Source: Gordonia sp. 'Campus' (GTDB lineage Bacteria; Actinomycetota; Actinomycetes; Mycobacteriales; Mycobacteriaceae). From it: a stretch of DNA of 64,000 nucleotides. Both the position numbers and the translations under genes were made by a program. The stretch is taken from contig NZ_JAKOIW010000012.1 in assembly GCF_022206305.1 (NCBI RefSeq), positions 62,001-126,000 of the forward strand. Direction: 5' to 3'. Within the stretch, counting starts at the first letter, position 1. Each line of letters starts with the position of its first letter. Positions 1 through 64,000 of the stretch are shown piece after piece. Below the pieces are notes generated by a model, which worked only from the letters and a program-made list of their open reading frames with translations, did no database searches and was not told where the DNA came from.

Positions 1-1593
1 TTCCTCGTGGACTTCGACCTCGTTCGCAGCGGTTACACGCAGGTCGTCGTGGACGTGCGCGGAACCGGCTTCTCGCAGGGCGTCTGGGACGTCTTCCAGT
101 CGCGTGAGCAGCGCGACACCATCGAGGTCATCGACTGGGCGTCGAAGCAGCGGTGGTCCAACGGCAAGGTCGGCATGTCGGGTGTCTCGTACTCGGCGAT
201 CAACCAGATCCAGGCCGCGAACAAGAACCCCGAGGCCCTGAAGGCGATCTTCCCGGTCGAACCCGGCGGAGATCTCATCCGCGACATCGTGGCGCCCGGC
301 GGCGCGCTCGGCGTCGGCTTCCTGCCGCTGTGGCTGACGCTCGTCAACACGACGAAGATGATCCCGAATGTCGCGTCGATGCTGAACGGCACCTTCGACT
401 GGAAGTGGCTGGCCGACCGCATCTCCGATCCCTTCACGTTCTATCCGCAGCTCTTCGCCGCTCTGCTCACACCGGACATCCCGTCGGTGCCGCCGAACCT
501 GAAGGCGTTGTTGGAGAACGGTTCCGAGCCCAGGTCGTCGTGGCTCGACCATGCCGATCGGATCAGCACACCGACGATGATCTACGGCGGTTGGTTCGAC
601 CTGTTCACCAACAGTGAAGTGCGCATGTACAACAAGATCCCGCTGCCGCCGGGCCGGAAACAGCTGATCATGGGCGACGGTTACCACCTGACGATCGGTG
701 GTGGTCAGGAGGGGCGGCGCGGAACCCCACCCCGGTTGGACGTCCTGCAGAAGGCCTGGTTCGACAAGTGGCTCAAGGGAATCGACAACGGCATCGACTC
801 CTACGGTCCGGTCAACCTCAAGCAGGTCGGCGATGCGTGGATCACCGCTAAGCAGTTCCCGCGGGCGGGTATGGAGCGTCAGCGCCTGTACCTGAGTGAC
901 CGGCGCAGCGGGACCGCCGCGCACGCGGTGCGGGACGGAAGTCTGACCACGGCGGCGCCCGGGTCCCGTGCGCGCATGACCATCGCTCCCGGTCTGGCGA
1001 CCATGTGCTCGCGCGACGCGGCCCAGCAACTGGCGGGTGCGCTCGCGATCTTCCCGTTCTGCGCCGACGACGCGCGCATCTCCGAACGGGCGGCACTGAC
1101 GTTCACCACTCCCCCGCTGACGACGACGCGCAGTGTGTCGGGATACGCCAACGTCCGTTTGAACACGGTGCTCGACGCCACCGACGGATACTGGACCGCC
1201 ACCCTCAACGACGTCGCGCCCGACGGCACGTCGAAGGTGCTCACGTCCGGTCAGGTCATGGCGTCCCTGCGCGGATACGACCCGGCGGCATCGCAGTTCG
1301 CCCCCAACGGCGACGTCATCGACCCCTTCTACGACCTGACCCTGGCCTCACGCCAGCGGGTCGCGCCGGGCCGCCCGGTCAGCGTCGACATCGGCCTGCT
1401 GCCCACCGAGGCGATCATCAAACCCGGTCATCGCCTGCGGATCGACGTCTTCTCGATGAACTTCCCGCGTGGTCTCCCGCTGCGTCCGCTGCTCAACGAG
1501 TCGGGTCTGCGGCCCCAGCACATCCAGCTCGATCCGAACCGGCCGAGCTTCGTGAACCTCCCGCTGTCGACGCCGGTCGGTGCGACCCGGTAG
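1..1593 (+). CDS. CocE/NonD family serine hydrolase (5' truncated)
   Basis: C-terminal about 530 residues of an alpha/beta hydrolase of the cocaine esterase / X-Pro dipeptidyl-peptidase class; the frame is already open at base 1, so the N-terminus lies outside the window. The oxyanion-side segment DVRGTGFSQG, the nucleophile region GMSGVSYSA, the acid region YGGWFDLF and the histidine region GDGYHL occur in the family order. After them comes a beta-rich C-terminal jelly-roll domain (PepX_C type) ending in a segment like GHRLRIDVFS. Such enzymes hydrolyse esters or amides and are often exported, but no signal peptide can be judged here. It ends 8 bases from the convergent transporter gene. Substrate unknown. 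Confidence 0.88.
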   Translation, partial: FLVDFDLVRSGYTQVVVDVRGTGFSQGVWDVFQSREQRDTIEVIDWASKQRWSNGKVGMSGVSYSAINQIQAANKNPEALKAIFPVEPGGDLIRDIVAPGGALGVGFLPLWLTLVNTTKMIPNVASMLNGTFDWKWLADRISDPFTFYPQLFAALLTPDIPSVPPNLKALLENGSEPRSSWLDHADRISTPTMIYGGWFDLFTNSEVRMYNKIPLPPGRKQLIMGDGYHLTIGGGQEGRRGTPPRLDVLQKAWFDKWLKGIDNGIDSYGPVNLKQVGDAWITAKQFPRAGMERQRLYLSDRRSGTAAHAVRDGSLTTAAPGSRARMTIAPGLATMCSRDAAQQLAGALAIFPFCADDARISERAALTFTTPPLTTTRSVSGYANVRLNTVLDATDGYWTATLNDVAPDGTSKVLTSGQVMASLRGYDPAASQFAPNGDVIDPFYDLTLASRQRVAPGRPVSVDIGLLPTEAIIKPGHRLRIDVFSMNFPRGLPLRPLLNESGLRPQHIQLDPNRPSFVNLPLSTPVGATR

Positions 1594-1601
1594 CAGGGAG
1601 T

Positions 1602-2609
1602 TCAGCCGGCCGAGCCCGCCGCCTCGACGGCGTCGGCCTCGCGCCCGTAGCGGGTGGCCAGCCACGAGCAGATCATGAGCTGGATCTGGTGGAAGATCAT
1701 CAGCGGTAGGACGATGAGTCCGACGCTGCTCCCCGCGAACAGGACGGTCGCCATCGGCAGACCGGTGGCCAGGCTCTTCTTGGTGCCGCAGAACTGGATC
1801 GCGATGGTGTCAGCACGATCGAAACCGAGCCGGCGCGGCACCCACCGGGTGATCGCCAGCATGACGATGACGAACAGCAGCGAGATCACGGTCACGGCGA
1901 TGACCTGCCACACGCCAACCGTCGACCAGATGCCCTGGGCGACGCCCTCGCTGAACGCCACGTAGACGACGAGGACGATGGCGCCGCGGTCGGCGAGCTT
2001 GGTGATCTTGGCGTGCCGGGTGAAGAACGGGCCGACCCATCTGCGGGCGAGCTGACCGATGAGGAACGGCACCAGGATCTGGGCGATGATCTTGAGCACC
2101 GACGCGGCGTCGATGCTGATGTCGCCGCTGGTGCTCATCAGCGCCACCACGAGCAGCGGGGTCAGAAAGACGCCGAGGATGTTCGACGTCGACGCGCTGA
2201 CGATGGCGCCGGCGATGTTGCCCCGGGCCATCGAGGTGAACGCGATGGACGACTGCACCGTCGAAGGGACGAGGCAGAGGAAGAGGAGCCCGGCGTAGAG
2301 GTCCTCACCGATGAGCGGCTCGACGACCGGCTTGAGCGCCAGGCCGATGAGTGGGAACGCCACGAAGGTGAACGCGAGGATCGTCAGGTGCAGCCGCCAG
2401 TGCTTCAGTCCCTCGAGTGCCTCGCGGGGATGCAGTCGCGTGCCGTACAGGAAGAACAGGGCGGCGATCGCGGCGACCACGACCCAGTCGAGTGCCTCCG
2501 CGGCGGTACCGCGAACGGGGAGGAACGCGGCCACGACGACGGCGACGATGATCGCGAGGATGAAGCCGTCGACCGGCGAACGGTCCAGGAGATTCTTGAG
2601 AGTGCGCAT
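1602..2609 (-). CDS. Bile acid:sodium symporter-like transporter (SBF/BASS family)
   Basis: A 335-residue integral membrane protein with about nine or ten hydrophobic segments from residue 15 onward. It shows the SBF-like pattern: LVPSTVQSSIAFTS midway and a C-terminal FCGTKKSLATGLPM segment. The family uses Na+ to move organic anions. An open frame extends upstream, but the methionine at 2609 begins a sensible N-terminus (MRTLKNLLDRSPVDG) and the upstream part is low-complexity frame shadow. It follows the SdpI-family gene on the same strand after 55 bases and may share its transcript. The Cys-rich tail of that neighbour prompts thoughts of metal or metalloid handling, but nothing in this protein proves it. 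Confidence 0.85.
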   Translation of the reverse strand: MRTLKNLLDRSPVDGFILAIIVAVVVAAFLPVRGTAAEALDWVVVAAIAALFFLYGTRLHPREALEGLKHWRLHLTILAFTFVAFPLIGLALKPVVEPLIGEDLYAGLLFLCLVPSTVQSSIAFTSMARGNIAGAIVSASTSNILGVFLTPLLVVALMSTSGDISIDAASVLKIIAQILVPFLIGQLARRWVGPFFTRHAKITKLADRGAIVLVVYVAFSEGVAQGIWSTVGVWQVIAVTVISLLFVIVMLAITRWVPRRLGFDRADTIAIQFCGTKKSLATGLPMATVLFAGSSVGLIVLPLMIFHQIQLMICSWLATRYGREADAVEAAGSAG

Positions 2610-2664
2610 GGGTGTGCCCTCGAAAGGTGGTGGGGGTGAGACGCGTGGGGTGAGACCGAAGAGC

Positions 2665-3177
2665 TCAGGCCTGCGCGGTGTCGCCTGCGCAGACTCCGCG
2701 CAGCGAGCACGCACCGCAGCTGCTGGTACCGCAGTCGGCGGCGGGATCCGACGTCCCCTGGTCGGCGGGCCCGTGGTCGTGGGCATCACCGCCCGAGCAG
2801 CAGGAGCAGCCTTCGTCGTCGGCCGGGACGGTGGCGGCGGCACGTACGGCGATACCGCTGACCAGCCCGATCACCACGAGCGCCACGACGAGCGCGACCA
2901 AACCGAATGCCAGTGCCCACCCGGTCGATACCGCGAGGGTGGCGATGCCGCCGAGCACGAGGATGGCGCTCGCACCGAGCGTGCCCGGTGCCGCGACCCG
3001 GTTGGCGACCCGGAACGCCTCGTCGGAGCGCATCGTCTCGCCGGAGCGGACACCCGCCCAGCGGTTGCGCGGCAGTGTGCCGCGAAGGCCCCGGATTCCT
3101 ACCACGACCCAGAGTCCGGCCAGCACGAAGAGCAAGACGGCGACGGCGACGGGCAGGGCGTTCACGACCCACAGCAT
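2665..3177 (-). CDS. SdpI-family membrane protein with Cys-rich tail
   Basis: 170 residues. Three hydrophobic segments surround the SdpI-type motif [18 protein letters not shown], in which Bacillus SdpI-like immunity proteins carry a conserved R-x-P/R-x-T region. After about residue 130 the protein becomes hydrophilic and cysteine-rich: [15 protein letters not shown], then [17 protein letters not shown]. That gives about eight Cys with nearby His and Asp, like a metal-binding tail. The methionine at 3177 is chosen because upstream codons are an Arg-rich shadow. It is read away from leuS and 55 bases ahead of the SBF-like transporter. Molecular role unknown. Confidence 0.72.
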
Positions 3178-3272
3178 ACGACCGTGCGTCGTACGGACCG
3201 AATCGGAGCGTCGGCGACGGCTCCGGACGTGGCGCCGAGCGACCGGATTCACAGCCGGTCCGGCGCAGGATT

Positions 3273-3278
3273 TACCCT
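3273..3278 (+). promoter_or_regulatory. Putative -10 box of leaderless leuS
   Basis: TACCCT ends six bases before the GTG of leuS, and no purine-rich ribosome binding site precedes that GTG. This is the spacing expected when transcription starts at the initiation codon. Confidence 0.5.
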
Positions 3279-3284
3279 GGTCGC

Positions 3285-6191
3285 GTGACTTCAGCTGAGA
3301 CCAAGGGCAGCGGCTCGGCCGGGACGACCGGAACCGGCACCGCCGACACCACCGCGCATCGATACACCGCAGCGGTCGCCGGTGACATCGAGCAGCGCTG
3401 GCAGCAGACCTGGTCCGACGAGCACGCCTACGAGGCGCCCAATCCGGTCGGACCGCTCGCCGGTGACCTGTCTGCCTTCGGCGGCGGCGGTGCCGACGCC
3501 GCGGACAAGCTCTTCGTGCAGGACATGTTCCCCTACCCGTCGGGAGCCGGACTGCACGTCGGGCACCCGCTCGGCTTCATCGCCAGCGACGTCTTCGCGC
3601 GCTACCAGCGCATGACCGGCAAGAACGTGCTGCACACAATGGGCTTCGACTCCTTCGGCCTGCCCGCCGAGCAGTACGCGGTGCAGACCGGCACGCATCC
3701 CCGCACCACCACCGAGCAGAACATCGAGCGCTACCTCGGCCAGATCCGCCGCCTGGGTCTCGGCCACGACGAACGACGCCGCGTGGCGACCACCGATGTC
3801 GAGTTCTACCGATGGACCCAGTGGATCTTCCTGCAGATCTACAACGCCTGGTACGACGCCGATCAGGGCAAGGCGCGACGCATCTCCGAGTTGGTCGACG
3901 AATTCACCTCGGGCGCACGGCCGTTGACGGGCACGTTCGAGGGCCGCGCGTGGGCCGACCTCTCCCCCGCCGAGCGGACCGAGGTCATCGACGACCACCG
4001 CCTGGTCTACCTGAGCGACTCGCTGGTCAACTGGTGCCCGGGCCTGGGCACCGTGCTGGCCAACGAGGAGGTAACCGCCGACGGTCGCAGTGATCGCGGC
4101 AACTTCCCGGTCTTCCGAAAGCACCTGCGTCAGTGGATGATGCGAATCACCGCGTACTCCGACCGGTTGCTCGACGACCTCGACCTGCTGGACTGGCCGG
4201 ACAAGGTCAAGACCATGCAGCGCAACTGGATCGGGCGTTCGCGCGGTGCCCAGGTGCGCTTCGACGTGCCGGGTGTCGGTGAGATCGAGGTCTTCACCAC
4301 CCGTCCCGACACCCTGTTCGGCGCCACCTACATGGTGCTGGCCCCCGAGCATCCCCTCGTCGGCGAATTGACGACCGCCGCATGGCCGGACGGAACCGAC
4401 GAGCGCTGGACGCGCGGCGGTGCGGATCCCGCGGCAGCGGTGGCGGAGTATCGAGCCTCGATCGCCGCGAAGTCCGATCTCGAACGCCAGGAGAACAAGG
4501 AGAAGACCGGCGTCTTCACCGGCAGCTTCGCGGTCAATCCGGTGAACGGCGAACAAGTTCCGGTGTTCATCGCCGATTACGTCCTGATGGGTTACGGCAC
4601 CGGCGCGATCATGGCGGTCCCGGCCCACGACGCCCGAGATCACGAGTTCGCGACCGTCTTCGGTCTGCCGATCCGCGAGGTGATCGGGTCCGACACCGAC
4701 GTGCAGACGGAGGCCTATGCGGGCGACGGCCGGTTGGTCAACTCCGGCTTCCTCGACGGCATGGACGTCGAGACCGCGAAGGCGGCCATCGTCGAGCGCC
4801 TGGAATCCGACGGTGCGGGTACCGGGAAGATCCAGTACAAGCTGCGCGACTGGCTGTTCGCCCGGCAACGTTACTGGGGTGAGCCGTTCCCCATCGTGTA
4901 CGACGCCGATGGTCAGCCGCATGCGCTGCCGGAATCGATGCTGCCGGTAGAACTCCCGGAGGTCGACGACTACGCACCGGTGTCCTTCGATCCGGATGAC
5001 GCCGACAGTGAGCCCTCTCCCCCGCTGGCCAAGGCCACCGACTGGATGACCGTCGAACTGGATCTCGGCGACGGTGTCCAGACCTACACGCGTGACGCCA
5101 ACGTCATGCCCCAGTGGGCGGGCAGCTCGTGGTATCAGCTCCGTTACATCGATCCCACCAACTCGGACACGTTGTGCGCCAAGGAGAACGAGGCGTACTG
5201 GATGGGCCCTCGTCCGGCGCTGCACGGCGAGAACGACCCGGGTGGGCTGGACCTGTACATCGGCGGCGTCGAACATGCGGTGCTGCATCTGCTGTACTCG
5301 CGGTTCTGGCACAAGGTGCTGTTCGACCTGGGTTACGTCACCAGCCGGGAGCCCTACCGAAAGCTGTTCAACCAGGGCATGATCCAGGCGTACGCCTACA
5401 CCGATTCCCGTGGCATCTACGTGCCGGCCGAAGAGGTCACCGAGGAGAACGGACAGTTCTTCTACAACGGTCAGCCGGTGCGCCAGGAGTACGGCAAGAT
5501 GGGCAAGTCGCTGAAGAACTCGGTGGCGCCCGACGACATCTGCCGGGACTACGGCGCCGACACCCTGCGTGTCTACGAGATGTTCATGGGGCCGCTGGAC
5601 CAGTCGCGCCCGTGGGCGACCAAGGACGTCGTCGGCTCACAGCGCTTCCTGCAACGCATCTGGCGACTCGTCGTCGACGAGGAGTCCGGCGCGGTGCGCG
5701 TCGCCGACACCGAACTCGACGACGACACGAAACGCTTGCTGCACAAGACGATCGCCGGTGTCCGCGACGACTACGACGCGCTGCGGAACAACACGGCGGT
5801 CGCCAAGCTGACGGTGCTGACCAACCACCTGACCAAGAACTTCGAGAAGACCGGCGCCCCACGCGAAGCCGTCGAATCACTGGTGATCATGCTGGCGCCG
5901 CTGGCGCCGCACATCGCCGAGGAGCTGTGGCATCGCCTGGGTCGAGGTGGTCTGGTCGTGCACGGTCCCTTCCCCACCCCCGATCCGAAGTGGCTCGTCG
6001 AGGACACCGTCGAGATCCCCGTTCAGGTCAAGGGCAAGGTCCGCAGCCGGATCACGGTGGCCGCCGACGCCGACGAGGACACACTCCGTGCCACCGCGCT
6101 CGCCGACGAGAAGATCGCCGCGATCCTCGACGGTGCCGAGCCGCGCAAGGTCATCGTGGTGCCCGGCCGGATGGTGAACATCGTTCCGTAG
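3285..6191 (+). CDS. leuS: Leucyl-tRNA synthetase
   Basis: A 968-residue class I aminoacyl-tRNA synthetase that charges tRNA-Leu in the cytoplasm. The HIGH-like signature is HVGH at residues 91-94 and the KMSKS loop is KMGKS at 738-742. Between them are the CP1 editing domain and the [11 protein letters not shown] segment; the anticodon-binding domain and a C-terminal domain ending MVNIVP follow. Length fits actinobacterial LeuRS. The frame is open far upstream, but translation most likely begins at GTG 3285 because a -10 element lies six bases before it and homologous sequence starts just after. The first 25 residues are a Gly/Thr-rich extension. It ends 3 bases from the convergent TfoX-like gene. 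Confidence 0.97.
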
Positions 6192-6194
6192 GGA

Positions 6195-6527
6195 CTACTT
6201 CGGCGGCAGCTTTCGTGCGGAGTCGGCGCCGATCGCGACCCAGCGGGAGAGTTGCCGGTCCGTGGTGACCCCTTCGTCGGCGACGCGCAACCAACCGCGC
6301 GTCTCCCGGCCGGACATGACCATGGGCGAGGTGTGCGCGTACTCCAGCAGGCTGTCGGTCTCCTCCGGCGGGACGCGCACCAGGATGCCGCCCTTGCCGC
6401 TGGCGGCGACGGCCATGTTGCCGTGGATCAGGAACGCCAGCCCACCGAACATCGACTTCTCGTCGACACCGCATTCCGTCGCCATCAGTGCGCGGATGCG
6501 GTAGGCGAGTTCCTCGTCGTAGGCCAC
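6195..6527 (-). CDS. TfoX N-terminal-domain family protein
   Basis: 110 residues. The opening MAYDEELAYRIRALM, the central KSMFGGLAFLIHGNM and the downstream GILVRVPPEE match the small TfoX/Sxy N-terminal domain. Actinobacterial stand-alone copies are not linked to competence, and their function is unknown. It overlaps nothing and is convergent with leuS. Confidence 0.8.
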   Translation of the reverse strand: MAYDEELAYRIRALMATECGVDEKSMFGGLAFLIHGNMAVAASGKGGILVRVPPEETDSLLEYAHTSPMVMSGRETRGWLRVADEGVTTDRQLSRWVAIGADSARKLPPK

Positions 6528-6587
6528 CGGTCCAGGCTATTCGTCGTCGGAACCGGCGAGGGACTTGGCAACGAACTTACCGGGCAG

Positions 6588-6593
6588 TAAGGT
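6588..6593 (+). promoter_or_regulatory. Putative -10 box of leaderless acyl-CoA dehydrogenase
   Basis: TAAGGT followed by exactly six bases and then the ATG at 6600; no Shine-Dalgarno sequence is visible. Same geometry as at leuS, the SpoIIM-like gene, the TetR at 25068 and the XRE regulator at 58019. Confidence 0.5.
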
Positions 6594-6599
6594 AACGAC

Positions 6600-7796
6600 A
6601 TGGCGATCAACCTGGAGCTCCCGAAGAAGTTCGATTCGACGGTCGAGCGCACCCACATGGCTGCCGAGCATCTCTTCCGGCCCATCTCGCGCAAGTACGA
6701 CAAGGCCGAGCACGAGTACCCGGTTGAGCTCGATGAGCTGGCCAAACTCGCCAAGAAGGGCCGAGGCTCGGAGAAGTCCGCCGACTCCGAGACCGCATCG
6801 GAGAACGACGCGCCGTCGGTGAACGGCGCCAACATGCGCGGGCTCCTCTCCGCTCTCGAGATGAGCTGGGGCGACGTCGGCCTGCTCCTGTCGATCCCCG
6901 GCCAGGGTCTCGGCAACGCGGCGATCGCCGCGGTGGCCACTCCCGAGCAACTCGAACGGTTCGGTGACGTCTGGGCGGCGATGGCCATCACCGAGCCCAG
7001 CTTCGGCTCCGACTCGGCGGCGGTGACCACGACGGCCACCCTCGACGGCGACGACTACATCCTGAACGGCGAGAAGATCTTCGTGACCGCCGGTTCGCGG
7101 GCCGACCACGTGGTCGTCTGGGCCACCATCGACAAGACCGTCGGACGTGCGGCGATCAAGAGTTTCGTCGTGCCGATGACGACCGACGGGGTCACGGTCG
7201 CGCGTCTCGAGCACAAGCTCGGTATCAAGGCCTCCGACACCGCAGTCGTTCGGTTCGAGAATGCGCGCGTGCCCGCCGAGAACCTGCTCGGCTCCCCCGA
7301 GATCGACACCAAGAAGGCGTTCGGCGGGGTCATGCAGACCTTCGACAACACCCGGCCGGTGGTCGCGGCGATGGCCATCGGTCTGGGCCGAGCCGCGCTC
7401 GAGGAACTGCGCCGGATGCTGGAGGACGCGGGTCACGAGATCGACTACGACAGCCCGGCCGCGGGTCAGCACGCCACCGTCGCCGAGTACATCAGGCTCG
7501 AATCGGATTGGGAGGCATCGTGGTTGCACACGGTGCGCGCGGCGTGGATGGCCGACAACAAGCAACCGAACTCCGCCGAGGCCTCGATGTCCAAGGCCAA
7601 GGCCGGCCGGACCGTCACCGAGATCACCAACAAGGCGGTAGAAATCGGTGCGACAGCGGGCTTTTCGGAGACCTCGCTGTTGGAGAAGTGGGCGCGGGAC
7701 TCCAAGATCCTCGACATCTTCGAAGGAACGCAACAGATCCAGCAGCTGATCATCGCTCGACGGGTGCTGGGCAAGAGCTCTGCAGATTTGAAGTAG
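6600..7796 (+). CDS. Acyl-CoA dehydrogenase (FadE type)
   Basis: 398 residues, the normal length for a soluble FAD acyl-CoA dehydrogenase catalysing alpha,beta-desaturation of acyl-CoA. Visible marks are the FAD/substrate segment MAITEPSFGSDSAAV, the LNGEKIFVTAG strand, and the C-terminal DIFEGTQQIQQLIIARR in which Glu is the usual catalytic base. Residues 55-70 are a Lys/Ser/Glu-rich loop. Start at ATG 6600 is supported by the -10 element above. Substrate chain length and electron acceptor cannot be read from sequence. Confidence 0.93.
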   Translation: MAINLELPKKFDSTVERTHMAAEHLFRPISRKYDKAEHEYPVELDELAKLAKKGRGSEKSADSETASENDAPSVNGANMRGLLSALEMSWGDVGLLLSIPGQGLGNAAIAAVATPEQLERFGDVWAAMAITEPSFGSDSAAVTTTATLDGDDYILNGEKIFVTAGSRADHVVVWATIDKTVGRAAIKSFVVPMTTDGVTVARLEHKLGIKASDTAVVRFENARVPAENLLGSPEIDTKKAFGGVMQTFDNTRPVVAAMAIGLGRAALEELRRMLEDAGHEIDYDSPAAGQHATVAEYIRLESDWEASWLHTVRAAWMADNKQPNSAEASMSKAKAGRTVTEITNKAVEIGATAGFSETSLLEKWARDSKILDIFEGTQQIQQLIIARRVLGKSSADLK

Positions 7797-7926
7797 CAGT
7801 CCGCGATTCGCGAAACCTAATGCGGTAACACGGCACATCTCGAACCGTCGAGTGTGACGATGGGGGAGGAAGAGGGCCGAGGCACGCGCCCTGACCGAAC
7901 ACTCCATCCATCGGAGGTGGTGTGGC

Positions 7927-9174
7927 ATGACCGCACCCGACGACATCGCTGTCGACCCGTCACTGATCGACCTGTACAAGGACCTGCACCGCAACCCAGA
8001 GCTCGGCTTCCACGAAGACAGAACGGCGTCGATCGTGGTGGACCGTCTCCGATCCGCGGGCTTCGACGTCACCACCGGGGTGGGGAAGACCGGCGTCGTC
8101 GGTGTCCTCCGAAACGGGGAAGGGCCGACTGTCCTGTCCCGGGCCGACATGGATGCGTTACCCGTCCGGGAGGACACCGGACTCGACTACGCCAGCACGG
8201 TCACGGCCACCGACGACGACGGCAAGTCGGTTCCGGTCGCCCATGCGTGCGGGCACGATCTGCACACCACGTGCCTTCTGGGTGCAGCGGCTGTACTGGC
8301 CGCGGACACCTCGGCGTGGTCCGGCACCCTCATCGTCGTGTTCCAACCCGCCGAAGAGCTGGGAGCCGGAGCGCAGGCGATGGTCGACGACGGCCTGTGG
8401 GAACGCTTTCCGACACCGGACGTCGTTCTCGGACAGCATGTGTCACCGCTCCCGGCGGGCAAGATCGCCGGCCACCCCGGCGCGTCGTATGCAGGGTCGG
8501 ATTCGTTGCGGATACGTCTGGTGGGGCGAGGCGCCCACGGTTCGATGCCGGAGGCCTCCGTCGATCCGATCGTACTGGCGGCCTCGACGGTACTGCGATT
8601 GCAGACCGTGATCTCGCGCGAGATCCCGAGCACGGCCACGGCGGTGCTGACCGTGGGGTCGATCCACGCGGGGGATGCCGCGAACGTCATCCCCGGTGAG
8701 GCCGAGCTGCAACTCAACATCCGCAGCTATGACGAGGCTGTTCGGCACCGGATCCTCGACAGTGTCGAGCGCATCGTACGTGGCGAGGCCGCCGCGTCGG
8801 GGGCACCGGGTGAGCCGACGATCACCGAGATCGAACGCTTTCCGGTGGTCACCAACGACTCCACAGCGCTCGCCAAGACCCTCGGTGCGTTCGCGGACTG
8901 GCTGGGGCCGCACAACATCCTCGATCCGGGCGCGGGCGCGGGCAGCGAGGACGTCGGCATTCTCGCGACGAGTTGTGCAGCGCCGCTGTCGTACTGGTTG
9001 CTGGGGGGCGCGGACCCGACCCTGTTCACCACCGGGGACATGACGGACCCCGCCCTGCTGAAGGTGCCGTCGAATCACAGTCCCCACTACGCGCCGGTGA
9101 TCGACCCGACGCTGGCGATCGGGGTGCGCGCCCAGGTTGTCGCCGCACAGACCTGGCTGGGTCCGGCCGCCTGA
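7927..9174 (+). CDS. M20-family amidohydrolase (N-acyl amino acid / hippurate hydrolase type)
   Basis: 415 residues. The M20D metal-binding pattern is complete: HACGHDLHTT, FQPAEELGAG, LGQHV, and C-terminal NHSPHYAP, surrounding a lid/dimerisation domain with GRGAHGSMP. The family cleaves N-acyl amino acids or related amides with two metal ions in the cytosol. The gene starts 130 bases after the acyl-CoA dehydrogenase, with GGAGG about six bases before ATG 7927. It is probably a separate unit. Substrate unknown. Confidence 0.92.
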   Translation: MTAPDDIAVDPSLIDLYKDLHRNPELGFHEDRTASIVVDRLRSAGFDVTTGVGKTGVVGVLRNGEGPTVLSRADMDALPVREDTGLDYASTVTATDDDGKSVPVAHACGHDLHTTCLLGAAAVLAADTSAWSGTLIVVFQPAEELGAGAQAMVDDGLWERFPTPDVVLGQHVSPLPAGKIAGHPGASYAGSDSLRIRLVGRGAHGSMPEASVDPIVLAASTVLRLQTVISREIPSTATAVLTVGSIHAGDAANVIPGEAELQLNIRSYDEAVRHRILDSVERIVRGEAAASGAPGEPTITEIERFPVVTNDSTALAKTLGAFADWLGPHNILDPGAGAGSEDVGILATSCAAPLSYWLLGGADPTLFTTGDMTDPALLKVPSNHSPHYAPVIDPTLAIGVRAQVVAAQTWLGPAA

Positions 9175-9230
9175 CAGGTCGCGGTGCCGGAGACCTCACA
9201 CCCGGTACCTCACACCCCGGGTACCTCCCT

Positions 9231-9262
9231 CCCCGAAGTCCTCACACCCCGAAGTCCTCACA
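9231..9262. repeat. 16-bp perfect tandem duplication
   Basis: CCCCGAAGTCCTCACA occurs twice head to tail. The second copy covers the stop codon of the lipase gene. Related but imperfect CCTCACACCCC units continue leftward to about 9190. Confidence 0.85.
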
Positions 9263-10493
9263 GCTGGGCGATGAGCCACTCGGCGATGGTCGTGGCGTTG
9301 CGCGGGTCCGTTGCCACTCCCGGATGTCCGGTGAAGCGGTCGGAGTACGTGACCGACACTCCCGCACGCCGATAGGTGTCGACCAGACCGGACACCAGCG
9401 GCTGTGGGGACACGGTGTCGACGGTCCCCGAGTCGATGCGCACCGGGAGGTCTCGCGGAAACACAAGTCGGGCAACGTCGTTCGCGTGGAGCACCGCGAG
9501 CAGTTCTCGCTTCATCTCCTCGCCCCGCGGGCCGAGGAGTTGCGCGGGTGCGAGACCACCGAACGAGTCCGGTGCCGTCAGGTCGGCGTAGCACCGGGTC
9601 TCCACCTGCGGACGCAGCGCGCGTGCCCGCGCACTGAGTCCGCCGTTCTCCATCAACGCGTCGAAGTCGGGATCCGCTGCGGCCGCGCCACTCCCGATCA
9701 GTGCGGCCAGCCCCATGAGTTCGTTGATCGCCGGCCCGGCCACCGGGATGTTCGACGCGCCGTCGAGGAGGGCGGCCACCTGCGTCGGCGGCGCCAGTGC
9801 CGACACCGCCCGCAGCCTCAGGTTGCCCCATTCCGACGACGGGCGGGCCGCGGCGGACAGTGCCGCGACAGCGCCCTCGGAGTGCCCCGCCACGACCACG
9901 TCGCGTCCGATGCGCGGGTCGTGCGCAGCCGCGGCGACAGCCATGTCGATCGTGGACCGCGCGAGCGAATCGCCGATCAGGTAAGGATGCGGTCCCGGCC
10001 CGCCGATACCCTCGAAATCCGGTCGGGCGACGGCAAAGCCGGCGTCGAGAAGCCGGGCGACGATGCCGTCGCCGGAAGTCATGCGGGGCAGCTCGGAATG
10101 GCCGGCGTGCGCGACCGACGGGGCACACGCATCGGCGCCGCCGACCGTCATGTGGTTCCAGACGGCGAGCGGCCAGCCGTCGGCGGGTGGCGGCGTCGGA
10201 GGCGTCAGCAAGGTCCCGGTCATGGTCGTCGGCTCGCCCCGGACGGAGGTCGAGGTGTACCGGACGCGGAGCGTCGACTCGGCCTGGGGGAGGGCGACGG
10301 TGCGGTCGGTCACGGGTTCGGTGTCGAGAATCTGCGGCACCACGAGTCGGGTCGTCGACGAATCCGGTGTCGGCCCTGCCCAGGAGGGCGCCGCACCCGT
10401 GAGGGCGGTCGCGCAGACCACCGTGGCTCCGAGGACCGCGGCGACCAGCCGCCGACCACCGGATCGGTTCACGAGATGTGGTGGCACCGTCAC
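9258..10493 (-). CDS. Secreted lipase (secretory lipase family)
   Basis: About 411 residues. A positively charged N-terminus followed by a hydrophobic stretch (RRLVAAVLGATVVCATAL) and an Ala-rich cleavage region is a Sec signal peptide. The mature part shows PLAVWNHMTVGG, RPDFEGIGGPG, the nucleophile elbow VAGHSEGAV, and late Asp/His candidates (IDSGTVDTV, FTGHPGV). This is the pattern of actinobacterial triacylglycerol lipases of the LIP/secretory lipase family. GTG 10493 is the chosen start; GTG 10487 is equally possible. The upstream extension is a frame shadow. Likely acts outside the cell on lipid esters. Confidence 0.85.
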   Translation of the reverse strand: MTVPPHLVNRSGGRRLVAAVLGATVVCATALTGAAPSWAGPTPDSSTTRLVVPQILDTEPVTDRTVALPQAESTLRVRYTSTSVRGEPTTMTGTLLTPPTPPPADGWPLAVWNHMTVGGADACAPSVAHAGHSELPRMTSGDGIVARLLDAGFAVARPDFEGIGGPGPHPYLIGDSLARSTIDMAVAAAAHDPRIGRDVVVAGHSEGAVAALSAAARPSSEWGNLRLRAVSALAPPTQVAALLDGASNIPVAGPAINELMGLAALIGSGAAAADPDFDALMENGGLSARARALRPQVETRCYADLTAPDSFGGLAPAQLLGPRGEEMKRELLAVLHANDVARLVFPRDLPVRIDSGTVDTVSPQPLVSGLVDTYRRAGVSVTYSDRFTGHPGVATDPRNATTIAEWLIAQL

Positions 10494-10554
10494 CTGTCGC
10501 AGCGTAATCGGTGGCGGGGCGGCGCGCTTCGGAGTGCGATGGGATGCCGCCGAG

Positions 10555-11442
10555 TCAACGCAACAGACGGTCCCGGAGCGCCGCCTCGCGCACGAGGCGT
10601 TCGGTGTCGCGTCGCCGACGCTCGGCCATGATCGCCGACAGCACGTCCTCGAACGGTGCCCCCGTCGGGGGAGCGGGCGCGACGAACGGCGCGACATCGA
10701 AGACCAGCCTGCGGGCCGCGTATGCCCGAGGCTCGGGTGTCATGTCGTGCCTGCCGCCGAGGAACTGGCGGACGAGGACGGCGAGCCGGTCGGGGAGTGC
10801 AGCCATGTCGGCGGACACCGCCCACGTCTCGAGCTGCGGGGGCATCTCGATAGGCCGCTGTTCGACGATGCGGTGCCGGTCGCGGATCACATAGGTTCCG
10901 GCGAGCAGGTCGCCGAGCCGCTTGTTCTTTCGCGAGATGGCGGCGGAGATCAGCGCAGGCAGGCCGAGACAGGCATAGAGTTCGACGAAGCCGACGAGTG
11001 CGCGGGCCAGGGAGTGCCGGAATCCGATGGGACCGGCGTCATCGCGGACGGTGCGCAGACCCATGATCAGATGCCCCATCGTCTTTCCGGGCGTCAGCGT
11101 CTCCATCGCGGTGGGGAGTGTGATGACGGCGAGGATGGGGATCAGGGTCTGGATCGTTCCGCGCCACGCTTCGTTCGCGTCGATCGCGACCTTGAACGAC
11201 AGCCACCACAGGAACAGCCAGAGGCCGAAGCCCAGCACGACGTCGATGATGCCGGAGAGGATCCGGTAGCCGAGGTTCGCCGGCGGCAGGGCGAGGGCGA
11301 CCGCCTCACCGGACACGAGATCGTCTCGCCCGACACCGACCGTCGTGGTGGCGCCGGTGCCCCAGGCCACCTGCCCGGGTCCGCCGCCCGCGGGAGCACC
11401 GGCCATCGCGGGTGGCCGCGGCGGAACAGGACTCGACATCAC
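10555..11442 (-). CDS. RDD-family membrane protein
   Basis: 295 residues. A Pro/Gly-rich N-terminus is followed by an RDD domain (RILSGIIDVVLGFGLWLF, PGKTMGHLIMGLRTVRDD, KNKRLGDLLAGTYVIRDR) with about four membrane segments. A charged C-terminal tail of about 100 residues, probably cytoplasmic, follows. It is read divergently from the SpoIIM-like gene, as in the mycobacterial neighbourhood I recall as Rv3694c/Rv3695. Function unknown, though the pair consistently travels with MoxR/DUF58 genes, which here lie 23 kb away. Confidence 0.88.
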   Translation of the reverse strand: MMSSPVPPRPPAMAGAPAGGGPGQVAWGTGATTTVGVGRDDLVSGEAVALALPPANLGYRILSGIIDVVLGFGLWLFLWWLSFKVAIDANEAWRGTIQTLIPILAVITLPTAMETLTPGKTMGHLIMGLRTVRDDAGPIGFRHSLARALVGFVELYACLGLPALISAAISRKNKRLGDLLAGTYVIRDRHRIVEQRPIEMPPQLETWAVSADMAALPDRLAVLVRQFLGGRHDMTPEPRAYAARRLVFDVAPFVAPAPPTGAPFEDVLSAIMAERRRRDTERLVREAALRDRLLR

Positions 11443-11538
11443 GCCTCACCCTACGACGCGGTGAGGGCCGGATGCCTGCGGACCGCACAGGCGCGATGTC
11501 CGCTGAATGACACGCGTCGATGTTCCGAGAATGCCCGT

Positions 11539-11544
11539 TACGCT
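11539..11544 (+). promoter_or_regulatory. Putative -10 box of leaderless SpoIIM-like gene
   Basis: TACGCT, six bases, then GTG 11551; no ribosome binding site is visible. Confidence 0.5.
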
Positions 11545-11550
11545 GGCCGG

Positions 11551-12546
11551 GTGGATCTCGACGCCTATGTGTCTGCGCACCGCGCGACGTGGGAGCGGCT
11601 CGACGCGTTGTCGCGCCGTCGCCGGCTCACCGGTGCCGAGGCCGACGAGATGATCGATGCCTACCAGCGGGTGGCGACCCACCTCTCGGTCATCAGGTCC
11701 ACGGCTCCCGACGCGGCGCTCGTGGCGTATCTGTCGTCGTTGCTGGCGCGAGCCCGCGGTCGGGCGACCGGCACCCGGGTGGGCACCCCGGCCATGGTCG
11801 TCGAGTTCTTCACCCGCTCGTTTCCGGCTGCTCTGTATCGCATGCGCTGGTGGTGGCTCACCGTCATGGGGGTCTGTCTGGGTGCGGCCGTCGTGATGAC
11901 GTGGTGGGTCCTCGAGCACCCGCGCATCGAGAGTTCGTTCGCGTCGGCGGGTGAGATCGAGCGCCTCGTGACCAACGACTTCGAGAACTACTACAGCGAA
12001 TTCGAGGCCACGTCGTTCGCGGCACGGGTCTGGACCAACAACTTCTGGCTCGCGGCGCTCTGTATCGCGGTGGGTGTGTTCGGCTTTCCGGTGATCTGGA
12101 TGCTCTACAGCAACATCCTGAACCTGGTGGTGGTCGCGTCGATCATGATCCGCCACGGCCGGGGCGATCTGTTCTTCGGGCTGATCCTGCCGCACGGAAT
12201 GCTCGAGCTGACCTGTCTGTTCGTCGCGGCAGGCGTGGGTCTGCGCATCTTCTGGGCCTGGGTGTCGCCCGGGAACCGGACGCGGGCAACGGCTCTCGGT
12301 GAGGAGGGTCGTGCCGCGATCGGTGTGGCCCTCGGCCTCGTCGTGGTGCTGTTGCTCTGCGGCGTGATCGAGGCCTTCGTGACACCCTCTCCGCTGCCCA
12401 CCTGGGCGCGGATCGGGATCGGTGTCACGGCGTGGTCGTTGTTCATGGCCTATGTCTTCGTCGCGGGCCGCCGCGCTCACGAGTACGGGGACACCGGAGA
12501 TCTCGCCGAGGCCGATCGCGGACTCACGGCGCCGACGGTGGGGTGA
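11551..12546 (+). CDS. Stage II sporulation protein M-like membrane protein
   Basis: 331 residues with a charged helical N-terminus (DLDAYVSAHRATWERLD) and about six membrane segments. Between them are family hallmarks such as NNFWLAALCIAVGVFGFP and LPHGMLELTCLFVAAG. Despite the SpoIIM name these proteins occur in non-sporulating actinobacteria beside RDD, DUF58 and MoxR genes. Start GTG 11551 is supported by the -10 element; the open frame continues far upstream as antisense shadow of the RDD gene. Its TGA overlaps the GTG of the epoxide hydrolase (GTGA), so the two are probably co-translated. Confidence 0.88.
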   Translation: MDLDAYVSAHRATWERLDALSRRRRLTGAEADEMIDAYQRVATHLSVIRSTAPDAALVAYLSSLLARARGRATGTRVGTPAMVVEFFTRSFPAALYRMRWWWLTVMGVCLGAAVVMTWWVLEHPRIESSFASAGEIERLVTNDFENYYSEFEATSFAARVWTNNFWLAALCIAVGVFGFPVIWMLYSNILNLVVVASIMIRHGRGDLFFGLILPHGMLELTCLFVAAGVGLRIFWAWVSPGNRTRATALGEEGRAAIGVALGLVVVLLLCGVIEAFVTPSPLPTWARIGIGVTAWSLFMAYVFVAGRRAHEYGDTGDLAEADRGLTAPTVG

Positions 12547-13649
12547 TCGGAGAAGTGTTCGTTCGCGCCACGACCGCCGCACTCGACGACCTCCGGGATC
12601 GGTTGCACCGCCACCGACCGGTCCCGCGCGCCGACGTCGACGGCACGGCGGGCTTCGACCCGGATCTGGTGACCGCCCTGATCCGGTACTGGGCAACCGA
12701 GTTCGACTGGCGCGCACAAGAAGATCGGATCGCCGGCCTCGATTGGGTGCAGACCGAGCGCACCGACGTGCCCGTGCGGGCCGTTCTATCCGAGGCAGAC
12801 TTGTCCGAAGCCGCCGGCAGCCGTGCCCCGGTGGTGGTGCTGCTCCACGGGTGGCCGGATTCCGTGCTGCGTTTCGAGCGCATCTTCCCCCGCCTGCGAG
12901 ACGTGTCCGTTGTGGCGCCGGCGCTTCCCGGGTTCCCGTTCTCCGCTCCCGTCCCACGGGGGCTGTCCTCGGTCGAGATGGCCGACGCCGTCGCCGCCGC
13001 GATGACCGAGTTCGGTGTGGATCGCTACACCGTCTCGGCCGGCGACGTCGGGTGCGATGTGGCCGAGGCGCTGGCCGCGCGTCACCCGGACCGCGTGGCC
13101 TCCCTGCACCTGACGGACGTCTCGCAGTACCACTTTCTGGCCGGCCTCCCGCCCGATCTCGACGACGAGGAGGTGGCGTACGTCGAGCGCGGGCGCCGAT
13201 GGCAGGCCGCCGAGGGCGGATACATGCATCAGCAGTCGACGAGGCCGGACACCCTGGCGGTGGGACTCGGCGACTCGCCCGCGGGACTGGCGGCGTGGAT
13301 CGTCGAGAAGCTGGTGCGCTGGACCGATTGCGACGGCGACCTCTTCCGCGTGTTCTCCTACGACGAGGTCCTCACCTGGGTGACGGCGTACTGGCTCACC
13401 GGCACGATCGGGACATCGTTCGGCCCATACGCGACACAGGCCGCCAAGGACTGGCCGAGGGTCGAGGCACCGACGGTGTTCACGCTGTTCGCCCACGATC
13501 TGGTCAACGCGCCGCGGCAGTTCGCGAACCGCCACTTCGCTGTCGCCGACTGGCGCGAGTTCGCTCGCGGTGGACATTTCGCGGCGTGGGAGCGGCCGGA
13601 TGACTATGTCTGGGGTCTGCGCCGAGCACTCCAGGCGGGCGGTCGTTGA
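12543..13649 (+). CDS. Epoxide hydrolase (EHN-type alpha/beta hydrolase)
   Basis: 368 residues from GTG 12543, which overlaps the SpoIIM-like stop. The N-terminal EHN domain (DLRDRLHRHRPVP, IRYWATEFDWRAQED) precedes an alpha/beta core with LLHGWPDSVLRFERI, ALPGFPFSAP and the nucleophile region SAGDVGCDVAEAL (Asp in place of Ser). A late RGGHFAAWERPD supplies the histidine. The family opens epoxides to diols; plant and bacterial juvenile-hormone-type enzymes share this layout. It is the first gene of the stretch separating the SpoIIM/RDD pair from the DUF58/MoxR operon, yet it is coupled to SpoIIM. Confidence 0.87.
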   Translation: MIGEVFVRATTAALDDLRDRLHRHRPVPRADVDGTAGFDPDLVTALIRYWATEFDWRAQEDRIAGLDWVQTERTDVPVRAVLSEADLSEAAGSRAPVVVLLHGWPDSVLRFERIFPRLRDVSVVAPALPGFPFSAPVPRGLSSVEMADAVAAAMTEFGVDRYTVSAGDVGCDVAEALAARHPDRVASLHLTDVSQYHFLAGLPPDLDDEEVAYVERGRRWQAAEGGYMHQQSTRPDTLAVGLGDSPAGLAAWIVEKLVRWTDCDGDLFRVFSYDEVLTWVTAYWLTGTIGTSFGPYATQAAKDWPRVEAPTVFTLFAHDLVNAPRQFANRHFAVADWREFARGGHFAAWERPDDYVWGLRRALQAGGR

Positions 13650-13733
13650 CGGCCGAATAGTGGGTCGCCGCAACCGGGCCCACCCGGGTGCATACGATCA
13701 CGGGAAAGACTCGACGACGGAGGGAACACTCTG

Positions 13734-14009
13734 ATGGCCGCAGGCAAGCAATCGCTGGACAAGATCTCGTTGGTGGGCGGCGGACTCGCGGCCATGGGGC
13801 TCGCGCATTTCGTCGCCCCCCAGGCGTTCGCACCGATCACCCAACCCGTGTTCCCCGACGACACCACCACCTGGACCTACCGCAACGGCGCCTGCGAGAC
13901 CGCAATCGGTGCGGCGCTGGTGTCGAAGCGCACCCGCCGCCTGGGCCTGGTCGGGCTGGCCGGTTACGTGGGCTTCCTCGGATATCGGGCGGCGCTCGCG
14001 AAGAAGTGA
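13734..14009 (+). CDS. Small membrane protein of unknown function
   Basis: 91 residues from ATG 13734, preceded by a GGAGGG ribosome binding site. Two or three hydrophobic segments (ISLVGGGLAAMGLAHFV, GLVGLAGYVGFLGYRAA) flank a polar FPDDTTTWTYRNGACETAIG turn. It resembles small actinobacterial proteins of no known role. Convergent with the following hydrolase, 8 bases apart. Confidence 0.7.
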   Translation: MAAGKQSLDKISLVGGGLAAMGLAHFVAPQAFAPITQPVFPDDTTTWTYRNGACETAIGAALVSKRTRRLGLVGLAGYVGFLGYRAALAKK

Positions 14010-14017
14010 GGGCAGGC

Positions 14018-15274
14018 CTACCCCCTCGCTGAGAACCGCTGCACCAGCCACCCTCCGATCTCCGCGGCGGCGAGGCTCGCGCCGGTCGGCGCCCCGCGGC
14101 GGATCGGACCGCCGAAATGGGTTCCCTCGACGCGGACGTGCGTGACATCGTCCGCGCCGAGGGCGTTCACCATCGCCACCGCATCCTCCGGGAAGCACGC
14201 CTGGTCGCCGGTCAGCTCGACGAACAGCGTGGGTACCCGGATACCGGGCGCGCAGCGGACGAATCCGGCGTTGCTGGACAGACCCGACCACGTCGACAGC
14301 CACGCGTCGGGGGTCGCCAGTCGGCCGAACCCGACCAGGCCGTAGTCCGTGAGGTCGGGTCGTCGACCGAACAGCGACCCGTACGGCCGGTCGTTGGGAC
14401 TCAGCGACTGATCCAGGAATCGAAGGTCGGCATCGGTGCGGTAGATCGTCATGACGCGAGGTGCGAGCGCGGCCCGGCGGTCGACCGGATCCGCGCTGGC
14501 GGCGAAACGCTCACGGGCGCGGCCGGTCTCGGCGACGAACTCGCGCGCGACGGCGTCGAGACGTTCGACGCGGGCACGTTGCGCGGCCCGGTACCTCTCG
14601 ACGAAATCCGCTGTATAAGAAGAGCTCTCCGGGGGTTCGGCATATCCGTTCGCCGGATCGAAGGGGTTGAGTGACGGGTCGACGCCGAGCGGATCGGCCT
14701 CGTCGACCACGGACGGGTCGATGAGGCGCAGCAGCAGTTCGCCCTGACCGGGGTGCGGGGCCAGGAAGATCGCACCGTCGGGCAACGGCATGTCGGCGCC
14801 GGCCAGGTCGACCGGCCGTCCGGCCGGGGTCGTCGACAATCGGTCGCCGGGGGCCAGGCCGGCCTGTTCGTGATAGAAGGCGAACAACGCGCCGCCACCC
14901 GAATGGCCCAGTGTGAGCACCGCTCCGAAGTCGCGCTCACGCAGGAACACCTGGCCGGCGGCGGCGTCGAGGATCGCCTGTTCGTGGATGAGGGTCAGAT
15001 CGTTGTTGACCGATCGGGTGCCCTGCGTCCACACGGCGAAGCCGCGGGAGAGCAGCTCCGGAACCAGGACATGGTGGGTGAGATCCTGACGCGGGTGCAT
15101 GAGTGCGACGACGACGGACGCCCCCGGGACGGTTCGTAGTACTCCGGTGACCTTGGCGCCGTCGGCGGTCGCCAGTTCGTGGACCGACGTCGAGGTGTCC
15201 GACGGTTGCTCGGCCGCCTCGATGTAGCGTCCGGCTCCCAGCCTGCTCGCGCCGGCGGTCGTGGTGGCACTCAC
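14018..15274 (-). CDS. Alpha/beta hydrolase, last gene of the maleate isomerase operon
   Basis: 418 residues starting at GTG 15274, whose GTGA overlaps the stop of the 81-residue gene upstream. An open frame runs to 15367, but the overlap start is favoured. The hydrolase core has VVALMHPRQDLTHH, the elbow LTLGHSGGGALFAFY, and a C-terminal LFVELTGDQACFPEDA then VEGTHFGGP providing Asp and His candidates. As the fourth gene behind maleate isomerase and a VOC dioxygenase it may cleave a ring-fission or acyl intermediate. That role is inferred from context only. Confidence 0.85.
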   Translation of the reverse strand: MSATTTAGASRLGAGRYIEAAEQPSDTSTSVHELATADGAKVTGVLRTVPGASVVVALMHPRQDLTHHVLVPELLSRGFAVWTQGTRSVNNDLTLIHEQAILDAAAGQVFLRERDFGAVLTLGHSGGGALFAFYHEQAGLAPGDRLSTTPAGRPVDLAGADMPLPDGAIFLAPHPGQGELLLRLIDPSVVDEADPLGVDPSLNPFDPANGYAEPPESSSYTADFVERYRAAQRARVERLDAVAREFVAETGRARERFAASADPVDRRAALAPRVMTIYRTDADLRFLDQSLSPNDRPYGSLFGRRPDLTDYGLVGFGRLATPDAWLSTWSGLSSNAGFVRCAPGIRVPTLFVELTGDQACFPEDAVAMVNALGADDVTHVRVEGTHFGGPIRRGAPTGASLAAAEIGGWLVQRFSARG

Positions 15275-15516
15275 CGTGCCTGGACCTTCAGTGCGTCTTT
15301 GTCCCACTGCGTGATCCGCGAATCGAGCAGACCCGCGACGCTGCTGTACCAGACGGCATGCCGACATCCGGTTGCACGCCGGTCGACGACGATGGCGTCG
15401 TCGGAGGTGATGCGGAAGTAGGGCCCGATGTGATCCACGGTGACACCCGGTGCCTCGCCGGCGACCGCGGCGACCGCCTTGTTCTCGGGGACGTCGAGCA
15501 CGAAGAACGTTGTCAT
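15271..15516 (-). CDS. Small cytosolic protein of unknown function (81 aa)
   Basis: 81 residues, MTTFFVLDVPENKAVA to DKDALKVQAR, locked between the VOC dioxygenase (ATGA overlap upstream) and the hydrolase (GTGA overlap downstream). The double overlap argues that it is a real co-translated gene. The sequence has a compact alpha/beta look with a central VTVDHIGPYFRITSDD and no catalytic motif I recognise. It could be a pathway-specific binding or subunit protein. Confidence 0.75.
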   Translation of the reverse strand: MTTFFVLDVPENKAVAAVAGEAPGVTVDHIGPYFRITSDDAIVVDRRATGCRHAVWYSSVAGLLDSRITQWDKDALKVQAR

Positions 15517-16175
15517 CGCGTCGACACCTCCCCGCCGGCGAGGACGCTGCCGGTCGTCTGTTGGTCCTGCCAGTCCGCTGCTCGCTCGAGGATCCGTTCC
15601 GCCTTGCGTACGAGCAGGGCGTCCATGGTCGGATTCGGCTGGGACACCACGTCGATGAGGGCCTCGATGGTGAGGTTGGCGTCGAGGTCTTCCTGCGGCG
15701 TCACCGGTCGCATGGCGCGGGTGATCTCGATCATGTAGCCGTTCGGGTCATGGGTGTAGATGGACTCGATGGTCTCGTGCTGGATCTGCATCTCGACCGG
15801 CCACTCACTCGCGTCGAGTCGTCGACGGTACTCCAACAGGTCCGTCTCGTCGTCGACATGGATGGCGAGGTGACGCGAGCGGATGAACCAGATCGGGACA
15901 TCCTCGGCGAACCGCGAGTACGAATCACCCTGGGGCCCACCGTCGAACGGCTCGAGTCCGAAATAGTAGAAGAAGGCGAGCCGGTCGTCGTTGCCGATGT
16001 CGAAGAAGAAGTGGATGAAGTCGGGGTGCTTGTCGGGTCCCCAGCCTGCGGCGCAGATCGAGTGCACCACGGGGAAGCCGAGGACGTCGCGGTAGAAGCG
16101 GACGGTGGCCGCCGGGTCGAAGGTGGGGTAGGCGACGTGGTCGACGCCGCGGACCTTGTGGGGGAGTGGGCTCAT
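15513..16175 (-). CDS. VOC-family dioxygenase/lyase
   Basis: 220 residues with the two beta-alpha-beta modules of vicinal-oxygen-chelate enzymes. A type I extradiol-like metal triad is readable: H13 in GVDHVAY, H102 in SRHLAIHV and E150 in GYMIEI. It is therefore probably an active metal enzyme and not a bleomycin-resistance-like binder. Aromatic residues line the middle (DFIHFFFDIGNDDRL). It lies between maleate isomerase and the 81-aa gene on one minus-strand operon, suggesting ring cleavage or a related step on a compound leading to maleate. Substrate not determined. Confidence 0.86.
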   Translation of the reverse strand: MSPLPHKVRGVDHVAYPTFDPAATVRFYRDVLGFPVVHSICAAGWGPDKHPDFIHFFFDIGNDDRLAFFYYFGLEPFDGGPQGDSYSRFAEDVPIWFIRSRHLAIHVDDETDLLEYRRRLDASEWPVEMQIQHETIESIYTHDPNGYMIEITRAMRPVTPQEDLDANLTIEALIDVVSQPNPTMDALLVRKAERILERAADWQDQQTTGSVLAGGEVSTR

Positions 16176-16200
16176 GAAGGGCTCCAGAAGAATCGGGGGC

Positions 16201-16230
16201 GGAGAAATAGGGGATGGAGAAATAGGGGAC
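16201..16230. repeat. 15-bp tandem duplication
   Basis: GGAGAAATAGGGGAT and GGAGAAATAGGGGAC lie head to tail in the 60-base gap between the maleate isomerase stop and the VOC start. One mismatch, at the last base. Confidence 0.85.
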
Positions 16231-16235
16231 GGGGA

Positions 16236-16991
16236 TCAGGCGGGGACGGTGGCGATGTCGGCACGCAGAAGGCTGCCGGCACCCTCGATGGATGCCGAGA
16301 GCCCGAGCCCGCGCAGGATGCTGTAGGCGCCGGCGGTCGCCGCCGACAAAACGGGCAGGCCGAACTCGCGCTCGGCGTCGTCGATCAGGCCCAGCGACGG
16401 CATCTGGACGCAGCAGGACAGCACCAGCGCGTCGACGCCGTCCAGTTCGAGGGACCGGGCCGCGGTCATGACCCGTTCGCCGGGGATGCACCCGACCTCG
16501 GCGTTGTCGGCGACTTCGAGCGCCCGCCAGTCCATCACCTCGAATCCCTCGGCGTCGAGGTACTCGACGACCTTCTCGGCGAGAGGCCGTAGGTACGGGG
16601 TGACGAGGGCGATGCGGCGGGCGTCCAGGGCCCGGAGGGCTTCGACGAGAGCACCGGCGCTGGACCGGATGATCGCCTCGGAGCCGCCGGCGGCGAGTTG
16701 TTCGGCCACGGCGCCCTCCACGCGCTGGTGTTCACCCGGCCCGCCGACCATCAGTGCGATGAGGCACGCGTAGAGGATCGCGTCGGGCGAGGCGTCGGCG
16801 ATCTCCAGCACGCACCGCTCGCGTTGGGCGTTCATCGCGGCGAGCTGTTCCGGCGACACGGTGTGCATTCTCATCCGGGTCGAGTGGAACGAGAACTCCG
16901 ACACCGGGTGCCGGTTGAGGAGGGCCGGCATCTCGGTCTCGACGGTGACGTTGGAGCTCGGCACCACGAGCCCGATGCGGTGAACACCCAT
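16236..16991 (-). CDS. Maleate cis-trans isomerase (Asp/Glu racemase superfamily)
   Basis: 251 residues. The opening GLVVPSSNVTVETEMP, the cysteine segments YACLIALM (C76) and LSCCVQMPSL (C194), and ALVTPYLRPLAEKVVEYL follow maleate isomerases. The published Nocardia farcinica enzyme uses C76 and C194, the same numbers found here. It converts maleate to fumarate without cofactor, the last step of nicotinate and some gentisate-type pathways. It is first gene of a minus-strand operon with its own promoter (17054-17082) and a GGA ribosome binding site. Arylmalonate decarboxylase or hydantoin racemase activity is less likely. Confidence 0.9.
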   Translation of the reverse strand: MGVHRIGLVVPSSNVTVETEMPALLNRHPVSEFSFHSTRMRMHTVSPEQLAAMNAQRERCVLEIADASPDAILYACLIALMVGGPGEHQRVEGAVAEQLAAGGSEAIIRSSAGALVEALRALDARRIALVTPYLRPLAEKVVEYLDAEGFEVMDWRALEVADNAEVGCIPGERVMTAARSLELDGVDALVLSCCVQMPSLGLIDDAEREFGLPVLSAATAGAYSILRGLGLSASIEGAGSLLRADIATVPA

Positions 16992-17053
16992 GGGCGGTCC
17001 TTTCGATTGCGGCGCAGATCGCGGCCGACGGCGTCACGTTGACGCTGACGACG

Positions 17054-17082
17054 ATTATTCGACGCATATGAAGATTCGTCAA
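17054..17082 (-). promoter_or_regulatory. Promoter of maleate isomerase operon
   Basis: On the minus strand TTGACG, a 17-base spacer and AATAAT form a near-consensus promoter; the expected start leaves a leader of about 55 bases. The bases before -10 (GTCGAATA) also occur at the opposing hyuA promoter. Confidence 0.65.
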
Positions 17083-17101
17083 GCGGCGCCGGTCGGCGCC
17101 G

Positions 17102-17151
17102 TGAGCTGCAGTGATGCCGAGACAGGGGACAATCATGGGTGACGCAGCTCA
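17102..17151. promoter_or_regulatory. Split inverted repeat between divergent promoters
   Basis: TGAGCTGC (17102-17109) and GCAGCTCA (17144-17151) are perfect inverted arms 42 bases apart centre to centre, about four helical turns. They lie between the two divergent promoters and could be a regulator site for the whole catabolic locus. Confidence 0.35.
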
Positions 17152-17161
17152 TATCCGATGC

Positions 17162-17190
17162 TTGACACCTGGTCGAACACGTCGAATACT
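17162..17190 (+). promoter_or_regulatory. Promoter of the HyuA operon
   Basis: TTGACA, 17 bases, AATACT; start expected near 17197, giving a leader of about 56 bases before ATG 17253. Confidence 0.68.
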
Positions 17191-17252
17191 CAACGCCAAC
17201 GTAAACAAGCCTGACGGGCCCCGCGGCCCGAACCACGAAGGAGTATCTGGCC

Positions 17253-19361
17253 ATGACATACGTGATCGGTGTGGACGTCGGCGGAACGTTCACCGACGCC
17301 GTCCTCGACGACGGCAACGGACTGGTGGTGGCCGGCAAGGCGCCTTCGACGCCGCCCGACTACTCCGCGGGGGTGATGGACGTCCTGACCGTCCTCGCCG
17401 AGCAACTCGGCCGCCCGCTCGACGACATGCTCGCCGACACCCACCACATCGCGCACGGCACCACGTCGTCGCTGAACGCGCTCGTCATGGGCCGGGTGCC
17501 GGACGTCGGATTCATCACGACCAAAGGGCATCGCGACTCGATCTTCATCATGAACGTGGAGGGACGCTACCTCGGACGTTCACCCGAGCAGCTGCAGAAC
17601 GTGCTCGCGCAGAGCAAGTCTCACGGGTTGATCCACAAACGTCATGCGCTCGAGGTCACCGAGCGCATGGACCGTGACGGTCGCGTCGTGGTCGCGCTGG
17701 ACGAGGACGAGGTGCGCGCTGCGGTCCGTCAGCTGCTCGACGACGGGATCACCGCAATCGCCGTCTCGCTGCTGTGGTCGTTCCGTAACCCCGCCCACGA
17801 ACGGCGGATTCGCGAGATCGTCGCCGAGATCGACCCCACCGTGTTCGTCTCGCTGTCGAGCGAGGTGAGTCCACGGATCCGGGAGTTCGCGCGCAACGCG
17901 ACCACGGTGATGAGCACCCAGATCGGTCCGGGCCTCCGGGACTACCTCGGCGAACTCGAGGGCAGGTTGCGCGACCATCAGCTCGCCGGTCCCCTCCTCG
18001 TGATGCAGAGCAACGGCGGCGCCGTCGCCGCGTCCGAAGCGCCGGGCAACGCCATCTCGACCGTCGGCTCGGTGCTGACCGGCGGGGTGGTCGGGTCGGT
18101 GTCACTCGGTCGGCAGCTCGGCCACGACAACATCATCGCCACCGACGCGGGCGGCACGACCTTCCTCGTCGGGCTCGTCGTCGACGGCGAGCCGGTCCGG
18201 TCGTCGACGACGATCATCAACCATCACCCGATCAACGTCCCGACGCTCGAGGTCCATGCGATCGGCGCCGGCGGCGGCGCGATCGCCTGGATCGATGCCG
18301 GCGGCAACCTCCAGATCGGACCCCACAGCGCGCAGGCCGTGCCGGGTCCGGCCTGCTATGGGCAAGGCGGGACCGAACCGACCAACACCGACGCCAACCT
18401 CGTCCTCGGCATCCTGCCCGAGCGCGGCTTGCTGGGTGGTCGCAAGGCGCTCGATCTGCAGCTCGCCCGCGAGGCGATCCGCACCCGCATCGCCGAACCC
18501 CTCGGCCTGTCGGTGGAAGAGGCCGCCGCCGCCATCTATGCGGTGCAGAACGCCCAGACCGGAGATCTGTTGCGCAAGACGGTCGTCGAGGCCGGTCACG
18601 ATCCCCGCAACTTCATCGTCTACGCGTTCGGCGGTTCGGGCCCGGCGCACTGCGGCCTGTACGCGCAGGAGATCGGGGTGTCCCGGGTCGTCGTACCGCT
18701 CGGTCAGGTGGCGTCCGCCTTCTCCGCCTACGGCCTGGCGTCGTCGAACATCGTTCTCGCCAAGGAACTCTCGGACCCGGCAGCGATGCCGGTCGACCCT
18801 GCCCGGGTGGAGGAGAACTTCAAGGTCCTCGAGGAACAGGTACGCGGTCAGCTCGACCGTCAGGGCCTGCAGTTCGCCGCCATCGAGATCGAGCGGGAGA
18901 TCGACATGCGATACAGCATGCAGCTGGCCGAGGTCGCGACCCCGCTACCCGACGGTTCGCTGACGTCGACGGAGATCGTCGCCGCCGCAGAGGCATTCGA
19001 GAAGAAGTACGCGGACCTCTACGGAAAGGACAGCGGATTCCGCGAGGCGGGCATCCAGGCCATCACCTACCGCGTACGCGGCACGGGTGTCCTCCCGTTC
19101 TCGCCGGAGCTGCCCGAACTGGCAACCTCCGACACCACCGACCCGTCGTCGGCCCACGTGGGTGTGCGCAAGGTCTGTCTCGACGGCCGGCGCGGCTTCG
19201 TCGACACCGACATCTACGACTATGCCGGACTGCGAGCGGGCCACATCATCCGTGGACCCGCCGTCATCGAGGTGCCCACCACGACGGTGGTGGTTCCGCA
19301 TGACACCACCGGTGAGACCGACCGTCTGGGCAACCTGAACATCACCGTCGATCCCGCATGA
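17253..19361 (+). CDS. HyuA-type subunit, carboxylase/oxoprolinase family
   Basis: 702 residues with GAAGGAG before the ATG. The N-terminal hydantoinase/oxoprolinase domain has the ATP-binding GVDVGGTFTDAVLDDG and the middle domain shows IATDAGGTTFLVGLV and GAGGGAIAWIDAGG, an acetate-kinase-type fold. FGGSGPAHCGLYAQEIG is conserved near residue 465. Homologues are the ATP-dependent beta subunits of acetone and acetophenone carboxylases, N-methylhydantoinase A and 5-oxoprolinase. Because the partner HyuB carries a carboxylase-gamma-like zinc domain, a carboxylase is the better guess, but the substrate is not readable. First gene of a five-gene operon. Confidence 0.9.
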   Translation: MTYVIGVDVGGTFTDAVLDDGNGLVVAGKAPSTPPDYSAGVMDVLTVLAEQLGRPLDDMLADTHHIAHGTTSSLNALVMGRVPDVGFITTKGHRDSIFIMNVEGRYLGRSPEQLQNVLAQSKSHGLIHKRHALEVTERMDRDGRVVVALDEDEVRAAVRQLLDDGITAIAVSLLWSFRNPAHERRIREIVAEIDPTVFVSLSSEVSPRIREFARNATTVMSTQIGPGLRDYLGELEGRLRDHQLAGPLLVMQSNGGAVAASEAPGNAISTVGSVLTGGVVGSVSLGRQLGHDNIIATDAGGTTFLVGLVVDGEPVRSSTTIINHHPINVPTLEVHAIGAGGGAIAWIDAGGNLQIGPHSAQAVPGPACYGQGGTEPTNTDANLVLGILPERGLLGGRKALDLQLAREAIRTRIAEPLGLSVEEAAAAIYAVQNAQTGDLLRKTVVEAGHDPRNFIVYAFGGSGPAHCGLYAQEIGVSRVVVPLGQVASAFSAYGLASSNIVLAKELSDPAAMPVDPARVEENFKVLEEQVRGQLDRQGLQFAAIEIEREIDMRYSMQLAEVATPLPDGSLTSTEIVAAAEAFEKKYADLYGKDSGFREAGIQAITYRVRGTGVLPFSPELPELATSDTTDPSSAHVGVRKVCLDGRRGFVDTDIYDYAGLRAGHIIRGPAVIEVPTTTVVVPHDTTGETDRLGNLNITVDPA

Positions 19362-19395
19362 CCGACCACCAGCAGCAACCACAGGAGTCGCTCTC

Positions 19396-21717
19396 ATGAC
19401 CGCACCCATTCCCGGCTCGGAGGTCTTCTCGAGCCGACCCACCGATCTCGACGCGCTGGCCCGATCCCTGCCGCCGTCGTTGCCGGTGCACACCGTCTCG
19501 CAGGAACAGATCGATGCACTCGACCCGCTCACGTACGAGGTGATCCGGCACCGGTTGTGGTCGGTCACCGACGAGATGGGTGAAGCCCTCAAACGGATGT
19601 CGGGATCGCCGATCGTGACCGATGCCAACGACTTCGACTTCGCCGTCAGCGACGAACTGGGCCAAGAGGTCCAGGTCGGGCTGTACAACACCATGCTGGT
19701 CGGCGCCGTGGACCTCGCGATCTACTGGACCCTGCAGCACCGTTCGCTCAATCCGGGCATCGCCGAGGGTGACATGTTCCTGTGCAACGACCCGTGGGTC
19801 GGTGGCGGACTGCATCAGAGCGATGTGATCGTCTACCAGCCCGTCTTCCACGACGGCAAGCTGTTCGCCTGGACGAGTGCGATCTGCCACGAGCCCGACC
19901 TCGGCGGATCCGGACTGGGCTCATTCGACCCGGCAGCCAAAGACGTGTTCTCCGAGTCGCTTCCGACGCCGCCCATCAAGGTTGTTCGCGATTACGAGCT
20001 GCAGCGCGACGTCGCCGACGTGTGGGTCCGGCGGAGTCGGGTCCCGATGCTCGTCGGGCTCGACCTGCGCGCCAAGATCGGTGCGAACAGTGTCGGAAGT
20101 GACCGGTTGCTCGCGGTCATCGAGCAGTACGGGGCAGACACGGTCAAGGCCGTCATGAAGCGGATGATGTCCGACGCCGAGGGGCGGCTGCGAACGAAGC
20201 TGTCCGACCTGCCGGACGGCACCTGGCATGCCACCGGGTACCAGGACCAGTCCCAGACCGGCGACCGCGGTGTCCACAAGATCACCGTCGCCATGACAAA
20301 GACAGATGACCACCTCGAGTTCGACTTCACCGGTACCGACCCGCAGACGGGCGTCATCAACTGCACGTACGCGGGCATGCGCGGCGGGGTGATGCTGGCG
20401 CTGCTCCCCATCCTCGCCGGTGACATCCCCTGGTCGGCAGGCGGTCTGATGCGATGCTTCGATCTGGTGGCCGAGGAGGGGACGATCAACAACGCGACCT
20501 TCCCGGCCGCGGTGAGCCGCGGACCGATCGGCCCGGCCTGGCTCACCGGCAACCTGATCGCGGAGTGTCTGGCCCAGATGTTGGACCGCCACCTCGAGTT
20601 CGGCAAGAACGTGCAGGCGTCGTGTTGCGGTACGTGGGACACCGCGGTGGTCGCGGGCCTCGACGAGCGCGGTGAGCAACCGGTGCCGTTCCTCAACATC
20701 ATGATGGAGCCGATGGCCGGCGGGTACGGAGCGAGGCCGGTCGCCGACGGTATGGACACCGGTGGCCTGTTCTGCATCCCGATGGGGCGCATCCCCGACA
20801 CCGAGATGACGGAGTTCCTCTACCCGCTGCTCACCCTGTGGCGCCGGGAGGAGCCCGACTCCGGCGGCCCGGGGCGGCATCGCGGCGGTGTGTCGGCGTC
20901 GTTGGCCGTGACGCCGTACGGCACCAGTTTGCCGATGGGACTCGTGTTCGCCTCGGCGGGCAAGGCGGTGGCCCAGAACTCCGGGTTGGCGGGCGGCCTG
21001 CCCGGCAACACCGGCCTGGAGATTCTCGCGCGTGATTCGGGTGTGCAGGAGTTGTTGGCACAGGGGCGGATTCCCGGTTCGATGGACGAACTGGCCGGGA
21101 ACAAGGAGATCGGCGCGTGCTACGACGAGAGTTACCTCGCCCCCGGTGAGGTGCTGTACATGCACTGGCAGGGCGGGGGCGGTTATGGCGACCCGTTGCA
21201 CCGCGAGCCGGAAGCCGTGGCGACGGACGTGCGCAACGGCAAAGTGACCCTCGCCGGTGCCGAGGAGACGTACGGCGTCGTACTCGCCGACGGCCGGGTC
21301 GACGACTCGCGGACCGAGGAGAAGCGGGCACAATTGCGCGAGATTCGCCGAAACCGCTCGGAGCTCCCGTCCGGACAAGAGGCGACCCTGGACCTGGATC
21401 GCGCCCGACGTCTGGACGACAACCTGGTCGAGGCCACGATCGGCGATGCCCGCGTCGTGGGCTGCGCACACTGCGGAAGGCTGTTGGGCGACAGCAAGTC
21501 CGGCCGGCTCGACCTGGCACGCTACGACGGCCCGTCGAGCGACGCCGGTCCGCAGGTCACCTCCGATCCCCGCGAATACGTCGACACCGACGTGGTGTTC
21601 CGGCAGCAGTGCTGCCCGGGGTGCTTCACGGCCGTCTACTCAGGCATCGTGCCGGTCGACCATCCCGACCACATCGCCGAGCTCGCGCAACTGCTCCCAG
21701 CGGTGGCGGGTCGATGA
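19396..21717 (+). CDS. HyuB-type subunit fused to an acetone-carboxylase-gamma-like zinc domain
   Basis: 773 residues, longer than plain HyuB. Residues 1 to about 630 are hydantoinase B: LWSVTDEMGEALKRMSGSP, GDMFLCNDPWVGGGLH, and GPGRHRGGVSASL at the usual place. After a linker the last ~110 residues carry VGCAHCGRLLG (C690, C693) and FRQQCCPGCFTAVYS (C739, C740, C743). This zinc-ribbon pattern resembles the separate gamma subunit of acetone carboxylase. The fusion would supply all three carboxylase subunits in two genes. It starts 34 bases after HyuA, and its TGA overlaps the ligase ATG (ATGA). Family certain, reaction inferred. Confidence 0.9.
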   Translation: MTAPIPGSEVFSSRPTDLDALARSLPPSLPVHTVSQEQIDALDPLTYEVIRHRLWSVTDEMGEALKRMSGSPIVTDANDFDFAVSDELGQEVQVGLYNTMLVGAVDLAIYWTLQHRSLNPGIAEGDMFLCNDPWVGGGLHQSDVIVYQPVFHDGKLFAWTSAICHEPDLGGSGLGSFDPAAKDVFSESLPTPPIKVVRDYELQRDVADVWVRRSRVPMLVGLDLRAKIGANSVGSDRLLAVIEQYGADTVKAVMKRMMSDAEGRLRTKLSDLPDGTWHATGYQDQSQTGDRGVHKITVAMTKTDDHLEFDFTGTDPQTGVINCTYAGMRGGVMLALLPILAGDIPWSAGGLMRCFDLVAEEGTINNATFPAAVSRGPIGPAWLTGNLIAECLAQMLDRHLEFGKNVQASCCGTWDTAVVAGLDERGEQPVPFLNIMMEPMAGGYGARPVADGMDTGGLFCIPMGRIPDTEMTEFLYPLLTLWRREEPDSGGPGRHRGGVSASLAVTPYGTSLPMGLVFASAGKAVAQNSGLAGGLPGNTGLEILARDSGVQELLAQGRIPGSMDELAGNKEIGACYDESYLAPGEVLYMHWQGGGGYGDPLHREPEAVATDVRNGKVTLAGAEETYGVVLADGRVDDSRTEEKRAQLREIRRNRSELPSGQEATLDLDRARRLDDNLVEATIGDARVVGCAHCGRLLGDSKSGRLDLARYDGPSSDAGPQVTSDPREYVDTDVVFRQQCCPGCFTAVYSGIVPVDHPDHIAELAQLLPAVAGR

Positions 21718-23429
21718 CGGTGACCTCCACCCCCGAGCGATCGTCGGCCCGGACTCCGGGACCTGGTCGGTCACGCTGGGGCGACCGACTGGTCGGGTAC
21801 CCGGCGGACCGCGCCGCGGTCTACCGGCAGGCGGGTGAGTGGACCGACCGTCCGCTGGCTCGACGTCTACAGGACACCGTCGACCGCTTCCCCGATCGTC
21901 CCGCCGTGGTGACCGATGTGGCCTCGATGACATACGCCGAGTTGGGAACCCGCACCGATCGGATCGCGGCGGGACTGCTCGATCTCGGCCTGGTACCCGG
22001 CGACCCGGTGCTCTTCCAGACCGGGAACAGGATCGAGACGGTCCTCGTCTGGTACGGATGTGTCAAAGCGGGGCTGGTGCCGGTGGCGACGCTGGCGGCG
22101 CACCGTGCGCACGAGATCGGCCACATCTCCCGTGCGGTCGGCGCGGTCGGACACGTCGTCGAGGCCGGACTCGGTTTCGACCTCGTCGAGTTCGCGCGGC
22201 AGCAGGCCCAGGGCCACCCGACGCTGCGCTCCATCCTCACGGTCGGCGCAGTCGGCGGTGAGGATGGAACGCACCCGGTGGAGACCCTCGGGGCCGACAC
22301 CCCGCCGGCGGAGGCGCGAGCGCGGGTCGAGTCGGTCCAGTCCGGCATCGACCCGCTCGACGTCTGCGCGTTCCAGTTGTCGGGCGGCACCACCGGTGTG
22401 CCGAAGGTGATCCCACGTCTGCACGTCGAGTACTGGGACAACGCCCTGCTGTACGCACGGCGTCTGGGGTGGACCGAGGAGACGCGCGTCGCGCACCTGA
22501 TCCCGATCATCCACAACGCGGGCATCAGCTGTGGACTTCATGCCGCGCACTCGGTGGGAGCTTGTCTCGTCCTCGCGACCGCGGACGTGTCGAAGGCGTT
22601 CCCGCTCATGGCACGGGAACGGGCGACGGATGTCCTGATCGGACACGGGCACTATCAGGCCGTCGCCGGCCCCGAGTTCGACGAGCCGAGCGCGTTCCTG
22701 CGCAACGTCATCCTGTCCGGCGCCAAGCCCGGTCGCGAGCTCTTCGACCGGGCCGGTGGCCGAACACGCTGGGTCGGACAGCTTTTCGGGATGTCCGAAG
22801 GCATGTTCACGGTCTCTCCCCGGAACGCTCCGGAGGAGTCGCGGCTGACCACGGTCGGCACCCCGATCGCCTCGCGAGACGAGATCCGGATTCTCGAACC
22901 CGGCTCGGAGGTCGAGGTGGCCGACGGTGAGGTCGGCGAGCTGTCCTGCCGGGGTCCGTACACGATCCCCGGTTACTTCGACGCACGCGAACACAACCGG
23001 GCCGCGTTCACGACCGACGGCTTCTACCGGACCGGGGATCTCGCGAAGGTCGTGCTCGTCGACGGCGAGCGCCATGTCTCCGTCGAGGGGCGAATCAAGG
23101 ACCTCATCAATCGCGGTGGCGAGAAGATCAACGCCGAGGAGATCGAACAGCTGCTCGTGACCCATCCGCGGGTGCGCAACGCCGCCGTCGTCGCCATGCC
23201 CGACCCGAGGCTGGGTGAGCGGACGTGCGCATACCTGGTCACCGCGGACGGCGAGCCGGTGTCGATGGCGAGTGTTCGCGCACACCTCGAAGAGCTGGGC
23301 GTGGCCAAGTTCAAGTGGCCCGAGCGGCTCGAGCACGTACCGGAACTACCTCAGACGAACGTCGGGAAGATCGACAAGAAGCGCCTCCGCGCCGACGTCG
23401 TGGCGAAGCTCGAGCGAACTGATCAGTGA
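21714..23429 (+). CDS. Aryl-acid-AMP ligase (2,3-dihydroxybenzoate/salicylate-type)
   Basis: 571 residues from ATG 21714, coupled to HyuB by an ATGA overlap. The adenylation signature is QLSGGTTGVPKVIPRLH, with GQLFGMSEGMFTVSP, YRTGDL and GRIKDLINRGGEKINAEEIE following in order. The C-terminal catalytic lysine sits in TNVGKIDKKRLR. The N-terminus (LVGYPADRAAVYRQAGEW) and the INRGGEKI form are typical of stand-alone DhbE/EntE and salicylate-AMP ligases. It would activate an aromatic or heteroaromatic acid with ATP, passing it to CoA or a carrier; no carrier protein is nearby, so CoA is likelier. Beside a flavin monooxygenase this recalls the SdgA/SdgC salicylate route. Confidence 0.88.
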   Translation: MTVTSTPERSSARTPGPGRSRWGDRLVGYPADRAAVYRQAGEWTDRPLARRLQDTVDRFPDRPAVVTDVASMTYAELGTRTDRIAAGLLDLGLVPGDPVLFQTGNRIETVLVWYGCVKAGLVPVATLAAHRAHEIGHISRAVGAVGHVVEAGLGFDLVEFARQQAQGHPTLRSILTVGAVGGEDGTHPVETLGADTPPAEARARVESVQSGIDPLDVCAFQLSGGTTGVPKVIPRLHVEYWDNALLYARRLGWTEETRVAHLIPIIHNAGISCGLHAAHSVGACLVLATADVSKAFPLMARERATDVLIGHGHYQAVAGPEFDEPSAFLRNVILSGAKPGRELFDRAGGRTRWVGQLFGMSEGMFTVSPRNAPEESRLTTVGTPIASRDEIRILEPGSEVEVADGEVGELSCRGPYTIPGYFDAREHNRAAFTTDGFYRTGDLAKVVLVDGERHVSVEGRIKDLINRGGEKINAEEIEQLLVTHPRVRNAAVVAMPDPRLGERTCAYLVTADGEPVSMASVRAHLEELGVAKFKWPERLEHVPELPQTNVGKIDKKRLRADVVAKLERTDQ

Positions 23430-23439
23430 GGAAGAAACG

Positions 23440-25071
23440 ATGAAACTCAGTCGAATCGCCGTGCTCGGTGGCGGTCCGGGTGGGCTGTACGCAGCGCGCC
23501 TGCTCAAGCGAAGCCACCCCGATGCCGAGGTGACCGTGTACGAACAGGGCTCGCCCGACACCACTTTCGGATTCGGCGTCGGCCTGGCGTCTCGGACCCA
23601 ACGCAACCTCCGCCAGGCCGATCCCGACTCGCTCGACGCGATCGTCGCCGTGTCACATCCGCACGAGATGTCGATGCGGGTAGGCGACCATGTGGCGCGC
23701 CTGTCGCACGGCGAGCTGCTTGCGATCGCACGGACGACGCTGCTGGAGGTGCTGCAGGACCATGCCACGGCCGCGGGTGTGCGGTTGGAGTTCGGCGCGC
23801 GCAGGTCGGTCGCCGACCTCGACGCCGATCTCATCGTCGCCGCCGACGGCGTCAACAGCGCCACCCGCACCGATCTCGCCGACGACCTGGGTCCGGCCAT
23901 CAGTACCGGCGAAGGCCTGTACCTCTGGTGCGGAACGGACTTCGCGTTGCCGAGTGCCATCTTCACGCCGGTGACCACCGAACACGGCACCTTCGTCGCC
24001 CACGCCTACCCGTATGCGTCGGACCGCAGCACGTTCCTGATCGAGACGGACGAGACCACCTGGCGTCGAGCGGGTTTCGACGTCTCGACCGAGGCTACGG
24101 GCGTCGCCGACAGCGACGAGACCGCACTGGCCTATCTCCAGGAAGCGTTCGCGGACGCGCTCGACGGTCATCGTCTCATCGGCAACCGAACCCGGTGGCT
24201 GCGCTTTCGCACCGTGACGTGCAACCGGTGGCACACCGGAAACGTCGTGCTGCTCGGGGATGCGGCGCACACCGCGCACTACTCGATCGGGTCGGGAACC
24301 AAACTCGCGATGGAGGACGCGATCGAGCTCGACCGCGCGGTGCGGCATGCGACGACGCTCGACGAGGCCCTGTCGGCCTACGAATCGGCGCGGCGGCCGA
24401 ATGTCGAATACCTGCAGTCGATAGCGACCCGGAGCGAGCAGTGGTGGGAATCGTTCCCGCGTCGTGCGGACATGCCGGTGGACCAGCTGATGATCGCCTA
24501 CATGACCCGCGCGGGGAAGGTGGGGATCGACCGCTTCGCGGCCTCGGCACCCGAGGTGGCCCGGCGAGGTCTGGCCGCCTACGCCGACGTCGATCCCGCG
24601 TCCGTCCCCGACGCCGCGACCGCGCAGTGGATCGTCGCACAACCGCTGGTACGCGGACCGTGGTCCTTCCCGAGCCGTGGAGCCCCCGTGCAGCTGCGTT
24701 CCGAGCCCGGAACCCTGCGGCTCGACGTGGATGTCGACTCCGCGTGGGGCCCAGGGGCAGGACGTCTGGTCGCCGAGGCGGCGCACGCGACCGTCGTGTG
24801 GTTGACCGGGCGTGGCGATCGCGACGCGGTGCTGACCAGACTCGACGTCGGGGAGCGCCTGCGTCGGGAGACCGGCGCTCTCGTCGTCGTCGAGGCTCCG
24901 GGCAGCTCGTACGACGATCTCGTCGCCGGTCTGGTGAGCCTCCGCGCCGATCTGGTGTTCGTGACCGACGCGGCCGTGGCGGATGAAGCTGTGGGGGATG
25001 GCGCTGCGGTGGATGAACTGCGCGAGGTGGAACGGAACACCGAGGCCGAACGCACTATTCTTCGCCTATGA
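23440..25071 (+). CDS. FAD monooxygenase, aryl-CoA hydroxylase-like, with short C-terminal extension
   Basis: 543 residues from ATG 23440 with GAGGAAG ahead; the longer open frame upstream is an out-of-phase shadow of the ligase. Residues 1 to ~400 form a group A flavoprotein monooxygenase: RIAVLGGGPGGLYAARLLK for FAD ADP, LIVAADGVNSATR for NAD(P)H/FAD, and NVVLLGDAAHTAHYSIGSGTK. This resembles the N-terminal half of salicylyl-CoA 5-hydroxylase and anthraniloyl-CoA monooxygenase. In those enzymes an old-yellow-enzyme barrel follows; here only about 140 residues remain, ending LRRETGALVVVEAPGSSYDD and LVSLRADLVFV, which look like the last strands of such a barrel. Its stop overlaps the TetR start. 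Confidence 0.85.
   Translation: MKLSRIAVLGGGPGGLYAARLLKRSHPDAEVTVYEQGSPDTTFGFGVGLASRTQRNLRQADPDSLDAIVAVSHPHEMSMRVGDHVARLSHGELLAIARTTLLEVLQDHATAAGVRLEFGARRSVADLDADLIVAADGVNSATRTDLADDLGPAISTGEGLYLWCGTDFALPSAIFTPVTTEHGTFVAHAYPYASDRSTFLIETDETTWRRAGFDVSTEATGVADSDETALAYLQEAFADALDGHRLIGNRTRWLRFRTVTCNRWHTGNVVLLGDAAHTAHYSIGSGTKLAMEDAIELDRAVRHATTLDEALSAYESARRPNVEYLQSIATRSEQWWESFPRRADMPVDQLMIAYMTRAGKVGIDRFAASAPEVARRGLAAYADVDPASVPDAATAQWIVAQPLVRGPWSFPSRGAPVQLRSEPGTLRLDVDVDSAWGPGAGRLVAEAAHATVVWLTGRGDRDAVLTRLDVGERLRRETGALVVVEAPGSSYDDLVAGLVSLRADLVFVTDAAVADEAVGDGAAVDELREVERNTEAERTILRL
25056..25061 (+). promoter_or_regulatory. Putative internal -10 for leaderless TetR transcript
   Basis: TATTCT then six bases then ATG 25068, located inside the end of the monooxygenase gene. 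It would let the regulator be made independently of the operon. Confidence 0.4.
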
Positions 25072-25814
25072 CCAGCTCGACCCCCCAGGAATCGTCCACG
25101 CCAGGTGGGCGGAGTGGACGCAGCAATTCTCGTCGTGAGCTGGTCGAACGCGAGATCATGGAGCAGGCGACCCGGTTGTTCGCCGAGCGCGGGCTGGCCA
25201 GCACCACGCTGCAGGACATCGCCGACGCCACCGGTCTCACCCGCCCGGCGCTCTATCACTATGTGGCCAACAAGGACGAACTGTTCGCCCGGCTGGTCAG
25301 CGAGATCGCCGAGGAACCGGCGATCCTGCTGCACGAGATCAATCAGCGCACGGATCTCGACCCCGTCGGGAAGGTCCACGAGATGGCGATGTCCATCGCA
25401 CTCCACCAGACCCAGACCCTGGACCGGTTCCGTCTCCTCATCCGGTCGGAGGCCGAGCTGCCGCCGGCTCTGGCCGAGACCTACCGCCAGAGCCGCCGGC
25501 GGGTCCTCAAAGAGCTGGTCGCGGTCGTCGAGGAGGGGATCGCCCAGGGAAGGTTCCGTCCCGCCGATCCGCGGGTCTCCGCGCTCGGAATCATCGGAAT
25601 GCTGAATTGGCTTGCCTGGTGGCATCATCCGGGCGATGCCGAGTCCGATCGCAAGGTCGCGCGGCAACTCGCCGACATGGCGGTCAATACGGTGGTCGAT
25701 CCGGAAGCGGACACCGCGGTCTCCGGGGCCGATCGCCTCATCGCCCAGATGCGGCAGAACCTGGATTACCTGGAGCGGGAGGTCCGGGAGCGCACGTCAC
25801 CCCCGGCTCCCTGA
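25068..25814 (+). CDS. TetR-family regulator of the catabolic operon
   Basis: 248 residues. A disordered Ser/Pro N-terminus is followed by the HTH: EQATRLFAERGLASTTLQDI and TGLTRPALYHYVANKDELFA. The ligand domain has LDRFRLLIRSEAELPPALAE, typical of TetR_C proteins. It is last gene of the HyuA operon (ATGA overlap) and may repress its own promoter region at 17054-17190, possibly through the split repeat there. Its stop codon lies in the first unit of a 32-bp tandem repeat. Confidence 0.92.
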   Translation: MTSSTPQESSTPGGRSGRSNSRRELVEREIMEQATRLFAERGLASTTLQDIADATGLTRPALYHYVANKDELFARLVSEIAEEPAILLHEINQRTDLDPVGKVHEMAMSIALHQTQTLDRFRLLIRSEAELPPALAETYRQSRRRVLKELVAVVEEGIAQGRFRPADPRVSALGIIGMLNWLAWWHHPGDAESDRKVARQLADMAVNTVVDPEADTAVSGADRLIAQMRQNLDYLEREVRERTSPPAP

Positions 25815-25910
25815 TCCGAAAGGGCCGTGTAACTCCTGGTCCCTGATCCGAAAGGGCCGCATAACTCCTGCTCCCTGATCCGAATGCGCCGCATAGCTCC
25901 TGCTCCCTGA
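25808..25910. repeat. 32-bp tandem repeat, three copies plus a partial fourth
   Basis: Units begin TCCCTGATCCG at 25808, 25840 and 25872, and a fourth partial begins at 25904. The spacing is exactly 32 bases. The core of units 1 and 2 is CCGAAAGGGCCG; unit 3 has diverged. The array begins inside the TetR stop codon and runs into the hairpin repeat below. Confidence 0.92.
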
Positions 25911-26008
25911 GGTGCGAGGAGCGATAGCGACGAGCCACGAAGGGTTGGCGACGCATCTCGCCACGACCCTTCGAGACGGCCTCCGTAGGCTCCGGCCTCC
26001 TCAGGGAG
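25903..26008. repeat. Long imperfect inverted repeat (dispersed REP-like family)
   Basis: Outer arms CTCCCTGAGG (25903-25912) and CCTCAGGGAG (25999-26008), and inner arms CGAAGGGT (25938-25945) and ACCCTTCG (25966-25973), are exact inverted copies and would fold into a long hairpin. A left-half copy occurs at 40176-40213. It separates the convergent TetR and RraA genes and may act as a terminator. Confidence 0.85.
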
Positions 26009-26043
26009 CGGAGCTGAAGCTGCGCTCCGCAGAGGGCGGGAGT

Positions 26044-26715
26044 TCAGATGCGGCCGAACTCCGTCATCGCGTCGGCGAGGGTCATACCGTTGCGGATCGC
26101 CGCACGGACGTCGATTTCCTTGTCCGTCATGGTCTCGGCGGCCTCGAGCACGACGTCGACGAGCGCGGCGGGGATGACGATGACACCGTCGTCGTCGCCG
26201 AGGATGAAGTCCCCGGGTTCGATGACGACCGGTTGCCCGGACGCGCCCGGCAGGGTGACGGACTGCTGCCACGCGCTGACGCGCCAGCGGCCGCTGGTCT
26301 GGACCGACGTCGGGTAGCGCGAAAATGTCGTGAAGCCGATCTCGTGCAGCCATTTCCGGTCGCGGACACCGCCGTCGAGCACTGCGCCGGGGGAACCCCG
26401 CTGCATCATCCCGATCGCGACGAGTTCACCGAAGTAGCAGACACCACGTCCGTTCCCCTCCCACACCGAGACCTCGTCCGGGCCGATCTCGTTGCACGCC
26501 TGCGCTTTCAGCGGGTCCCGACCCGGCTCGTCGCTCATCGCGCCCGAGATGGTGAACGCCCACCCGGCCAGGCGTTCGCGCCCCGCCACGCAGGTGAAGT
26601 CGGTCCCGAGCGCCTGATCACGGTGGCCGAGGTCGTCGAGGACATCGGCGACATTGGCGACGTCGACGGCGAGGAACCGGGAACGGATGAGTGCGCGGTC
26701 GGTGGTTGTACGCAT
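26044..26715 (-). CDS. RraA-like aldolase/decarboxylase (HMG/CHA aldolase superfamily)
   Basis: 223 residues starting at ATG 26715, which overlaps the TctA stop (ATGA). VLDGGVRDRKW and GDFILGDDDGVIVIPAALV are the substrate-arginine and metal-site motifs of the RraA-like fold. In this family they belong to 4-hydroxy-4-methyl-2-oxoglutarate / 4-carboxy-4-hydroxy-2-oxoadipate aldolases and oxaloacetate decarboxylases, not to the RNase E regulator. The fifth and last gene of the tricarboxylate-transporter operon, it probably cleaves a tricarboxylate-derived or branched keto acid to pyruvate. Start chosen over the longer open frame because of the overlap. Confidence 0.88.
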   Translation of the reverse strand: MRTTTDRALIRSRFLAVDVANVADVLDDLGHRDQALGTDFTCVAGRERLAGWAFTISGAMSDEPGRDPLKAQACNEIGPDEVSVWEGNGRGVCYFGELVAIGMMQRGSPGAVLDGGVRDRKWLHEIGFTTFSRYPTSVQTSGRWRVSAWQQSVTLPGASGQPVVIEPGDFILGDDDGVIVIPAALVDVVLEAAETMTDKEIDVRAAIRNGMTLADAMTEFGRI

Positions 26716-28220
26716 CACGTGTCCTGACGCGTCCGCATCCGCAGGCGGCGGAACGCGGTGAACAGGACGACAACAGCGAGGACGCCGTAGAGGGCCCAGG
26801 TGATCGCGCTGCCCACCAACACGCTCGGATCGCCGCCGCTCGACATCATCGCGTTGCGCAGGCTGGTCTCGGCGAGGGGGCCGAGCACGACGCCGATCAT
26901 GACCGGCGCGAGCGGGAAACCGTAACGGCGCAGCAGATATCCGACGAAGGCGATCGCGATGACCAGGATGAGGTCGGTGATCGCGGCCGAGGTTGCGTAG
27001 ACGCCCAGGACGCAGAACACCGCGATGCCCGCGTAGAGGTAGTGCCTGGGGATCAGCAGCAGCTTTGCCCAGATGGCGGCGAACGGCATGTTGAGGATCA
27101 GCAGCATGACCAGGCCGATGAACAGGCTGGCGATGAGGGTCCACACGAGGTCCGCGTTGCGTTCGAAGAGCAGTGGTCCGGGCTGCAGGCCGTACTGCTG
27201 GAACGCTGCCAGCATGATGGCCGCGGTGGCGGACGTGGGCAGGCCCATGGCGAGCAGGGCTCCCATCGCGGTGCCCGACGTCGCGTTGCCCGCCGCCTCC
27301 GGTCCGGCGACGCCGCGGATGGCGCCCTGTCCGAACTGGGGGTCGGGTCGCTTGCGGTCGAGACGCCGCTCGGTTCCGTAGGCGAGGAACGTGGGAACCT
27401 CCGCGCCACCGACCGGGATGACGCCGAACGGAACACCGAAACCGGTGCCGCGCAACCACGCCGGGAGCGCCTCGCGGAACTCGGCGCGCTTGAGGAAGGG
27501 CCGGCCGATGACGGTGTCCGCGTCCGGGGCACGCGTGCGATGGATGCGAGAGGCGACATAGATGACCTCGCCCAGGGCCAGGGTGCCGACGGTGATCACG
27601 ATGATGCTGATGCCGTCGAACAACTCGGGAGCGCCCATGGTGAAACGCTGGGTGCCGGAGATCCCGTCGATCCCGACGACCGCGAGGATCAGACCGATGA
27701 GCAACCCGGTCAGGCCCTTGATGACGGAGTCGGAGACCACCGAGGCGATCGCGATGAACGCGAAGACGGCCAGTGCGAAGTACTCTGCGGGACCGAACTG
27801 GATGGCGAGGTCGGCCAGCTTGGGGGCAAAGAACACGACGATCGTCGTTGCGATCATCCCGCCGATGAAAGCGCCGATGGCGGCGGTGGCGAGCGCCTGT
27901 GCGGCCCTCCCGCGCTTGGCCATCCGGTGTCCTTCGAACGATGTCGCGATGGCGGTGGACCCGCCGGGGGTGTTCATCAGGATGCCCATGGTCGAGTCAC
28001 CGAACAGACCGCCGAAGTACACACCGGCGAACATGATGAACGCGGCGGTGGGGTCGAGGGTGAAGGTCACCGGGAGCAGCAGCGCGACGGCCATCGCCGA
28101 ACCGAGACCCGGGAGCACCCCCACCGCGGTACCGAGCAGCGCGCCGATGAAGACCCAGAGCAGGTTCATCGGCGTGAGCGCCTGGGAGAAGCCCTCCAGC
28201 AGAAGCGAGACGTTGTCCAT
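26715..28220 (-). CDS. tctA: Tripartite tricarboxylate transporter large membrane subunit
   Basis: 501 residues with about 11-12 membrane segments. The two TctA signature repeats are seen: GVLPGLGSAMAVALLLPVT with FGDSTMGILMNTPGG, and VPFGVIPVGGAEVPTFLAYG with GNATSGTAMGALLAMGLPTS. The family takes up citrate and other di/tricarboxylates with TctB and a periplasmic-type TctC. Starts at ATG 28220, overlapping the TctB stop; the open frame upstream is shadow. Confidence 0.95.
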   Translation of the reverse strand: MDNVSLLLEGFSQALTPMNLLWVFIGALLGTAVGVLPGLGSAMAVALLLPVTFTLDPTAAFIMFAGVYFGGLFGDSTMGILMNTPGGSTAIATSFEGHRMAKRGRAAQALATAAIGAFIGGMIATTIVVFFAPKLADLAIQFGPAEYFALAVFAFIAIASVVSDSVIKGLTGLLIGLILAVVGIDGISGTQRFTMGAPELFDGISIIVITVGTLALGEVIYVASRIHRTRAPDADTVIGRPFLKRAEFREALPAWLRGTGFGVPFGVIPVGGAEVPTFLAYGTERRLDRKRPDPQFGQGAIRGVAGPEAAGNATSGTAMGALLAMGLPTSATAAIMLAAFQQYGLQPGPLLFERNADLVWTLIASLFIGLVMLLILNMPFAAIWAKLLLIPRHYLYAGIAVFCVLGVYATSAAITDLILVIAIAFVGYLLRRYGFPLAPVMIGVVLGPLAETSLRNAMMSSGGDPSVLVGSAITWALYGVLAVVVLFTAFRRLRMRTRQDT

Positions 28221-28783
28221 CAGAACAGCCCTCCCAGGATGCCGGCGGGCAGATTCAGACCGAGGCCCGCGGAGAAGAACGCCTGCACGGCACAGGAGAC
28301 GACGAGGGACACCCCGATGTCGAGAATCGGGCGGGTGGAACCCATGGCGTGGGCGACCATCCAGAACAGCAGTGCGGCGGACAGGATCCAACCCAGAGGG
28401 ATCAGCAGCACGGTGAAGGCGATGAGTCCGGCCAGGACGAGACCCATTGCACGCCAATCGCTCTGCGTGCGCCACTGTCCGGCCGCGGGTGGCACGATGT
28501 CGGGATCGGGCTCGTCGGGGTTCCGGAGCGTCTGCACGGTCAGGAGACCGGCGACGAGGTAGGCGCAGATCGTCAGGATGATCGGGAAGAACGCCGGTCC
28601 GGGAGTGGCCGCGCTTCCCGGGATCTCCATGCCGATGATTCCGACGGTCAGGTAGATGGCGAGCGCGAGCATCAGGCCCGCGACGACCAGACCGCTCCGT
28701 CCGGTGAGGGGTCGGCGGGCGCGCACCGGTCCGTCGTCGAACGACGTGTCGGCGGGCTGGGCCGCCGCGTTGTCAGTCGTCAT
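28220..28783 (-). CDS. tctB: Tripartite tricarboxylate transporter small membrane subunit
   Basis: 187 residues with four hydrophobic segments (LVVAGLMLALAIYLTVGIIG, FFPIILTICAYLVAGLLTV, two near the C-terminus), the TctB layout, and a hydrophilic N-terminus of about 30 residues. It overlaps the universal stress protein gene by 11 bases and TctA by 4. Confidence 0.9.
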   Translation of the reverse strand: MTTDNAAAQPADTSFDDGPVRARRPLTGRSGLVVAGLMLALAIYLTVGIIGMEIPGSAATPGPAFFPIILTICAYLVAGLLTVQTLRNPDEPDPDIVPPAAGQWRTQSDWRAMGLVLAGLIAFTVLLIPLGWILSAALLFWMVAHAMGSTRPILDIGVSLVVSCAVQAFFSAGLGLNLPAGILGGLF

Positions 28784-29171
28784 GATGGGCTGCCTTCACT
28801 GCGAGTACCGGGACCTCGGCGTCGATGAGGATGCGCTGCGCGTTCGAGCCGAGCAGGAGCTTCCCGACCCGCGACCGTCGGCGCAGGCCGACGACGATGA
28901 GATCGGCGGACAATTCTTCGGAGACGTCGATGAGTTCGGCGGCCGGATCGGAGTCCTCCCGGCGATGGCCGACCCAGCGAATCGCGATGTCGTCGAGGAT
29001 GTTTCCGTCACGAGCGAAGTCCGGCTCGGGGATGCCGCCGTCGTCGTCGACGGCGGGGGTGTCCATGTCGAAGATGATCAGTTGCGAGTTCTCGCTGCGC
29101 GCAACGCGCCGGCCGTGATCGAGCGCCGCGCGGCCTTCGGGCGTGTGGGCGAAGGCGACAAGAATGGTCAT
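28773..29171 (-). CDS. Universal stress protein (UspA domain)
   Basis: 132 residues: MTILVAFAHTPEGRAALDHG at the start, LIVVGLRRRSRVGKLLLGSN for the nucleotide loop, and the terminal strand AEVPVLAVKA. The loop reads GLRRRSRVG, close to the ATP-binding G-2x-G-9x-G(S/T) form with the first glycine in place. It is inserted between tctC and tctB in the transporter operon and overlaps tctB, so it is expressed with the transporter. Some TTT and TRAP loci carry such a Usp; its task is unknown. Confidence 0.9.
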   Translation of the reverse strand: MTILVAFAHTPEGRAALDHGRRVARSENSQLIIFDMDTPAVDDDGGIPEPDFARDGNILDDIAIRWVGHRREDSDPAAELIDVSEELSADLIVVGLRRRSRVGKLLLGSNAQRILIDAEVPVLAVKAAHHDD

Positions 29172-29230
29172 GGTGTCTCCGTGATGTCGGGTGAGGCAGG
29201 GGTTGTGCGGTGGAGGTCCGGAGTCGTCGG

Positions 29231-30277
29231 TCAGTACCCGAGATCGGCCCAGATGCCGCGGACGAACTCCGATTGCTGGTCGATGACCTCGGTGAATCCG
29301 CTCCCCGGGGTGAACGTGTCGGACCAGTTGTTGCGCTGCAGCGCATCTCGCCACTCGGGCGACTCGACGACCTCGGTGACGATCGCCTCGAGTTCGGTGC
29401 GCTGGTCATCGGTGATGCCCGGCGGCGCAACCACTCCGCGCCAGTTGGTGAGGGCGACGTCGTAGCCCAGTTCGGACAGGGTCGGCAGGTCGATGGCCGG
29501 GACCGGGGCGGGAGCCGAGATCGCCAGCGCGCGGAGGTTTCCGGCGGTGATCTGGTCGACGAAGTCCTCGTAACCGCTGACCGAGGCCTTGATCGTCCCG
29601 GACATGAGCGACGTCGCCAGCTCGCCGCCACCGGAGTACGCGATGTAATTGACCGCAGCGGGGTCCATACCGTTCTCGCGGGCCATCTGGCTGATGATCA
29701 TCTGATCGACGCTGCCCAGCGATCCGCCACCGAACGTGAATCCCTTCGGGTCCTTCTTCCACGCGGCCATCAGCTCGTCGACGCTGGTGATCGGCGAATC
29801 CGCCGGTACGACGACCACGTCGTAGTCATCGGCGAGGCGCGCGATCGGGGTGACGTCCCCGAGATCCACATCGGACCCGTTGATGTTGATCGCCCCCAGC
29901 ATCGTGATGCCCATGACCATGATCGTGGTGGCGTCCCCGGTCATCCCGGCGAACTGGCTGAGCCCGATGGTGCCGCCGGCGCCGGGGATGTTGACGACCT
30001 GCGAGTTGTTGACGATGTTCTGGGCTCGCATCGCCTGCTGCATCTCGCGCGCCGCGCCGTCCCACCCTCCGCCGGCGGCGGCGGGTGCGATCAGGGTCAG
30101 CTGAGAACGTGCGTCGGCCCCACCCTCACTCCCGGCCGCGTCGATGACCCCGACGGCGACGATCGCGGCGGCGACCAGGGCACCGAGTGCCTTGACGACG
30201 GTGGGTAGACGCCTCGGAGTGGACGGTGCCGGCGGTGTCTCGGCCGGTTCGTCGGCACGGGGAGGTGGTGAGGTCAT
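29231..30277 (-). CDS. tctC: Tripartite tricarboxylate transporter substrate-binding protein
   Basis: 348 residues from ATG 30277 (AACGAGGA ahead). A Pro-rich cytoplasmic tail precedes one hydrophobic segment (LPTVVKALGALVAAAIVAVGV), and no lipobox cysteine is visible, so it is probably a signal-anchored or cleaved extracytoplasmic protein. The binding domain has LIAPAAAGGGWDGAARE, VVNIPGAGGTIGLSQFAG, FGGGSLGSVDQMI and RGVVAPPGITDDQR, characteristic of Bug/TctC. First gene of the operon; a GntR-type operator lies 195 bases upstream. Confidence 0.93.
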   Translation of the reverse strand: MTSPPPRADEPAETPPAPSTPRRLPTVVKALGALVAAAIVAVGVIDAAGSEGGADARSQLTLIAPAAAGGGWDGAAREMQQAMRAQNIVNNSQVVNIPGAGGTIGLSQFAGMTGDATTIMVMGITMLGAININGSDVDLGDVTPIARLADDYDVVVVPADSPITSVDELMAAWKKDPKGFTFGGGSLGSVDQMIISQMARENGMDPAAVNYIAYSGGGELATSLMSGTIKASVSGYEDFVDQITAGNLRALAISAPAPVPAIDLPTLSELGYDVALTNWRGVVAPPGITDDQRTELEAIVTEVVESPEWRDALQRNNWSDTFTPGSGFTEVIDQQSEFVRGIWADLGY

Positions 30278-30471
30278 GCGTTCCTCGTTTCCATTCGGGG
30301 TCGCTCGCCGAGGCCGAGTGCTACCAACATCGTCTTCTCGCTTCTGGATCGGATGTGAGGACAACCACGTCGGTGGTCACATCAGGAGTGTTCGTGTAAC
30401 CGGCATCACGGTCACGCTTAGGCGCATAAGTATCGTTTTGCGCTTTTCGCGCGGTGAGCCGAGTGCGTGTT

Positions 30472-30487
30472 ATAGATTATAACCTAT
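30472..30487. promoter_or_regulatory. GntR operator upstream of tctC
   Basis: ATAGATTATAACCTAT differs at one base from the perfect palindrome found at 31294-31309. On the minus strand it contains TATAAT. It lies between the 3' end of the GntR gene and tctC. Confidence 0.7.
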
Positions 30488-30531
30488 GACCGTGACGCGG
30501 GCCACATCGCACAAAATGCTGATGTGGGCTG

Positions 30532-31212
30532 TCAGGCGGTTGCGGAATCCTCGCCGAGCGCATCGATCGCGCGACGCCCCAGGCTGTTCCCGATGTGCTC
30601 GCGCATGACCGCGTTCGCTCGGTCGGCGTCGCCGTCGGCGACAGCCTCCATGATCGCCCGGTGCTCGGCGGTGACCCGCGACCGGTCGTCGGGGGAGTCG
30701 CCGCGGTGGGAGAGGCCGATTACCCGATAGCGGTCCGCTTTGTCCCAGAGCCGTTCGAGGATGTCGATCAGGACGGGATTGCCCGACGCGCGGTACACCG
30801 TGCGGTGGAATTCCCGGTGTCGGACAAGGGCATCGAGATCGGATGCGCTGGCGATGGGCGACAGGCGATCGAAGGCGGCGCTGATGGCCGCGATGTGGGA
30901 CGCAGTCCGCGTCTGCGCGGCGAGCGCCGCCGCGAGCGGATCGAGATTCTCACGCACCTGGTAGAGGTGACGTGCCTCGTCGGCCGACACGGGGGTCACC
31001 CGAGCATCCCGGTGGGCCTCGAGTTCGACCATGCCCTCGGCGGACAGCCGGCGGATGGCCTCACGGAGAGGCGTGGTGCTGACGCCGATCTCGGCCGCGA
31101 GTTTGGCCTGGGGGATCACTGCACCGGCCGGGAGAACGCCGGTGAGAATCCGTCGCTGGAGTTCGGCGTATGCGTAGTCGTTCTTGGTGAACATCCCGCC
31201 GGGTGTCGTCAT
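30532..31212 (-). CDS. GntR/FadR-type (FCD) regulator of the tricarboxylate locus
   Basis: 226 residues. The N-terminal winged HTH includes YAYAELQRRILTGVLPAG, GVSTTPLREAIRRLSAEGMV and ARVTPVS. The C-terminal FCD ligand domain has HREFHRTVYRASGNPVLIDI and ends EHRAIMEAVADGDADRANAV with the metal-ligand type Asp/His pattern. It lies between the transporter operon and a divergent aconitase, and near-identical palindromes sit in both control regions. It is therefore probably an autoregulated repressor answering to the transported acid or a product. Confidence 0.92.
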   Translation of the reverse strand: MTTPGGMFTKNDYAYAELQRRILTGVLPAGAVIPQAKLAAEIGVSTTPLREAIRRLSAEGMVELEAHRDARVTPVSADEARHLYQVRENLDPLAAALAAQTRTASHIAAISAAFDRLSPIASASDLDALVRHREFHRTVYRASGNPVLIDILERLWDKADRYRVIGLSHRGDSPDDRSRVTAEHRAIMEAVADGDADRANAVMREHIGNSLGRRAIDALGEDSATA

Positions 31213-31293
31213 GGCGGGCCTCCGGGCGGTGGTCGTGGGCGTCGGGGTCCGGCGCTCCCGGACGCGGAGATACTAACACCGGTGGTGCAAGTT

Positions 31294-31309
31294 ATAGGTT
31301 ATAACCTAT
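31294..31309. promoter_or_regulatory. GntR operator between gntR and aconitase
   Basis: ATAGGTTATAACCTAT is a perfect 16-base palindrome. It ends nine bases before the aconitase ATG and 82 bases before the GntR start, so a bound regulator could block both directions. Confidence 0.78.
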
Positions 31310-31318
31310 GGTGGGCGA

Positions 31319-33913
31319 ATGAGCAGAGCAGAGCAATGCGGTTCCGAGCTGCCGGTGGTCGACGTCGAGCGGCGAGTCGGTGCCGATGTGTACCGGCGGT
31401 GGCCCACGGTGATCCGCCTGCTCGCCGAGAACGTGACTCGCACTGCCGACCCCGACACGCGCGATCGAGCCCTGCGTGACATGGCGCGGTGGCTTGCGAC
31501 CGGCAGCAGCGACGCCGAGATCCCGTATGTACCGGGTCGGTTGCTGATGCACGACACCACCAGCACGCCCGCCCTCGTCGACATCGCCGCGATGCGGGAC
31601 GCGGTCGCCGCCCGCGGTGGGGATCCGACGGCGTTGAGTCCGCGCCTGCCGGTGGAGGTCTCGGTGGACCATTCGCTTGCGGTCGAGTCCTTCGGGCGCC
31701 GCGATGCCGCCGCCGTCAACCTGGCCCACGACATGCGCCGCAACGCGGAACGGTATCGCTTTCTGTCCTGGGCGTCGAAGACCATGGACACCGTCCACAT
31801 CAACCCGCCGGGCACCGGGATCATGCACACGATCAATCTCGAGCAGCTGGCCACCGTGGTGACGGTGGAAACGGTCGACGGCGTCGATCACGCGGTCCCC
31901 GACATGATGCTCGGCACCGACAGTCATACGCCCATGATCAACGGTCTGGGCGTACTGGGTTGGGGCATCGGAGGTTTGGAGGCCGAGACGGTCATGTTCG
32001 GAATGCCGACCACCTTGCGGATCCCCGAGGTGGTCGGTGTGCGCCTGACCGGTGCGTTGTCCGCGGGCGTGCTCGCCACGGATCTCGCGCTGGTGGTCAC
32101 CCACCGTCTGCGCGACATCGGGGTCACGGGTGAATTCGTCGAGTTCTTCGGGCCGGGCGTATCGGCGCTGACGGTGGGCGAGCGGGCGGTGATCGCCAAC
32201 ATGGCGCCGGAATACGGTGCCACCACCGGGTTCTTCCCCGTCGACACACGGACCCTCGATTATCTGGCCGCCACCGGGCGTTCGGTCGAACACTGCGACC
32301 TCGTCGAGTCGGTCACACGACGCCTCGGACTCTGGTTCGACCCCGACGCCGTACCGCGTTTCACCCGCACGGTCGACATCGACCTGGACGCCGTGGTCCC
32401 CTCGGTGGCCGGCCCGCGCCGTCCGCAGGATCTCGTGCCGCTCACCGATCTGCCGGCGACCTTCCGTGCCGAGGCACCTCCTCCGTGTGATGACGACTTC
32501 GACATGCCCGCCTTCCCCGTCGCCATCGCGTCGATCACGAGCTGTACCAACACCTCCGACCCGCGCCTCCTCATCGCCGCGGGTCTGGTGGCCCGCCGTG
32601 CACGGGAGCGAGGGATGCGGGTGCCGCCGTATGTGAAGACCTCCCTCGCGCCGGGTTCGCCCTCGGCTGCCGGCGTGCTCGAGCGAGCCGGTCTCGTCGA
32701 CGACCTGTCCGCTGTCGGATTCGACATCGTCGGCTTCGGTTGTGCGACGTGTATCGGCAATTCGGGTGGACTACCTCGTGAGATCGCCGAGGTGGCCGCT
32801 GACGGAACACGCAAACCGGTTGCCGCGCTCAGCGGCAACCGCAACTTCCCCGGCCGCGTCCACCCGGACCTCGAACTGGGGCTGCTGATGTCACCGCCGA
32901 TGGTGATCATCTTCGCGCTCGCCGGTGATGCGGCCATCGACCCCACCGCCGAACCGATCGGCGTCGACGCCGACGGACGGGCCGTGATGCTCGCCGATCT
33001 GTGGCCGAGCCCTCAGGAGATCGACGCCCTCACGGATTCGTCGCGGCGGCCGCGCGATGTCGTCGGCGACTTCGTCTCGGCGTCGCGCAATCCCGCGTGG
33101 GACGCACTCGATGTACCGGATGAACCGCTCTTTCCCTGGGACCCGTCGTCGACGGCGCTGCGGCGTCCCCCGTTCGCCGATGACGATTTCGCGCGCAGCA
33201 TGCTGGGCGACTACGACGCCCACCCGCTGCTCGTCCTTGCCGACGACATCACCACCGACCACATCTCGCCGGCCGGGGCGATCCACGTCGAGAGTCCGAC
33301 CGGGCGATACCTCGTGGAGCGGGGCGCGGCCCCGGGCGATCTCAACGTCTACGCGTCCCGACGCGGCAACTGGGAAGCCATGCTGCGGGGCGGTTTTCAG
33401 AACAAGACTGTCCGCAACGCGCTCGTCCCGGATGCGGGTCCTGCCCACACCGTGCATGCACCCACCGGCGAGGTCATGTCCCTTCCGGAGGCCGCCGACC
33501 GGTACGCGCAGGACGGCGACGCGGTGGTGATCGTGGCCGGTGAACGGTACGGCATGGGCAGCTCGCGCGACTGGGCGGCGAAGCTGGTGCGTCTACTCGG
33601 AGTGCGGGCCGTGCTGGCGCGCAGTTTCGAACGCATCCACCGGTCCAACCTGATCGGCGTCGGCGTCCTGCCGTTGCTCATCCCCGCTGACGTCGACGGC
33701 GGCCTGCAGGACCTGCGGCCGGGAGATCGGCTGCACATCGTCGGCACCGCCGATGCCGTCGACCGCGGGACGGTGCCGGTTGTGGTTCGGCGGGTCGACG
33801 GGACCGATCTCCGCTTCGACGCACAGGTCGCCGCGGAGACCGACCTGGACCGCCGCCTGCTCCGACGCGGCGGGGTCATCCCCAGCATTCTGGACGAGCA
33901 ACTCGGCAGGTGA
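31319..33913 (+). CDS. Aconitate hydratase, AcnA type
   Basis: 864 residues, somewhat shorter than the usual ~900-940 of actinobacterial AcnA. 4Fe-4S ligands are C409 in TSCTNTSD and the C475/C478 pair in GCATCIGNSG; DHISPAGAIHVES and GERYGMGSSRDWAAK mark the swivel domain with substrate arginine and serine. It interconverts citrate, aconitate and isocitrate, or possibly related tricarboxylates. ATG 31319 lies nine bases after the GntR operator and has only a weak purine stretch. Linkage to TctCBA and GntR suggests an inducible second aconitase for imported tricarboxylates, not the housekeeping one (inference). Confidence 0.9.
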   Translation: MSRAEQCGSELPVVDVERRVGADVYRRWPTVIRLLAENVTRTADPDTRDRALRDMARWLATGSSDAEIPYVPGRLLMHDTTSTPALVDIAAMRDAVAARGGDPTALSPRLPVEVSVDHSLAVESFGRRDAAAVNLAHDMRRNAERYRFLSWASKTMDTVHINPPGTGIMHTINLEQLATVVTVETVDGVDHAVPDMMLGTDSHTPMINGLGVLGWGIGGLEAETVMFGMPTTLRIPEVVGVRLTGALSAGVLATDLALVVTHRLRDIGVTGEFVEFFGPGVSALTVGERAVIANMAPEYGATTGFFPVDTRTLDYLAATGRSVEHCDLVESVTRRLGLWFDPDAVPRFTRTVDIDLDAVVPSVAGPRRPQDLVPLTDLPATFRAEAPPPCDDDFDMPAFPVAIASITSCTNTSDPRLLIAAGLVARRARERGMRVPPYVKTSLAPGSPSAAGVLERAGLVDDLSAVGFDIVGFGCATCIGNSGGLPREIAEVAADGTRKPVAALSGNRNFPGRVHPDLELGLLMSPPMVIIFALAGDAAIDPTAEPIGVDADGRAVMLADLWPSPQEIDALTDSSRRPRDVVGDFVSASRNPAWDALDVPDEPLFPWDPSSTALRRPPFADDDFARSMLGDYDAHPLLVLADDITTDHISPAGAIHVESPTGRYLVERGAAPGDLNVYASRRGNWEAMLRGGFQNKTVRNALVPDAGPAHTVHAPTGEVMSLPEAADRYAQDGDAVVIVAGERYGMGSSRDWAAKLVRLLGVRAVLARSFERIHRSNLIGVGVLPLLIPADVDGGLQDLRPGDRLHIVGTADAVDRGTVPVVVRRVDGTDLRFDAQVAAETDLDRRLLRRGGVIPSILDEQLGR

Positions 33914-34007
33914 CCTCGTCGGGCCTCGACGGCGGCGGAATGCAGCTGCCAGCGAACTCACAGTGATCCGTCAACCGCCTCATAAGCTGGGCGTTCACTC
34001 TCGGAAC

Positions 34008-34301
34008 ATGAGAAGGAACAAGCACGTCACCTCAGTCCCACTGGTCGTCCTCGAGAACCCCGCTGCGATCGACCACGCCTACGACCTGTTCCGTCACGAC
34101 ATCCCGTTGGCCGTCGTCAGCAGCCAGTACTCCGCGGTCCTTCCGTTCATGCTCGGCAACAACGGACACACCGCGGCCTTGGTCGCCGACGTCGACGATC
34201 CCGGCCAGCTCGCCGAGGCGATCGTGATCATCGAACGCCGTTTCGGCAGGGTCGATTCGGTCATCCGCTACGCAGCGGACCTCCCTGCGGTGGCGGTCTA
34301 G
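34008..34301 (+). CDS. Small protein resembling the central part of an SDR fold
   Basis: 97 residues from ATG 34008. The stretch LVADVDDPGQLAEAI followed by ERRFGRVDSVIRYAADLP follows the short-chain dehydrogenase pattern (an Asp-Val strand, then FGRxDxxxxNA). The TGxxxGxG nucleotide loop and the YxxxK catalytic pair are missing. It may be a relic or a non-catalytic small protein. Convergent with HxlR, overlapping by 4 bases. Confidence 0.5.
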   Translation: MRRNKHVTSVPLVVLENPAAIDHAYDLFRHDIPLAVVSSQYSAVLPFMLGNNGHTAALVADVDDPGQLAEAIVIIERRFGRVDSVIRYAADLPAVAV

Positions 34302-34681
34302 GGCTGGTCGTCTTCGGCGGAATCGAAGGCTTCCCGGGCACGTTCGATGTGGGGCATGTGTGCCGTCGCCCATTCGAGGATCACATCGATCGGCGGACGC
34401 AGTGTCTTGCCCAGCGGGGTGATTCGGTACTCGATCGCGACCGGACGCGAGCTCAGCAGTACCCGTTCGACGATGCCGTTCCGCTCGAGCTTCCGCAGGG
34501 TCGCGGTCAGCGATTTCTGCGTGACCGTCGGTATCGCGCGCCGTAAACCGTTGAAGCGGCTCGGTTGTTCACAGAGCTCGTTCAACACCGCCAACGACCA
34601 CTTGTCGAGCACCTGATCCAGCAGCTCGCGATGCGGTGCGCTGATCGCGAGTTCGGCGGCCCGCCCACCGGTATCGGTCAT
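34298..34681 (-). CDS. HxlR-family transcriptional regulator
   Basis: 127 residues from ATG 34681 with AAGGAG upstream. The winged helix reads LDKWSLAVLNELCEQPSRFNG, IPTVTQKSLTATLRKLERNG and a wing SRPVAIEYRITPLGKTL. Divergent from ridA, with a perfect inverted repeat between them. The N-terminal Cys seen in redox-sensing HxlR/HypR relatives is absent; the only cysteine is in NELCEQP. Confidence 0.9.
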   Translation of the reverse strand: MTDTGGRAAELAISAPHRELLDQVLDKWSLAVLNELCEQPSRFNGLRRAIPTVTQKSLTATLRKLERNGIVERVLLSSRPVAIEYRITPLGKTLRPPIDVILEWATAHMPHIERAREAFDSAEDDQP

Positions 34682-34715
34682 GAAACCACGTCTCCTTGAA
34701 GTGTCCTTCGACAAC

Positions 34716-34736
34716 CAGGTATCAACGATATACCTG
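34716..34736. promoter_or_regulatory. HxlR operator
   Basis: CAGGTAT (34716-34722), a 7-base spacer and ATACCTG (34730-34736) form a perfect inverted repeat in the 81-base gap between divergent hxlR and ridA. Confidence 0.7.
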
Positions 34737-34762
34737 ATCGAATTCACTCGGAGGAGAACACG

Positions 34763-35173
34763 ATGGCAGTTGCATATTCGACCCCGGAGGGCATGACGCA
34801 ACCGACGCCTTACCACCACGTTGCCGTGGGCACGGGGACGCGGCATGTCCACGTCAGTGGCCAGATCGCCCGTACTGCCGACGGAACGCCCGTGGCGCCG
34901 GGTGACCTGGCGGGCCAGGTCGCGCAGGCATTGCGGAACACCGCGACCGGACTGGCCGGGGCGGGCGCGTCGTTCGGCGACGTCCTTCGGCTGACCTTCT
35001 ATGTCACCGACTGGGCGCCCGAGAAGATCGCCGACTTCATGGCCGGTGTCGAAGGCGTCGCGACGGATATCGGGTTGCCGTCTCCGATGCCACCCGCATC
35101 GTTGATCGGCGTCGACTACCTCTTCGAACCGGATGTCCTCGTCGAAGTCGAGGCCACTGCGATCCTCGACTGA
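34763..35173 (+). CDS. RidA/YjgF family protein
   Basis: 136 residues, normal size for a RidA trimer subunit. It shows VHVSGQIARTADGTPVAPGD, QVAQALRNTATGLAGAGASF and C-terminal GVDYLFEPDVLVEVEATAI. Archetypal RidA deaminates enamine/imine intermediates and uses an Arg after the P-x-R segment; here that position (SLIGVDYL) lacks the Arg, so it belongs to a non-archetypal Rid subgroup. Preceded by GGAGGAG and controlled, probably, by HxlR. Confidence 0.87.
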   Translation: MAVAYSTPEGMTQPTPYHHVAVGTGTRHVHVSGQIARTADGTPVAPGDLAGQVAQALRNTATGLAGAGASFGDVLRLTFYVTDWAPEKIADFMAGVEGVATDIGLPSPMPPASLIGVDYLFEPDVLVEVEATAILD

Positions 35174-35198
35174 CGTCGGCGCGGAATCGCGACGTCAG
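35170..35198. terminator. Hairpin between convergent ridA and DUF58 gene
   Basis: CTGACGTCG (35170-35178) pairs exactly with CGACGTCAG (35190-35198); the left arm includes the ridA stop codon. No T tract follows. Confidence 0.5.
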
Positions 35199-35236
35199 AA
35201 CGGTGGTGGGCTGGGGCGCATCCGATCAGAAGGGGA

Positions 35237-36529
35237 CTACAACAACCCTCGCGACTTCAACAGCAGGTAGTGGTCGGCCAGCTTCGCGGGAAGCTTGTCG
35301 GGTGCCGCATCGACGACGTCGACACCGAGCCGGCTCAGTGCGGTTGCCGTCCGGTTGCGGAGGGTGATGGTGCGGGCGGCGGCAGCCGCGTCGTAGATCG
35401 CGGCCGCATCGTCCCGACGGGCGAGCATGTCGTCGAGGGCGGGATCGGCGACCGACCCGATGATCACCTTGTACCGCTGCGCCAGCACCGACAGCGGCGG
35501 GAGCAGAGACTCCTCGACGGCCGCCGGTTCCAGCGGCGTGAGCAGGACGAGCAGTGCCCGCTGGCGTCCGATCTTGGCGACCTCGGCGCCGAGAAGCGGC
35601 CAATCCGCCTCCAACAGAGCGGGTTCGAGATCGGCCATCGCGGTGACGAGGCTGTTGAGCAGCATGGTGCGGCCGACGCCGACCACTCGTCGGTGAACGC
35701 GCCGGTCACCGGCGATGAGATCCACCCGATCGCCGGCGTGCGATGCGAGCGAGGCCAGCAGGAGCGCTGCGTCCATGGCGGCGTCGAGACGCGGGGTGTC
35801 ACCGACGCGGCCCGCCGACGTGCGTGAGGTGTCCAGGACGAGAACGATGTGCCGGTCCTTCTCCGGTTGCCACGTGCGGACCACCGTCGACCGGCGGCGG
35901 GCGGTGGCGCGCCAGTCGATGCTGCGGACGTCGTCGCCCTCGACGTAGTCACGGAGAGAGTCGAATTCGGTGCCCTGGCCGCGCACACGCACGGCCGACC
36001 GGCCGTCGAGCTGACGGAGATGGGCGAGCCGTGATGGCAGGAGGCGCCGCGAGTCGAACGGTGGGAGTGCCCGAACCCGTCCGGGCAGCGGAACCGACCG
36101 TTGCCGCCCTGCGAGTCCGAGTGGCCCGATCCGCCGGACCGCCACCCGGACCGCGAGCCGGTCTCCCCGTCGAGTGGGAGTGAGAACAGTTGTGACGGTC
36201 CGGTTCTCGTTGGTAGGCACCGTCACGCGCGTCGTGTTGTCGGTGGCACCCGCCGACGGTTGCCAGCTGTCACGCAGGACCCCGCGGAACGTACTCGACC
36301 CGTGGTTGACGACGGTGACGGAGCATGTGGTGCTCTCGCCGAGCCGCAGCGGTCCGGGCGCCGATCGCGTCAGAGTGATCGACTTCGTCGAACCGGCCAA
36401 TGCGATGTCGAGGCAGGTGAGCGCGACGCAGAAGAGTACCCACAGCGGTGGGACCACGAAGTTCGGCCACACCAGGATGGGCACCGCACCGAGCAGTACC
36501 AGGATCAGGAAGCGGCCGGTGAGGAACAT
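35237..36529 (-). CDS. DUF58 protein (MoxR-associated, vWA-like)
   Basis: 430 residues from ATG 36529, overlapping the MoxR stop by ATGA. Two N-terminal hydrophobic segments (FLILVLLGAVPILVW, PLWVLFCVALTCLDI) precede an Ig-like domain. The DUF58 hallmark LRDYVEGDDVRSIDWRATAR comes next, then a von Willebrand A-like region starting IVLVLDTSRTS. DUF58 proteins are substrates or partners of MoxR ATPases. Last gene of a four-gene operon joined throughout by ATGA overlaps. Confidence 0.9.
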   Translation of the reverse strand: MFLTGRFLILVLLGAVPILVWPNFVVPPLWVLFCVALTCLDIALAGSTKSITLTRSAPGPLRLGESTTCSVTVVNHGSSTFRGVLRDSWQPSAGATDNTTRVTVPTNENRTVTTVLTPTRRGDRLAVRVAVRRIGPLGLAGRQRSVPLPGRVRALPPFDSRRLLPSRLAHLRQLDGRSAVRVRGQGTEFDSLRDYVEGDDVRSIDWRATARRRSTVVRTWQPEKDRHIVLVLDTSRTSAGRVGDTPRLDAAMDAALLLASLASHAGDRVDLIAGDRRVHRRVVGVGRTMLLNSLVTAMADLEPALLEADWPLLGAEVAKIGRQRALLVLLTPLEPAAVEESLLPPLSVLAQRYKVIIGSVADPALDDMLARRDDAAAIYDAAAAARTITLRNRTATALSRLGVDVVDAAPDKLPAKLADHYLLLKSRGLL

Positions 36530-37602
36530 CAGCGTGGGACGGGTACAGATCTGATGGCGGCGTCGAGGACCGAGCCCACCGAGACGCCTTCCAGCTCGGC
36601 CTCCGGCCGCAGCGACAGCCGGTGCGCGAGCGTCGACTGCGCGAGTGCCTGCACATCGTCGGGGGTGACGAAGTCGCGGCCGTTGAGCCAGGCCCACGCG
36701 CGGCTGGTGCCGAGCAGCGCGGTTGCGCCGCGCGGACTCACGCCCAGAGCCAGTGACGGCGAGAAGCGCGTGGCGCGGGCGATGTCGACGATGTAGGCGG
36801 TCACCTGGGGCGCCACGGCGACGCGTCGTACCTGCTCGGCGCCGGCCACCACGTCGGCGGCCGAGGCCACCGGCCGGAGCCCGGCCGCGGCGAGATCGCG
36901 GGGGTCGAAACCGGAGGCGTGCCGGGTCAGGACGGTGATCTCGTCGTCCCGGGGCGGAAGCGGCAGTGTGACCTTGAGCAAGAACCGGTCGAGTTGTGCC
37001 TCGGGCAGGGGGTAGGTGCCCTCGTACTCGACCGGGTTCTGCGTCGCCGCCACCAGAAACGGGCTCGGCAGGTGACGGGGTCGCCCGTCGACGGTGACCT
37101 GGCGTTCCTCCATCGCCTCCAGCAGTGACGCCTGCGTCTTGGGTGGAGTGCGGTTGATCTCGTCCGCCAGCAGCAGATTTGTGAACACCGGCCCTTCCCG
37201 GAACGTGAACTCCGAACTCGCGGCGTCGAAGACGAGGGAGCCGGTCACATCTCCGGGCATCAGGTCCGGGGTGAACTGCACCCGTTTGGTGTCGACGTCG
37301 AGCGCGGCGGCAACCGACCGGACCAGCAGCGTCTTCGCTACTCCCGGAACGCCTTCGAGGAGGATGTGGCCGCGGCAGAGCAGGGCGATGAGGATGCCGG
37401 CGACGGCCGGGTCCTGCCCGACGACCGCCTTGGCGACCTCGGCGCGGACGGCCCCCAGCGCGTCGCGTGCACGATTCGACGACGGCGCACCCGCTCCGCC
37501 GGGGGTGTCTCCCAAGCTGTAGGTCTTGTCGAAGGGGCCGGGTGGGCTGAACTGGCCTGGTGCGCGGGACGAGTCGGGGGTGCGGGACGGGTCGACGGTC
37601 AT
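36529..37602 (-). CDS. moxR: MoxR-family AAA+ ATPase
   Basis: 357 residues. Walker A is LLEGVPGVAKTLLVRS, Walker B LLLADEINRTPPKTQ, sensor I FLVAATQNPVEYEGTYPLPE with the arginine region AQLDRFLL. The C-terminal lid has SPRGATALLGTSRAWAWLNG. The N-terminus is Pro/Ser-rich. MoxR proteins act as chaperone-like assembly factors for vWA partners, here DUF58. Start ATG 37602 overlaps the DUF4350 stop. The closest relative I recall by context is mycobacterial MoxR2. Confidence 0.94.
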   Translation of the reverse strand: MTVDPSRTPDSSRAPGQFSPPGPFDKTYSLGDTPGGAGAPSSNRARDALGAVRAEVAKAVVGQDPAVAGILIALLCRGHILLEGVPGVAKTLLVRSVAAALDVDTKRVQFTPDLMPGDVTGSLVFDAASSEFTFREGPVFTNLLLADEINRTPPKTQASLLEAMEERQVTVDGRPRHLPSPFLVAATQNPVEYEGTYPLPEAQLDRFLLKVTLPLPPRDDEITVLTRHASGFDPRDLAAAGLRPVASAADVVAGAEQVRRVAVAPQVTAYIVDIARATRFSPSLALGVSPRGATALLGTSRAWAWLNGRDFVTPDDVQALAQSTLAHRLSLRPEAELEGVSVGSVLDAAIRSVPVPR

Positions 37603-38867
37603 CGTGAGTGTCGGACTTCCTTCTCGAGGGTGGTCAGTTCGGCGGTGAAGTGCACGAGCCCCGCTGCATCGGTGGGTAGGGGCCCGGCGAGGAGTGCTCG
37701 GACCTGGTCGAGGCTGCGTCCCGTCGCACCGACGACGGTGACCACGATGGCCTGGACCGCAGGGTCGACCAACTCCGTGTGGGCGTCCGTCGACTCCCAA
37801 TTCGGTTGCGACATGGCGTCGGTCGCGCGGGCGGCATCGAACGGGAGTCCGAGGTACGACGCCAGTGACGACAGGGTGTGGATGCGCAGGGCTGCTGCGG
37901 CGCGCGAGTCGGCGCCGGCCCGGTGGTACATGCGTCCGCGGGCCCTGGTCGTCTCGATGGCCTTGACGACGGCGGGCAACGGTTCGGTGACCAGGGCGCC
38001 GAATCGTCGACCGCGCCACAGCATCAGGGTCAACACACCGAACACGGCCAACAGGATGAGCGGCCCCACGGCCGCTGGAATGTCCGACTCCTCCTCGGTG
38101 GCGATCTCATCCGTGAAAAGCGGTATGTACCAGAGAATGTCGCCGGAACTCGCAAACAGTCGGACGGCGACACCCGCGTTGTCGTGCGCGGCCAGCTGCT
38201 CATTGGTCAGCATCTCACCGCTGATGATCACGTACTCCGGGCGGTCGGCGGCGGCCGGGACGACCACGACGTTCGACGCCGCGTCCGCGGTGAAGCACGA
38301 GGTGGCCGCCGGCGAGTTCGCCGCGAATCCGAAGGAGGAGAACGTGACGACGTCCGCGGGGTCGATGCCGGGGGTCCGGCACCCGGCGACGACCGTTGCG
38401 GGGCCGGCGCCGAAGACGGACGTCACCGACAGGCCCAGGGCCGCCAGGACCGCGTTGTCCGGGGCGATGAGGATCACCCGGTGCGCTCCGTCGACGCGCT
38501 GGCGGAACTGTTGCGTGGTACCGGGATTCAACGACGACGTGGAGCTGACGACCACGGTGGTGTCGGTGTCCGGACGGGGAGCATCGGTGAACTCCTCGAG
38601 CCCGCGCGCCTGCCGGACATCGGCACCGTGGTCGTCCATGATCCGGACGAGGGCCCGTGACCCGGTGGGTTGCGGATTGTCGGGGTCGTAGCTGACACCG
38701 GGTCCGGGTGCGCCGTTCACACCGGTGAGCACGGTGATGCCCAGCAGACCGATGACGGTCATCGCGACGACGACCACGAGCACGATGACGACCCAGATCC
38801 AGCGCCGGGTCCGGTTCTTGCCCGGTGGCCGGGGGCGCGGCGAGGTCGGCGGCGCGAGCACGGTCAT
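37599..38867 (-). CDS. DUF4350-containing membrane protein
   Basis: 422 residues from ATG 38867 (ATGA with the DUF4129 gene). A strongly hydrophobic helix at about residues 22-47 follows a basic N-terminus. The extracytoplasmic DUF4350 domain runs from DDHGADVRQARGLEEF to the second helix (AVGPLILLAVFGVLTLMLW), and a cytoplasmic helical tail follows. Conserved partner in the MoxR/DUF58 operon, role unknown. Confidence 0.86.
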   Translation of the reverse strand: MTVLAPPTSPRPRPPGKNRTRRWIWVVIVLVVVVAMTVIGLLGITVLTGVNGAPGPGVSYDPDNPQPTGSRALVRIMDDHGADVRQARGLEEFTDAPRPDTDTTVVVSSTSSLNPGTTQQFRQRVDGAHRVILIAPDNAVLAALGLSVTSVFGAGPATVVAGCRTPGIDPADVVTFSSFGFAANSPAATSCFTADAASNVVVVPAAADRPEYVIISGEMLTNEQLAAHDNAGVAVRLFASSGDILWYIPLFTDEIATEEESDIPAAVGPLILLAVFGVLTLMLWRGRRFGALVTEPLPAVVKAIETTRARGRMYHRAGADSRAAAALRIHTLSSLASYLGLPFDAARATDAMSQPNWESTDAHTELVDPAVQAIVVTVVGATGRSLDQVRALLAGPLPTDAAGLVHFTAELTTLEKEVRHSR

Positions 38868-39544
38868 CGCGGCACCGCCAGGCGGCGGGGTCGGGCTGTG
38901 TCGGGTGGTGACGGACGTGTCGAACCGACGGCGCGCTCGAGGTCGAGAACCGCACGGGCAGCGTCTGCGGACGCGTGCCTGTCGCCGTAGGCGATGGCAT
39001 CGAAGAGGTCCGTCGCCCGACGCATCGCGTCGGCGTGCTCCGGGAAACGCGGGCCCAGGTCGACGGCGACCTCGTGGGCGGTGAGCGACGGCTCGTCGGC
39101 GAGCAGCGCACGCTCGACCGCGCGGCGTGCGAGGGCTCGGACCGCCGCGATCACACACCCGTCGTGGTCGCCTGCGGCGTGCGCACGTTCGGCGTCACGA
39201 CGATGGTCGTCGGCGGACCGGGGAGCACCGGACAACACCGCCGCCGACTTGGCGGTGGCAGCCACGTCGGGCACTCGCGGGTTGCGGCGCAGGTGCCGGA
39301 CGACCGCGAAGATCAACGTCAGGACGAGGGCGATCGCGACCACGACGACGATCGTCCGGATGGTGTCCGAGCCACCGAACCATCCCAGGGCGTTGTCGAC
39401 GATCCACCCCAGGACGCGTTCGCCGAAACGATCGAGCCACGACGGCTCCGGCGGTTGGTACTCGCGTCCGGACAGTTCCTCCTCCGCCCAGCGACGGGCC
39501 GCGTCGTTGCCCGGATCCAGGGGCGCGGCCATGACCGGGGTCAT
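38864..39544 (-). CDS. DUF4129 membrane protein
   Basis: 226 residues if started at ATG 39544 (ATG 39532 is also possible). After a polar N-terminus with RRWAEEELSGREYQPPEPSW there is one membrane helix (IRTIVVVVAIALVLTLIFAVV). A cytosolic DUF4129 region follows with VIAAVRALARRAVERALL and SLTAHEVAVDLGPRFP. In other bacteria DUF4129 accompanies DUF58/MoxR and transglutaminase-like proteins. First gene of the operon. Confidence 0.85.
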   Translation of the reverse strand: MTPVMAAPLDPGNDAARRWAEEELSGREYQPPEPSWLDRFGERVLGWIVDNALGWFGGSDTIRTIVVVVAIALVLTLIFAVVRHLRRNPRVPDVAATAKSAAVLSGAPRSADDHRRDAERAHAAGDHDGCVIAAVRALARRAVERALLADEPSLTAHEVAVDLGPRFPEHADAMRRATDLFDAIAYGDRHASADAARAVLDLERAVGSTRPSPPDTARPRRLAVPR

Positions 39545-39710
39545 CGGCGAGCCTGCGGGGTGGGGGATGGCGTGTGCGCGGGCTCGGACATCAGCTGAGG
39601 ACACCGGCCTTTCCGCGCAGGGGATCTGTGCGGCGAACGTATCAAACAACAGAAGCCGTCCACCGGAATCATCCACCGGTTGACGGACGCGCGTGCTACC
39701 GTGCCGAATC

Positions 39711-39724
39711 TAGAACACGTTCTA
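39711..39724. promoter_or_regulatory. KstR-type operator upstream of ketosteroid isomerase
   Basis: TAGAACACGTTCTA fits the published KstR consensus TnnAACnnGTTnnA and has fully complementary arms TAGAAC/GTTCTA. It is 14 bases before ATG 39739, with GGAGG between. Confidence 0.7.
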
Positions 39725-39738
39725 CTTTTGGAGGATTC

Positions 39739-40128
39739 ATGACCGTTGAGCAAGCCGGGCTGGCCGAGAAGATCGATGCCGCCGTGGACGCCTACATCGA
39801 ACTGCTGAATTCCGGTACTGCCGAGCAGATCGCCGATCTCTACGCGGCCGACGCAACCGTCGAGGACCCCATCGGTGCCGACATCCGCGACACCCGCGAC
39901 CAGCTCGTGGAGTTCTACTCGGTCATCACCGGCATGGACGAGCGCACCGCGACCCTGAAGTGGAAGAAGATCGCCGGCGACACCGCCGTCTTCGAGTTCA
40001 CCCTGGTCACCAAGACCGCGGGGCTCGCGTTCGAGATCACCCCGGTCGACATCATGGTGTTCGACGACCAGGGCAAGGTCTCGACGATGCGCGCGGTCTG
40101 GCAGCAGTCGGACCTCAAGCAGCTCTGA
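39739..40128 (+). CDS. Steroid delta-isomerase (ketosteroid isomerase, NTF2 fold)
   Basis: 129 residues, the size of bacterial KSI. The proton-shuttle residues of Pseudomonas/Comamonas KSI are matched by Y19 in AYIELLNSG, D43 in ATVEDPIGAD and D104 in TPVDIMVFDD. The surrounding text, including LYAADATVEDPIG, is very close to the known enzymes. It moves the C5-C6 double bond of 3-keto steroids into conjugation during sterol/cholesterol catabolism. A KstR-type operator in front supports that role and suggests repression in the absence of sterol intermediates. Other steroid genes are not in the window. Confidence 0.9.
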   Translation: MTVEQAGLAEKIDAAVDAYIELLNSGTAEQIADLYAADATVEDPIGADIRDTRDQLVEFYSVITGMDERTATLKWKKIAGDTAVFEFTLVTKTAGLAFEITPVDIMVFDDQGKVSTMRAVWQQSDLKQL

Positions 40129-40175
40129 GCGGGCTCCGTTCTGACGCGCATCCCGCAGAAAACACGCCACTTCTG

Positions 40176-40213
40176 CTCCCTGAGGTGCGAGCGAAGCGAG
40201 CCTCGAAGGGTCA
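40176..40213. repeat. Dispersed repeat, left half copy
   Basis: CTCCCTGAGGTGCGAG, then GCGAAGCGAGCCTCGAAGGG, matching the left arm of the element at 25903-25945 at both ends. It runs into the stop codon of the SDR gene (40211-40213). Confidence 0.82.
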
Positions 40214-40891
40214 CCCCCGCCCGGTCGGCCTCAGGACGATCTCCTCGGGATGGGCGTCGGCCGGGGTGGAGACCGCCTGCACCACGGCGCGGGCCACCGT
40301 CGAGGGCTTGAGGAATCGCGACGCGTCGTAGTCGTCGCCTTCGATGGCGACGATGTCGCGCTGCATGTCGGTGTCGATGCGTCCGGGGAAGATTGTCGTC
40401 ACCCGGAGCGTCGGCTCCTCGACGCGCAATCCGTCGGCGAGTGCGCGGAGACCGAACTTGCTCGCGGCGTACGGGGTCCAGCCGGGGTTGACCCGCCGCC
40501 CCGCACCGGAGTTGACGAAGACGACGTGCCCGCCGGCCGACCGCAGCGCGGGGAGCAGCAGTCGTGTCAGCTCCGCCGCCGCGATGAGATTCACCTCGAG
40601 TACGGACTGCCATTCTTCGACGGGGGTGTCGGCGATCTTCTCCAGGCTGCTGCCGACCCCGGCGTTGTGGACGAGGACGTCCAGTGTGTTGACGGCCTCG
40701 ACGGCTGCCTCGACCTCCTCGTAGTCGGTCAGCTCGACGGCGAACGTGCTGGCGCCGTCGAGCTCGGTGGCCAGCCGGTCCAGTTCGGCGGAGGGGCGTC
40801 CGCCCAGCAGCAGGTCGTGGGTGGGGGCGAGTTGGCGGGCGATCTCGGCACCGAGACCTCGGCTCGCTCCGGTGATCAAAGCGGTGGGCAC
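40211..40891 (-). CDS. Short-chain dehydrogenase/reductase
   Basis: 226 residues. ALITGASRGLGAEIARQL is the NAD(P) loop, VLVHNAGVGSS the NNAG equivalent, VFVNSGAG the Ser strand and YAASKFGLRALADGL the YxxxK catalytic pair. It is a classical SDR of the RhlG/YdfG-like short type. The residue after the glycine motif gives no clear cofactor preference, though GGRPSAEL after the second strand suggests NADP. No clear pathway from neighbours. Confidence 0.93.
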   Translation of the reverse strand: MPTALITGASRGLGAEIARQLAPTHDLLLGGRPSAELDRLATELDGASTFAVELTDYEEVEAAVEAVNTLDVLVHNAGVGSSLEKIADTPVEEWQSVLEVNLIAAAELTRLLLPALRSAGGHVVFVNSGAGRRVNPGWTPYAASKFGLRALADGLRVEEPTLRVTTIFPGRIDTDMQRDIVAIEGDDYDASRFLKPSTVARAVVQAVSTPADAHPEEIVLRPTGRG

Positions 40892-40977
40892 CCCTCGACC
40901 CTACTGTCGAACCGGAGAAGCCGAACCGCATCGGGCTCGATGAGCAGAGGCGGACGCCGCGGGGCACAATCGTCGGC

Positions 40978-42318
40978 GTGGCCAGGTACGGATTCACCCC
41001 AACGCAGCTGTCGGCGCGCGCCGCGTACCTGCTGCGCGGAAACGACCTGGGCACGATGACAAGTGCTGCGCCCAAGCTGTATCCGCACATGTGGAGCTGG
41101 GACGCGGCGTTCGTCACCGTCGGCCTGGCGCCGTTGTCGGTGGAGCGCGCTGTCATCGAGATGGACACGCTGCTCTCGGCGCAGTGGCGCAACGGGATGA
41201 TCCCGCACATCGTCTTCGCGAACGGTCGCGACGGGTACTTCCCCGGCCCGGCGCGATGGGAGTGCGCTCGGCTGGCCGAGTGTGCCCCCGACTTCCCCGA
41301 CACGTCCGGCATCACCCAACCGCCCGTCCACGCGATCGCGGTCCAGCGCATCCTCGACCATTCGCGACGCCACGGCCGCACGACCCGCGCGGTGGCCAAC
41401 GAGTTCATCGACCGTCGATGGAGTTCGCTGGTGCGATGGCATCGCTGGCTGGCCCACGCACGAGATCCCAACGGACGCGGACGGATCACCTTGTTCCACG
41501 GGTGGGAATCGGGCATGGACAACTCCCCGCGCTGGGACTCTGCGTACGCCAATGTCGTTCCCGGCCTGGATCTTCCACCGTATCGACGGGCCGACCTCGA
41601 CCACGTCGACGATTCGTCGATGCGCCCCACCGACCTCGAGTACGACAGGTACATCTGGCTCGTCGAACAGATGAAGCGCGCCGGCTACGACGACGAGTTG
41701 CTTCCCAAGGTGATGGACTTCGCGGTCGAGGACGTCTTCGTCAGCGCCATCTTCGCCGTCGCGTGCGACGTGCTGGCCACCATCGGCGAGGACTACTCGA
41801 AACCGCGGTCCGACGTCCGTGACCTCCGTGCGTGGGCCGACCGGTTCCGGTCGGGCGTGGTGTCCGCGGCCAACGACCGCAACGGTGCGGCAAGGGATTT
41901 CGACCTACGCGCCAACTCGTGGATCAACACCGAGACGATCGCGGTGTTCGCACCGCTGCTGTGCGGCGGCCTCTCCCGCGAACGGGAACGCGCCCTCCTG
42001 CGGCTCTTCGAAGGTCCGCGGTACTGCGGCCATCCCGATCTCCGATACGCGGTACCGCCGTCGACGTCGCCGATCTCGGCGGACTTCCGGCCGCGTGAGT
42101 ACTGGCGCGGTCCGGTCTGGCCGGTGATGACGTGGTTGTTCAGCTGGGCGTTCGCCCGCCGGGGGTGGACCGAACGGTCCGCGCGGCTCCGCGAGGAAGG
42201 GCTGCGCCAAGCGACCGACGGCACGTTTGCCGAGTACTACGAGCCCTTCACCGGCGAACCGCTCGGCAGCATGCAGCAGAGCTGGACCGCGGCGTCGGTC
42301 CTGGACTGGCTGGACTGA
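40978..42318 (+). CDS. GH63-type glycoside hydrolase, probable glucosylglycerate hydrolase
   Basis: 446 residues, starting GTG 40978 with CACAAT seven bases ahead (possibly leaderless). The (alpha/alpha)6 barrel shows YPHMWSWDAAFVTVGLAPL, FHGWESGMDNSPRWDSAY, PREYWRGPVWPVMTWLF and FAEYYEPFTGEPLGSMQQSW. The acid and base expected for this clan are D181 (GMDNSP) and E419 (FAEYYEP). Length and motif positions fit the Mycolicibacterium hassiacum glucosylglycerate hydrolase, whose catalytic residues I recall as D182 and E419. That enzyme frees glucose and glycerate from a solute stored under nitrogen limitation. Mannosylglycerate hydrolase or a trehalase-like role is the alternative. Confidence 0.78.
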   Translation: MARYGFTPTQLSARAAYLLRGNDLGTMTSAAPKLYPHMWSWDAAFVTVGLAPLSVERAVIEMDTLLSAQWRNGMIPHIVFANGRDGYFPGPARWECARLAECAPDFPDTSGITQPPVHAIAVQRILDHSRRHGRTTRAVANEFIDRRWSSLVRWHRWLAHARDPNGRGRITLFHGWESGMDNSPRWDSAYANVVPGLDLPPYRRADLDHVDDSSMRPTDLEYDRYIWLVEQMKRAGYDDELLPKVMDFAVEDVFVSAIFAVACDVLATIGEDYSKPRSDVRDLRAWADRFRSGVVSAANDRNGAARDFDLRANSWINTETIAVFAPLLCGGLSRERERALLRLFEGPRYCGHPDLRYAVPPSTSPISADFRPREYWRGPVWPVMTWLFSWAFARRGWTERSARLREEGLRQATDGTFAEYYEPFTGEPLGSMQQSWTAASVLDWLD

Positions 42319-42331
42319 GCGCCCAGGCCAA

Positions 42332-42988
42332 TCAGAACCGTGCGAAGCGGTGTGCCGCGATGAGCGCGCCGGAGACATCGGCGTGGGAGACGACCGGTCC
42401 GAGTGCCCTGTGCAGGGTCGCTTCGGTGACCGGGGAGTCGATCATCGTGCGGACCGCGTCGTCGAGGTCGGTCGGAGGCGTCTCCCGGATCTCCTCGCAC
42501 CAGTGGCGGATGAGATCAGCAGCCGCCTCCACCGTGGCCGAGGTGTCGCGGAAGGGCAGATTCAGACTGACGAATCCGTCGTCGACCGCGTAGTCGGCGC
42601 GGCGCCAGCCACCATCGTCGAATCCGTAGACGAACCCGATCCACATCCCATCGGTGCGTTGCCGACCGAGGTGTCCGGCGATGGTCGTCCCCCACCAGGG
42701 TGGGCTTCCTGCGAGCAAGTCGGTCTCGGGCTCACCGAAGTACGCCGCGCCCTCCCGGTAGTACGTCTCCGAGTACTCGTGATCATGTCCGACCAAGACC
42801 GCCCGCGACGCATCGGCGAAGACCAGGTCGGCCCAGTTGCCACCGCCGTCGTCGTAGTGCCACACGTCCGGAGTCGCCCAGCATCCATCGCTCCACCGCG
42901 ACCCACGCGCGGCCAGGATCGCCGCGTACGCAGCCCATCTCGGCCTCATCTCGCCGGGAGAGGGGCAATCGACGATCCGCAACGTCAT
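42332..42988 (-). CDS. Protein of unknown function (218 aa)
   Basis: 218 residues from ATG 42988; the longer open frame upstream is shadow. A soluble, Trp-rich protein: WSDGCWATPDVWHYDDGGGN, VLVGHDHEYSETYYREGAAY and MWIGFVYGFDDGGWRRADY suggest a beta-rich fold, followed by a helical C-terminus with ADLIRHWCEEIRETPP. I do not recognise the family. Convergent with the glycoside hydrolase by 13 bases. Confidence 0.7.
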   Translation of the reverse strand: MTLRIVDCPSPGEMRPRWAAYAAILAARGSRWSDGCWATPDVWHYDDGGGNWADLVFADASRAVLVGHDHEYSETYYREGAAYFGEPETDLLAGSPPWWGTTIAGHLGRQRTDGMWIGFVYGFDDGGWRRADYAVDDGFVSLNLPFRDTSATVEAAADLIRHWCEEIRETPPTDLDDAVRTMIDSPVTEATLHRALGPVVSHADVSGALIAAHRFARF

Positions 42989-43032
42989 CCGATCCTCCGA
43001 ACGCGCACTGTCCCCGTCGTTTCCGCCATGTC

Positions 43033-43653
43033 CTACAGCTCCCTCATCCGCCGGCAGACGTCGTCGTACACCGCGACGAGCGTCCGGTCCGCCTCCGGGG
43101 TGACGGCCTCGTTCACCTCGACCCACTCCTCGAACGCACACTGCACTTCGAGGTTGGCGATCTCGAGGATCATCCGGATCTGGCCGCGGGTGCGTACCGA
43201 ACCGCGATCGCCCAGCGCCTCGGGTCGTCGACGCGACCTGTCGGCGTACCGTCCGAGTGCCGCCCGGCTCAGGGTCGGGGTCGCGAGGACCAGCTTCTGC
43301 ACACGCAGGAAGTGCGCCGACACGTCGTCACTGCGGTCGCCGAATCCTTCGAGCAGCGTGCGGTAGGCGCCCTCGATGTCGGCGAGGGTGAAGGCATCGG
43401 GATCGATCGACGCGAGGTGGTCGTCGAGCGCCTGATCGAACCCGAACCGGTCGAAGAGCACGCAGTCTTCCTTGGTGGGGAAGTAGCGGAAAAAGGTCCG
43501 CGGTGACACTCCGGCTGCCGCCGCGATCTCGTCGACCGTCGTCTCGTCGAACCCGTTGCGCTCGAACAGATCCACCGCGGCCTCGTGGATGTCCAGGCGT
43601 GTGGCGTCCCGTCGGCGGGCCCGTAACCCGCCTCCGTCGGAGGATTCCGTCAT
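43033..43653 (-). CDS. TetR-family regulator, divergent to MFS exporter
   Basis: 206 residues. The HTH covers DIHEAAVDLFERNGFDETTV and AAGVSPRTFFRYFPTKED, a form common in actinobacterial AcrR-like regulators with a C-terminal TetR domain (LRVQKLVLATPTLSRAALG). Divergent from the 14-TM exporter; a perfect 15-base inverted repeat lies between them. Confidence 0.9.
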   Translation of the reverse strand: MTESSDGGGLRARRRDATRLDIHEAAVDLFERNGFDETTVDEIAAAAGVSPRTFFRYFPTKEDCVLFDRFGFDQALDDHLASIDPDAFTLADIEGAYRTLLEGFGDRSDDVSAHFLRVQKLVLATPTLSRAALGRYADRSRRRPEALGDRGSVRTRGQIRMILEIANLEVQCAFEEWVEVNEAVTPEADRTLVAVYDDVCRRMREL

Positions 43654-43703
43654 GACGTCGAGACTATCGCCCGGTGCGTCGGTGACGTCATTCGATGCCA
43701 AAC

Positions 43704-43718
43704 TGGCAGTGACTGCCA
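43704..43718. promoter_or_regulatory. TetR operator
   Basis: TGGCAGTGACTGCCA, arms TGGCAGT/ACTGCCA around one central base. It ends eight bases before the -10 element of the exporter promoter and so covers the -35 region. Confidence 0.75.
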
Positions 43719-43726
43719 CATTCCGG

Positions 43727-43732
43727 TAGCGT
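43727..43732 (+). promoter_or_regulatory. -10 box of the MFS transcript
   Basis: TAGCGT followed by six bases and a GTG at 43739 that opens the short leader frame described next. Confidence 0.5.
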
Positions 43733-43738
43733 CGCCGT

Positions 43739-43780
43739 GTGATCGACCGGACGACCCTGCGATGGAAGAGCGAACAGTGA
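43739..43780 (+). CDS. Putative leaderless 13-codon upstream ORF
   Basis: GTG 43739 opens the frame VIDRTTLRWKSEQ and stops at TGA 43778-43780. That stop overlaps the in-frame alternative start GTG 43777 of the exporter (GTGA). No ribosome binding site precedes the GTG, which lies six bases after a -10 box. It may couple or tune translation of the exporter. Too short for coding statistics. Confidence 0.35.
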   Translation: MIDRTTLRWKSEQ

Positions 43781-45252
43781 CCGAGAATGTGGCCCTCGCG
43801 GGCACCGAGCGGCGGACGGACGCCGGAGGAGACCGCAGCGCCGTGCTGCTCATCGGCGTGCTGCTGGTCGCCGCCTTCGTGGTGATCCTCAACGAGACGA
43901 TCCTCAGCGTCGCGCTGCCCACGCTGATGACCGACCTCGACATCACCGCCGCCACCGCGCAGTGGTTGACCAGTGGCTTCCTGCTGACCATGGCGATCCT
44001 CATCCCCATCACCGGATTCCTGATGCAGCGGTTCACGCTGCGATCGATCTACATCTCGGCGATGGGTCTGTTCACGGTGGGCACGCTCGTCGCCGCGCTG
44101 GCGCCGGGCTTCGAACTCCTGATGGTCGCGCGGGTCGTGCAGGCGTCGGGTACCGCGCTCATGGTGCCGCTGCTGATGACGACCATCCTCAACGTCGTCC
44201 CGGAGCAGAACCGCGGCCGCACGATGGGGCTCGTGTCGATCGTGATCTCCGTGGCGCCGGCCATCGGGCCGACGGTCTCCGGTCTGATCCTGCAATCGCT
44301 GAGCTGGCGCGCGATGTTCTGGATCGTGCTGCCGATCGCCGTCGGAGCGCTGGTCTTGGGCGGCGTGTTCGTCCGGAATGTGACCGAACGGCGCCCGTCG
44401 CACCTCGACATCATCTCGGTTCCGCTGTCCGCCTTGGGCTTCGGCGGCGTGGTCTACGGCTTGAGCAGCATCGGGGAGTCCGCGAACGGGCACGCCCCGA
44501 TCCCGCCGTGGGTGCCGCTCGTCATCGGCGTCGTCGCCCTGGCGCTGTTCGTCTGGCGCCAGCTCGGTCTCGCCGAGCGAGGTCACGCCCTGCTCGACCT
44601 CCGCACCTTCGCGGTGGGGCCGTTCCGTCTGGCCGTCGTACTGATGGCGGGCTTCATGCTCACGCTGTTCGGTGCGCTCATCATCCTCCCGCTGTACCTG
44701 CAGAACGTCCTGGGCAAGGAGGTCCTGACCACCGGGCTCGTTCTGTTGCCGGGAGGTTTGGTCATGGGTCTGCTCGCACCGTTCGTCGGAGCGCTGTTCG
44801 ACAAGGTGGGCGCCCGGCCGCTGGTCCTGCCCGGCACGATCGCGGTCAGCGCGGGCACCTGGCTGCTCACCACTCTCGACGCGGACTCGTCGATCGGCAT
44901 GGTGATCGCTGCACACGTGATCCTCAGCGCAGGAATCGCTTTCGGCCTGACGCCGCTGATGACGTCGGCCCTCGGATCGCTGAAGCCCGAGCTGTACTCA
45001 CACGGCAGCGCGACGGTCAGCACGATCCAGCAGGTCGCCGGCGCCGCCGGTACGGCTCTCTTCATCACGCTGATGACCCGGGGTACGCAGTCGGCGATCG
45101 ATGACGGCGTCAACCCGCTGCAGGCCGGGGCCGACGGTGTCCACACCGCGTTCCTGGTCGCCGCGTGCCTGTCGTTGGTCCTCGTCGCGGCGGCCGTACT
45201 GGTGCGCGGGCGGACCGGAGCGTCGAAGGTCGAAGCACCCGCAACCGCCTGA
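43762..45252 (+). CDS. MFS exporter, EmrB/QacA (DHA2, 14-TM) family
   Basis: 496 residues from ATG 43762, or 491 from GTG 43777, which is coupled to the short upstream ORF. About 14 membrane helices; family marks are VILNETILSVALPTLMTDL, TAQWLTSGFLLTMAILIPI (motif D1/A region), VARVVQASGTALMVPLLM (motif B) and SIVISVAPAIGPTVSGLIL (motif C). A proton-driven efflux pump for drugs or hydrophobic metabolites, likely controlled by the divergent TetR. It precedes the methylamine locus but has a separate control logic. Confidence 0.93.
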   Translation: MEERTVTENVALAGTERRTDAGGDRSAVLLIGVLLVAAFVVILNETILSVALPTLMTDLDITAATAQWLTSGFLLTMAILIPITGFLMQRFTLRSIYISAMGLFTVGTLVAALAPGFELLMVARVVQASGTALMVPLLMTTILNVVPEQNRGRTMGLVSIVISVAPAIGPTVSGLILQSLSWRAMFWIVLPIAVGALVLGGVFVRNVTERRPSHLDIISVPLSALGFGGVVYGLSSIGESANGHAPIPPWVPLVIGVVALALFVWRQLGLAERGHALLDLRTFAVGPFRLAVVLMAGFMLTLFGALIILPLYLQNVLGKEVLTTGLVLLPGGLVMGLLAPFVGALFDKVGARPLVLPGTIAVSAGTWLLTTLDADSSIGMVIAAHVILSAGIAFGLTPLMTSALGSLKPELYSHGSATVSTIQQVAGAAGTALFITLMTRGTQSAIDDGVNPLQAGADGVHTAFLVAACLSLVLVAAAVLVRGRTGASKVEAPATA

Positions 45253-45280
45253 CCGCAGCGGCCGCACGTCGTAGCACGCC

Positions 45281-45307
45281 ATTACAAAGCCGTCACGCAG
45301 CGGAAAC
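45281..45307. promoter_or_regulatory. Candidate GlnR box ahead of the dimethylamine operon
   Basis: ATTAC (45281-45285), GTCAC (45292-45296) and GAAAC (45303-45307) recur every 11 bases with 6-base gaps. GTnAC-n6-GAAAC is the actinobacterial GlnR half-site pair, so nitrogen-limitation control of the operon starting at 45414 is suggested. Confidence 0.5.
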
Positions 45308-45345
45308 ACTTCACTTGTTTCATAACAGGGGACAACGTCCACTCT

Positions 45346-45356
45346 GGTGATTCACC
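45346..45356. promoter_or_regulatory. Palindromic motif shared with the gms promoter
   Basis: GGTGATTCACC is a perfect 5-1-5 palindrome; its first ten bases recur at 52246-52255 upstream of the glutamine-synthetase-like gene. Confidence 0.35.
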
Positions 45357-45413
45357 CTCCGGGGATGGATCGCATATCGACACCAGAGCGAGTACCCCAT
45401 GTGAAGGAGCATC

Positions 45414-45797
45414 GTGACGATCGAAAGCGCCAAGGCGTTGGAGTTCCGTGTGACCGGCGACGGATACCAGGATCTGCCGAGGATGCCCGAGGCCGAGTAC
45501 CCGGGTACTGAAGGCTTCATCGGAGACGTGTACGAGAACCCGGATGGCAGTCCGATGTGCAGCGGCTATTTCGAGCTCCGGCACACCGACGAACCCCTGT
45601 ACTACGAGTACGAGTACGACGAGATGAAGGTCGTGCTCGAGGGCGAGTTCCTGCTGGAGAACAAGGAGACCGGACAGAAGACGGTGGCGAAGGCCAAGGA
45701 CGCGATCTACTTCCCGAAGGGTTCCAAGATCTACTTCAGCACTACCGATTACGCGCTGGCCTTCTACACGGGTCTGCGCGACGCGAGCCTCCTCTGA
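45414..45797 (+). CDS. Cupin (EutQ/DUF861-like), first gene of the dimethylamine operon
   Basis: 127 residues from GTG 45414, with GAAGGAG ahead. A single cupin barrel: PLYYEYEYDEMKVVLEGEF as the first cupin strand set and KAKDAIYFPKGSKIYFST as the second. The usual metal histidines are largely absent; Tyr/Glu take those places, as in EutQ-like and (S)-ureidoglycine aminohydrolase-like barrels. It precedes the monooxygenase genes by 7 bases, so it is co-expressed. It could bind a substrate such as an amine or formaldehyde adduct, or be an accessory protein; nothing in the sequence decides. Confidence 0.8.
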   Translation: MTIESAKALEFRVTGDGYQDLPRMPEAEYPGTEGFIGDVYENPDGSPMCSGYFELRHTDEPLYYEYEYDEMKVVLEGEFLLENKETGQKTVAKAKDAIYFPKGSKIYFSTTDYALAFYTGLRDASLL

Positions 45798-45804
45798 GGC
45801 CGTC

Positions 45805-46410
45805 GTGTCGCAGCTCGCCTACTCCAGCGTGCCCGTGTGGGCGCGTCCCGGCGGAACCTCCGACCTGACAACGCCCGAGCCGACCGGCAGCTCGTATGTG
45901 CTGGTCGGCGTCGGGGACGTCGCCGACCTACTGGCCCGCTCCGAAGCGCGGCTACCGCATGGCACGACGCGGCTTCACGGTGACGTCGCCTCGGTCACCC
46001 CGCTGCTGGCGACGGCACTGTCAGATGCCGTTGTCGGAGTGCGCGTCCACATCATCGCTGACGCCGGCGCGGCACTGGCGTTACGTGCGGTGGCGCTGAA
46101 CGCCGGCCTCGAGGACGACGAGATCGAGATCGTGACGGTGACGGCACCGGCGCCCCATCGCCCCGTGCTCGAGATCTTCTGCGCCCACTGCCGGACGGTC
46201 ACCCGTGCGTCGGCGCGGGTCGACGATGTCGTCGCATGTACCGGCTGCCGCCGCGATCTTCTCGTCTACCACCACGTGTCTCGCCGATCAGGCCACTTCC
46301 TGGGCTTCATGGTCGATGCCGAGACGTCCCGACCGAGCTGTGGCACAGCCCATCCCACCGACACGGACCAGCACTCCGCCACACACTCACACGCCGAGGA
46401 GGCCCGATGA
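45805..46410 (+). CDS. Dimethylamine monooxygenase DmmA-like subunit (zinc ribbon)
   Basis: 201 residues from GTG 45805. The N-terminal ~115 residues form an alpha/beta domain (YVLVGVGDVADLLARSE, VRVHIIADAGAALALR). The C-terminal part has IFCAHCRTVTRAS and VVACTGCRRDLLVYHHV, giving C126, C129, C145 and C148 as a four-Cys ribbon, then SRRSGHFLGFMVDAE. This arrangement matches the small DmmA-like subunit found beside the DUF3445 haem N-demethylase. A His-rich tail ends the protein. Its TGA overlaps the reductase ATG. Confidence 0.82.
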   Translation: MSQLAYSSVPVWARPGGTSDLTTPEPTGSSYVLVGVGDVADLLARSEARLPHGTTRLHGDVASVTPLLATALSDAVVGVRVHIIADAGAALALRAVALNAGLEDDEIEIVTVTAPAPHRPVLEIFCAHCRTVTRASARVDDVVACTGCRRDLLVYHHVSRRSGHFLGFMVDAETSRPSCGTAHPTDTDQHSATHSHAEEAR

Positions 46411-47408
46411 CCATGACGATGGCCGACACGGCTGTGTCGGGACCCACCCCCGGGTGGCGGAATCACGCTGCGACGCTGGAACTGGTCGTGACGTCGGTAG
46501 CCGCACCGGCCCGCGACATCCGCTCGATCACCTTCGCCGACCCGGCCGGTCGTGCGCTCCCCGGATTCGTTCCCGGCAGCCATGTCGTCGTGCATGCCGG
46601 GTCCCACACCAACGCCTACAGCCTCACCGGCGACGGCACGCACCCCGCCCGGTACTCGATCTCCGTCCTGCGGGTGGCAGGTGGGAACGGTGGATCACGC
46701 TGGCTGCACGACGAACTCGACGAGGGCGACCTCGTGACGGTGGGCCTACCCCGGAGTGCGTTCGCACCGGTCGCCCGCGCTCGCAAGCACCTGCTCATCG
46801 CAGGCGGTATCGGTATCACCCCCATGGTGTCGCACCTGCGCGCGGCCGACCGCTGGCAGCGAGACGCCCAACTGCTCTACGTCTTCCGCGAATCGTCCGC
46901 CGCACACCTGCCAGACGTCACGGCGCTCGCCGGGGCCCGTGCCGAACTGTTCACCGACCGGGCGTCCTTCGCCGGAGGCCTGGGGCGGGCGCTCTGCTCG
47001 CAACCCGTCGGCACGCATCTGTACGTGTGTGGCCCGTCGACGATGATCGATGTCGTCGTCGCGTCTGCCGAGGCGGCGGGATGGCCGCCGTCCCGAATTC
47101 ATGTGGAGCGCTTCGGGATGGACGCCTTGGACGCGGGCGATCCCTTCCGGGTGACCTTGACGGGTTCCGGTCGCAGCGTCGACGTCCCCTCGGGCACGAG
47201 TCTTCTGGAAGCTCTGGAGAACGCGGGGGCCTCCGTCCCCAGCCTGTGTCGGCAGGGCGTGTGCGGGGAGTGCCGCATCCCGGTGACCGGCGGTAGACCC
47301 GTGCACCGTGACCACTATCTCGGCTCGGACGAGAAGCAGGCCGGCGACGTGATCATGCCGTGCGTCTCGCGCGCGAATGCGGGTACGACCCTGGAGGTGC
47401 CGCTGTGA
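46407..47408 (+). CDS. Dimethylamine monooxygenase reductase subunit (flavin / NAD(P)H / 2Fe-2S)
   Basis: 333 residues from ATG 46407 (ATGA). A phthalate-dioxygenase-reductase-like order: flavin domain with ARYSISVLRVAG, nucleotide domain with LLIAGGIGITPMVSHLR and YVCGPSTMIDVV, then a C-terminal plant-type ferredoxin with C281, C286, C289 and C319 (LCRQGVCGECRIPV). It passes electrons from NAD(P)H to the haem subunit encoded next. Linked by GTGA overlap to the haem subunit gene. Vanillate demethylase reductase is the nearest general family. Confidence 0.9.
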   Translation: MTMTMADTAVSGPTPGWRNHAATLELVVTSVAAPARDIRSITFADPAGRALPGFVPGSHVVVHAGSHTNAYSLTGDGTHPARYSISVLRVAGGNGGSRWLHDELDEGDLVTVGLPRSAFAPVARARKHLLIAGGIGITPMVSHLRAADRWQRDAQLLYVFRESSAAHLPDVTALAGARAELFTDRASFAGGLGRALCSQPVGTHLYVCGPSTMIDVVVASAEAAGWPPSRIHVERFGMDALDAGDPFRVTLTGSGRSVDVPSGTSLLEALENAGASVPSLCRQGVCGECRIPVTGGRPVHRDHYLGSDEKQAGDVIMPCVSRANAGTTLEVPL

Positions 47409-48418
47409 CCAGCACGACCGAATCCAGCAGCGCCACCGAACTTGTCGCGGGCTTCCCCTTCCCCTTCTCCGACGACCGGTATCGGTACAGCACGAACGTG
47501 GAACCCGCGCAGCGCGCGGTGACGACACCCGCCGGTCAGTGGGGCGCCTCGGTAGTCGACATCGACTCGGAGTATCGCGCCGAGCTGAGTCAACGCGCGG
47601 CGGTCCTCGCCGCGGATCCCACCCGCCACGCCGTTCTGCCTCATATGGTGCACGCGGCCTGGGACGCGATGGTGACCGTGATGCGCGAACTCGATGCCGC
47701 CTACCCCGACCAGATGCAGCTGCGTTCCACAGGTACGGACACCTGGCTGTGGCGCAACGGCATCCTGGGAATCGAGCAGGACTTTCGATACGGCGACCCC
47801 ACCAGCCTTCCCGAAGAACCTCTGCGTTACATCACGTCTCAGATCCAAGAGGACATCGCACTGTTGGACCAGCGCAACGGTCAGCTGTTCGTCGACGCCG
47901 GGGTGGTGACGTTCGCGGCCGACTGGAGCTTCGGCTTCGACGTCGGGATGAGCTTCCTCGAGATCCACGGACCCGTGCCGCGGGTGCGGGCGGAGGGGGT
48001 GATCACCCGAGCGCACGAGTTCCTGAAGCGTCTGCAACCCCATCAGCCCTACCGGCGGACCAACTGGACGCTCACCATCGACCGCCGCCTCGACGTCTCC
48101 ACCGAGATCTACCATGAGTGGGGCCCGGACCGGGAGCACATCCAGACGGTCTCCGACGCCGAGTTCGGCCGACGCGTGCACCTGCGTGTCGAGGTCCAAC
48201 ACCTCGTGCGGTTACCCGACTCGGGCGCGGTGATGTTCCTCATCCGGACCTACATGCTCCCCCTCGAGCAACTCGCGACGGTCGAGGCGTGGCGGGAGCG
48301 CACCGCACAGGTACTGGCGGAGCTGCCCGACGACATGGCGGACTACAAGGGCATCATCAAGTTTCGCGGTCGGGCCGCGCAATGGTTGCGCGACAACGTC
48401 CCCCGAGCCCGCACCTGA
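47405..48418 (+). CDS. Haem-dependent oxidative N-demethylase catalytic subunit (DUF3445)
   Basis: 337 residues from GTG 47405 (GTGA). The PAS-like DUF3445 fold shows FPFPFSDDRYRYSTNVEP, LDQRNGQLFVDAGVVTFAAD, a WSFGFDVGMSFLEIHGPVP stretch, and YRRTNWTLTIDRRL followed by HLRVEVQHLVRLPDSGAVMF. This is the alpha subunit of the HODM/dimethylamine monooxygenase that oxidises dimethylamine to methylamine and formaldehyde. The characterised enzyme also has a tetrahydrofolate-binding subunit; no GcvT-like gene is in the window. Context with Amt and GMA-synthetase-like genes supports an amine substrate. Confidence 0.88.
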   Translation: MTSTTESSSATELVAGFPFPFSDDRYRYSTNVEPAQRAVTTPAGQWGASVVDIDSEYRAELSQRAAVLAADPTRHAVLPHMVHAAWDAMVTVMRELDAAYPDQMQLRSTGTDTWLWRNGILGIEQDFRYGDPTSLPEEPLRYITSQIQEDIALLDQRNGQLFVDAGVVTFAADWSFGFDVGMSFLEIHGPVPRVRAEGVITRAHEFLKRLQPHQPYRRTNWTLTIDRRLDVSTEIYHEWGPDREHIQTVSDAEFGRRVHLRVEVQHLVRLPDSGAVMFLIRTYMLPLEQLATVEAWRERTAQVLAELPDDMADYKGIIKFRGRAAQWLRDNVPRART

Positions 48419-48550
48419 GGCGTCGTTCCTCGCAGAGAGTTTCTCGATCACCGCGACAGCGTCGTCGCACATCCGCACGGTCGATGTCGCCCGTGAGCTG
48501 CTGGTCTGGAAGCCAGCCATCTCCACCGTCCCTGAACCGAAAGATCGCTC

Positions 48551-49924
48551 ATGGAACCGATACTCGCGGCCAACGCCGACCTGGCATGGATGCTGGCGGC
48601 GTTCGTCTTCGTCTTGCTCATGTTCCCCGGCCTCGCCTTCTTCTACGGCGGCATGGTCGGATCGAAGAACGTGCTCAACATCATGACCATGGTCATGTCC
48701 ACACTGGCGATCACGGCGGTGCTCTACGTCGTCATCGGACACGGGCTCGTCTCCGGGCCGTCGGTCGGTGGGTGGGGCCTCATCGGCAACCCCACTGAGT
48801 ACATCGGCCTGACGAACTGGTTGACCGACGATGCGTCGGGGGCGACCCAGACGCTGTACTTCGCGGCCTGGTTCATCCTGTTCGCCGCCATCACCATCGC
48901 CATCGTCGCCAGCGGCGCCGCGGGCCGGATGAAGTTCTCGGCGTGGCTCGTCTTCGCGCCGATCTGGCTTCTGGTCGTCTACTTCCCGGTCGCGCACTGG
49001 GTCTTCGCGGCCGACGTCGACGACGACTACAGCGGCGGTTTCCTGCTGAACGACCTCGAGATCGTCGACTACGCGGGCGGAACGGCGGTCCACATGAACG
49101 CCGGTGTCGCAGCACTCGCGCTGGCCGTCGTGCTGGGGGCCCGCAAGCGCCGGATGGAGCGTCCGCACAACGTGCCGATGACGATCATGGGCGGCGGCAT
49201 CCTGTTCTTCGGGTGGTTCGGATTCAACGGCAGCTGCGCTCTCGGGGCCAACTTCCTTGCGCAGGCGGTCATCCTGAACACGCTGCTGGCCGGCTCGGCG
49301 GGCATGATCGGCTTCGCGATCATCGAGAAGTGGCGCGAGGGGCACGTCACCTCGCTCGGGATGATCACCGGAACCGTCGCCGGGCTCGTCGGCATCACCC
49401 CCGCGGCCAGCAGCATGGCGCCGCTCGGTGCCCTCCTCGTCGGCATCTTCGCCGCTGCGGTCGTGGCCTTCCTGCTCAGCTTCAAGAACAAGCTCAAGAT
49501 CGACGAGACGCTCGACGCCTTCGCCGTGCACGGTATCGGCGGCATCGTCGGAACCCTCTGCATCGTGCTGTTCGCCACCGAGGCCGCACCCGCCGGTGTC
49601 CAGGGGATCCTGTTCGGTGGACCGGTCGACATCGTCTGGCGTGAACTCGCCGGTATCGCCATCACCTGCACGTACTCGTTCGGCATGACCTGGCTGATCG
49701 CCAAGGGACTCGACAAGCTGATCGGTCTCCGGGTCGACGAGGAAACCGAGCTGGTCGGCCTCGACACGATGCTGCACGCCGAGACGGCGTACGAGATCCC
49801 CGCCGCCTCGGTCGGTCACGCCGGCGGTCTCGCGACCATGTCACCCGCACGCGCCGCGGACCGCGTCGAGGCGTCGTTGCCGACGCAGACGGGGCATGCG
49901 GCAACGCCGCCCGCACAGGTCTGA
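48551..49924 (+). CDS. amt: Ammonium/methylammonium transporter
   Basis: 457 residues with 11 membrane helices. Pore histidines lie in AGGTAVHMNAGVAALALAV and AFAVHGIGGIVGTLC, the usual twin-His pair; FFYGGMVGSKNVLNIMTMVM marks the first helices. A cytoplasmic tail of about 65 residues follows. It conducts ammonium or methylammonium. The gene lies 132 bases after the haem subunit, on the same strand, and no glnK/glnB follows, unlike the housekeeping amtB-glnK operon. This fits a dedicated methylamine role. A strong hairpin terminates it. Confidence 0.95.
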   Translation: MEPILAANADLAWMLAAFVFVLLMFPGLAFFYGGMVGSKNVLNIMTMVMSTLAITAVLYVVIGHGLVSGPSVGGWGLIGNPTEYIGLTNWLTDDASGATQTLYFAAWFILFAAITIAIVASGAAGRMKFSAWLVFAPIWLLVVYFPVAHWVFAADVDDDYSGGFLLNDLEIVDYAGGTAVHMNAGVAALALAVVLGARKRRMERPHNVPMTIMGGGILFFGWFGFNGSCALGANFLAQAVILNTLLAGSAGMIGFAIIEKWREGHVTSLGMITGTVAGLVGITPAASSMAPLGALLVGIFAAAVVAFLLSFKNKLKIDETLDAFAVHGIGGIVGTLCIVLFATEAAPAGVQGILFGGPVDIVWRELAGIAITCTYSFGMTWLIAKGLDKLIGLRVDEETELVGLDTMLHAETAYEIPAASVGHAGGLATMSPARAADRVEASLPTQTGHAATPPAQV

Positions 49925-49979
49925 ACGTCGCTGCGGAGTCGAACCCGTGATCGAAAGGCCTGGCGTCCGAGTAACATTC

Positions 49980-50011
49980 GGGGGTCCACCCGCGCCATGC
50001 GGTGGACCCCC
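49980..50011. terminator. Bidirectional hairpin between amt and TetR
   Basis: GGGGGTCCACC (49980-49990) and GGTGGACCCCC (50001-50011) form an 11-pair stem with a 10-base loop between convergent genes. Confidence 0.8.
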
Positions 50012-50015
50012 GGTG

Positions 50016-50642
50016 TCACTCGGGTGATCGCTCGTGGTGGGCCGGGCCGTCGGGACGCTGCACTCCCAGCGGTCCGCTGAGTACCGCGCGCAGGACACTT
50101 TCGAGCGTGTCGACGTCGAGCAACGGCTGGCCGGTCGCTTCCAGGGTGCCGATCCCGCGGGCCAGGACCTCGATGAACCATGCCACCGACTCGGGGTCGG
50201 CGGCCGCGGACAGGGCGACCTCCATCCAACCGCGGCGTTCCCGGTACAACTCGCGCAGACCGTCCGCGACGGTCTGATCGTGCCGCGCCGCCGCCGCGGC
50301 GTCGACCTCGAGGAGGCGTAGATCCGTACGGCGTGGCGAGACCAGCGCCGACACCGAGGCGCGCATCGGGGCGTCGGGCGGCGGGTCCTCGACCTCGTCG
50401 ACGATGGCCATCTCGTTCCGGATGACCTCGATGAGCAGGTGGCCCTTCGACCGGAAGTGCCCGTAGACAGCGCCTTTGGTCATGTCGCCGACCGCGGCGA
50501 TGTCAGTGATCGACACCGCGTCGTATCCGCGCTCCACGAACAACCGCCGTGCGCTGTCGAGAACTCGGGCGCGGGTTGCACGGGCCTTCGGCGTCTGTCT
50601 GATCGACGCGTCGGGGCCGATGGGGCCAGGGTCTGCGGTCAC
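50016..50642 (-). CDS. TetR-family regulator
   Basis: 208 residues from GTG 50642; there is no nearer methionine, and the frame above is shadow. HTH: RVLDSARRLFVERGYDAVSI and AVGDMTKGAVYGHFRSKGHL. The C-terminal domain has VAWFIEVLARGIGTLEATGQ. Divergent from the GH1 gene; the gap contains a palindrome and a KstR-like match. It ends 4 bases from the amt terminator. Confidence 0.88.
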   Translation of the reverse strand: MTADPGPIGPDASIRQTPKARATRARVLDSARRLFVERGYDAVSITDIAAVGDMTKGAVYGHFRSKGHLLIEVIRNEMAIVDEVEDPPPDAPMRASVSALVSPRRTDLRLLEVDAAAAARHDQTVADGLRELYRERRGWMEVALSAAADPESVAWFIEVLARGIGTLEATGQPLLDVDTLESVLRAVLSGPLGVQRPDGPAHHERSPE

Positions 50643-50676
50643 TGCTCGAGGATACTGGTGCGCGATGAGCAGAATG

Positions 50677-50709
50677 TACCGTCGGTATATACAAGTAGAA
50701 CGTGTTCCA
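50677..50709. promoter_or_regulatory. Operator candidates between TetR and GH1 genes
   Basis: TACCGTCGGTA (50677-50687) is a perfect odd palindrome and may be the divergent TetR's own site. TAGAACGTGTTCCA (50696-50709) matches TnnAACnnGTTnnA and ends 15 bases before the GH1 start, but such a match is near chance expectation in 64 kb. Confidence 0.4.
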
Positions 50710-50724
50710 GTAGGGTTCGGCTTC

Positions 50725-52044
50725 GTGTCGAGGATCAAAATCTGCAGTGTGATCGGTGTGGTGTTGGCAGCACTGGTCGCGACCCTGCACCCTGTCGCCA
50801 ACGCCAATCCGCGACCGCCGGTGTCGATCTCGCCGTTGGGGGACGGCTTCGACTTCGGTGTCTCGACTTCCGGTTTTCAGAGTGAGGGGTACAACCGGGA
50901 CTCTAATTGGCTGCGCTACAGCAACACCGGGAGAACACACGACAGGGTCGGCAACGCGGTCGACTTCTTCCACAAGTACGAGGAGGACATCGCGCGCGCG
51001 AAGAGCCTCGGCGTGTCGATCTACCGCACATCGGTCGAGTGGTCGCGGGTCCAGCCGACGCCCGGCGCGTTTGATCCCGCGGGGTGGGCGTTCTACGACC
51101 GGGTGGTGAAGGCAATCGTCGCGGCGGGGATGACACCGATGATCACCCTCAATCACTGGGTGCATCCGGGATGGGAGGTCGACCGCGGTGGGTGGAATCG
51201 GCCGGGGATGGCCGACGATCTGGTGGTGTTCGCGCGGGCGGCGATCGACAGGTACAAGTGGGCCGACCCGATGTGGATCACCTTCAACGAACCGACCGAG
51301 TACGTCCGACGCGAGTTGATGTACGGCGGGATCTCGCTCGCCAACGTCCCGGCCATGGCCGACGGGATCGTTCGGGCGCACCGTGAGATCTACCGCCACG
51401 CGCACGCCGTGCAACCGGGCGCCGAGGTGTCGTCCAATCTCGCTTTCCTCCCGATCCCCGGTGTTCAAGGGGCCACCGAAGCCGTCTTCCAGAAGCGGAT
51501 GAAGGGGGCCATGGACTTCGTCGGCGTCGACCACTACTACTCGTTGTCGATCAACGACGCGAGCGTCGCCAATGGCGCGACGGATTCGTTCTACAAAGCA
51601 TCGCAGGCGCCGGAGAGCATCTACTACGTCCTCCGGTACATCGCCGGCCAGTTCCCCGGCCTACCGATCCGCATCGTGGAGAACGGTCTGGCCACCAACC
51701 GGACGCAACCACGGCCCGACGGTTACACGCGTGGCGACCATCTCCGCGACACCGTCTACTGGATTCAGCGCGCTGCGCAGGACGGCATCCCGGTGGTCTC
51801 GTACAACTACTGGTCGCTCACGGACAATTACGAATGGGGAAGCTACGCATCGCAGTTCGGGCTGTACTCGGTGAACGTGAAGGACCCGGCGCTGCCTCGG
51901 GTGCCCACGGACGCAGTCGAGGCCTACCGCCGGATCACCTCGACGGGCGGTGTCCCGACGGACTACCGCCCCACCCGCGAGCCGGTGCCCTGTTCGCTGG
52001 TCGCGGTGCCCGACAGTTGCACGAACCCGGTGACGGCACGGTGA
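50725..52044 (+). CDS. Secreted GH1-family beta-glycosidase
   Basis: 439 residues from GTG 50725. A Sec signal peptide (ICSVIGVVLAALVATL, cleavage after ANA) leads a TIM barrel: FDFGVSTSGFQSEG, YRTSVEWSRVQPTPG, acid/base E189 in MWITFNEPTEY and nucleophile E319 in IRIVENGLATN, with YWSLTDNYEWGSY before the end. GH1 enzymes hydrolyse beta-glucosides/galactosides; export by an actinobacterium suggests action on cell-envelope or plant glycosides. It sits oddly between the amt and gms units of the methylamine locus and may be unrelated. A hairpin terminator follows. Confidence 0.9.
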   Translation: MSRIKICSVIGVVLAALVATLHPVANANPRPPVSISPLGDGFDFGVSTSGFQSEGYNRDSNWLRYSNTGRTHDRVGNAVDFFHKYEEDIARAKSLGVSIYRTSVEWSRVQPTPGAFDPAGWAFYDRVVKAIVAAGMTPMITLNHWVHPGWEVDRGGWNRPGMADDLVVFARAAIDRYKWADPMWITFNEPTEYVRRELMYGGISLANVPAMADGIVRAHREIYRHAHAVQPGAEVSSNLAFLPIPGVQGATEAVFQKRMKGAMDFVGVDHYYSLSINDASVANGATDSFYKASQAPESIYYVLRYIAGQFPGLPIRIVENGLATNRTQPRPDGYTRGDHLRDTVYWIQRAAQDGIPVVSYNYWSLTDNYEWGSYASQFGLYSVNVKDPALPRVPTDAVEAYRRITSTGGVPTDYRPTREPVPCSLVAVPDSCTNPVTAR

Positions 52045-52091
52045 GAGGCCGGCGAACGCGACCGCCGACGAAGTAGTCGCTCGACAGCTCC

Positions 52092-52125
52092 CGATGCCGG
52101 GACGACCCAGGTCGTCCCGGCATCG
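52092..52125 (+). terminator. Terminator after the GH1 gene
   Basis: CGATGCCGGGACGAC and GTCGTCCCGGCATCG form a perfect 15-pair stem with a four-base loop. Confidence 0.85.
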
Positions 52126-52203
52126 CACTTCTCGGACACGAACCGTCGTAGCGTCGACGAGGGGCGATACCGGCGAGAACCGACACCCACCTCTCACCGG
52201 GAC

Positions 52204-52255
52204 GAAACAGGGTCGAAACATCCACCACGTCTACTAACGGTAGACGGTGATTCAC
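52204..52255. promoter_or_regulatory. Control region of the GMA synthetase operon
   Basis: Three elements: GAAAC repeated with a 6-base gap (52204-52219, GlnR-like); CGTCTAC and GTAGACG (52228-52234, 52240-52246) as a perfect 7-5-7 inverted repeat; and GGTGATTCAC (52246-52255), shared with 45346-45355 ahead of the dimethylamine operon. Confidence 0.45.
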
Positions 52256-52307
52256 GACAGTGGACATTTTGACCGAGCACCCTTAGAGTCGACCCCCGGA
52301 GCACACG

Positions 52308-53669
52308 ATGACAACCACCGAGACGATCCCCGACGCCGGCAGCCTCGCCGAGCTCTGCGCGGAGCACGGCACCAAGTTCATCCTCGCGATGTTCGTCGAC
52401 CTGCGCGGCAAACCGTGCGCCAAACTGGTGCCGGTCGAGGCGATCGACGAACTGGCCACGGACGGAGTCGGTTTCGCTGGCTACGCGGTGGGCGCCATCG
52501 GTCAGGAACCGAAGGATCCCGACCTCATCGCGATCCCGGATGTGCGTTCCTTCCTACCCATCCCGTTCATCAAGGAGGGCCTCGCCGTCGTCCAATGTGA
52601 CCCGCACGTCGAGGGCAAGCCGTGGCCGTTCGCCCCGCGCAACATCCTGAAAGCGCTCATCGCCCAGACCGCCGACGCCGGATTCGAGCCGTGGGTGGGT
52701 GCCGAGGTGGAGTACTTCCTCCTCAAGCGCACCGCGGACGGCTCTCTGGTGACCGCCGACACCGCCGACGACTCCGACCAGCCGTGTTATGACGTCCGCG
52801 GACTGACCCGCATGTACGAACACCTCACCACGGTGTCCACCGCGATGAACCGGCTCGGCTGGGGGAACTATGCGAACGACCACGAGGACGGCAACGGACA
52901 GTTCGAGCAGAACTTCGCCTACTCCGACGCCCTGACCACGGCCGATCGCGTGGTGACCCTTCGCTACCTGCTCTCGGCGCTCGCCGCGGAGAAGGGCATG
53001 ATCGCCACCTTCATGCCGAAGCCCTTCGCGGAGCGCACCGGATCGGGCCTGCACTTCCACCTCTCGCTCACCTCCGCCGGGGAGCCGGTGTTCCCACAGG
53101 TCGCCGACGACCAACGTGGGCTCGGGTTGTCGGCGACCGCGTATGGATTCATCGGCGGCATCCTCGAGCACGCACCCGCTCTACAGGCGGTCATCGCGCC
53201 GACGGTCAACTCCTACAAGCGAACCGGGGCCACTGCGACCCGTTCGGGCGCGTCCTGGGCACCGCGTCGCGCCACCTACGGCGGCAACGACCGCACTCAC
53301 TACATCCGGGTCCCCGACGAGCAGCGCGTCGAATTGCGCGGAGCCGACGGGTCCGCGAACCCCTACCTGGCGGTCGCCGCCCTGCTGGGGGCCGGGCTCG
53401 ACGGCATCAAGCGCAGTATCGACCCCGGCGGCGTCGGAGGATGTCCCGGGCACGTCGCCGAGTTGCCCCTCACCCTCTTGCACGCGGTCGAGGCGCTCGA
53501 ATGCGACGCGGTCCTCAACGGTGCGCTCGACGCGGCGATCCCCGAGGACTGGCCCGCCGATCAGCAGCGCGTCTCCACCTACTTTGCCGGTCTCAAGCGC
53601 GCGGAGTTCTTCGACTGGCATGCGGCGGTCTCGCCGTGGGAGGTCGACAAGTACCTGACCGCGTTCTGA
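52308..53669 (+). CDS. Gamma-glutamylmethylamide synthetase-like glutamine synthetase
   Basis: 453 residues, GS family of the GlnT type. The beta-grasp N-terminus (GTKFILAMFVDLRGKP) is followed by the catalytic domain: EPWVGAEVEYFLLKR, NHEDGNGQFEQ-like DHEDGNGQFEQNF, GSGLHFHLSL, and APTVNSYKRTG then RIPDE-like RVPDEQRVELRGADGSANPY. No adenylylation Tyr motif of GlnA is visible. GmaS ligates methylamine to glutamate with ATP. Position directly before three N-methylglutamate-synthase-like genes and downstream of dimethylamine monooxygenase and Amt favours that role over ammonia assimilation. Confidence 0.88.
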   Translation: MTTTETIPDAGSLAELCAEHGTKFILAMFVDLRGKPCAKLVPVEAIDELATDGVGFAGYAVGAIGQEPKDPDLIAIPDVRSFLPIPFIKEGLAVVQCDPHVEGKPWPFAPRNILKALIAQTADAGFEPWVGAEVEYFLLKRTADGSLVTADTADDSDQPCYDVRGLTRMYEHLTTVSTAMNRLGWGNYANDHEDGNGQFEQNFAYSDALTTADRVVTLRYLLSALAAEKGMIATFMPKPFAERTGSGLHFHLSLTSAGEPVFPQVADDQRGLGLSATAYGFIGGILEHAPALQAVIAPTVNSYKRTGATATRSGASWAPRRATYGGNDRTHYIRVPDEQRVELRGADGSANPYLAVAALLGAGLDGIKRSIDPGGVGGCPGHVAELPLTLLHAVEALECDAVLNGALDAAIPEDWPADQQRVSTYFAGLKRAEFFDWHAAVSPWEVDKYLTAF

Positions 53670-53730
53670 CCCGCATCAGACCGCGAAGCCTGTCTCACAA
53701 CATCTTTCACTACGACGTAAGGACCTCACC

Positions 53731-54627
53731 ATGTGCGGAATAGTCGGGTTGCATCTGCGCAACCCGGATCTCCATCCTCGGCTCGGTGCGATGCTCGCCG
53801 AGATGCTCGGCGAGATGCAGGACCGCGGTGCCGATTCGGCGGGCATCGCCGTCTACGGGAATCCGGACTGGGCTCCTGCCGGGCAGGGGTGCATATCGCT
53901 CCTCGAGCTGGAAGTGACCGCCGACGAGGTGAGCGCGACCCTGAGCGCGGCGCTCGGGGCGCCGGTGGCGGCGCAGACGATCGATGTCACGCTCGTGGCC
54001 TCCGCGCCGGTGCCCGCCGAGGAGCTGCTCGCCGTAGCCCGTGCCGCCTATCCGGTCGCGCTCGTGGCCGGTTTCGGTTCCGACCTCACCGTCCTCAAGG
54101 GGGTCGGCGCACCGCGGGACCTGAGCCGGTCGTGGGGACTCGACGCGGCGTCTGGATGGCAGGGTGTCGGACACACCCGGATGGCCACCGAATCGGCGGT
54201 CACCTCTTCGGGAGCCCACCCGTTCGCGGTGGGCCCGGAGCAGTGCCTGGTCCACAACGGATCATTCTCGAACCATGCGACGATCCGACGCGAATTGCGC
54301 GCCCAGGGAGTCGAATTCGACAGTGAGAACGACACCGAGGTCGGCGCCCGGTTCGTCGCGCACCAACTCGCGGCAGGCAAGGATGTCGAGACCGCGCTGA
54401 AGGAGGTCTGCGCGACCTTCGACGGCTTCTACACGCTGCTGGTGTCCAACCGGGATTCGTTCGCCGTCGTCCGCGATGCGATCGCGTGCAAACCGGCGGT
54501 CATCGCCGAAACCGACGACTGGGTGGCGATGGCCAGTGAGTACCGTGCTCTCGCCAAGCTGCCGGGAGTGGCGAACGCCCGCATCTGGGAGCCCGAACCG
54601 GAGGTCGTCTACGCATGGACGCGATGA
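53731..54627 (+). CDS. N-methylglutamate synthase subunit A-like (class II glutamine amidotransferase)
   Basis: 298 residues starting MCGIVGLHL, so Cys2 is the N-terminal nucleophile after Met removal. GEMQDRGADSAGIAVYG, GHTRMATESAVTSSGAHPF and CLVHNGSFSNHATIRREL complete the Ntn glutaminase domain. In the MgsABC/GlxBCD system this domain releases the amino group from a glutamyl amide such as gamma-glutamylmethylamide. It overlaps the next gene by ATGA. Confidence 0.9.
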   Translation: MCGIVGLHLRNPDLHPRLGAMLAEMLGEMQDRGADSAGIAVYGNPDWAPAGQGCISLLELEVTADEVSATLSAALGAPVAAQTIDVTLVASAPVPAEELLAVARAAYPVALVAGFGSDLTVLKGVGAPRDLSRSWGLDAASGWQGVGHTRMATESAVTSSGAHPFAVGPEQCLVHNGSFSNHATIRRELRAQGVEFDSENDTEVGARFVAHQLAAGKDVETALKEVCATFDGFYTLLVSNRDSFAVVRDAIACKPAVIAETDDWVAMASEYRALAKLPGVANARIWEPEPEVVYAWTR

Positions 54628-55358
54628 CCGTCGACCACCCACCCACACCCACCGGCACGGCGAAAGCTGAGGCGATGAACAGCCAGCACACCTTCGACCT
54701 CGCGAAGACCACTCTCCGCGAGATGAATTCGACTCTGCACGGCGACATCTCCGGTGAGATCGTGATCGAGAATCCCGCGGGCGCCCACAGCGTCGCCGCT
54801 GGTGTCAACCTGCCGCTGAAGATCACGGTCAACGGACATGTCGGCTACTACGCGGCGGGGATGAACCAACAGGCCGAGGTCACCATCAACGGCAACGCGG
54901 GCACCGGGGTTGCCGAGAACATGATGAGTGGCAGCGTGATCGTGAAGGGCAACGCGTCGCAGTCGGCGGGCGCGACCGCGCACGGCGGCCTGCTCGTCGT
55001 CGAGGGCGACGCCGCGGCCCGATGCGGCATCTCGATGAAGGGCGTCGACATCGTGGTGGGCGGAAACGTCGGCCACAACAGCGCTTTCATGGCACAGGCC
55101 GGACGGCTCGTCATTCGGGGTGATGCCGGCGACGGACTCGGAGACTCGATCTACGAGACCCGCATCTACGTCCGCGGTGAGGTCGCCTCCCTCGGGGCCG
55201 ACTGCACCGCCAAGCCCATGCGAGAAGAACATCTCGAGGAACTCACCGGCCTGCTCAAGGCAGCCGGCTTCGGCGACGACGACCCCCGCGACTACACCCG
55301 CTACGGCTCGGCCCGCGAGCTCTACCACTTCACGGTCGACAACTCCGCCGCGTACTGA
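54624..55358 (+). CDS. N-methylglutamate synthase subunit B-like (GXGXG domain, GlxC)
   Basis: 244 residues from ATG 54624 (ATGA overlap); ATG 54615 would add three residues. A right-handed beta-helix of repeated G-x-x-G turns: LPLKITVNGHVGYYAAGMNQ, VTINGNAGTGVAENM, VIVKGNASQSAGATAHG, IVVGGNVGHNSAFMA and LVIRGDAGDGLGDSIY. It equals the C-terminal GXGXG domain of glutamate synthase as a separate subunit, giving the three-gene split typical of MgsABC. Confidence 0.9.
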   Translation: MTVDHPPTPTGTAKAEAMNSQHTFDLAKTTLREMNSTLHGDISGEIVIENPAGAHSVAAGVNLPLKITVNGHVGYYAAGMNQQAEVTINGNAGTGVAENMMSGSVIVKGNASQSAGATAHGGLLVVEGDAAARCGISMKGVDIVVGGNVGHNSAFMAQAGRLVIRGDAGDGLGDSIYETRIYVRGEVASLGADCTAKPMREEHLEELTGLLKAAGFGDDDPRDYTRYGSARELYHFTVDNSAAY

Positions 55359-55384
55359 ACCCCCCGATCAAGACAGGGATCACC

Positions 55385-56746
55385 ATGACCGACAACCTGA
55401 GTGTCGAGCAGCGCGGACTGCGCGAGTCCGCCACATTCGACCGCAGCACCATCGCCGCGATCCAGCGGGCCGCCGAGACCGGCATCTACGACATCCGCGG
55501 TTGGGGCGCCAAGCGCAAGCTCCCGCACTTCGACGACCTACTGTTCCTGGGCGCCTCGATGTCGCGCTACCCCCTCGAGGGTTATCGCGAACGTTGCGAC
55601 ACCGATGTCGTCCTCGGCAACCGGAATGCCAAGTACCCGTTGCATCTCTCCACCCCCGTCACCATCGCGGGCATGAGTTTCGGTGCGCTGTCCGCCGGCG
55701 CGAAGGAAGCCCTCGGACGCGGCGCGTCCGAGGTCGGCACGTCGACCACCACCGGTGACGGCGGCATGACGCCCGAAGAGCGAGGGCAGTCGAAAAACCT
55801 CGTCTACCAGTATCTTCCCTCGCGATACGGCATGAATCCTGACGACCTGCGCAAGGCCGATGCGATCGAGATCGTGCTCGGCCAGGGAGCCAAACCCGGC
55901 GGTGGCGGAATGCTGCTCGGACAGAAGATCTCCGAGCGTGTGGCCGGGATGCGGACCCTCCCGCAGGGCATCGACCAGCGCAGCGCGTGCCGGCACCCGG
56001 ACTGGACCGGGCCCGACGATCTCGCCATCAAGATCAACGAACTGCGCGAGATCACCGACTGGGAGAAGCCGATCTATGTCAAGGTCGGCGCCACCCGCAC
56101 TTACTACGATGTGAAGCTCGCCGTGCACTCGGGCGCCGACGTCGTCGTGGTCGACGGCATGCAGGGCGGGACCGCCGCCACCCAGGACGTCTTCATCGAA
56201 CACGTCGGCATCCCGACCCTCGCCGCGATTCCGCAGGCGGTGCAGGCATTGCAGGAGTTGGGTGTACACCGGCGGGCGGGATCAGGGGCGGGTCGCAATG
56301 ACACAGTCCAGCTCATCGTGTCGGGTGGGATCCGTAACGGCGCCGATGTCGCCAAGGCCATGGCGCTCGGTGCCGACGCCGTCGCCATCGGAACAGCGGC
56401 GTTGATCGCCCTGGGCGACAACGACCCTCGATACTCCGCCGAGTACGAGGCGCTGGGTTCGGCCGCCGGCTTCTACGACGACTTCCAGGACGGGCGCGAC
56501 CCGGCGGGCATCAGCACGCAGGACCCCGAGTTGTCCGCCCGTTTCGATCCCGTGCTCGGCGGAAGGCGCCTCGCGAACTTCTTGCGCGTGATGACGATGG
56601 AGGCCCAGACGATCGCCCGCGCGTGCGGCAAGGCGCACCTGCAGCACCTGGAGCCCGAAGACCTCGTCGCGATCTCGATCGAGGCGTCGGCGATGGCACG
56701 GGTTCCGCTCGCCGGGACCAGCTGGATTCCGGGGACCGGGCTGTGA
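55385..56746 (+). CDS. N-methylglutamate synthase subunit C-like (FMN glutamate synthase domain, GlxD)
   Basis: 453 residues. The FMN barrel of glutamate synthase: STPVTIAGMSFGALSAGAKE, EVGTSTTTGDGGMTPEE, GQGAKPGGGGMLLGQKISE, DVVVVDGMQGGTAATQDVF and LIVSGGIRNGADVAKAMALG. The C-terminal CGKAHLQHLEPEDLVAIS shows one cysteine where GltB has a 3Fe-4S triple. It combines 2-oxoglutarate or glutamate chemistry with the amine released by subunit A. GTGA overlap with the oxidoreductase. Confidence 0.92.
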   Translation: MTDNLSVEQRGLRESATFDRSTIAAIQRAAETGIYDIRGWGAKRKLPHFDDLLFLGASMSRYPLEGYRERCDTDVVLGNRNAKYPLHLSTPVTIAGMSFGALSAGAKEALGRGASEVGTSTTTGDGGMTPEERGQSKNLVYQYLPSRYGMNPDDLRKADAIEIVLGQGAKPGGGGMLLGQKISERVAGMRTLPQGIDQRSACRHPDWTGPDDLAIKINELREITDWEKPIYVKVGATRTYYDVKLAVHSGADVVVVDGMQGGTAATQDVFIEHVGIPTLAAIPQAVQALQELGVHRRAGSGAGRNDTVQLIVSGGIRNGADVAKAMALGADAVAIGTAALIALGDNDPRYSAEYEALGSAAGFYDDFQDGRDPAGISTQDPELSARFDPVLGGRRLANFLRVMTMEAQTIARACGKAHLQHLEPEDLVAISIEASAMARVPLAGTSWIPGTGL

Positions 56747-57933
56747 GCACCGAGACCGCGTCGGTCGTCATCGTCGGTGGAGGTCTCGAAGGTTCCGCTG
56801 CGGCGTGGGCGCTGGGTCAGCGCGGAATCACCGATGTTGTCGTGTGTGAACGGGACACCGTGGGCGGCGGGATGACCGGCAAGTCGTCGGGAATCGTGCG
56901 CTGCCACTACGGAGTGGGTTCGTTGGCGGCTATGGCCGCGACCGGACTGGAGGTCTTCGAGAAGGCGGAAGAGATCTTCGGCTCCGACATCGGGTTCCGG
57001 CAGACCGGTTATGTCGTCGGCGTCGGCGAGCCCAACGTCGAGAACATGCGGAAGAGCCTTGCGGCGCAACGTGCGGTCGGCGTGCAGACCGAGGAGATCG
57101 ACGCAGCTGACGTGGCCGGCATGTGGCCGACAGCCGACCTCGAACCGTTCGCGGCATTCGGCTGGGAAGAACGTGGCGGGTACGGCGACGCCTATCAGAC
57201 CGCGCAGGCGTTCGCGGCGTCTGCGCGTGCAGCGGGAATCCGTATCCGGCAGGGAACTTCCGTCACCGGTCTTCTCGTCGATGCCGACCGGGTGACGGGA
57301 GTCCGTCTCGCCGACGGTACGACCATCTCGGCTGACACCGTGGTGGTGGCGACCGGTGTCTGGTCCAGGCCGTTCCTCGCTCCCCACGGAGTCGACGTCC
57401 CGATCGAGGTGCATCGCGAACAGATCGTGATGATCCATCCCGGTGCGGACCTCGGTGACGTGCCCGTCTTCTCCGACCTGGTGTCACTGCAGTACGTTCG
57501 CCCGGATGTCCGGGGCGAGATCCTTTTCGGCAACAGCGATCTCGCGGCTCTCGACATCGCGGATCCGGACGACTACCGCAACCGTGCGGACGCGGACTTC
57601 ATCGACCTCACCGTCGACAAGGTCGGCACCCGGTTCCCGGGTTTCGCCGATCCGGCGATCACCACGAGCTATGCCGGGTGCTACGACGTCACGCCCGACT
57701 GGAATCCGATCATCTCCCGCGGCCCACTGGAGGGGCTCGTGATCGCCGCCGGCTTCAGCGGGCACGGATTCAAGATCTCGCCCGCCGTCGGCCGGTTGAT
57801 CGCCGATCTCGTCGTCGACGGCCGTAGCTCCGACCCCCGCATTCCCGAGTCGGACTTCCGGTTCTCCAGGTTCGCCGAGGATGACCTCCTCACGACCCGC
57901 TTCCCGTACGTGGGCGCGGGAGAGATGCGCTGA
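56743..57933 (+). CDS. FAD-dependent amine oxidoreductase (sarcosine oxidase/DadA-like)
   Basis: 396 residues from GTG 56743 (GTGA). A D-amino-acid-oxidase-type fold: VVIVGGGLEGSAAAWALGQ for FAD, GGGMTGKSSGIVRCHYG for the isoalloxazine loop, VVVATGVWSRPFLA, and SYAGCYDVTPDWNPII before IAAGFSGHGFKISPAVGRLI. It is SoxB/MonoSox-like. In the proteobacterial pathway N-methylglutamate dehydrogenase has four subunits (MgdABCD); here one gene stands in that place and may oxidise N-methylglutamate to glutamate and formaldehyde alone, or with distant partners. Confidence 0.87.
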   Translation: MSTETASVVIVGGGLEGSAAAWALGQRGITDVVVCERDTVGGGMTGKSSGIVRCHYGVGSLAAMAATGLEVFEKAEEIFGSDIGFRQTGYVVGVGEPNVENMRKSLAAQRAVGVQTEEIDAADVAGMWPTADLEPFAAFGWEERGGYGDAYQTAQAFAASARAAGIRIRQGTSVTGLLVDADRVTGVRLADGTTISADTVVVATGVWSRPFLAPHGVDVPIEVHREQIVMIHPGADLGDVPVFSDLVSLQYVRPDVRGEILFGNSDLAALDIADPDDYRNRADADFIDLTVDKVGTRFPGFADPAITTSYAGCYDVTPDWNPIISRGPLEGLVIAAGFSGHGFKISPAVGRLIADLVVDGRSSDPRIPESDFRFSRFAEDDLLTTRFPYVGAGEMR

Positions 57934-58006
57934 TCACCTCGTAGGCGGGGGTGTCCGACGAGAGGACAGGGTCGTGTGTCAACTGTCAGGAAACACCGAG
58001 GCTCAC

Positions 58007-58012
58007 TATGCT
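58007..58012 (+). promoter_or_regulatory. -10 box of the leaderless XRE regulator
   Basis: TATGCT, six bases, GTG 58019; no ribosome binding site visible. Confidence 0.5.
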
Positions 58013-58018
58013 GGCAGC

Positions 58019-58666
58019 GTGACCGACGACCCATTGATCCGGAACCAGTCCGGCATCGCCCGCGAACGTCCCGTGGGCCAGTCGGTCGAGGAGCTCGAAC
58101 TCGAGACGGCCATCGCGCACAACGTGCGTCGGTTGCGTCGCCAGCAGGGACTGTCCGTGGGAGACATGGCGTCTCGTGTGGGCATCTCCAAGGCGATGTT
58201 GTCGAAGATCGAGAACGCGCAGACCTCTTGCAGTCTCAGCACACTCGCGAGACTGGCGAACGGTTTCGATGTCTCGGTCACCTCGCTGTTCCGGGGAGCC
58301 GAGATGGAACGCTCTGCGGTCTACGTGAAAGCGGGCGAGGGTTCGGAGATCGTCCGCGAGGGTTCGCGTGAGGGCCACGAGTACGAACTGCTCGGTTCGT
58401 TGCGCGGAGAACACAAACGCCTGGAATGCCTGCTCGTGACCCTGACCGAGAAGTCGGTGACGCAACCGCTGTTCCAGCATGCGGGAACAGAGTTCCTCTA
58501 CGTGCTCGAAGGTGTCATGGACTACGCCCACAGCCGGTCGATCTACCGGATGAACCCCGGGGATTCACTGCAACTCGACGGTGAAGGAGCGCACGGGCCG
58601 GTCGAACTCGTCGAACTGCCGGTGCGTTTCCTGTCAGTGATCGCCTTCCCGGATTCTGCTGTCTGA
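58019..58666 (+). CDS. XRE-cupin transcriptional regulator of the methylamine genes
   Basis: 215 residues. An XRE HTH (NVRRLRRQQGLSVGDMASRVG, SKAMLSKIENAQTSCSLSTL) is joined to a C-terminal cupin (QPLFQHAGTEFLYVLEGVMDY, RMNPGDSLQLDGEGAHGPVE). This SutR/PuuR-like design senses a small amine-related ligand. It follows the oxidoreductase by 85 bases with its own promoter and probably controls the gms-mgs operon, perhaps through the inverted repeat at 52228-52246. Confidence 0.9.
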   Translation: MTDDPLIRNQSGIARERPVGQSVEELELETAIAHNVRRLRRQQGLSVGDMASRVGISKAMLSKIENAQTSCSLSTLARLANGFDVSVTSLFRGAEMERSAVYVKAGEGSEIVREGSREGHEYELLGSLRGEHKRLECLLVTLTEKSVTQPLFQHAGTEFLYVLEGVMDYAHSRSIYRMNPGDSLQLDGEGAHGPVELVELPVRFLSVIAFPDSAV

Positions 58667-58676
58667 CGCGTCGGGC

Positions 58677-59363
58677 TCAGGCCGGCGACCGGCTGAGGTC
58701 GAAGTCGTAACGAGATGTCGGCACCACGTCGAGATTCCGGTCGGCTCCGAAGCGGGCGACGCTCTCGAGCATGAGTGTCATCCGGCGTTCGAGCTCCTGC
58801 TGATCGCCACCACTGCCGTAGAAGGCGTGGATGTCGCTGACAGCGCCCATCGGGAAGAGTTCCTCGACGATGGCGGCCACCGCCGGCGCGTCCTCGGTGA
58901 GGGGACGTTCGACGATGTTCTGCACGTAACCGAACGTGTCCTGGGTGTCGATGGCGACCTGGGTGTGGTCGTCCAACCAGCGTCGTAGCCACTCGTCATG
59001 ATCGAGGTCGGCGGGGCGACGAAGGAAGGCGACGTTGGACAGGGCGTTGATCCGCGAGCCGTCCGCGGGCAGATCCGGGTCGAGGGGTGTGCGCGCGGTC
59101 ACCTCCCAGGCCGCGAGGGGACCCTGCGTCTCCTCGCCGATGGCGTCGAGCACCGGCGCCGCTTCGAGCGCCCAGAACGACACCACCGCGACGATCGGCG
59201 GGTCGAGCTCGTCGATGCGCATAGCCGCCGACACCTGGTCGTCGCTGATGTTCACCTGGACGCGCACCGCCCCGGCCGCAGCACACCGCGCGACCAGATC
59301 ATCCGCGTCGGCTCGTGCCAGCCCGCCGCCCCGGATCGCGGCGATCACCTTCGTATAGGTCAT
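58677..59363 (-). CDS. EthD-domain protein
   Basis: 228 residues. The centre, FLRRPADLDHDEWLRRWLDDHTQVA, with TFGYVQNIVERPL following, is the EthD ferredoxin-like pattern; the first ~100 residues repeat a similar alpha/beta arrangement (VARCAAAGAVRVQVNISDDQ), so it is probably a two-module protein. EthD proteins are found with oxygenases and ether catabolism but lack a known reaction. Convergent with the XRE regulator. Confidence 0.8.
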   Translation of the reverse strand: MTYTKVIAAIRGGGLARADADDLVARCAAAGAVRVQVNISDDQVSAAMRIDELDPPIVAVVSFWALEAAPVLDAIGEETQGPLAAWEVTARTPLDPDLPADGSRINALSNVAFLRRPADLDHDEWLRRWLDDHTQVAIDTQDTFGYVQNIVERPLTEDAPAVAAIVEELFPMGAVSDIHAFYGSGGDQQELERRMTLMLESVARFGADRNLDVVPTSRYDFDLSRSPA

Positions 59364-59435
59364 CTCGCGGACGGTACCGGGCGAGTACCGCGCGCGGATG
59401 CGAATCCGGCGCGCCGGGTCGGTGGCGCGGCCCGC

Positions 59436-60572
59436 TCACGCGTCGCGGGCCTCGGCCAGGCGCGCCCGTGCGATCCGGTCGGCGGCGCGGCCGGGGGCGA
59501 TGGATTCCGCGGCTGCGCGTTCGAAGATCCCGGTCACCGTTCCGTAGATGGTCGCCACGCGGCTGCGCACGGCGTCGGGCTCGACTCCCTCTCGTTCACC
59601 CGCGACCTGGATCAGCCCGCCCGCGTTCGCGACATAATCGGGCACCCAGGTGATCCCGCGATCACGCAACAGTTCGTCGACGCCTGGCTCGAGGAGTTGG
59701 TTGTTCGCGGCCCCGCACACCACCGACGCGGTCATGCGTTCCAGCGACAGCGGATGCAGGGTTCCGCCGAGGGCACACGGCGCATAGACGTCCAGCGTCT
59801 CGCCCAGCAGGTCACCTGATGTCGCGACCCCCGAGAACCGGTTCGCGACCGCGGCCAACGCCTCGTGGTTCACATCGGTGGCCACGACGCGTGCCCCGTC
59901 GGCCAGCAACAACGAGATGAGTTCGGCGCCCACCTTTCCGACGCCTTCGACGCCGACAACACGGTCGCCCAGATCCGGCGACCCCCAGGCTGCCGCGGCC
60001 GCGGCCCGCATGCCCTGGTAGACACCGAAAGCGGTCATGGGCCCGCTGTTCCCCGAGCCGCCCGCCGACGCGGATCGTCCGACGACATGATCGGTGGATT
60101 CACCGATGATGTCGAGGTCCTCGGTGCCGGTGCCGACGTCACCCGCGGAGATGTACCGACCATCGAGGGTGTCGATGAAGCGGCCGTACGCCCTCAGCAG
60201 TTCGGGTGTCTTGTCCCGCGCCGGGTCACCGATGATCACGGCCTTCCCGCCGCCGAGATCGACCCCCGCGACCGCCGCCTTGTAGGTCATTCCGCGGGAG
60301 AGCCGGAGTACGTCGGTGAGCGCTGCGCCCTGATCGGGGTACGGGTGGAATCGGGTCCCACCGAGCGCGGGACCGAGTGCGGTGGAGTGGATACCGATGA
60401 TCGCTCGGAGGCCGGTGGCCGCGTCCTCGCAGAAGACCACCTGTTCATGGGGGAGCCCGGGGATGGCGTCGGTGCGGCCGAACACAGCGGCGTCGGGGGC
60501 ATCGTGGCGGGTGTCGACGGTGACGGACAAGGTGGTTCCTTCTTCGATGGGGTGGTTGATCGTGTCAGCCAT
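59436..60572 (-). CDS. Leucine/valine (Glu/Leu/Phe/Val family) dehydrogenase
   Basis: 378 residues from ATG 60572, overlapping the E3 stop by eight bases. GPALGGTRFHPYPD, the catalytic-lysine region RGMTYKAAVAGVDLGGGKAV and the Rossmann GVEGVGKVGAELISLLLADG fit NAD-dependent leucine/valine dehydrogenases. It oxidatively deaminates branched-chain amino acids to the 2-oxo acids used by the dehydrogenase complex encoded just upstream, releasing ammonium. Confidence 0.93.
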   Translation of the reverse strand: MADTINHPIEEGTTLSVTVDTRHDAPDAAVFGRTDAIPGLPHEQVVFCEDAATGLRAIIGIHSTALGPALGGTRFHPYPDQGAALTDVLRLSRGMTYKAAVAGVDLGGGKAVIIGDPARDKTPELLRAYGRFIDTLDGRYISAGDVGTGTEDLDIIGESTDHVVGRSASAGGSGNSGPMTAFGVYQGMRAAAAAAWGSPDLGDRVVGVEGVGKVGAELISLLLADGARVVATDVNHEALAAVANRFSGVATSGDLLGETLDVYAPCALGGTLHPLSLERMTASVVCGAANNQLLEPGVDELLRDRGITWVPDYVANAGGLIQVAGEREGVEPDAVRSRVATIYGTVTGIFERAAAESIAPGRAADRIARARLAEARDA

Positions 60573-61947
60573 GGGCGTGGAGCGGCTGGCCGGCGAGTGC
60601 GAGATGCGCTTCGCCGAGAGCCTCGGACTGGGTCGGGTGGGCGTGGATGAGCGCGGCCACATCCTCCGGGTGGGCATTCCAGTTGACGATCAACTGGGCC
60701 TGACCCACCAGTTCACTGATCCGGTCCCCGACCATGTGGATGCCGACGACCGGGCCGTCTTCGTCGTGGTTGCCCGCGCGGATCAGCTTGATTCCTCCTG
60801 CGGTGCCCAGGATCTGGCTCTTGCCGTTGCCGGCGAGGTCGTACTCGGCGGTGGTGACGTCGCCGTACTTCGCGCGGGCCTGCGCCTCGGTGAGCCCGAC
60901 GGACGCGATCTCGGGACTCGTGTAGGTGACACGCGGGATTCCGGTCTCGTCGAGGGGAGCCGGATGTCGGCCGGCGATCTGTTCGGCGACGTACAGACCC
61001 TGTTGGAAACCGCGATGCGCGAGTTGGAGTCCAGTGACGACGTCTCCGACGGCCCACACCCCGTCATGGTTGGTCCGCAGCTGATCGTCCACGACGACGT
61101 GGCCCCGGTCGAGAGCGACGCCCGCCTCGGCGACACCGCTGTCGCCTGTGCGGGGTTCGCGACCCACTGCGACGAGAAGGAGGTCGGTGTCGATCTTCTC
61201 CCCGGCATCCGTGCTGATGGTGACGGTGGCTCCGGTCTGGTGCGCGTCGAGGACCTTCGTCGACGTTCTGACGTCGATCCCGCGCTTGCGGAAAGCCCGA
61301 GCCAGTCTCTTCGACGACCACTCGTCCTCCGACGCGACGAGTCGCGGGAGCGCTTCGACCACGGTGACCTCGGTCCCGAGTGCATCGAGGAGACCGGCGA
61401 ACTCGACCCCGATCACACCGCCGCCGAGAATGACTGCTCGCGAGGGGATCTGCGACAGTTCGAGGGCGTCGTCGCTGGTCATGATCCGGTCGCCGATGGG
61501 GAGGCCGGGAATGGTCCGAGGTTGCGAACCGGTCGCCAGGACCACAGCGCGTCGCGCTTCGATCGGCTCGCCGTCGACGTCGACGGTCTTGTTGCCGACG
61601 TACCGGCCATGGCCGGAGACCACCTCGATGCCGTGGTGCCGGATCAGGCCCTGGAGCCCTTGGAACAGTTTGCCGACGACTCCGTTCTTGTACGAGTGGA
61701 CCCGTTCCATGTCGATGCCGTCTAGTGATCCCAGCACGCCGAATCGCGAACTGTCCCGGATGGTCTCGACGACCTCGCCCGCGTGGACGAGCGCCTTGGT
61801 GGGAATGCAACCCCGGTGCAGGCACGTGCCGCCGAGCTTGCCGGACTCGACCAGCGTCACGGCGAGCCCGAGTTGTGCGGCACGGATCGCACAGGCATAA
61901 CCGCCTGAACCACCGCCGAGGACGACGACATCAGGGGTGCGGGTCAT
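60565..61947 (-). CDS. lpdA: Dihydrolipoyl dehydrogenase (E3)
   Basis: 460 residues. FAD loop VVLGGGSGGYACAIRAAQLG, redox disulfide GGTCLHRGCIPTKAL, NAD loop ILGGGVIGVEFAGLL, and the interface base HAHPTQSEALGE are complete. It reoxidises lipoyl groups of the branched-chain 2-oxoacid dehydrogenase complex. Because the operon carries its own E3, this is probably a complex-specific copy. Confidence 0.96.
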   Translation of the reverse strand: MTRTPDVVVLGGGSGGYACAIRAAQLGLAVTLVESGKLGGTCLHRGCIPTKALVHAGEVVETIRDSSRFGVLGSLDGIDMERVHSYKNGVVGKLFQGLQGLIRHHGIEVVSGHGRYVGNKTVDVDGEPIEARRAVVLATGSQPRTIPGLPIGDRIMTSDDALELSQIPSRAVILGGGVIGVEFAGLLDALGTEVTVVEALPRLVASEDEWSSKRLARAFRKRGIDVRTSTKVLDAHQTGATVTISTDAGEKIDTDLLLVAVGREPRTGDSGVAEAGVALDRGHVVVDDQLRTNHDGVWAVGDVVTGLQLAHRGFQQGLYVAEQIAGRHPAPLDETGIPRVTYTSPEIASVGLTEAQARAKYGDVTTAEYDLAGNGKSQILGTAGGIKLIRAGNHDEDGPVVGIHMVGDRISELVGQAQLIVNWNAHPEDVAALIHAHPTQSEALGEAHLALAGQPLHAHG

Positions 61948-61978
61948 GAGGGTTCTCCTGTATTCGGTCTGCGCCCGG

Positions 61979-63340
61979 TCATCCGAGCGCGATCAGTTCG
62001 AACGGGTCCGACAGGATGCGTCCGATGTCGGCGAGGAAACGTGAACCCTGTTCGCCGTCGACGAGCCGATGGTCGAAGGACAGACTCAGGGTCGTGACCG
62101 AGCGAAGGGCGATCTCGCCCTGGTGTTCCCATGGCTGACGACGAATCGCTCCGACACAGAGGATGGCGGCCTCGCCGGGATTGAGAATGGGTGTGCCGGA
62201 ATCGACGCCGAACACTCCGACGTTGGTGATCGTGATGGTCCCGCCCGCCAGGTCGGCCGGTGGGGTCTTTCCCGACTTCGCCGTGGTGGTCAGTTCGACC
62301 AGCGCCCCAGCGAGTTCGTGGAGCGACATGCGTTCTGCGCCCTTGATGTTGGGCACCATCAGTCCGCGCGGCGTGGCGGCCGCGATGCCGAGATTGACGT
62401 AGTGCTTCGTGACGATCTCCTGTGCGTCCTCGTCCCAGTGCGAGTTGAGGCTCGGGTTCGCCCGCAGGGCGATGAGCAACGCCTTGGAGATCAGTGCGAG
62501 GGGAGTCAGTCGGGTCTCGGCGAACCGGCGATGGGCGCGAAGACGATCGAGTAGTTCGAGGGTCTCGGTGATGTCGATCGTCACGAACTCGGTGACGTGC
62601 GGCGCGGTGAACGCGGAGGAGACCATCGCTGCCGCGGTGTGTTTGCGTACGCCCTTGATCGGCGTGCGGGTTTCCTCGAGATGCGGTGTCGCCGGGGTTG
62701 GATCGCCGACGACGTCGGCATCGGCGTGGGCGCCGCCTTCGGGTGGCGCCTTCTGGTCGGAGAGGTACCCGGTCACGTCAGCACGGGTCACCTCTCCGTG
62801 CCGGCCGGTCGGTGTGACCGCGGCCAGGTCGACCCCGTTCTGCTTGGCCAGGAACCGAACCGGCGGCTTCGCGAGCGGACGTCGGCGACCTTCGGCGTCC
62901 GCAGGCGTGATGCCTCGGGTGGCGGAGTCGGGGGACGGTGGGTTGTCGACACGCGGCGCGGTCCCGCCTCGTCGCCGGCGGCTCGTGCCCTCGCCGGCCA
63001 CCCCGTAGCCGACCAGTACCGGGACGCGTTCCGTTTCTCCTTCGAAGGCAGCGGCCGCGGACTCGGCCTCGACGTCAGATCCATCGACGGGTTCCCCGCC
63101 GGTGTCGATGTCGATGATGGGCCGGCCGACGTCGATGGTGTCCCCTTCGGCGGCGTGCAGTGCGACGACGGTCCCGGCGTACGGGGACGGCAGTTCCACC
63201 GAGGCCTTGGCTGTCTCGACCTCGGCGATCACCTGATTGAGTTCGATGGTGTCGCCAACCCCGACCGTCCAGGTGACGAGGTCGGCCTCGGTGAGTCCTT
63301 CACCGAGGTCCGGCAGATGAAAGGTGTTGATGGTGCTCAT
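61979..63340 (-). CDS. Branched-chain 2-oxoacid dehydrogenase E2 (lipoyl acyltransferase)
   Basis: 453 residues from ATG 63340; the open frame further upstream is shadow. One lipoyl domain (LPDLGEGLTEADLVTW, VETAKASVELPSPYAG with the lipoylated Lys), a Ser/Pro/Arg-rich linker, a peripheral subunit-binding domain (PLAKPPVRFLAKQNGVDLAA) and the acyltransferase domain ending SLSFDHRLVDGEQGSRFL with the catalytic His. Domain order matches BkdC-type E2. Between E3 and E1-beta on the same strand. Confidence 0.95.
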   Translation of the reverse strand: MSTINTFHLPDLGEGLTEADLVTWTVGVGDTIELNQVIAEVETAKASVELPSPYAGTVVALHAAEGDTIDVGRPIIDIDTGGEPVDGSDVEAESAAAAFEGETERVPVLVGYGVAGEGTSRRRRGGTAPRVDNPPSPDSATRGITPADAEGRRRPLAKPPVRFLAKQNGVDLAAVTPTGRHGEVTRADVTGYLSDQKAPPEGGAHADADVVGDPTPATPHLEETRTPIKGVRKHTAAAMVSSAFTAPHVTEFVTIDITETLELLDRLRAHRRFAETRLTPLALISKALLIALRANPSLNSHWDEDAQEIVTKHYVNLGIAAATPRGLMVPNIKGAERMSLHELAGALVELTTTAKSGKTPPADLAGGTITITNVGVFGVDSGTPILNPGEAAILCVGAIRRQPWEHQGEIALRSVTTLSLSFDHRLVDGEQGSRFLADIGRILSDPFELIALG

Positions 63341-63357
63341 CGTCAGGTCCTCTGCCG

Positions 63358-64000
63358 TCACGCGGCCGTAGATTTGTCGACCGCATCGAGCATGCGGTCG
63401 ACATCGGGGAGGAAGTGTTCCTCGAGCTTGGCGGGCGGGTACGGGATGGCGAAGCCGCCGACACGCAGAACGGGGGCTTCGAGGTGGTAGAAGCATCGCT
63501 CGGTGACGCGGGCGGCGATCTCCGCGCCGATGCCCAGGAAGACCGGCGCCTCGTGCGCCACGACCAGTCGCCCAGTCTTGCGCACGGAGTTCTCGATGGT
63601 GTCCATGTCGAGCGGTGACAATGACCGAAGATCGATCACCTCCACCGAAGTTCCCTCTTCGGCAGCGACTTTCGCGGCCTGACGGGCTGTGGTGACGAGA
63701 GGTCCGTAGGTCAGCAACGTGATGTCGTCGCCTTCGACGACGGTCCGCGCACGGTGCAGTGGGTAGGAGTCGGCGGGGGCCTGCAGATCGACCTCACCCT
63801 TCTCCCAATAGCGCCGCTTCGGCTCGAAGAACAGGACGGGATCGTCGGAGGCGATCGCCTGCCGGATCATCAGATGCGCATCCGCGGCGTTGCTGCACGT
63901 GACCACGCGCAGACCCGCGGTCTGGGCGAAGTAGCCCTCGGGGGATTCGGAATGGTGCTCGATGGCGCCGATGCCGCCCCCGTAGGGGACGCGGATCGTG
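63358..64000 (-). CDS. Branched-chain 2-oxoacid dehydrogenase E1 beta subunit (5' end outside window)
   Basis: The C-terminal ~213 residues are present. The frame is open through the window edge, reading RVPYGGGIGAIEHHSESPEG before CSNAADAHLMIRQAIASDDP; GAIEHHSES and AQTAGLRVV are the transketolase pyrimidine-domain pattern with the phosphate-loop His pair. The C-terminal transketolase domain (LLTYGPLVTTARQAAKVA, VIDLRSLSPLDMDTI, VAHEAPVFLGIGAEIAA) follows. It pairs with an E1 alpha, expected just upstream outside the window, to decarboxylate branched 2-oxo acids with thiamine diphosphate. Confidence 0.94.
   Translation of the reverse strand, partial: TIRVPYGGGIGAIEHHSESPEGYFAQTAGLRVVTCSNAADAHLMIRQAIASDDPVLFFEPKRRYWEKGEVDLQAPADSYPLHRARTVVEGDDITLLTYGPLVTTARQAAKVAAEEGTSVEVIDLRSLSPLDMDTIENSVRKTGRLVVAHEAPVFLGIGAEIAARVTERCFYHLEAPVLRVGGFAIPYPPAKLEEHFLPDVDRMLDAVDKSTAA

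What the first reader, a model, noticed from the sequence alone, without database searches (positions are those of the whole stretch)
15271..25814. Candidate undescribed aromatic/heteroaromatic acid pathway built around a carboxylase-like HyuAB and ending in maleate
Divergent, tightly coupled operons encode maleate isomerase with C76/C194, a VOC dioxygenase with an intact metal triad, an 81-aa protein and a hydrolase on one side, and HyuA, HyuB with zinc domain, aryl-AMP ligase, aryl-CoA-hydroxylase-like monooxygenase and TetR on the other. Maleate isomerase says the end product is maleate then fumarate. Ligase plus monooxygenase recall the salicylyl-CoA route. No known nicotinate or gentisate gene set matches this composition, and the carboxylation or ring-hydrolysis step by HyuAB is unexplained.
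Basis: partly seen in the sequence, partly recalled or inferred. Interest (0 to 1): 0.78.

Follow-up and report, generated by a model that had tools for sequence, protein, structure and literature searches.

The report
Conserved pathway turning aromatic acids to fumarate
A set of nine genes that soil actinobacteria keep together and probably switch on together seems to break an ortho-hydroxylated aromatic acid down to maleate and fumarate, using an unusual small helper protein on its ring-opening enzyme and an ATP-driven enzyme whose job is still unknown.

Summary
All nine genes are present. Of 73 related actinobacterial loci with full flanks, 57 carry all nine, in six gene orders. A 27-bp promoter-like element occurs exactly twice in the 5.1 Mb genome, once before each divergent operon; in 80 related loci, 88 of 89 sites precede hyuA, MI or MO. 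So this looks like one regulon.

The core is ligase, FAD hydroxylase, VOC enzyme plus 81-aa protein, hydrolase and maleate isomerase; it also occurs in Proteobacteria without HyuAB. Best reading: ortho-hydroxyaryl acid to aryl-CoA, hydroxylation to a 2,5-dihydroxyaryl acid, ring cleavage by VOC, hydrolysis to maleate, isomerisation to fumarate. VOC's nearest solved relative by sequence is titled a homogentisate 1,2-dioxygenase.

New here: the 81-aa protein has the MmoB/DmpM effector fold, lies directly behind VOC in 76 of 77 loci, and is fused to it in five of five Burkholderiales. Five of twelve such genomes show no diiron hydroxylase for it to serve. HyuB carries a four-cysteine tail like that of ketone carboxylases.

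HyuAB's substrate and direction (carboxylase or hydrolase) are unproven. No chemistry was measured.

The parts
14018..15274 (-). HYD: alpha/beta-hydrolase-like enzyme, 418 aa (GTG start), candidate triad Ser125/Asp357/His386
   Evidence: no Pfam or NCBIfam family; the three residues are invariant in 26 of 26 aligned rows, three of them from Proteobacteria; only weak profile matches to esterases and monoglyceride lipases, E 0.028 and above
15271..15516 (-). p81: small effector-like protein of MmoB/DmpM fold, partner of VOC
   Evidence: AF2 model pLDDT 89; Foldseek ranks 1-34 are all MmoB/DmpM/T4moD-type effector proteins, best E 1.8e-3; Pfam MmoB_DmpM in 10 of 35 homologues at E<=0.01, best 2.1e-4; fused to VOC in 5 of 5 Burkholderiales
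15513..16175 (-). VOC: VOC-fold, probably ring-cleaving dioxygenase, 220 aa
   Evidence: H13/H102/E150 plus H133/Y140 invariant; best solved relative by sequence 9U42, E 5.4e-9, titled homogentisate 1,2-dioxygenase
16236..16991 (-). MI: maleate cis-trans isomerase, Cys76/Cys194
   Evidence: 429 bits to 2XEC, 425 to 2XED; cysteines present
17056..17082 (-). promoter/operator-like element TTGAC-N13-CGTCGAATA of the MI-VOC-p81-HYD operon
   Evidence: one of exactly 2 matches in the genome, reversed control 0; conserved in relatives
17162..17188 (+). same element, before the hyuA-hyuB-LIG-MO-tetR operon
   Evidence: second of the 2 matches
17253..19361 (+). [quoted passage not shown]
   Evidence: Pfam Hydantoinase_A; phosphate motifs present; nearest solved: N-methylhydantoinase 376 bits and ApcC 373 bits
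19396..21717 (+). HyuB: beta subunit with fused C-terminal four-cysteine (gamma-like) domain, 773 aa
   Evidence: Pfam Hydantoinase_B 43-600; C690/C693/C740/C743; tail profile aligns its four Cys with ApcB 5L9W_C, E 0.23, rank 2
21714..23429 (+). LIG: aryl-acid adenylating ligase of the salicylate/2,3-DHB-AMP ligase type, 571 aa
   Evidence: best solved relative is salicylate-AMP ligase 5WM2, E 1.6e-96; Asn268, the putative ortho-group contact, in 99 of 100 rows
23440..25071 (+). MO: FAD aryl-CoA-hydroxylase-like monooxygenase with an extra C-terminal region, 543 aa
   Evidence: salicylyl-CoA 5-hydroxylase model 336 bits, curated cut-off 1078; VioD best solved
25068..25814 (+). TetR-family regulator, possible regulator of both operons
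   Evidence: Pfam TetR_N and TetR_C_24; present in 72 of 73 loci

Best explanation
One regulon for complete breakdown of an ortho-hydroxyaryl acid (salicylate-type). (1) HyuAB uses ATP to produce the acid, more likely by carboxylating a phenol- or ketone-type precursor than by opening a cyclic amide. (2) LIG adenylates the acid and makes the CoA thioester. (3) MO hydroxylates the ring para to the ortho oxygen, giving a gentisyl-type CoA; a thioesterase (separate gene in Proteobacteria, unidentified here) frees the 2,5-dihydroxyaryl acid. (4) VOC with its effector subunit p81 cleaves the ring next to the carboxyl-bearing carbon, giving a maleyl-2-oxo acid such as maleylpyruvate. (5) HYD hydrolyses this to maleate plus pyruvate (or acetoacetate if the intermediate is homogentisate). 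(6) MI isomerises maleate to fumarate. Shown by sequence: gene set, co-occurrence, shared promoter-like element, enzyme families, conserved catalytic residues, predicted p81 fold and its fusion to VOC in relatives. Inferred: every substrate and product, the order of steps, and the direction of HyuAB. Rough step confidences: core acid-to-fumarate scheme 0.65; p81 acts on VOC 0.75; HyuAB is upstream and is a carboxylase 0.4.
For: Co-occurrence of the nine families. Shared element unique to the two operons and found before hyuA (37), MI (35) or MO (16) in 88 of 89 sites. LIG is closest to salicylate-AMP ligases and keeps the ortho-group Asn in 99 of 100 rows; the exception is a second, distant ligase copy in L057. 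MO is closest to the salicylyl-CoA 5-hydroxylase model. VOC has the extradiol-type residues in 92 of 92 rows, and its best solved relative by sequence is titled homogentisate 1,2-dioxygenase, which implies a maleyl-type product. MI is a close homologue of a solved maleate isomerase. The own genome has no match to gentisate 1,2-dioxygenase. p81 fold, fusion, and lack of a PF02332 partner in 5 of 12 genomes. HyuB gamma-like cysteines, a feature that PMC5214803 reports as conserved in Apc and Acx, while Hyd lack gamma.
Against: No substrate, product or activity is known. HyuA scores nearly equally with N-methylhydantoinase and ApcC, and the best NCBIfam models are caprolactamase subunits, below cut-off. 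The nearest HyuAB outside these clusters in a 396-genome sample (58-60% identical, L126) lacks the cysteine domain and sits among meta-cleavage-like genes. The gamma match is E 0.23, not significant on its own and behind an unrelated rank 1 at E 0.012; Acetone_carb_G is reached by only 4 of 27 tails, best E 0.021, and other zinc-binding models score as well or better. 16 of 73 loci carry a transporter family whose one tested member resembles aromatic-acid/H+ symporters below cut-off, so an acid may be taken up directly. No thioesterase family recurs in the HyuAB-bearing loci. LIG pocket residues differ from salicylate ligases (Ala for Phe next to the Asn). In one search the control Corynebacterium glutamicum also matches gentisate dioxygenase only below the cut-off, so missing the cut-off is weak evidence in actinobacteria; two of the 12 genomes have 268-273 bit matches. 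The 9U42 fold match has low TM (0.31), and VOC folds are functionally diverse.
Confidence: 0.5

Rival explanations
1. HyuAB is an ATP-dependent hydrolase that opens a cyclic amide or imide fused to or attached to the ring, unmasking the ortho-substituted aryl acid that LIG then activates. The rest of the pathway runs as in the best explanation.
For: HyuA and HyuB score best against caprolactamase subunit models (512 and 226 bits); HyuB's best solved relative is 6YRA, listed as hydantoinase; the nearest outside relative lacks the cysteine domain.
Against: The four-cysteine pattern is present in 66 of 66 full-length HyuB; PMC5214803 (section 7 read) states that gamma is absent in any Hyd complex. 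All NCBIfam matches are below their cut-offs. No tenth family, hence no nitrogen-handling gene, is conserved in the clusters.
Confidence: 0.3
2. The true intermediate is homogentisate: 2-hydroxyphenylacetate is activated, 5-hydroxylated, released and cleaved to maleylacetoacetate, which HYD splits into maleate and acetoacetate.
For: VOC's nearest solved relative is titled homogentisate 1,2-dioxygenase. A Rhodococcus globerulus strain is suggested to metabolise 2-hydroxyphenylacetate through homogentisate (PMC11889516, passages seen).
Against: LIG's nearest solved relatives are benzoate-type (salicylate/DHB) adenylating enzymes. The passages of PMC11889516 report HmgA and HmgB, not this gene set, in 2-hydroxyphenylacetate-grown cells.
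Confidence: 0.15
3. A pyridine-type acid is degraded through a dihydroxypyridine to maleamate and then maleate, with HyuAB or HYD removing the nitrogen.
For: Maleate isomerase is the last step of the nicotinate maleamate route (recalled knowledge); LIG's conserved Asn could also face a ring nitrogen (inference).
Against: Only nine families recur above 16 of 73 loci, without a second amidase candidate. MO and LIG match salicylate-type enzymes. No direct search for the nicotinate genes was made.
Confidence: 0.08
4. p81 is an effector for another enzyme, for example a diiron monooxygenase elsewhere in the genome or MO, and its place next to VOC is incidental.
For: The MmoB/DmpM-type structures belong to diiron methane, phenol and toluene monooxygenases; 7 of 12 genomes, the own genome included, do encode PF02332 hydroxylases.
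Against: 5 of 12 genomes have neither PF02332 nor a PF02406 match; VOC-p81 fusion in 5 of 5 Burkholderiales; directly downstream of VOC in 76 of 77 loci.
Confidence: 0.12

Closest known systems
Salicylyl-CoA / gentisate pathway (SdgABCD type, Streptomyces WA46; names recalled)
   Same: Aryl-AMP ligase plus salicylyl-CoA-5-hydroxylase-like FAD enzyme
   Different: No gentisate 1,2-dioxygenase match in the own genome; ring cleavage assigned to VOC plus p81; maleate produced and isomerised; HyuAB added
VOC-fold homogentisate 1,2-dioxygenase (PDB 9U42, Acinetobacter; title only, no paper read)
   Same: Best sequence match (E 5.4e-9); metal and catalytic His/Tyr residues paired in the printed alignment
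   Different: About 25% identical and shorter; whether it has an effector partner was not examined
Acetophenone / acetone carboxylases (Apc, Acx)
   Same: HyuA and HyuB core plus a gamma-like four-cysteine domain; a CoA ligase gene follows, as benzoylacetate-CoA ligase does for Apc (PMC5214803)
   Different: Gamma-like domain fused to beta; no alpha' or epsilon gene; scores below the NCBIfam cut-offs
Caprolactamase / hydantoinase / 5-oxoprolinase (Hyd)
   Same: Two-gene HyuAB layout; best NCBIfam scores
   Different: Hyd enzymes lack gamma (PMC5214803)
MmoB/DmpM/T4moD effector proteins
   Same: Fold: ranks 1-34 of the PDB search
   Different: No diiron hydroxylase in the cluster; paired with or fused to a VOC enzyme
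Maleate isomerase 2XEC/2XED
   Same: Close homologue along the full length, Cys76 and Cys194
   Different: None seen; activity not tested

Membership tests
Maleate isomerase | Cys76 and Cys194 and full-length homology to a solved maleate isomerase | tested here: met
   catalytic role of the cysteines recalled
Salicylyl-CoA/gentisate pathway | salicylate-type AMP ligase | tested here: met
   by homology; substrate not tested
Salicylyl-CoA/gentisate pathway | salicylyl-CoA 5-hydroxylase at curated cut-off | tested here: not met
   336 of 1078 bits; that model describes a bifunctional enzyme, and only its FAD part is matched
Salicylyl-CoA/gentisate pathway | gentisate 1,2-dioxygenase (TIGR02272) | tested here: not met
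   own genome no match at E<=0.001; 4 of 12 VOC-bearing genomes match, none over cut-off, two at 268-273 bits; the control Corynebacterium glutamicum is also below cut-off
Ketone carboxylase (Apc/Acx) | gamma subunit with four conserved Cys | tested here: inconclusive
   four-Cys pattern in 66 of 66 as a fusion; ApcB match E 0.23 with the Cys aligned; Acetone_carb_G sub-threshold in 4 of 27
Ketone carboxylase (Apc/Acx) | Apc alpha' and epsilon subunits, or a separate gamma gene | tested here: not met
   no such gene among the recurrent families
Ketone carboxylase / hydantoinase family | ATP phosphate motifs in the alpha subunit | tested here: met
   first motif in 64 of 65, second in 64 of 65; the adenosine-motif Gly is Gln in 58 of 65
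Ketone carboxylase | bicarbonate-dependent carboxylation | not testable with these tools
   needs enzyme assay
Extradiol-type VOC dioxygenase | 2-His-1-Glu triad and catalytic His/Tyr (residue roles recalled) | tested here: met
   92 of 92 rows; activity not tested
MmoB/DmpM effector | fold | tested here: met
   TMq 0.72-0.78 in ranks 1-29; no match reaches E 0.001
MmoB/DmpM effector | Pfam PF02406 gathering score | tested here: not met
   19.2 of 25 bits for the window protein
MmoB/DmpM effector | works with a diiron hydroxylase | tested here: not met
   none in the cluster; 5 of 12 genomes have no PF02332 match, 7 of 12 do

The most novel reading that the evidence does not exclude
Two new things at once. 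First, VOC-p81 is a ring-cleaving mononuclear dioxygenase controlled by an MmoB-type effector, a partnership known to me only from diiron monooxygenases. Second, HyuAB is an aerobic ATP-dependent ortho-carboxylase of phenol-type compounds: a ketone carboxylase phosphorylates an enol oxygen and carboxylates the neighbouring carbon, and on a phenol that would give exactly the ortho-hydroxybenzoate that LIG resembles enzymes for. The cluster would then be a carboxylate-first aerobic phenol pathway.
Probability: 0.15. Interest if true: 0.9.

Novelty: new variant of a known kind. Interest (0 to 1): 0.72.

Why it matters
A catabolic regulon spread through soil actinobacteria, with a core shared by Proteobacteria, has no described function that my searches could find. 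It offers a testable case of an oxygenase effector protein working outside diiron enzymes, and of a beta-gamma-like fusion in the hydantoinase/ketone carboxylase family. If HyuAB carboxylates phenols, it would be a new aerobic way to fix CO2 onto aromatics, of use in biocatalysis.

Tried and rejected
Considered and rejected or downgraded: chance neighbourhood (against it); TctABC/RraA block at 26044-30277 as part of the system (not next to the cluster in the one long related locus checked for it, L133); classical gentisate gene set; p81 as helper of a diiron hydroxylase; MI as EutA or arylmalonate decarboxylase (82 and 80 bits, cut-offs 318 and 225).

Led nowhere: ten paper searches listed no paper that I recognised as describing this gene set; they cover only open-licence PMC papers, and nearly all listed papers were seen as titles and abstract starts only. 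Passages were read in PMC5214803 (plus its section 7), PMC8453981, PMC13101512 (no hydantoinase, maleate or AMP ligase term found) and PMC11889516. A phylum-wide sample of 396 genomes found VOC only in the own genome. Two promoter pattern searches with the wrong spacing returned 0 in the window and genome and were repeated with the spacing read from the sequence, so the pattern was fitted to this locus; a loosened form was then used in the relatives, and its test is where those sites lie. A further pattern for the longer block matched only the hyuA side. HYD gave no informative structure match. The gene caller or the clustering missed HYD in 3 loci and p81 in 3 loci where tblastn finds them. 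Of the five loci counted without hyuA and hyuB, three (L076, L078, L081) begin inside MO, so HyuAB may lie beyond the edge. Redundancy: some genomes were fetched twice (L002-L012 overlap L013-L092 and L133-L143), and a few of the 80 loci are from the same or near-identical strains (such as L074/L075 and L086/L088), so row counts are not counts of independent genomes. Alignments A1 to A5 are hand-picked subsets for spread (A1 26 relatives, A2 34, A3 25, A4 28, A5 27).

Full report
What was checked. The hydrolase lies just outside them, at 14018-15274. The two operons diverge from a 261-nt gap and are tightly packed: HyuB/LIG, MO/TetR, VOC/p81 and p81/HYD overlap by 4 nt. The window is 66-70% G+C, and its closest relatives in the VOC scan are Gordonia strains, so it is probably a Gordonia-like actinobacterium.

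Is it one system? A scan of named bacterial genomes with VOC kept the best 80 of 183 relatives. Of these 80 loci, 73 have at least 9 kb on both sides. In those 73: VOC 73, tetR 72, MO 72, LIG 71, MI 70, HYD 70, p81 70, hyuB 68, hyuA 66; all nine in 57; the next family, an MFS transporter, in 16. Six misses are gene-caller or clustering misses (compare) and some are locus edges. The 57 complete loci show six gene orders, eight if two rows with a doubled label are counted apart, so the association survives rearrangement. Some loci come from near-identical strains, so the number of independent cases is smaller. Distribution is patchy: 12 of 298 sampled genomes of the order have VOC at E <= 1e-20, and no other genome of the window's genus in that sample has it.

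Shared control. Aligning the gap between hyuA and MI in 11 loci showed two conserved blocks, one in front of each operon. Both read TTGAC-N13-CGTCGAATA. In the window there are two matches and none in 100 shuffles; in the whole 5.1 Mb genome there are the same two and none with the reversed pattern. In the 80 relatives (1.6 Mb) a slightly looser form gives 89 sites in 55 loci, 33 loci with two or more, reversed control 0; 37 lie before hyuA, 35 before MI, 16 before MO, 1 unassigned; 25 loci have none. This speaks for common control of both operons, though no expression was measured. That TetR binds the element is inference.

The core without HyuAB. Thirteen plasmid stretches around VOC relatives were compared by tblastn. 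All six core families (LIG, MO, VOC, p81, HYD, MI) are found in 8 of 13: Tsukamurella, Cupriavidus, Variovorax, Pseudosulfitobacter, Tistrella, two Caballeronia and Paraburkholderia. The other five lack one or more: Rhodococcus USK13 and Streptomyces chartreusis lack a full MO, Mycobacterium avium and Rhodococcus qingshengii lack MI, Streptomyces NBC_01450 lacks LIG, HYD and MI in the stretch. HyuA and HyuB match in 0 of 13. In Variovorax, Pseudosulfitobacter and Tistrella a small thioesterase gene sits between or beside LIG and MO; the Variovorax one matches the YbgC/FadM model below its cut-off, and the Pseudosulfitobacter one matches no NCBIfam model. Proteobacterial MO proteins lack the C-terminal region of about 160 residues found in the window's MO (alignments in four of them end at residues 371-381); the R. 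qingshengii MO lacks it too.

Activation and hydroxylation. LIG is nearest to salicylate-AMP ligase 5WM2 (E 1.6e-96), then to 2,3-dihydroxybenzoate-AMP ligase and PchD. The Asn that, from recalled work on DhbE, contacts the ortho group is kept in 99 of 100 rows, 93 of 94 distinct sequences; the exception is a second ligase in L057. The neighbouring residue, Phe in the solved relatives, is Ala in 98 of 100, so the exact substrate may not be plain salicylate. MO scores best with the salicylyl-CoA 5-hydroxylase model, 336 of 1078 bits; that model also contains a second enzyme, so the score shows kinship only.

Ring cleavage. VOC keeps H13, H102, E150, H133 and Y140 in 92 of 92 rows; in 18 further rows, four from Proteobacteria and ten re-fetched from genomes already counted, 17 have all five and one has a gap at the first. 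Its best solved relative by sequence is 9U42 (E 5.4e-9), listed as a glyoxalase and titled homogentisate 1,2-dioxygenase from Acinetobacter. The printed alignment pairs the metal ligands and the His and Tyr. In the fold search 9U42 is also first by E-value (7.5e-10), but its TM-score is only 0.31, and biphenyl-diol dioxygenases and methylmalonyl-CoA epimerases also match; the fold alone is not decisive. Cleavage of a 2,5-dihydroxyaryl acid gives a maleyl compound (general knowledge), which would explain why the pathway ends with a maleate isomerase. The usual gentisate 1,2-dioxygenase has no match in the own genome and in 8 of 12 VOC-bearing genomes; 4 of 12 match below the cut-off, two of them at 268-273 bits, and the control Corynebacterium glutamicum also stays below the cut-off, so those two may well be real.

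The 81-aa protein. Pfam gives only a sub-threshold MmoB_DmpM hint for the window copy (19.2 of 25 bits), and for 10 of 35 homologues at E <= 0.01, best 2.1e-4, with no other family. A profile search of the PDB lists only toluene 4-monooxygenase effector chains, at E 1.4-1.7. The predicted structure is good (pLDDT 89). The first 34 fold matches are all methane monooxygenase, phenol hydroxylase or toluene 4-monooxygenase effectors, TM 0.72-0.78 in ranks 1-29, best E 1.8e-3; in the rest of the 50 shown, TM does not exceed 0.44. It is directly downstream of VOC in 76 of 77 loci, overlapping in 75. In five of five Burkholderiales examined the two are one open frame without a stop between them; in Tistrella, Pseudosulfitobacter and Tsukamurella they are separate. 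Five of 12 genomes have neither a PF02332 diiron hydroxylase nor a PF02406 match, while 7 of 12, the own genome included, have both. The simplest reading is that p81 is a subunit of the VOC enzyme. One paper search for such a pair listed nothing relevant.

Hydrolase and isomerase. HYD matches no curated family; Ser125, Asp357 and His386 are invariant in 26 of 26 rows. It is assigned the hydrolytic split that releases maleate by its place in the scheme, not by assay. MI is a close homologue of the solved maleate isomerase 2XEC.

HyuAB. HyuA carries each phosphate motif in 64 of 65 relatives, while the Gly of the adenosine motif given in PMC8453981 (passages) is Gln in 58 of 65, Gly in one, and six do not match the pattern. 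A strict pattern for the beta-subunit metal ligands is found in 49 of 66 HyuB. The C-terminal CxxC...CxxC pattern is in 66 of 66. PMC5214803 reports a four-cysteine zinc finger in the gamma subunit of Apc and Acx and no gamma in hydantoinases. A profile of this tail puts ApcB second in the PDB at E 0.23 with all four Cys aligned, behind an unrelated aminotransferase-like protein at E 0.012; this is not significant as a blind search, but it was the one relative expected beforehand. Among Pfam models Acetone_carb_G is reached by 4 of 27 tails, best E 0.021, and other zinc-binding models score as well or better. Against a carboxylase: the best NCBIfam models are caprolactamase subunits, below cut-off, and the nearest outside HyuAB in a 396-genome sample, 58-60% identical, lacks the tail and lies among meta-cleavage-like genes. 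Two more distant HyuAB pairs with a fused tail sit near CoA-ligase, thiolase, CaiB-type or amidohydrolase-like genes (L127, L129; names mostly from inspection, not from a family scan). I put carboxylase at 0.4 and hydrolase at 0.3.

Verdict. The system is real and conserved. Its closest known kin is the salicylyl-CoA/gentisate route, from which it differs in the likely ring-cleaving enzyme, the effector-like subunit, the maleate exit and HyuAB. I therefore call it a new variant of a known kind. No chemistry has been measured.

Noticed in passing
window 26044-30277 (-): RraA-like protein (26044-26715) with tripartite tricarboxylate transporter genes TctA and TctC, two small genes between them, and a GntR/FCD regulator at 30532-31212; next to the cluster here but not in L133.
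   Followed up: partly
window 45805-48418 and 52308-57933 (+): DmmA-like and haem-dependent oxidative N-demethylase genes, then glutamine synthetase-like, glutamate-synthase-like and FAD oxidoreductase genes: probably methylated-amine catabolism.
   Followed up: no
window 24577-25071 (+), MO C-terminus: The monooxygenase has about 160 extra residues with no significant Pfam match to its last 123 residues and a conserved tail ending ERTILRL; the Proteobacterial relatives lack it, and three of them have a thioesterase gene instead. Whether the region replaces the thioesterase is unknown.
   Followed up: partly
window 18327-18362 (+), HyuA adenosine motif: The Gly of the GxxPGP motif is Gln in 58 of 65 HyuA of this cluster, while outside relatives L126, L127, L129 and L130 have Gly.
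   Followed up: partly
L126 (8335-12452): HyuAB 58-60% identical to the window's, without the cysteine tail, in a cluster with meta-cleavage-like genes; what it supplies to that pathway is unclear.
   Followed up: partly
   Followed up: no
L095 (13468-17369): On a Mycobacterium avium plasmid the VOC-p81 pair follows a cytochrome P450 and reductase, with HYD and LIG about 11 kb away.
   Followed up: no
L061, L069, L078, L085: A cytochrome P450 gene (family F10) lies inside the cluster in these loci, which could feed in an O-demethylated or hydroxylated substrate.
   Followed up: no
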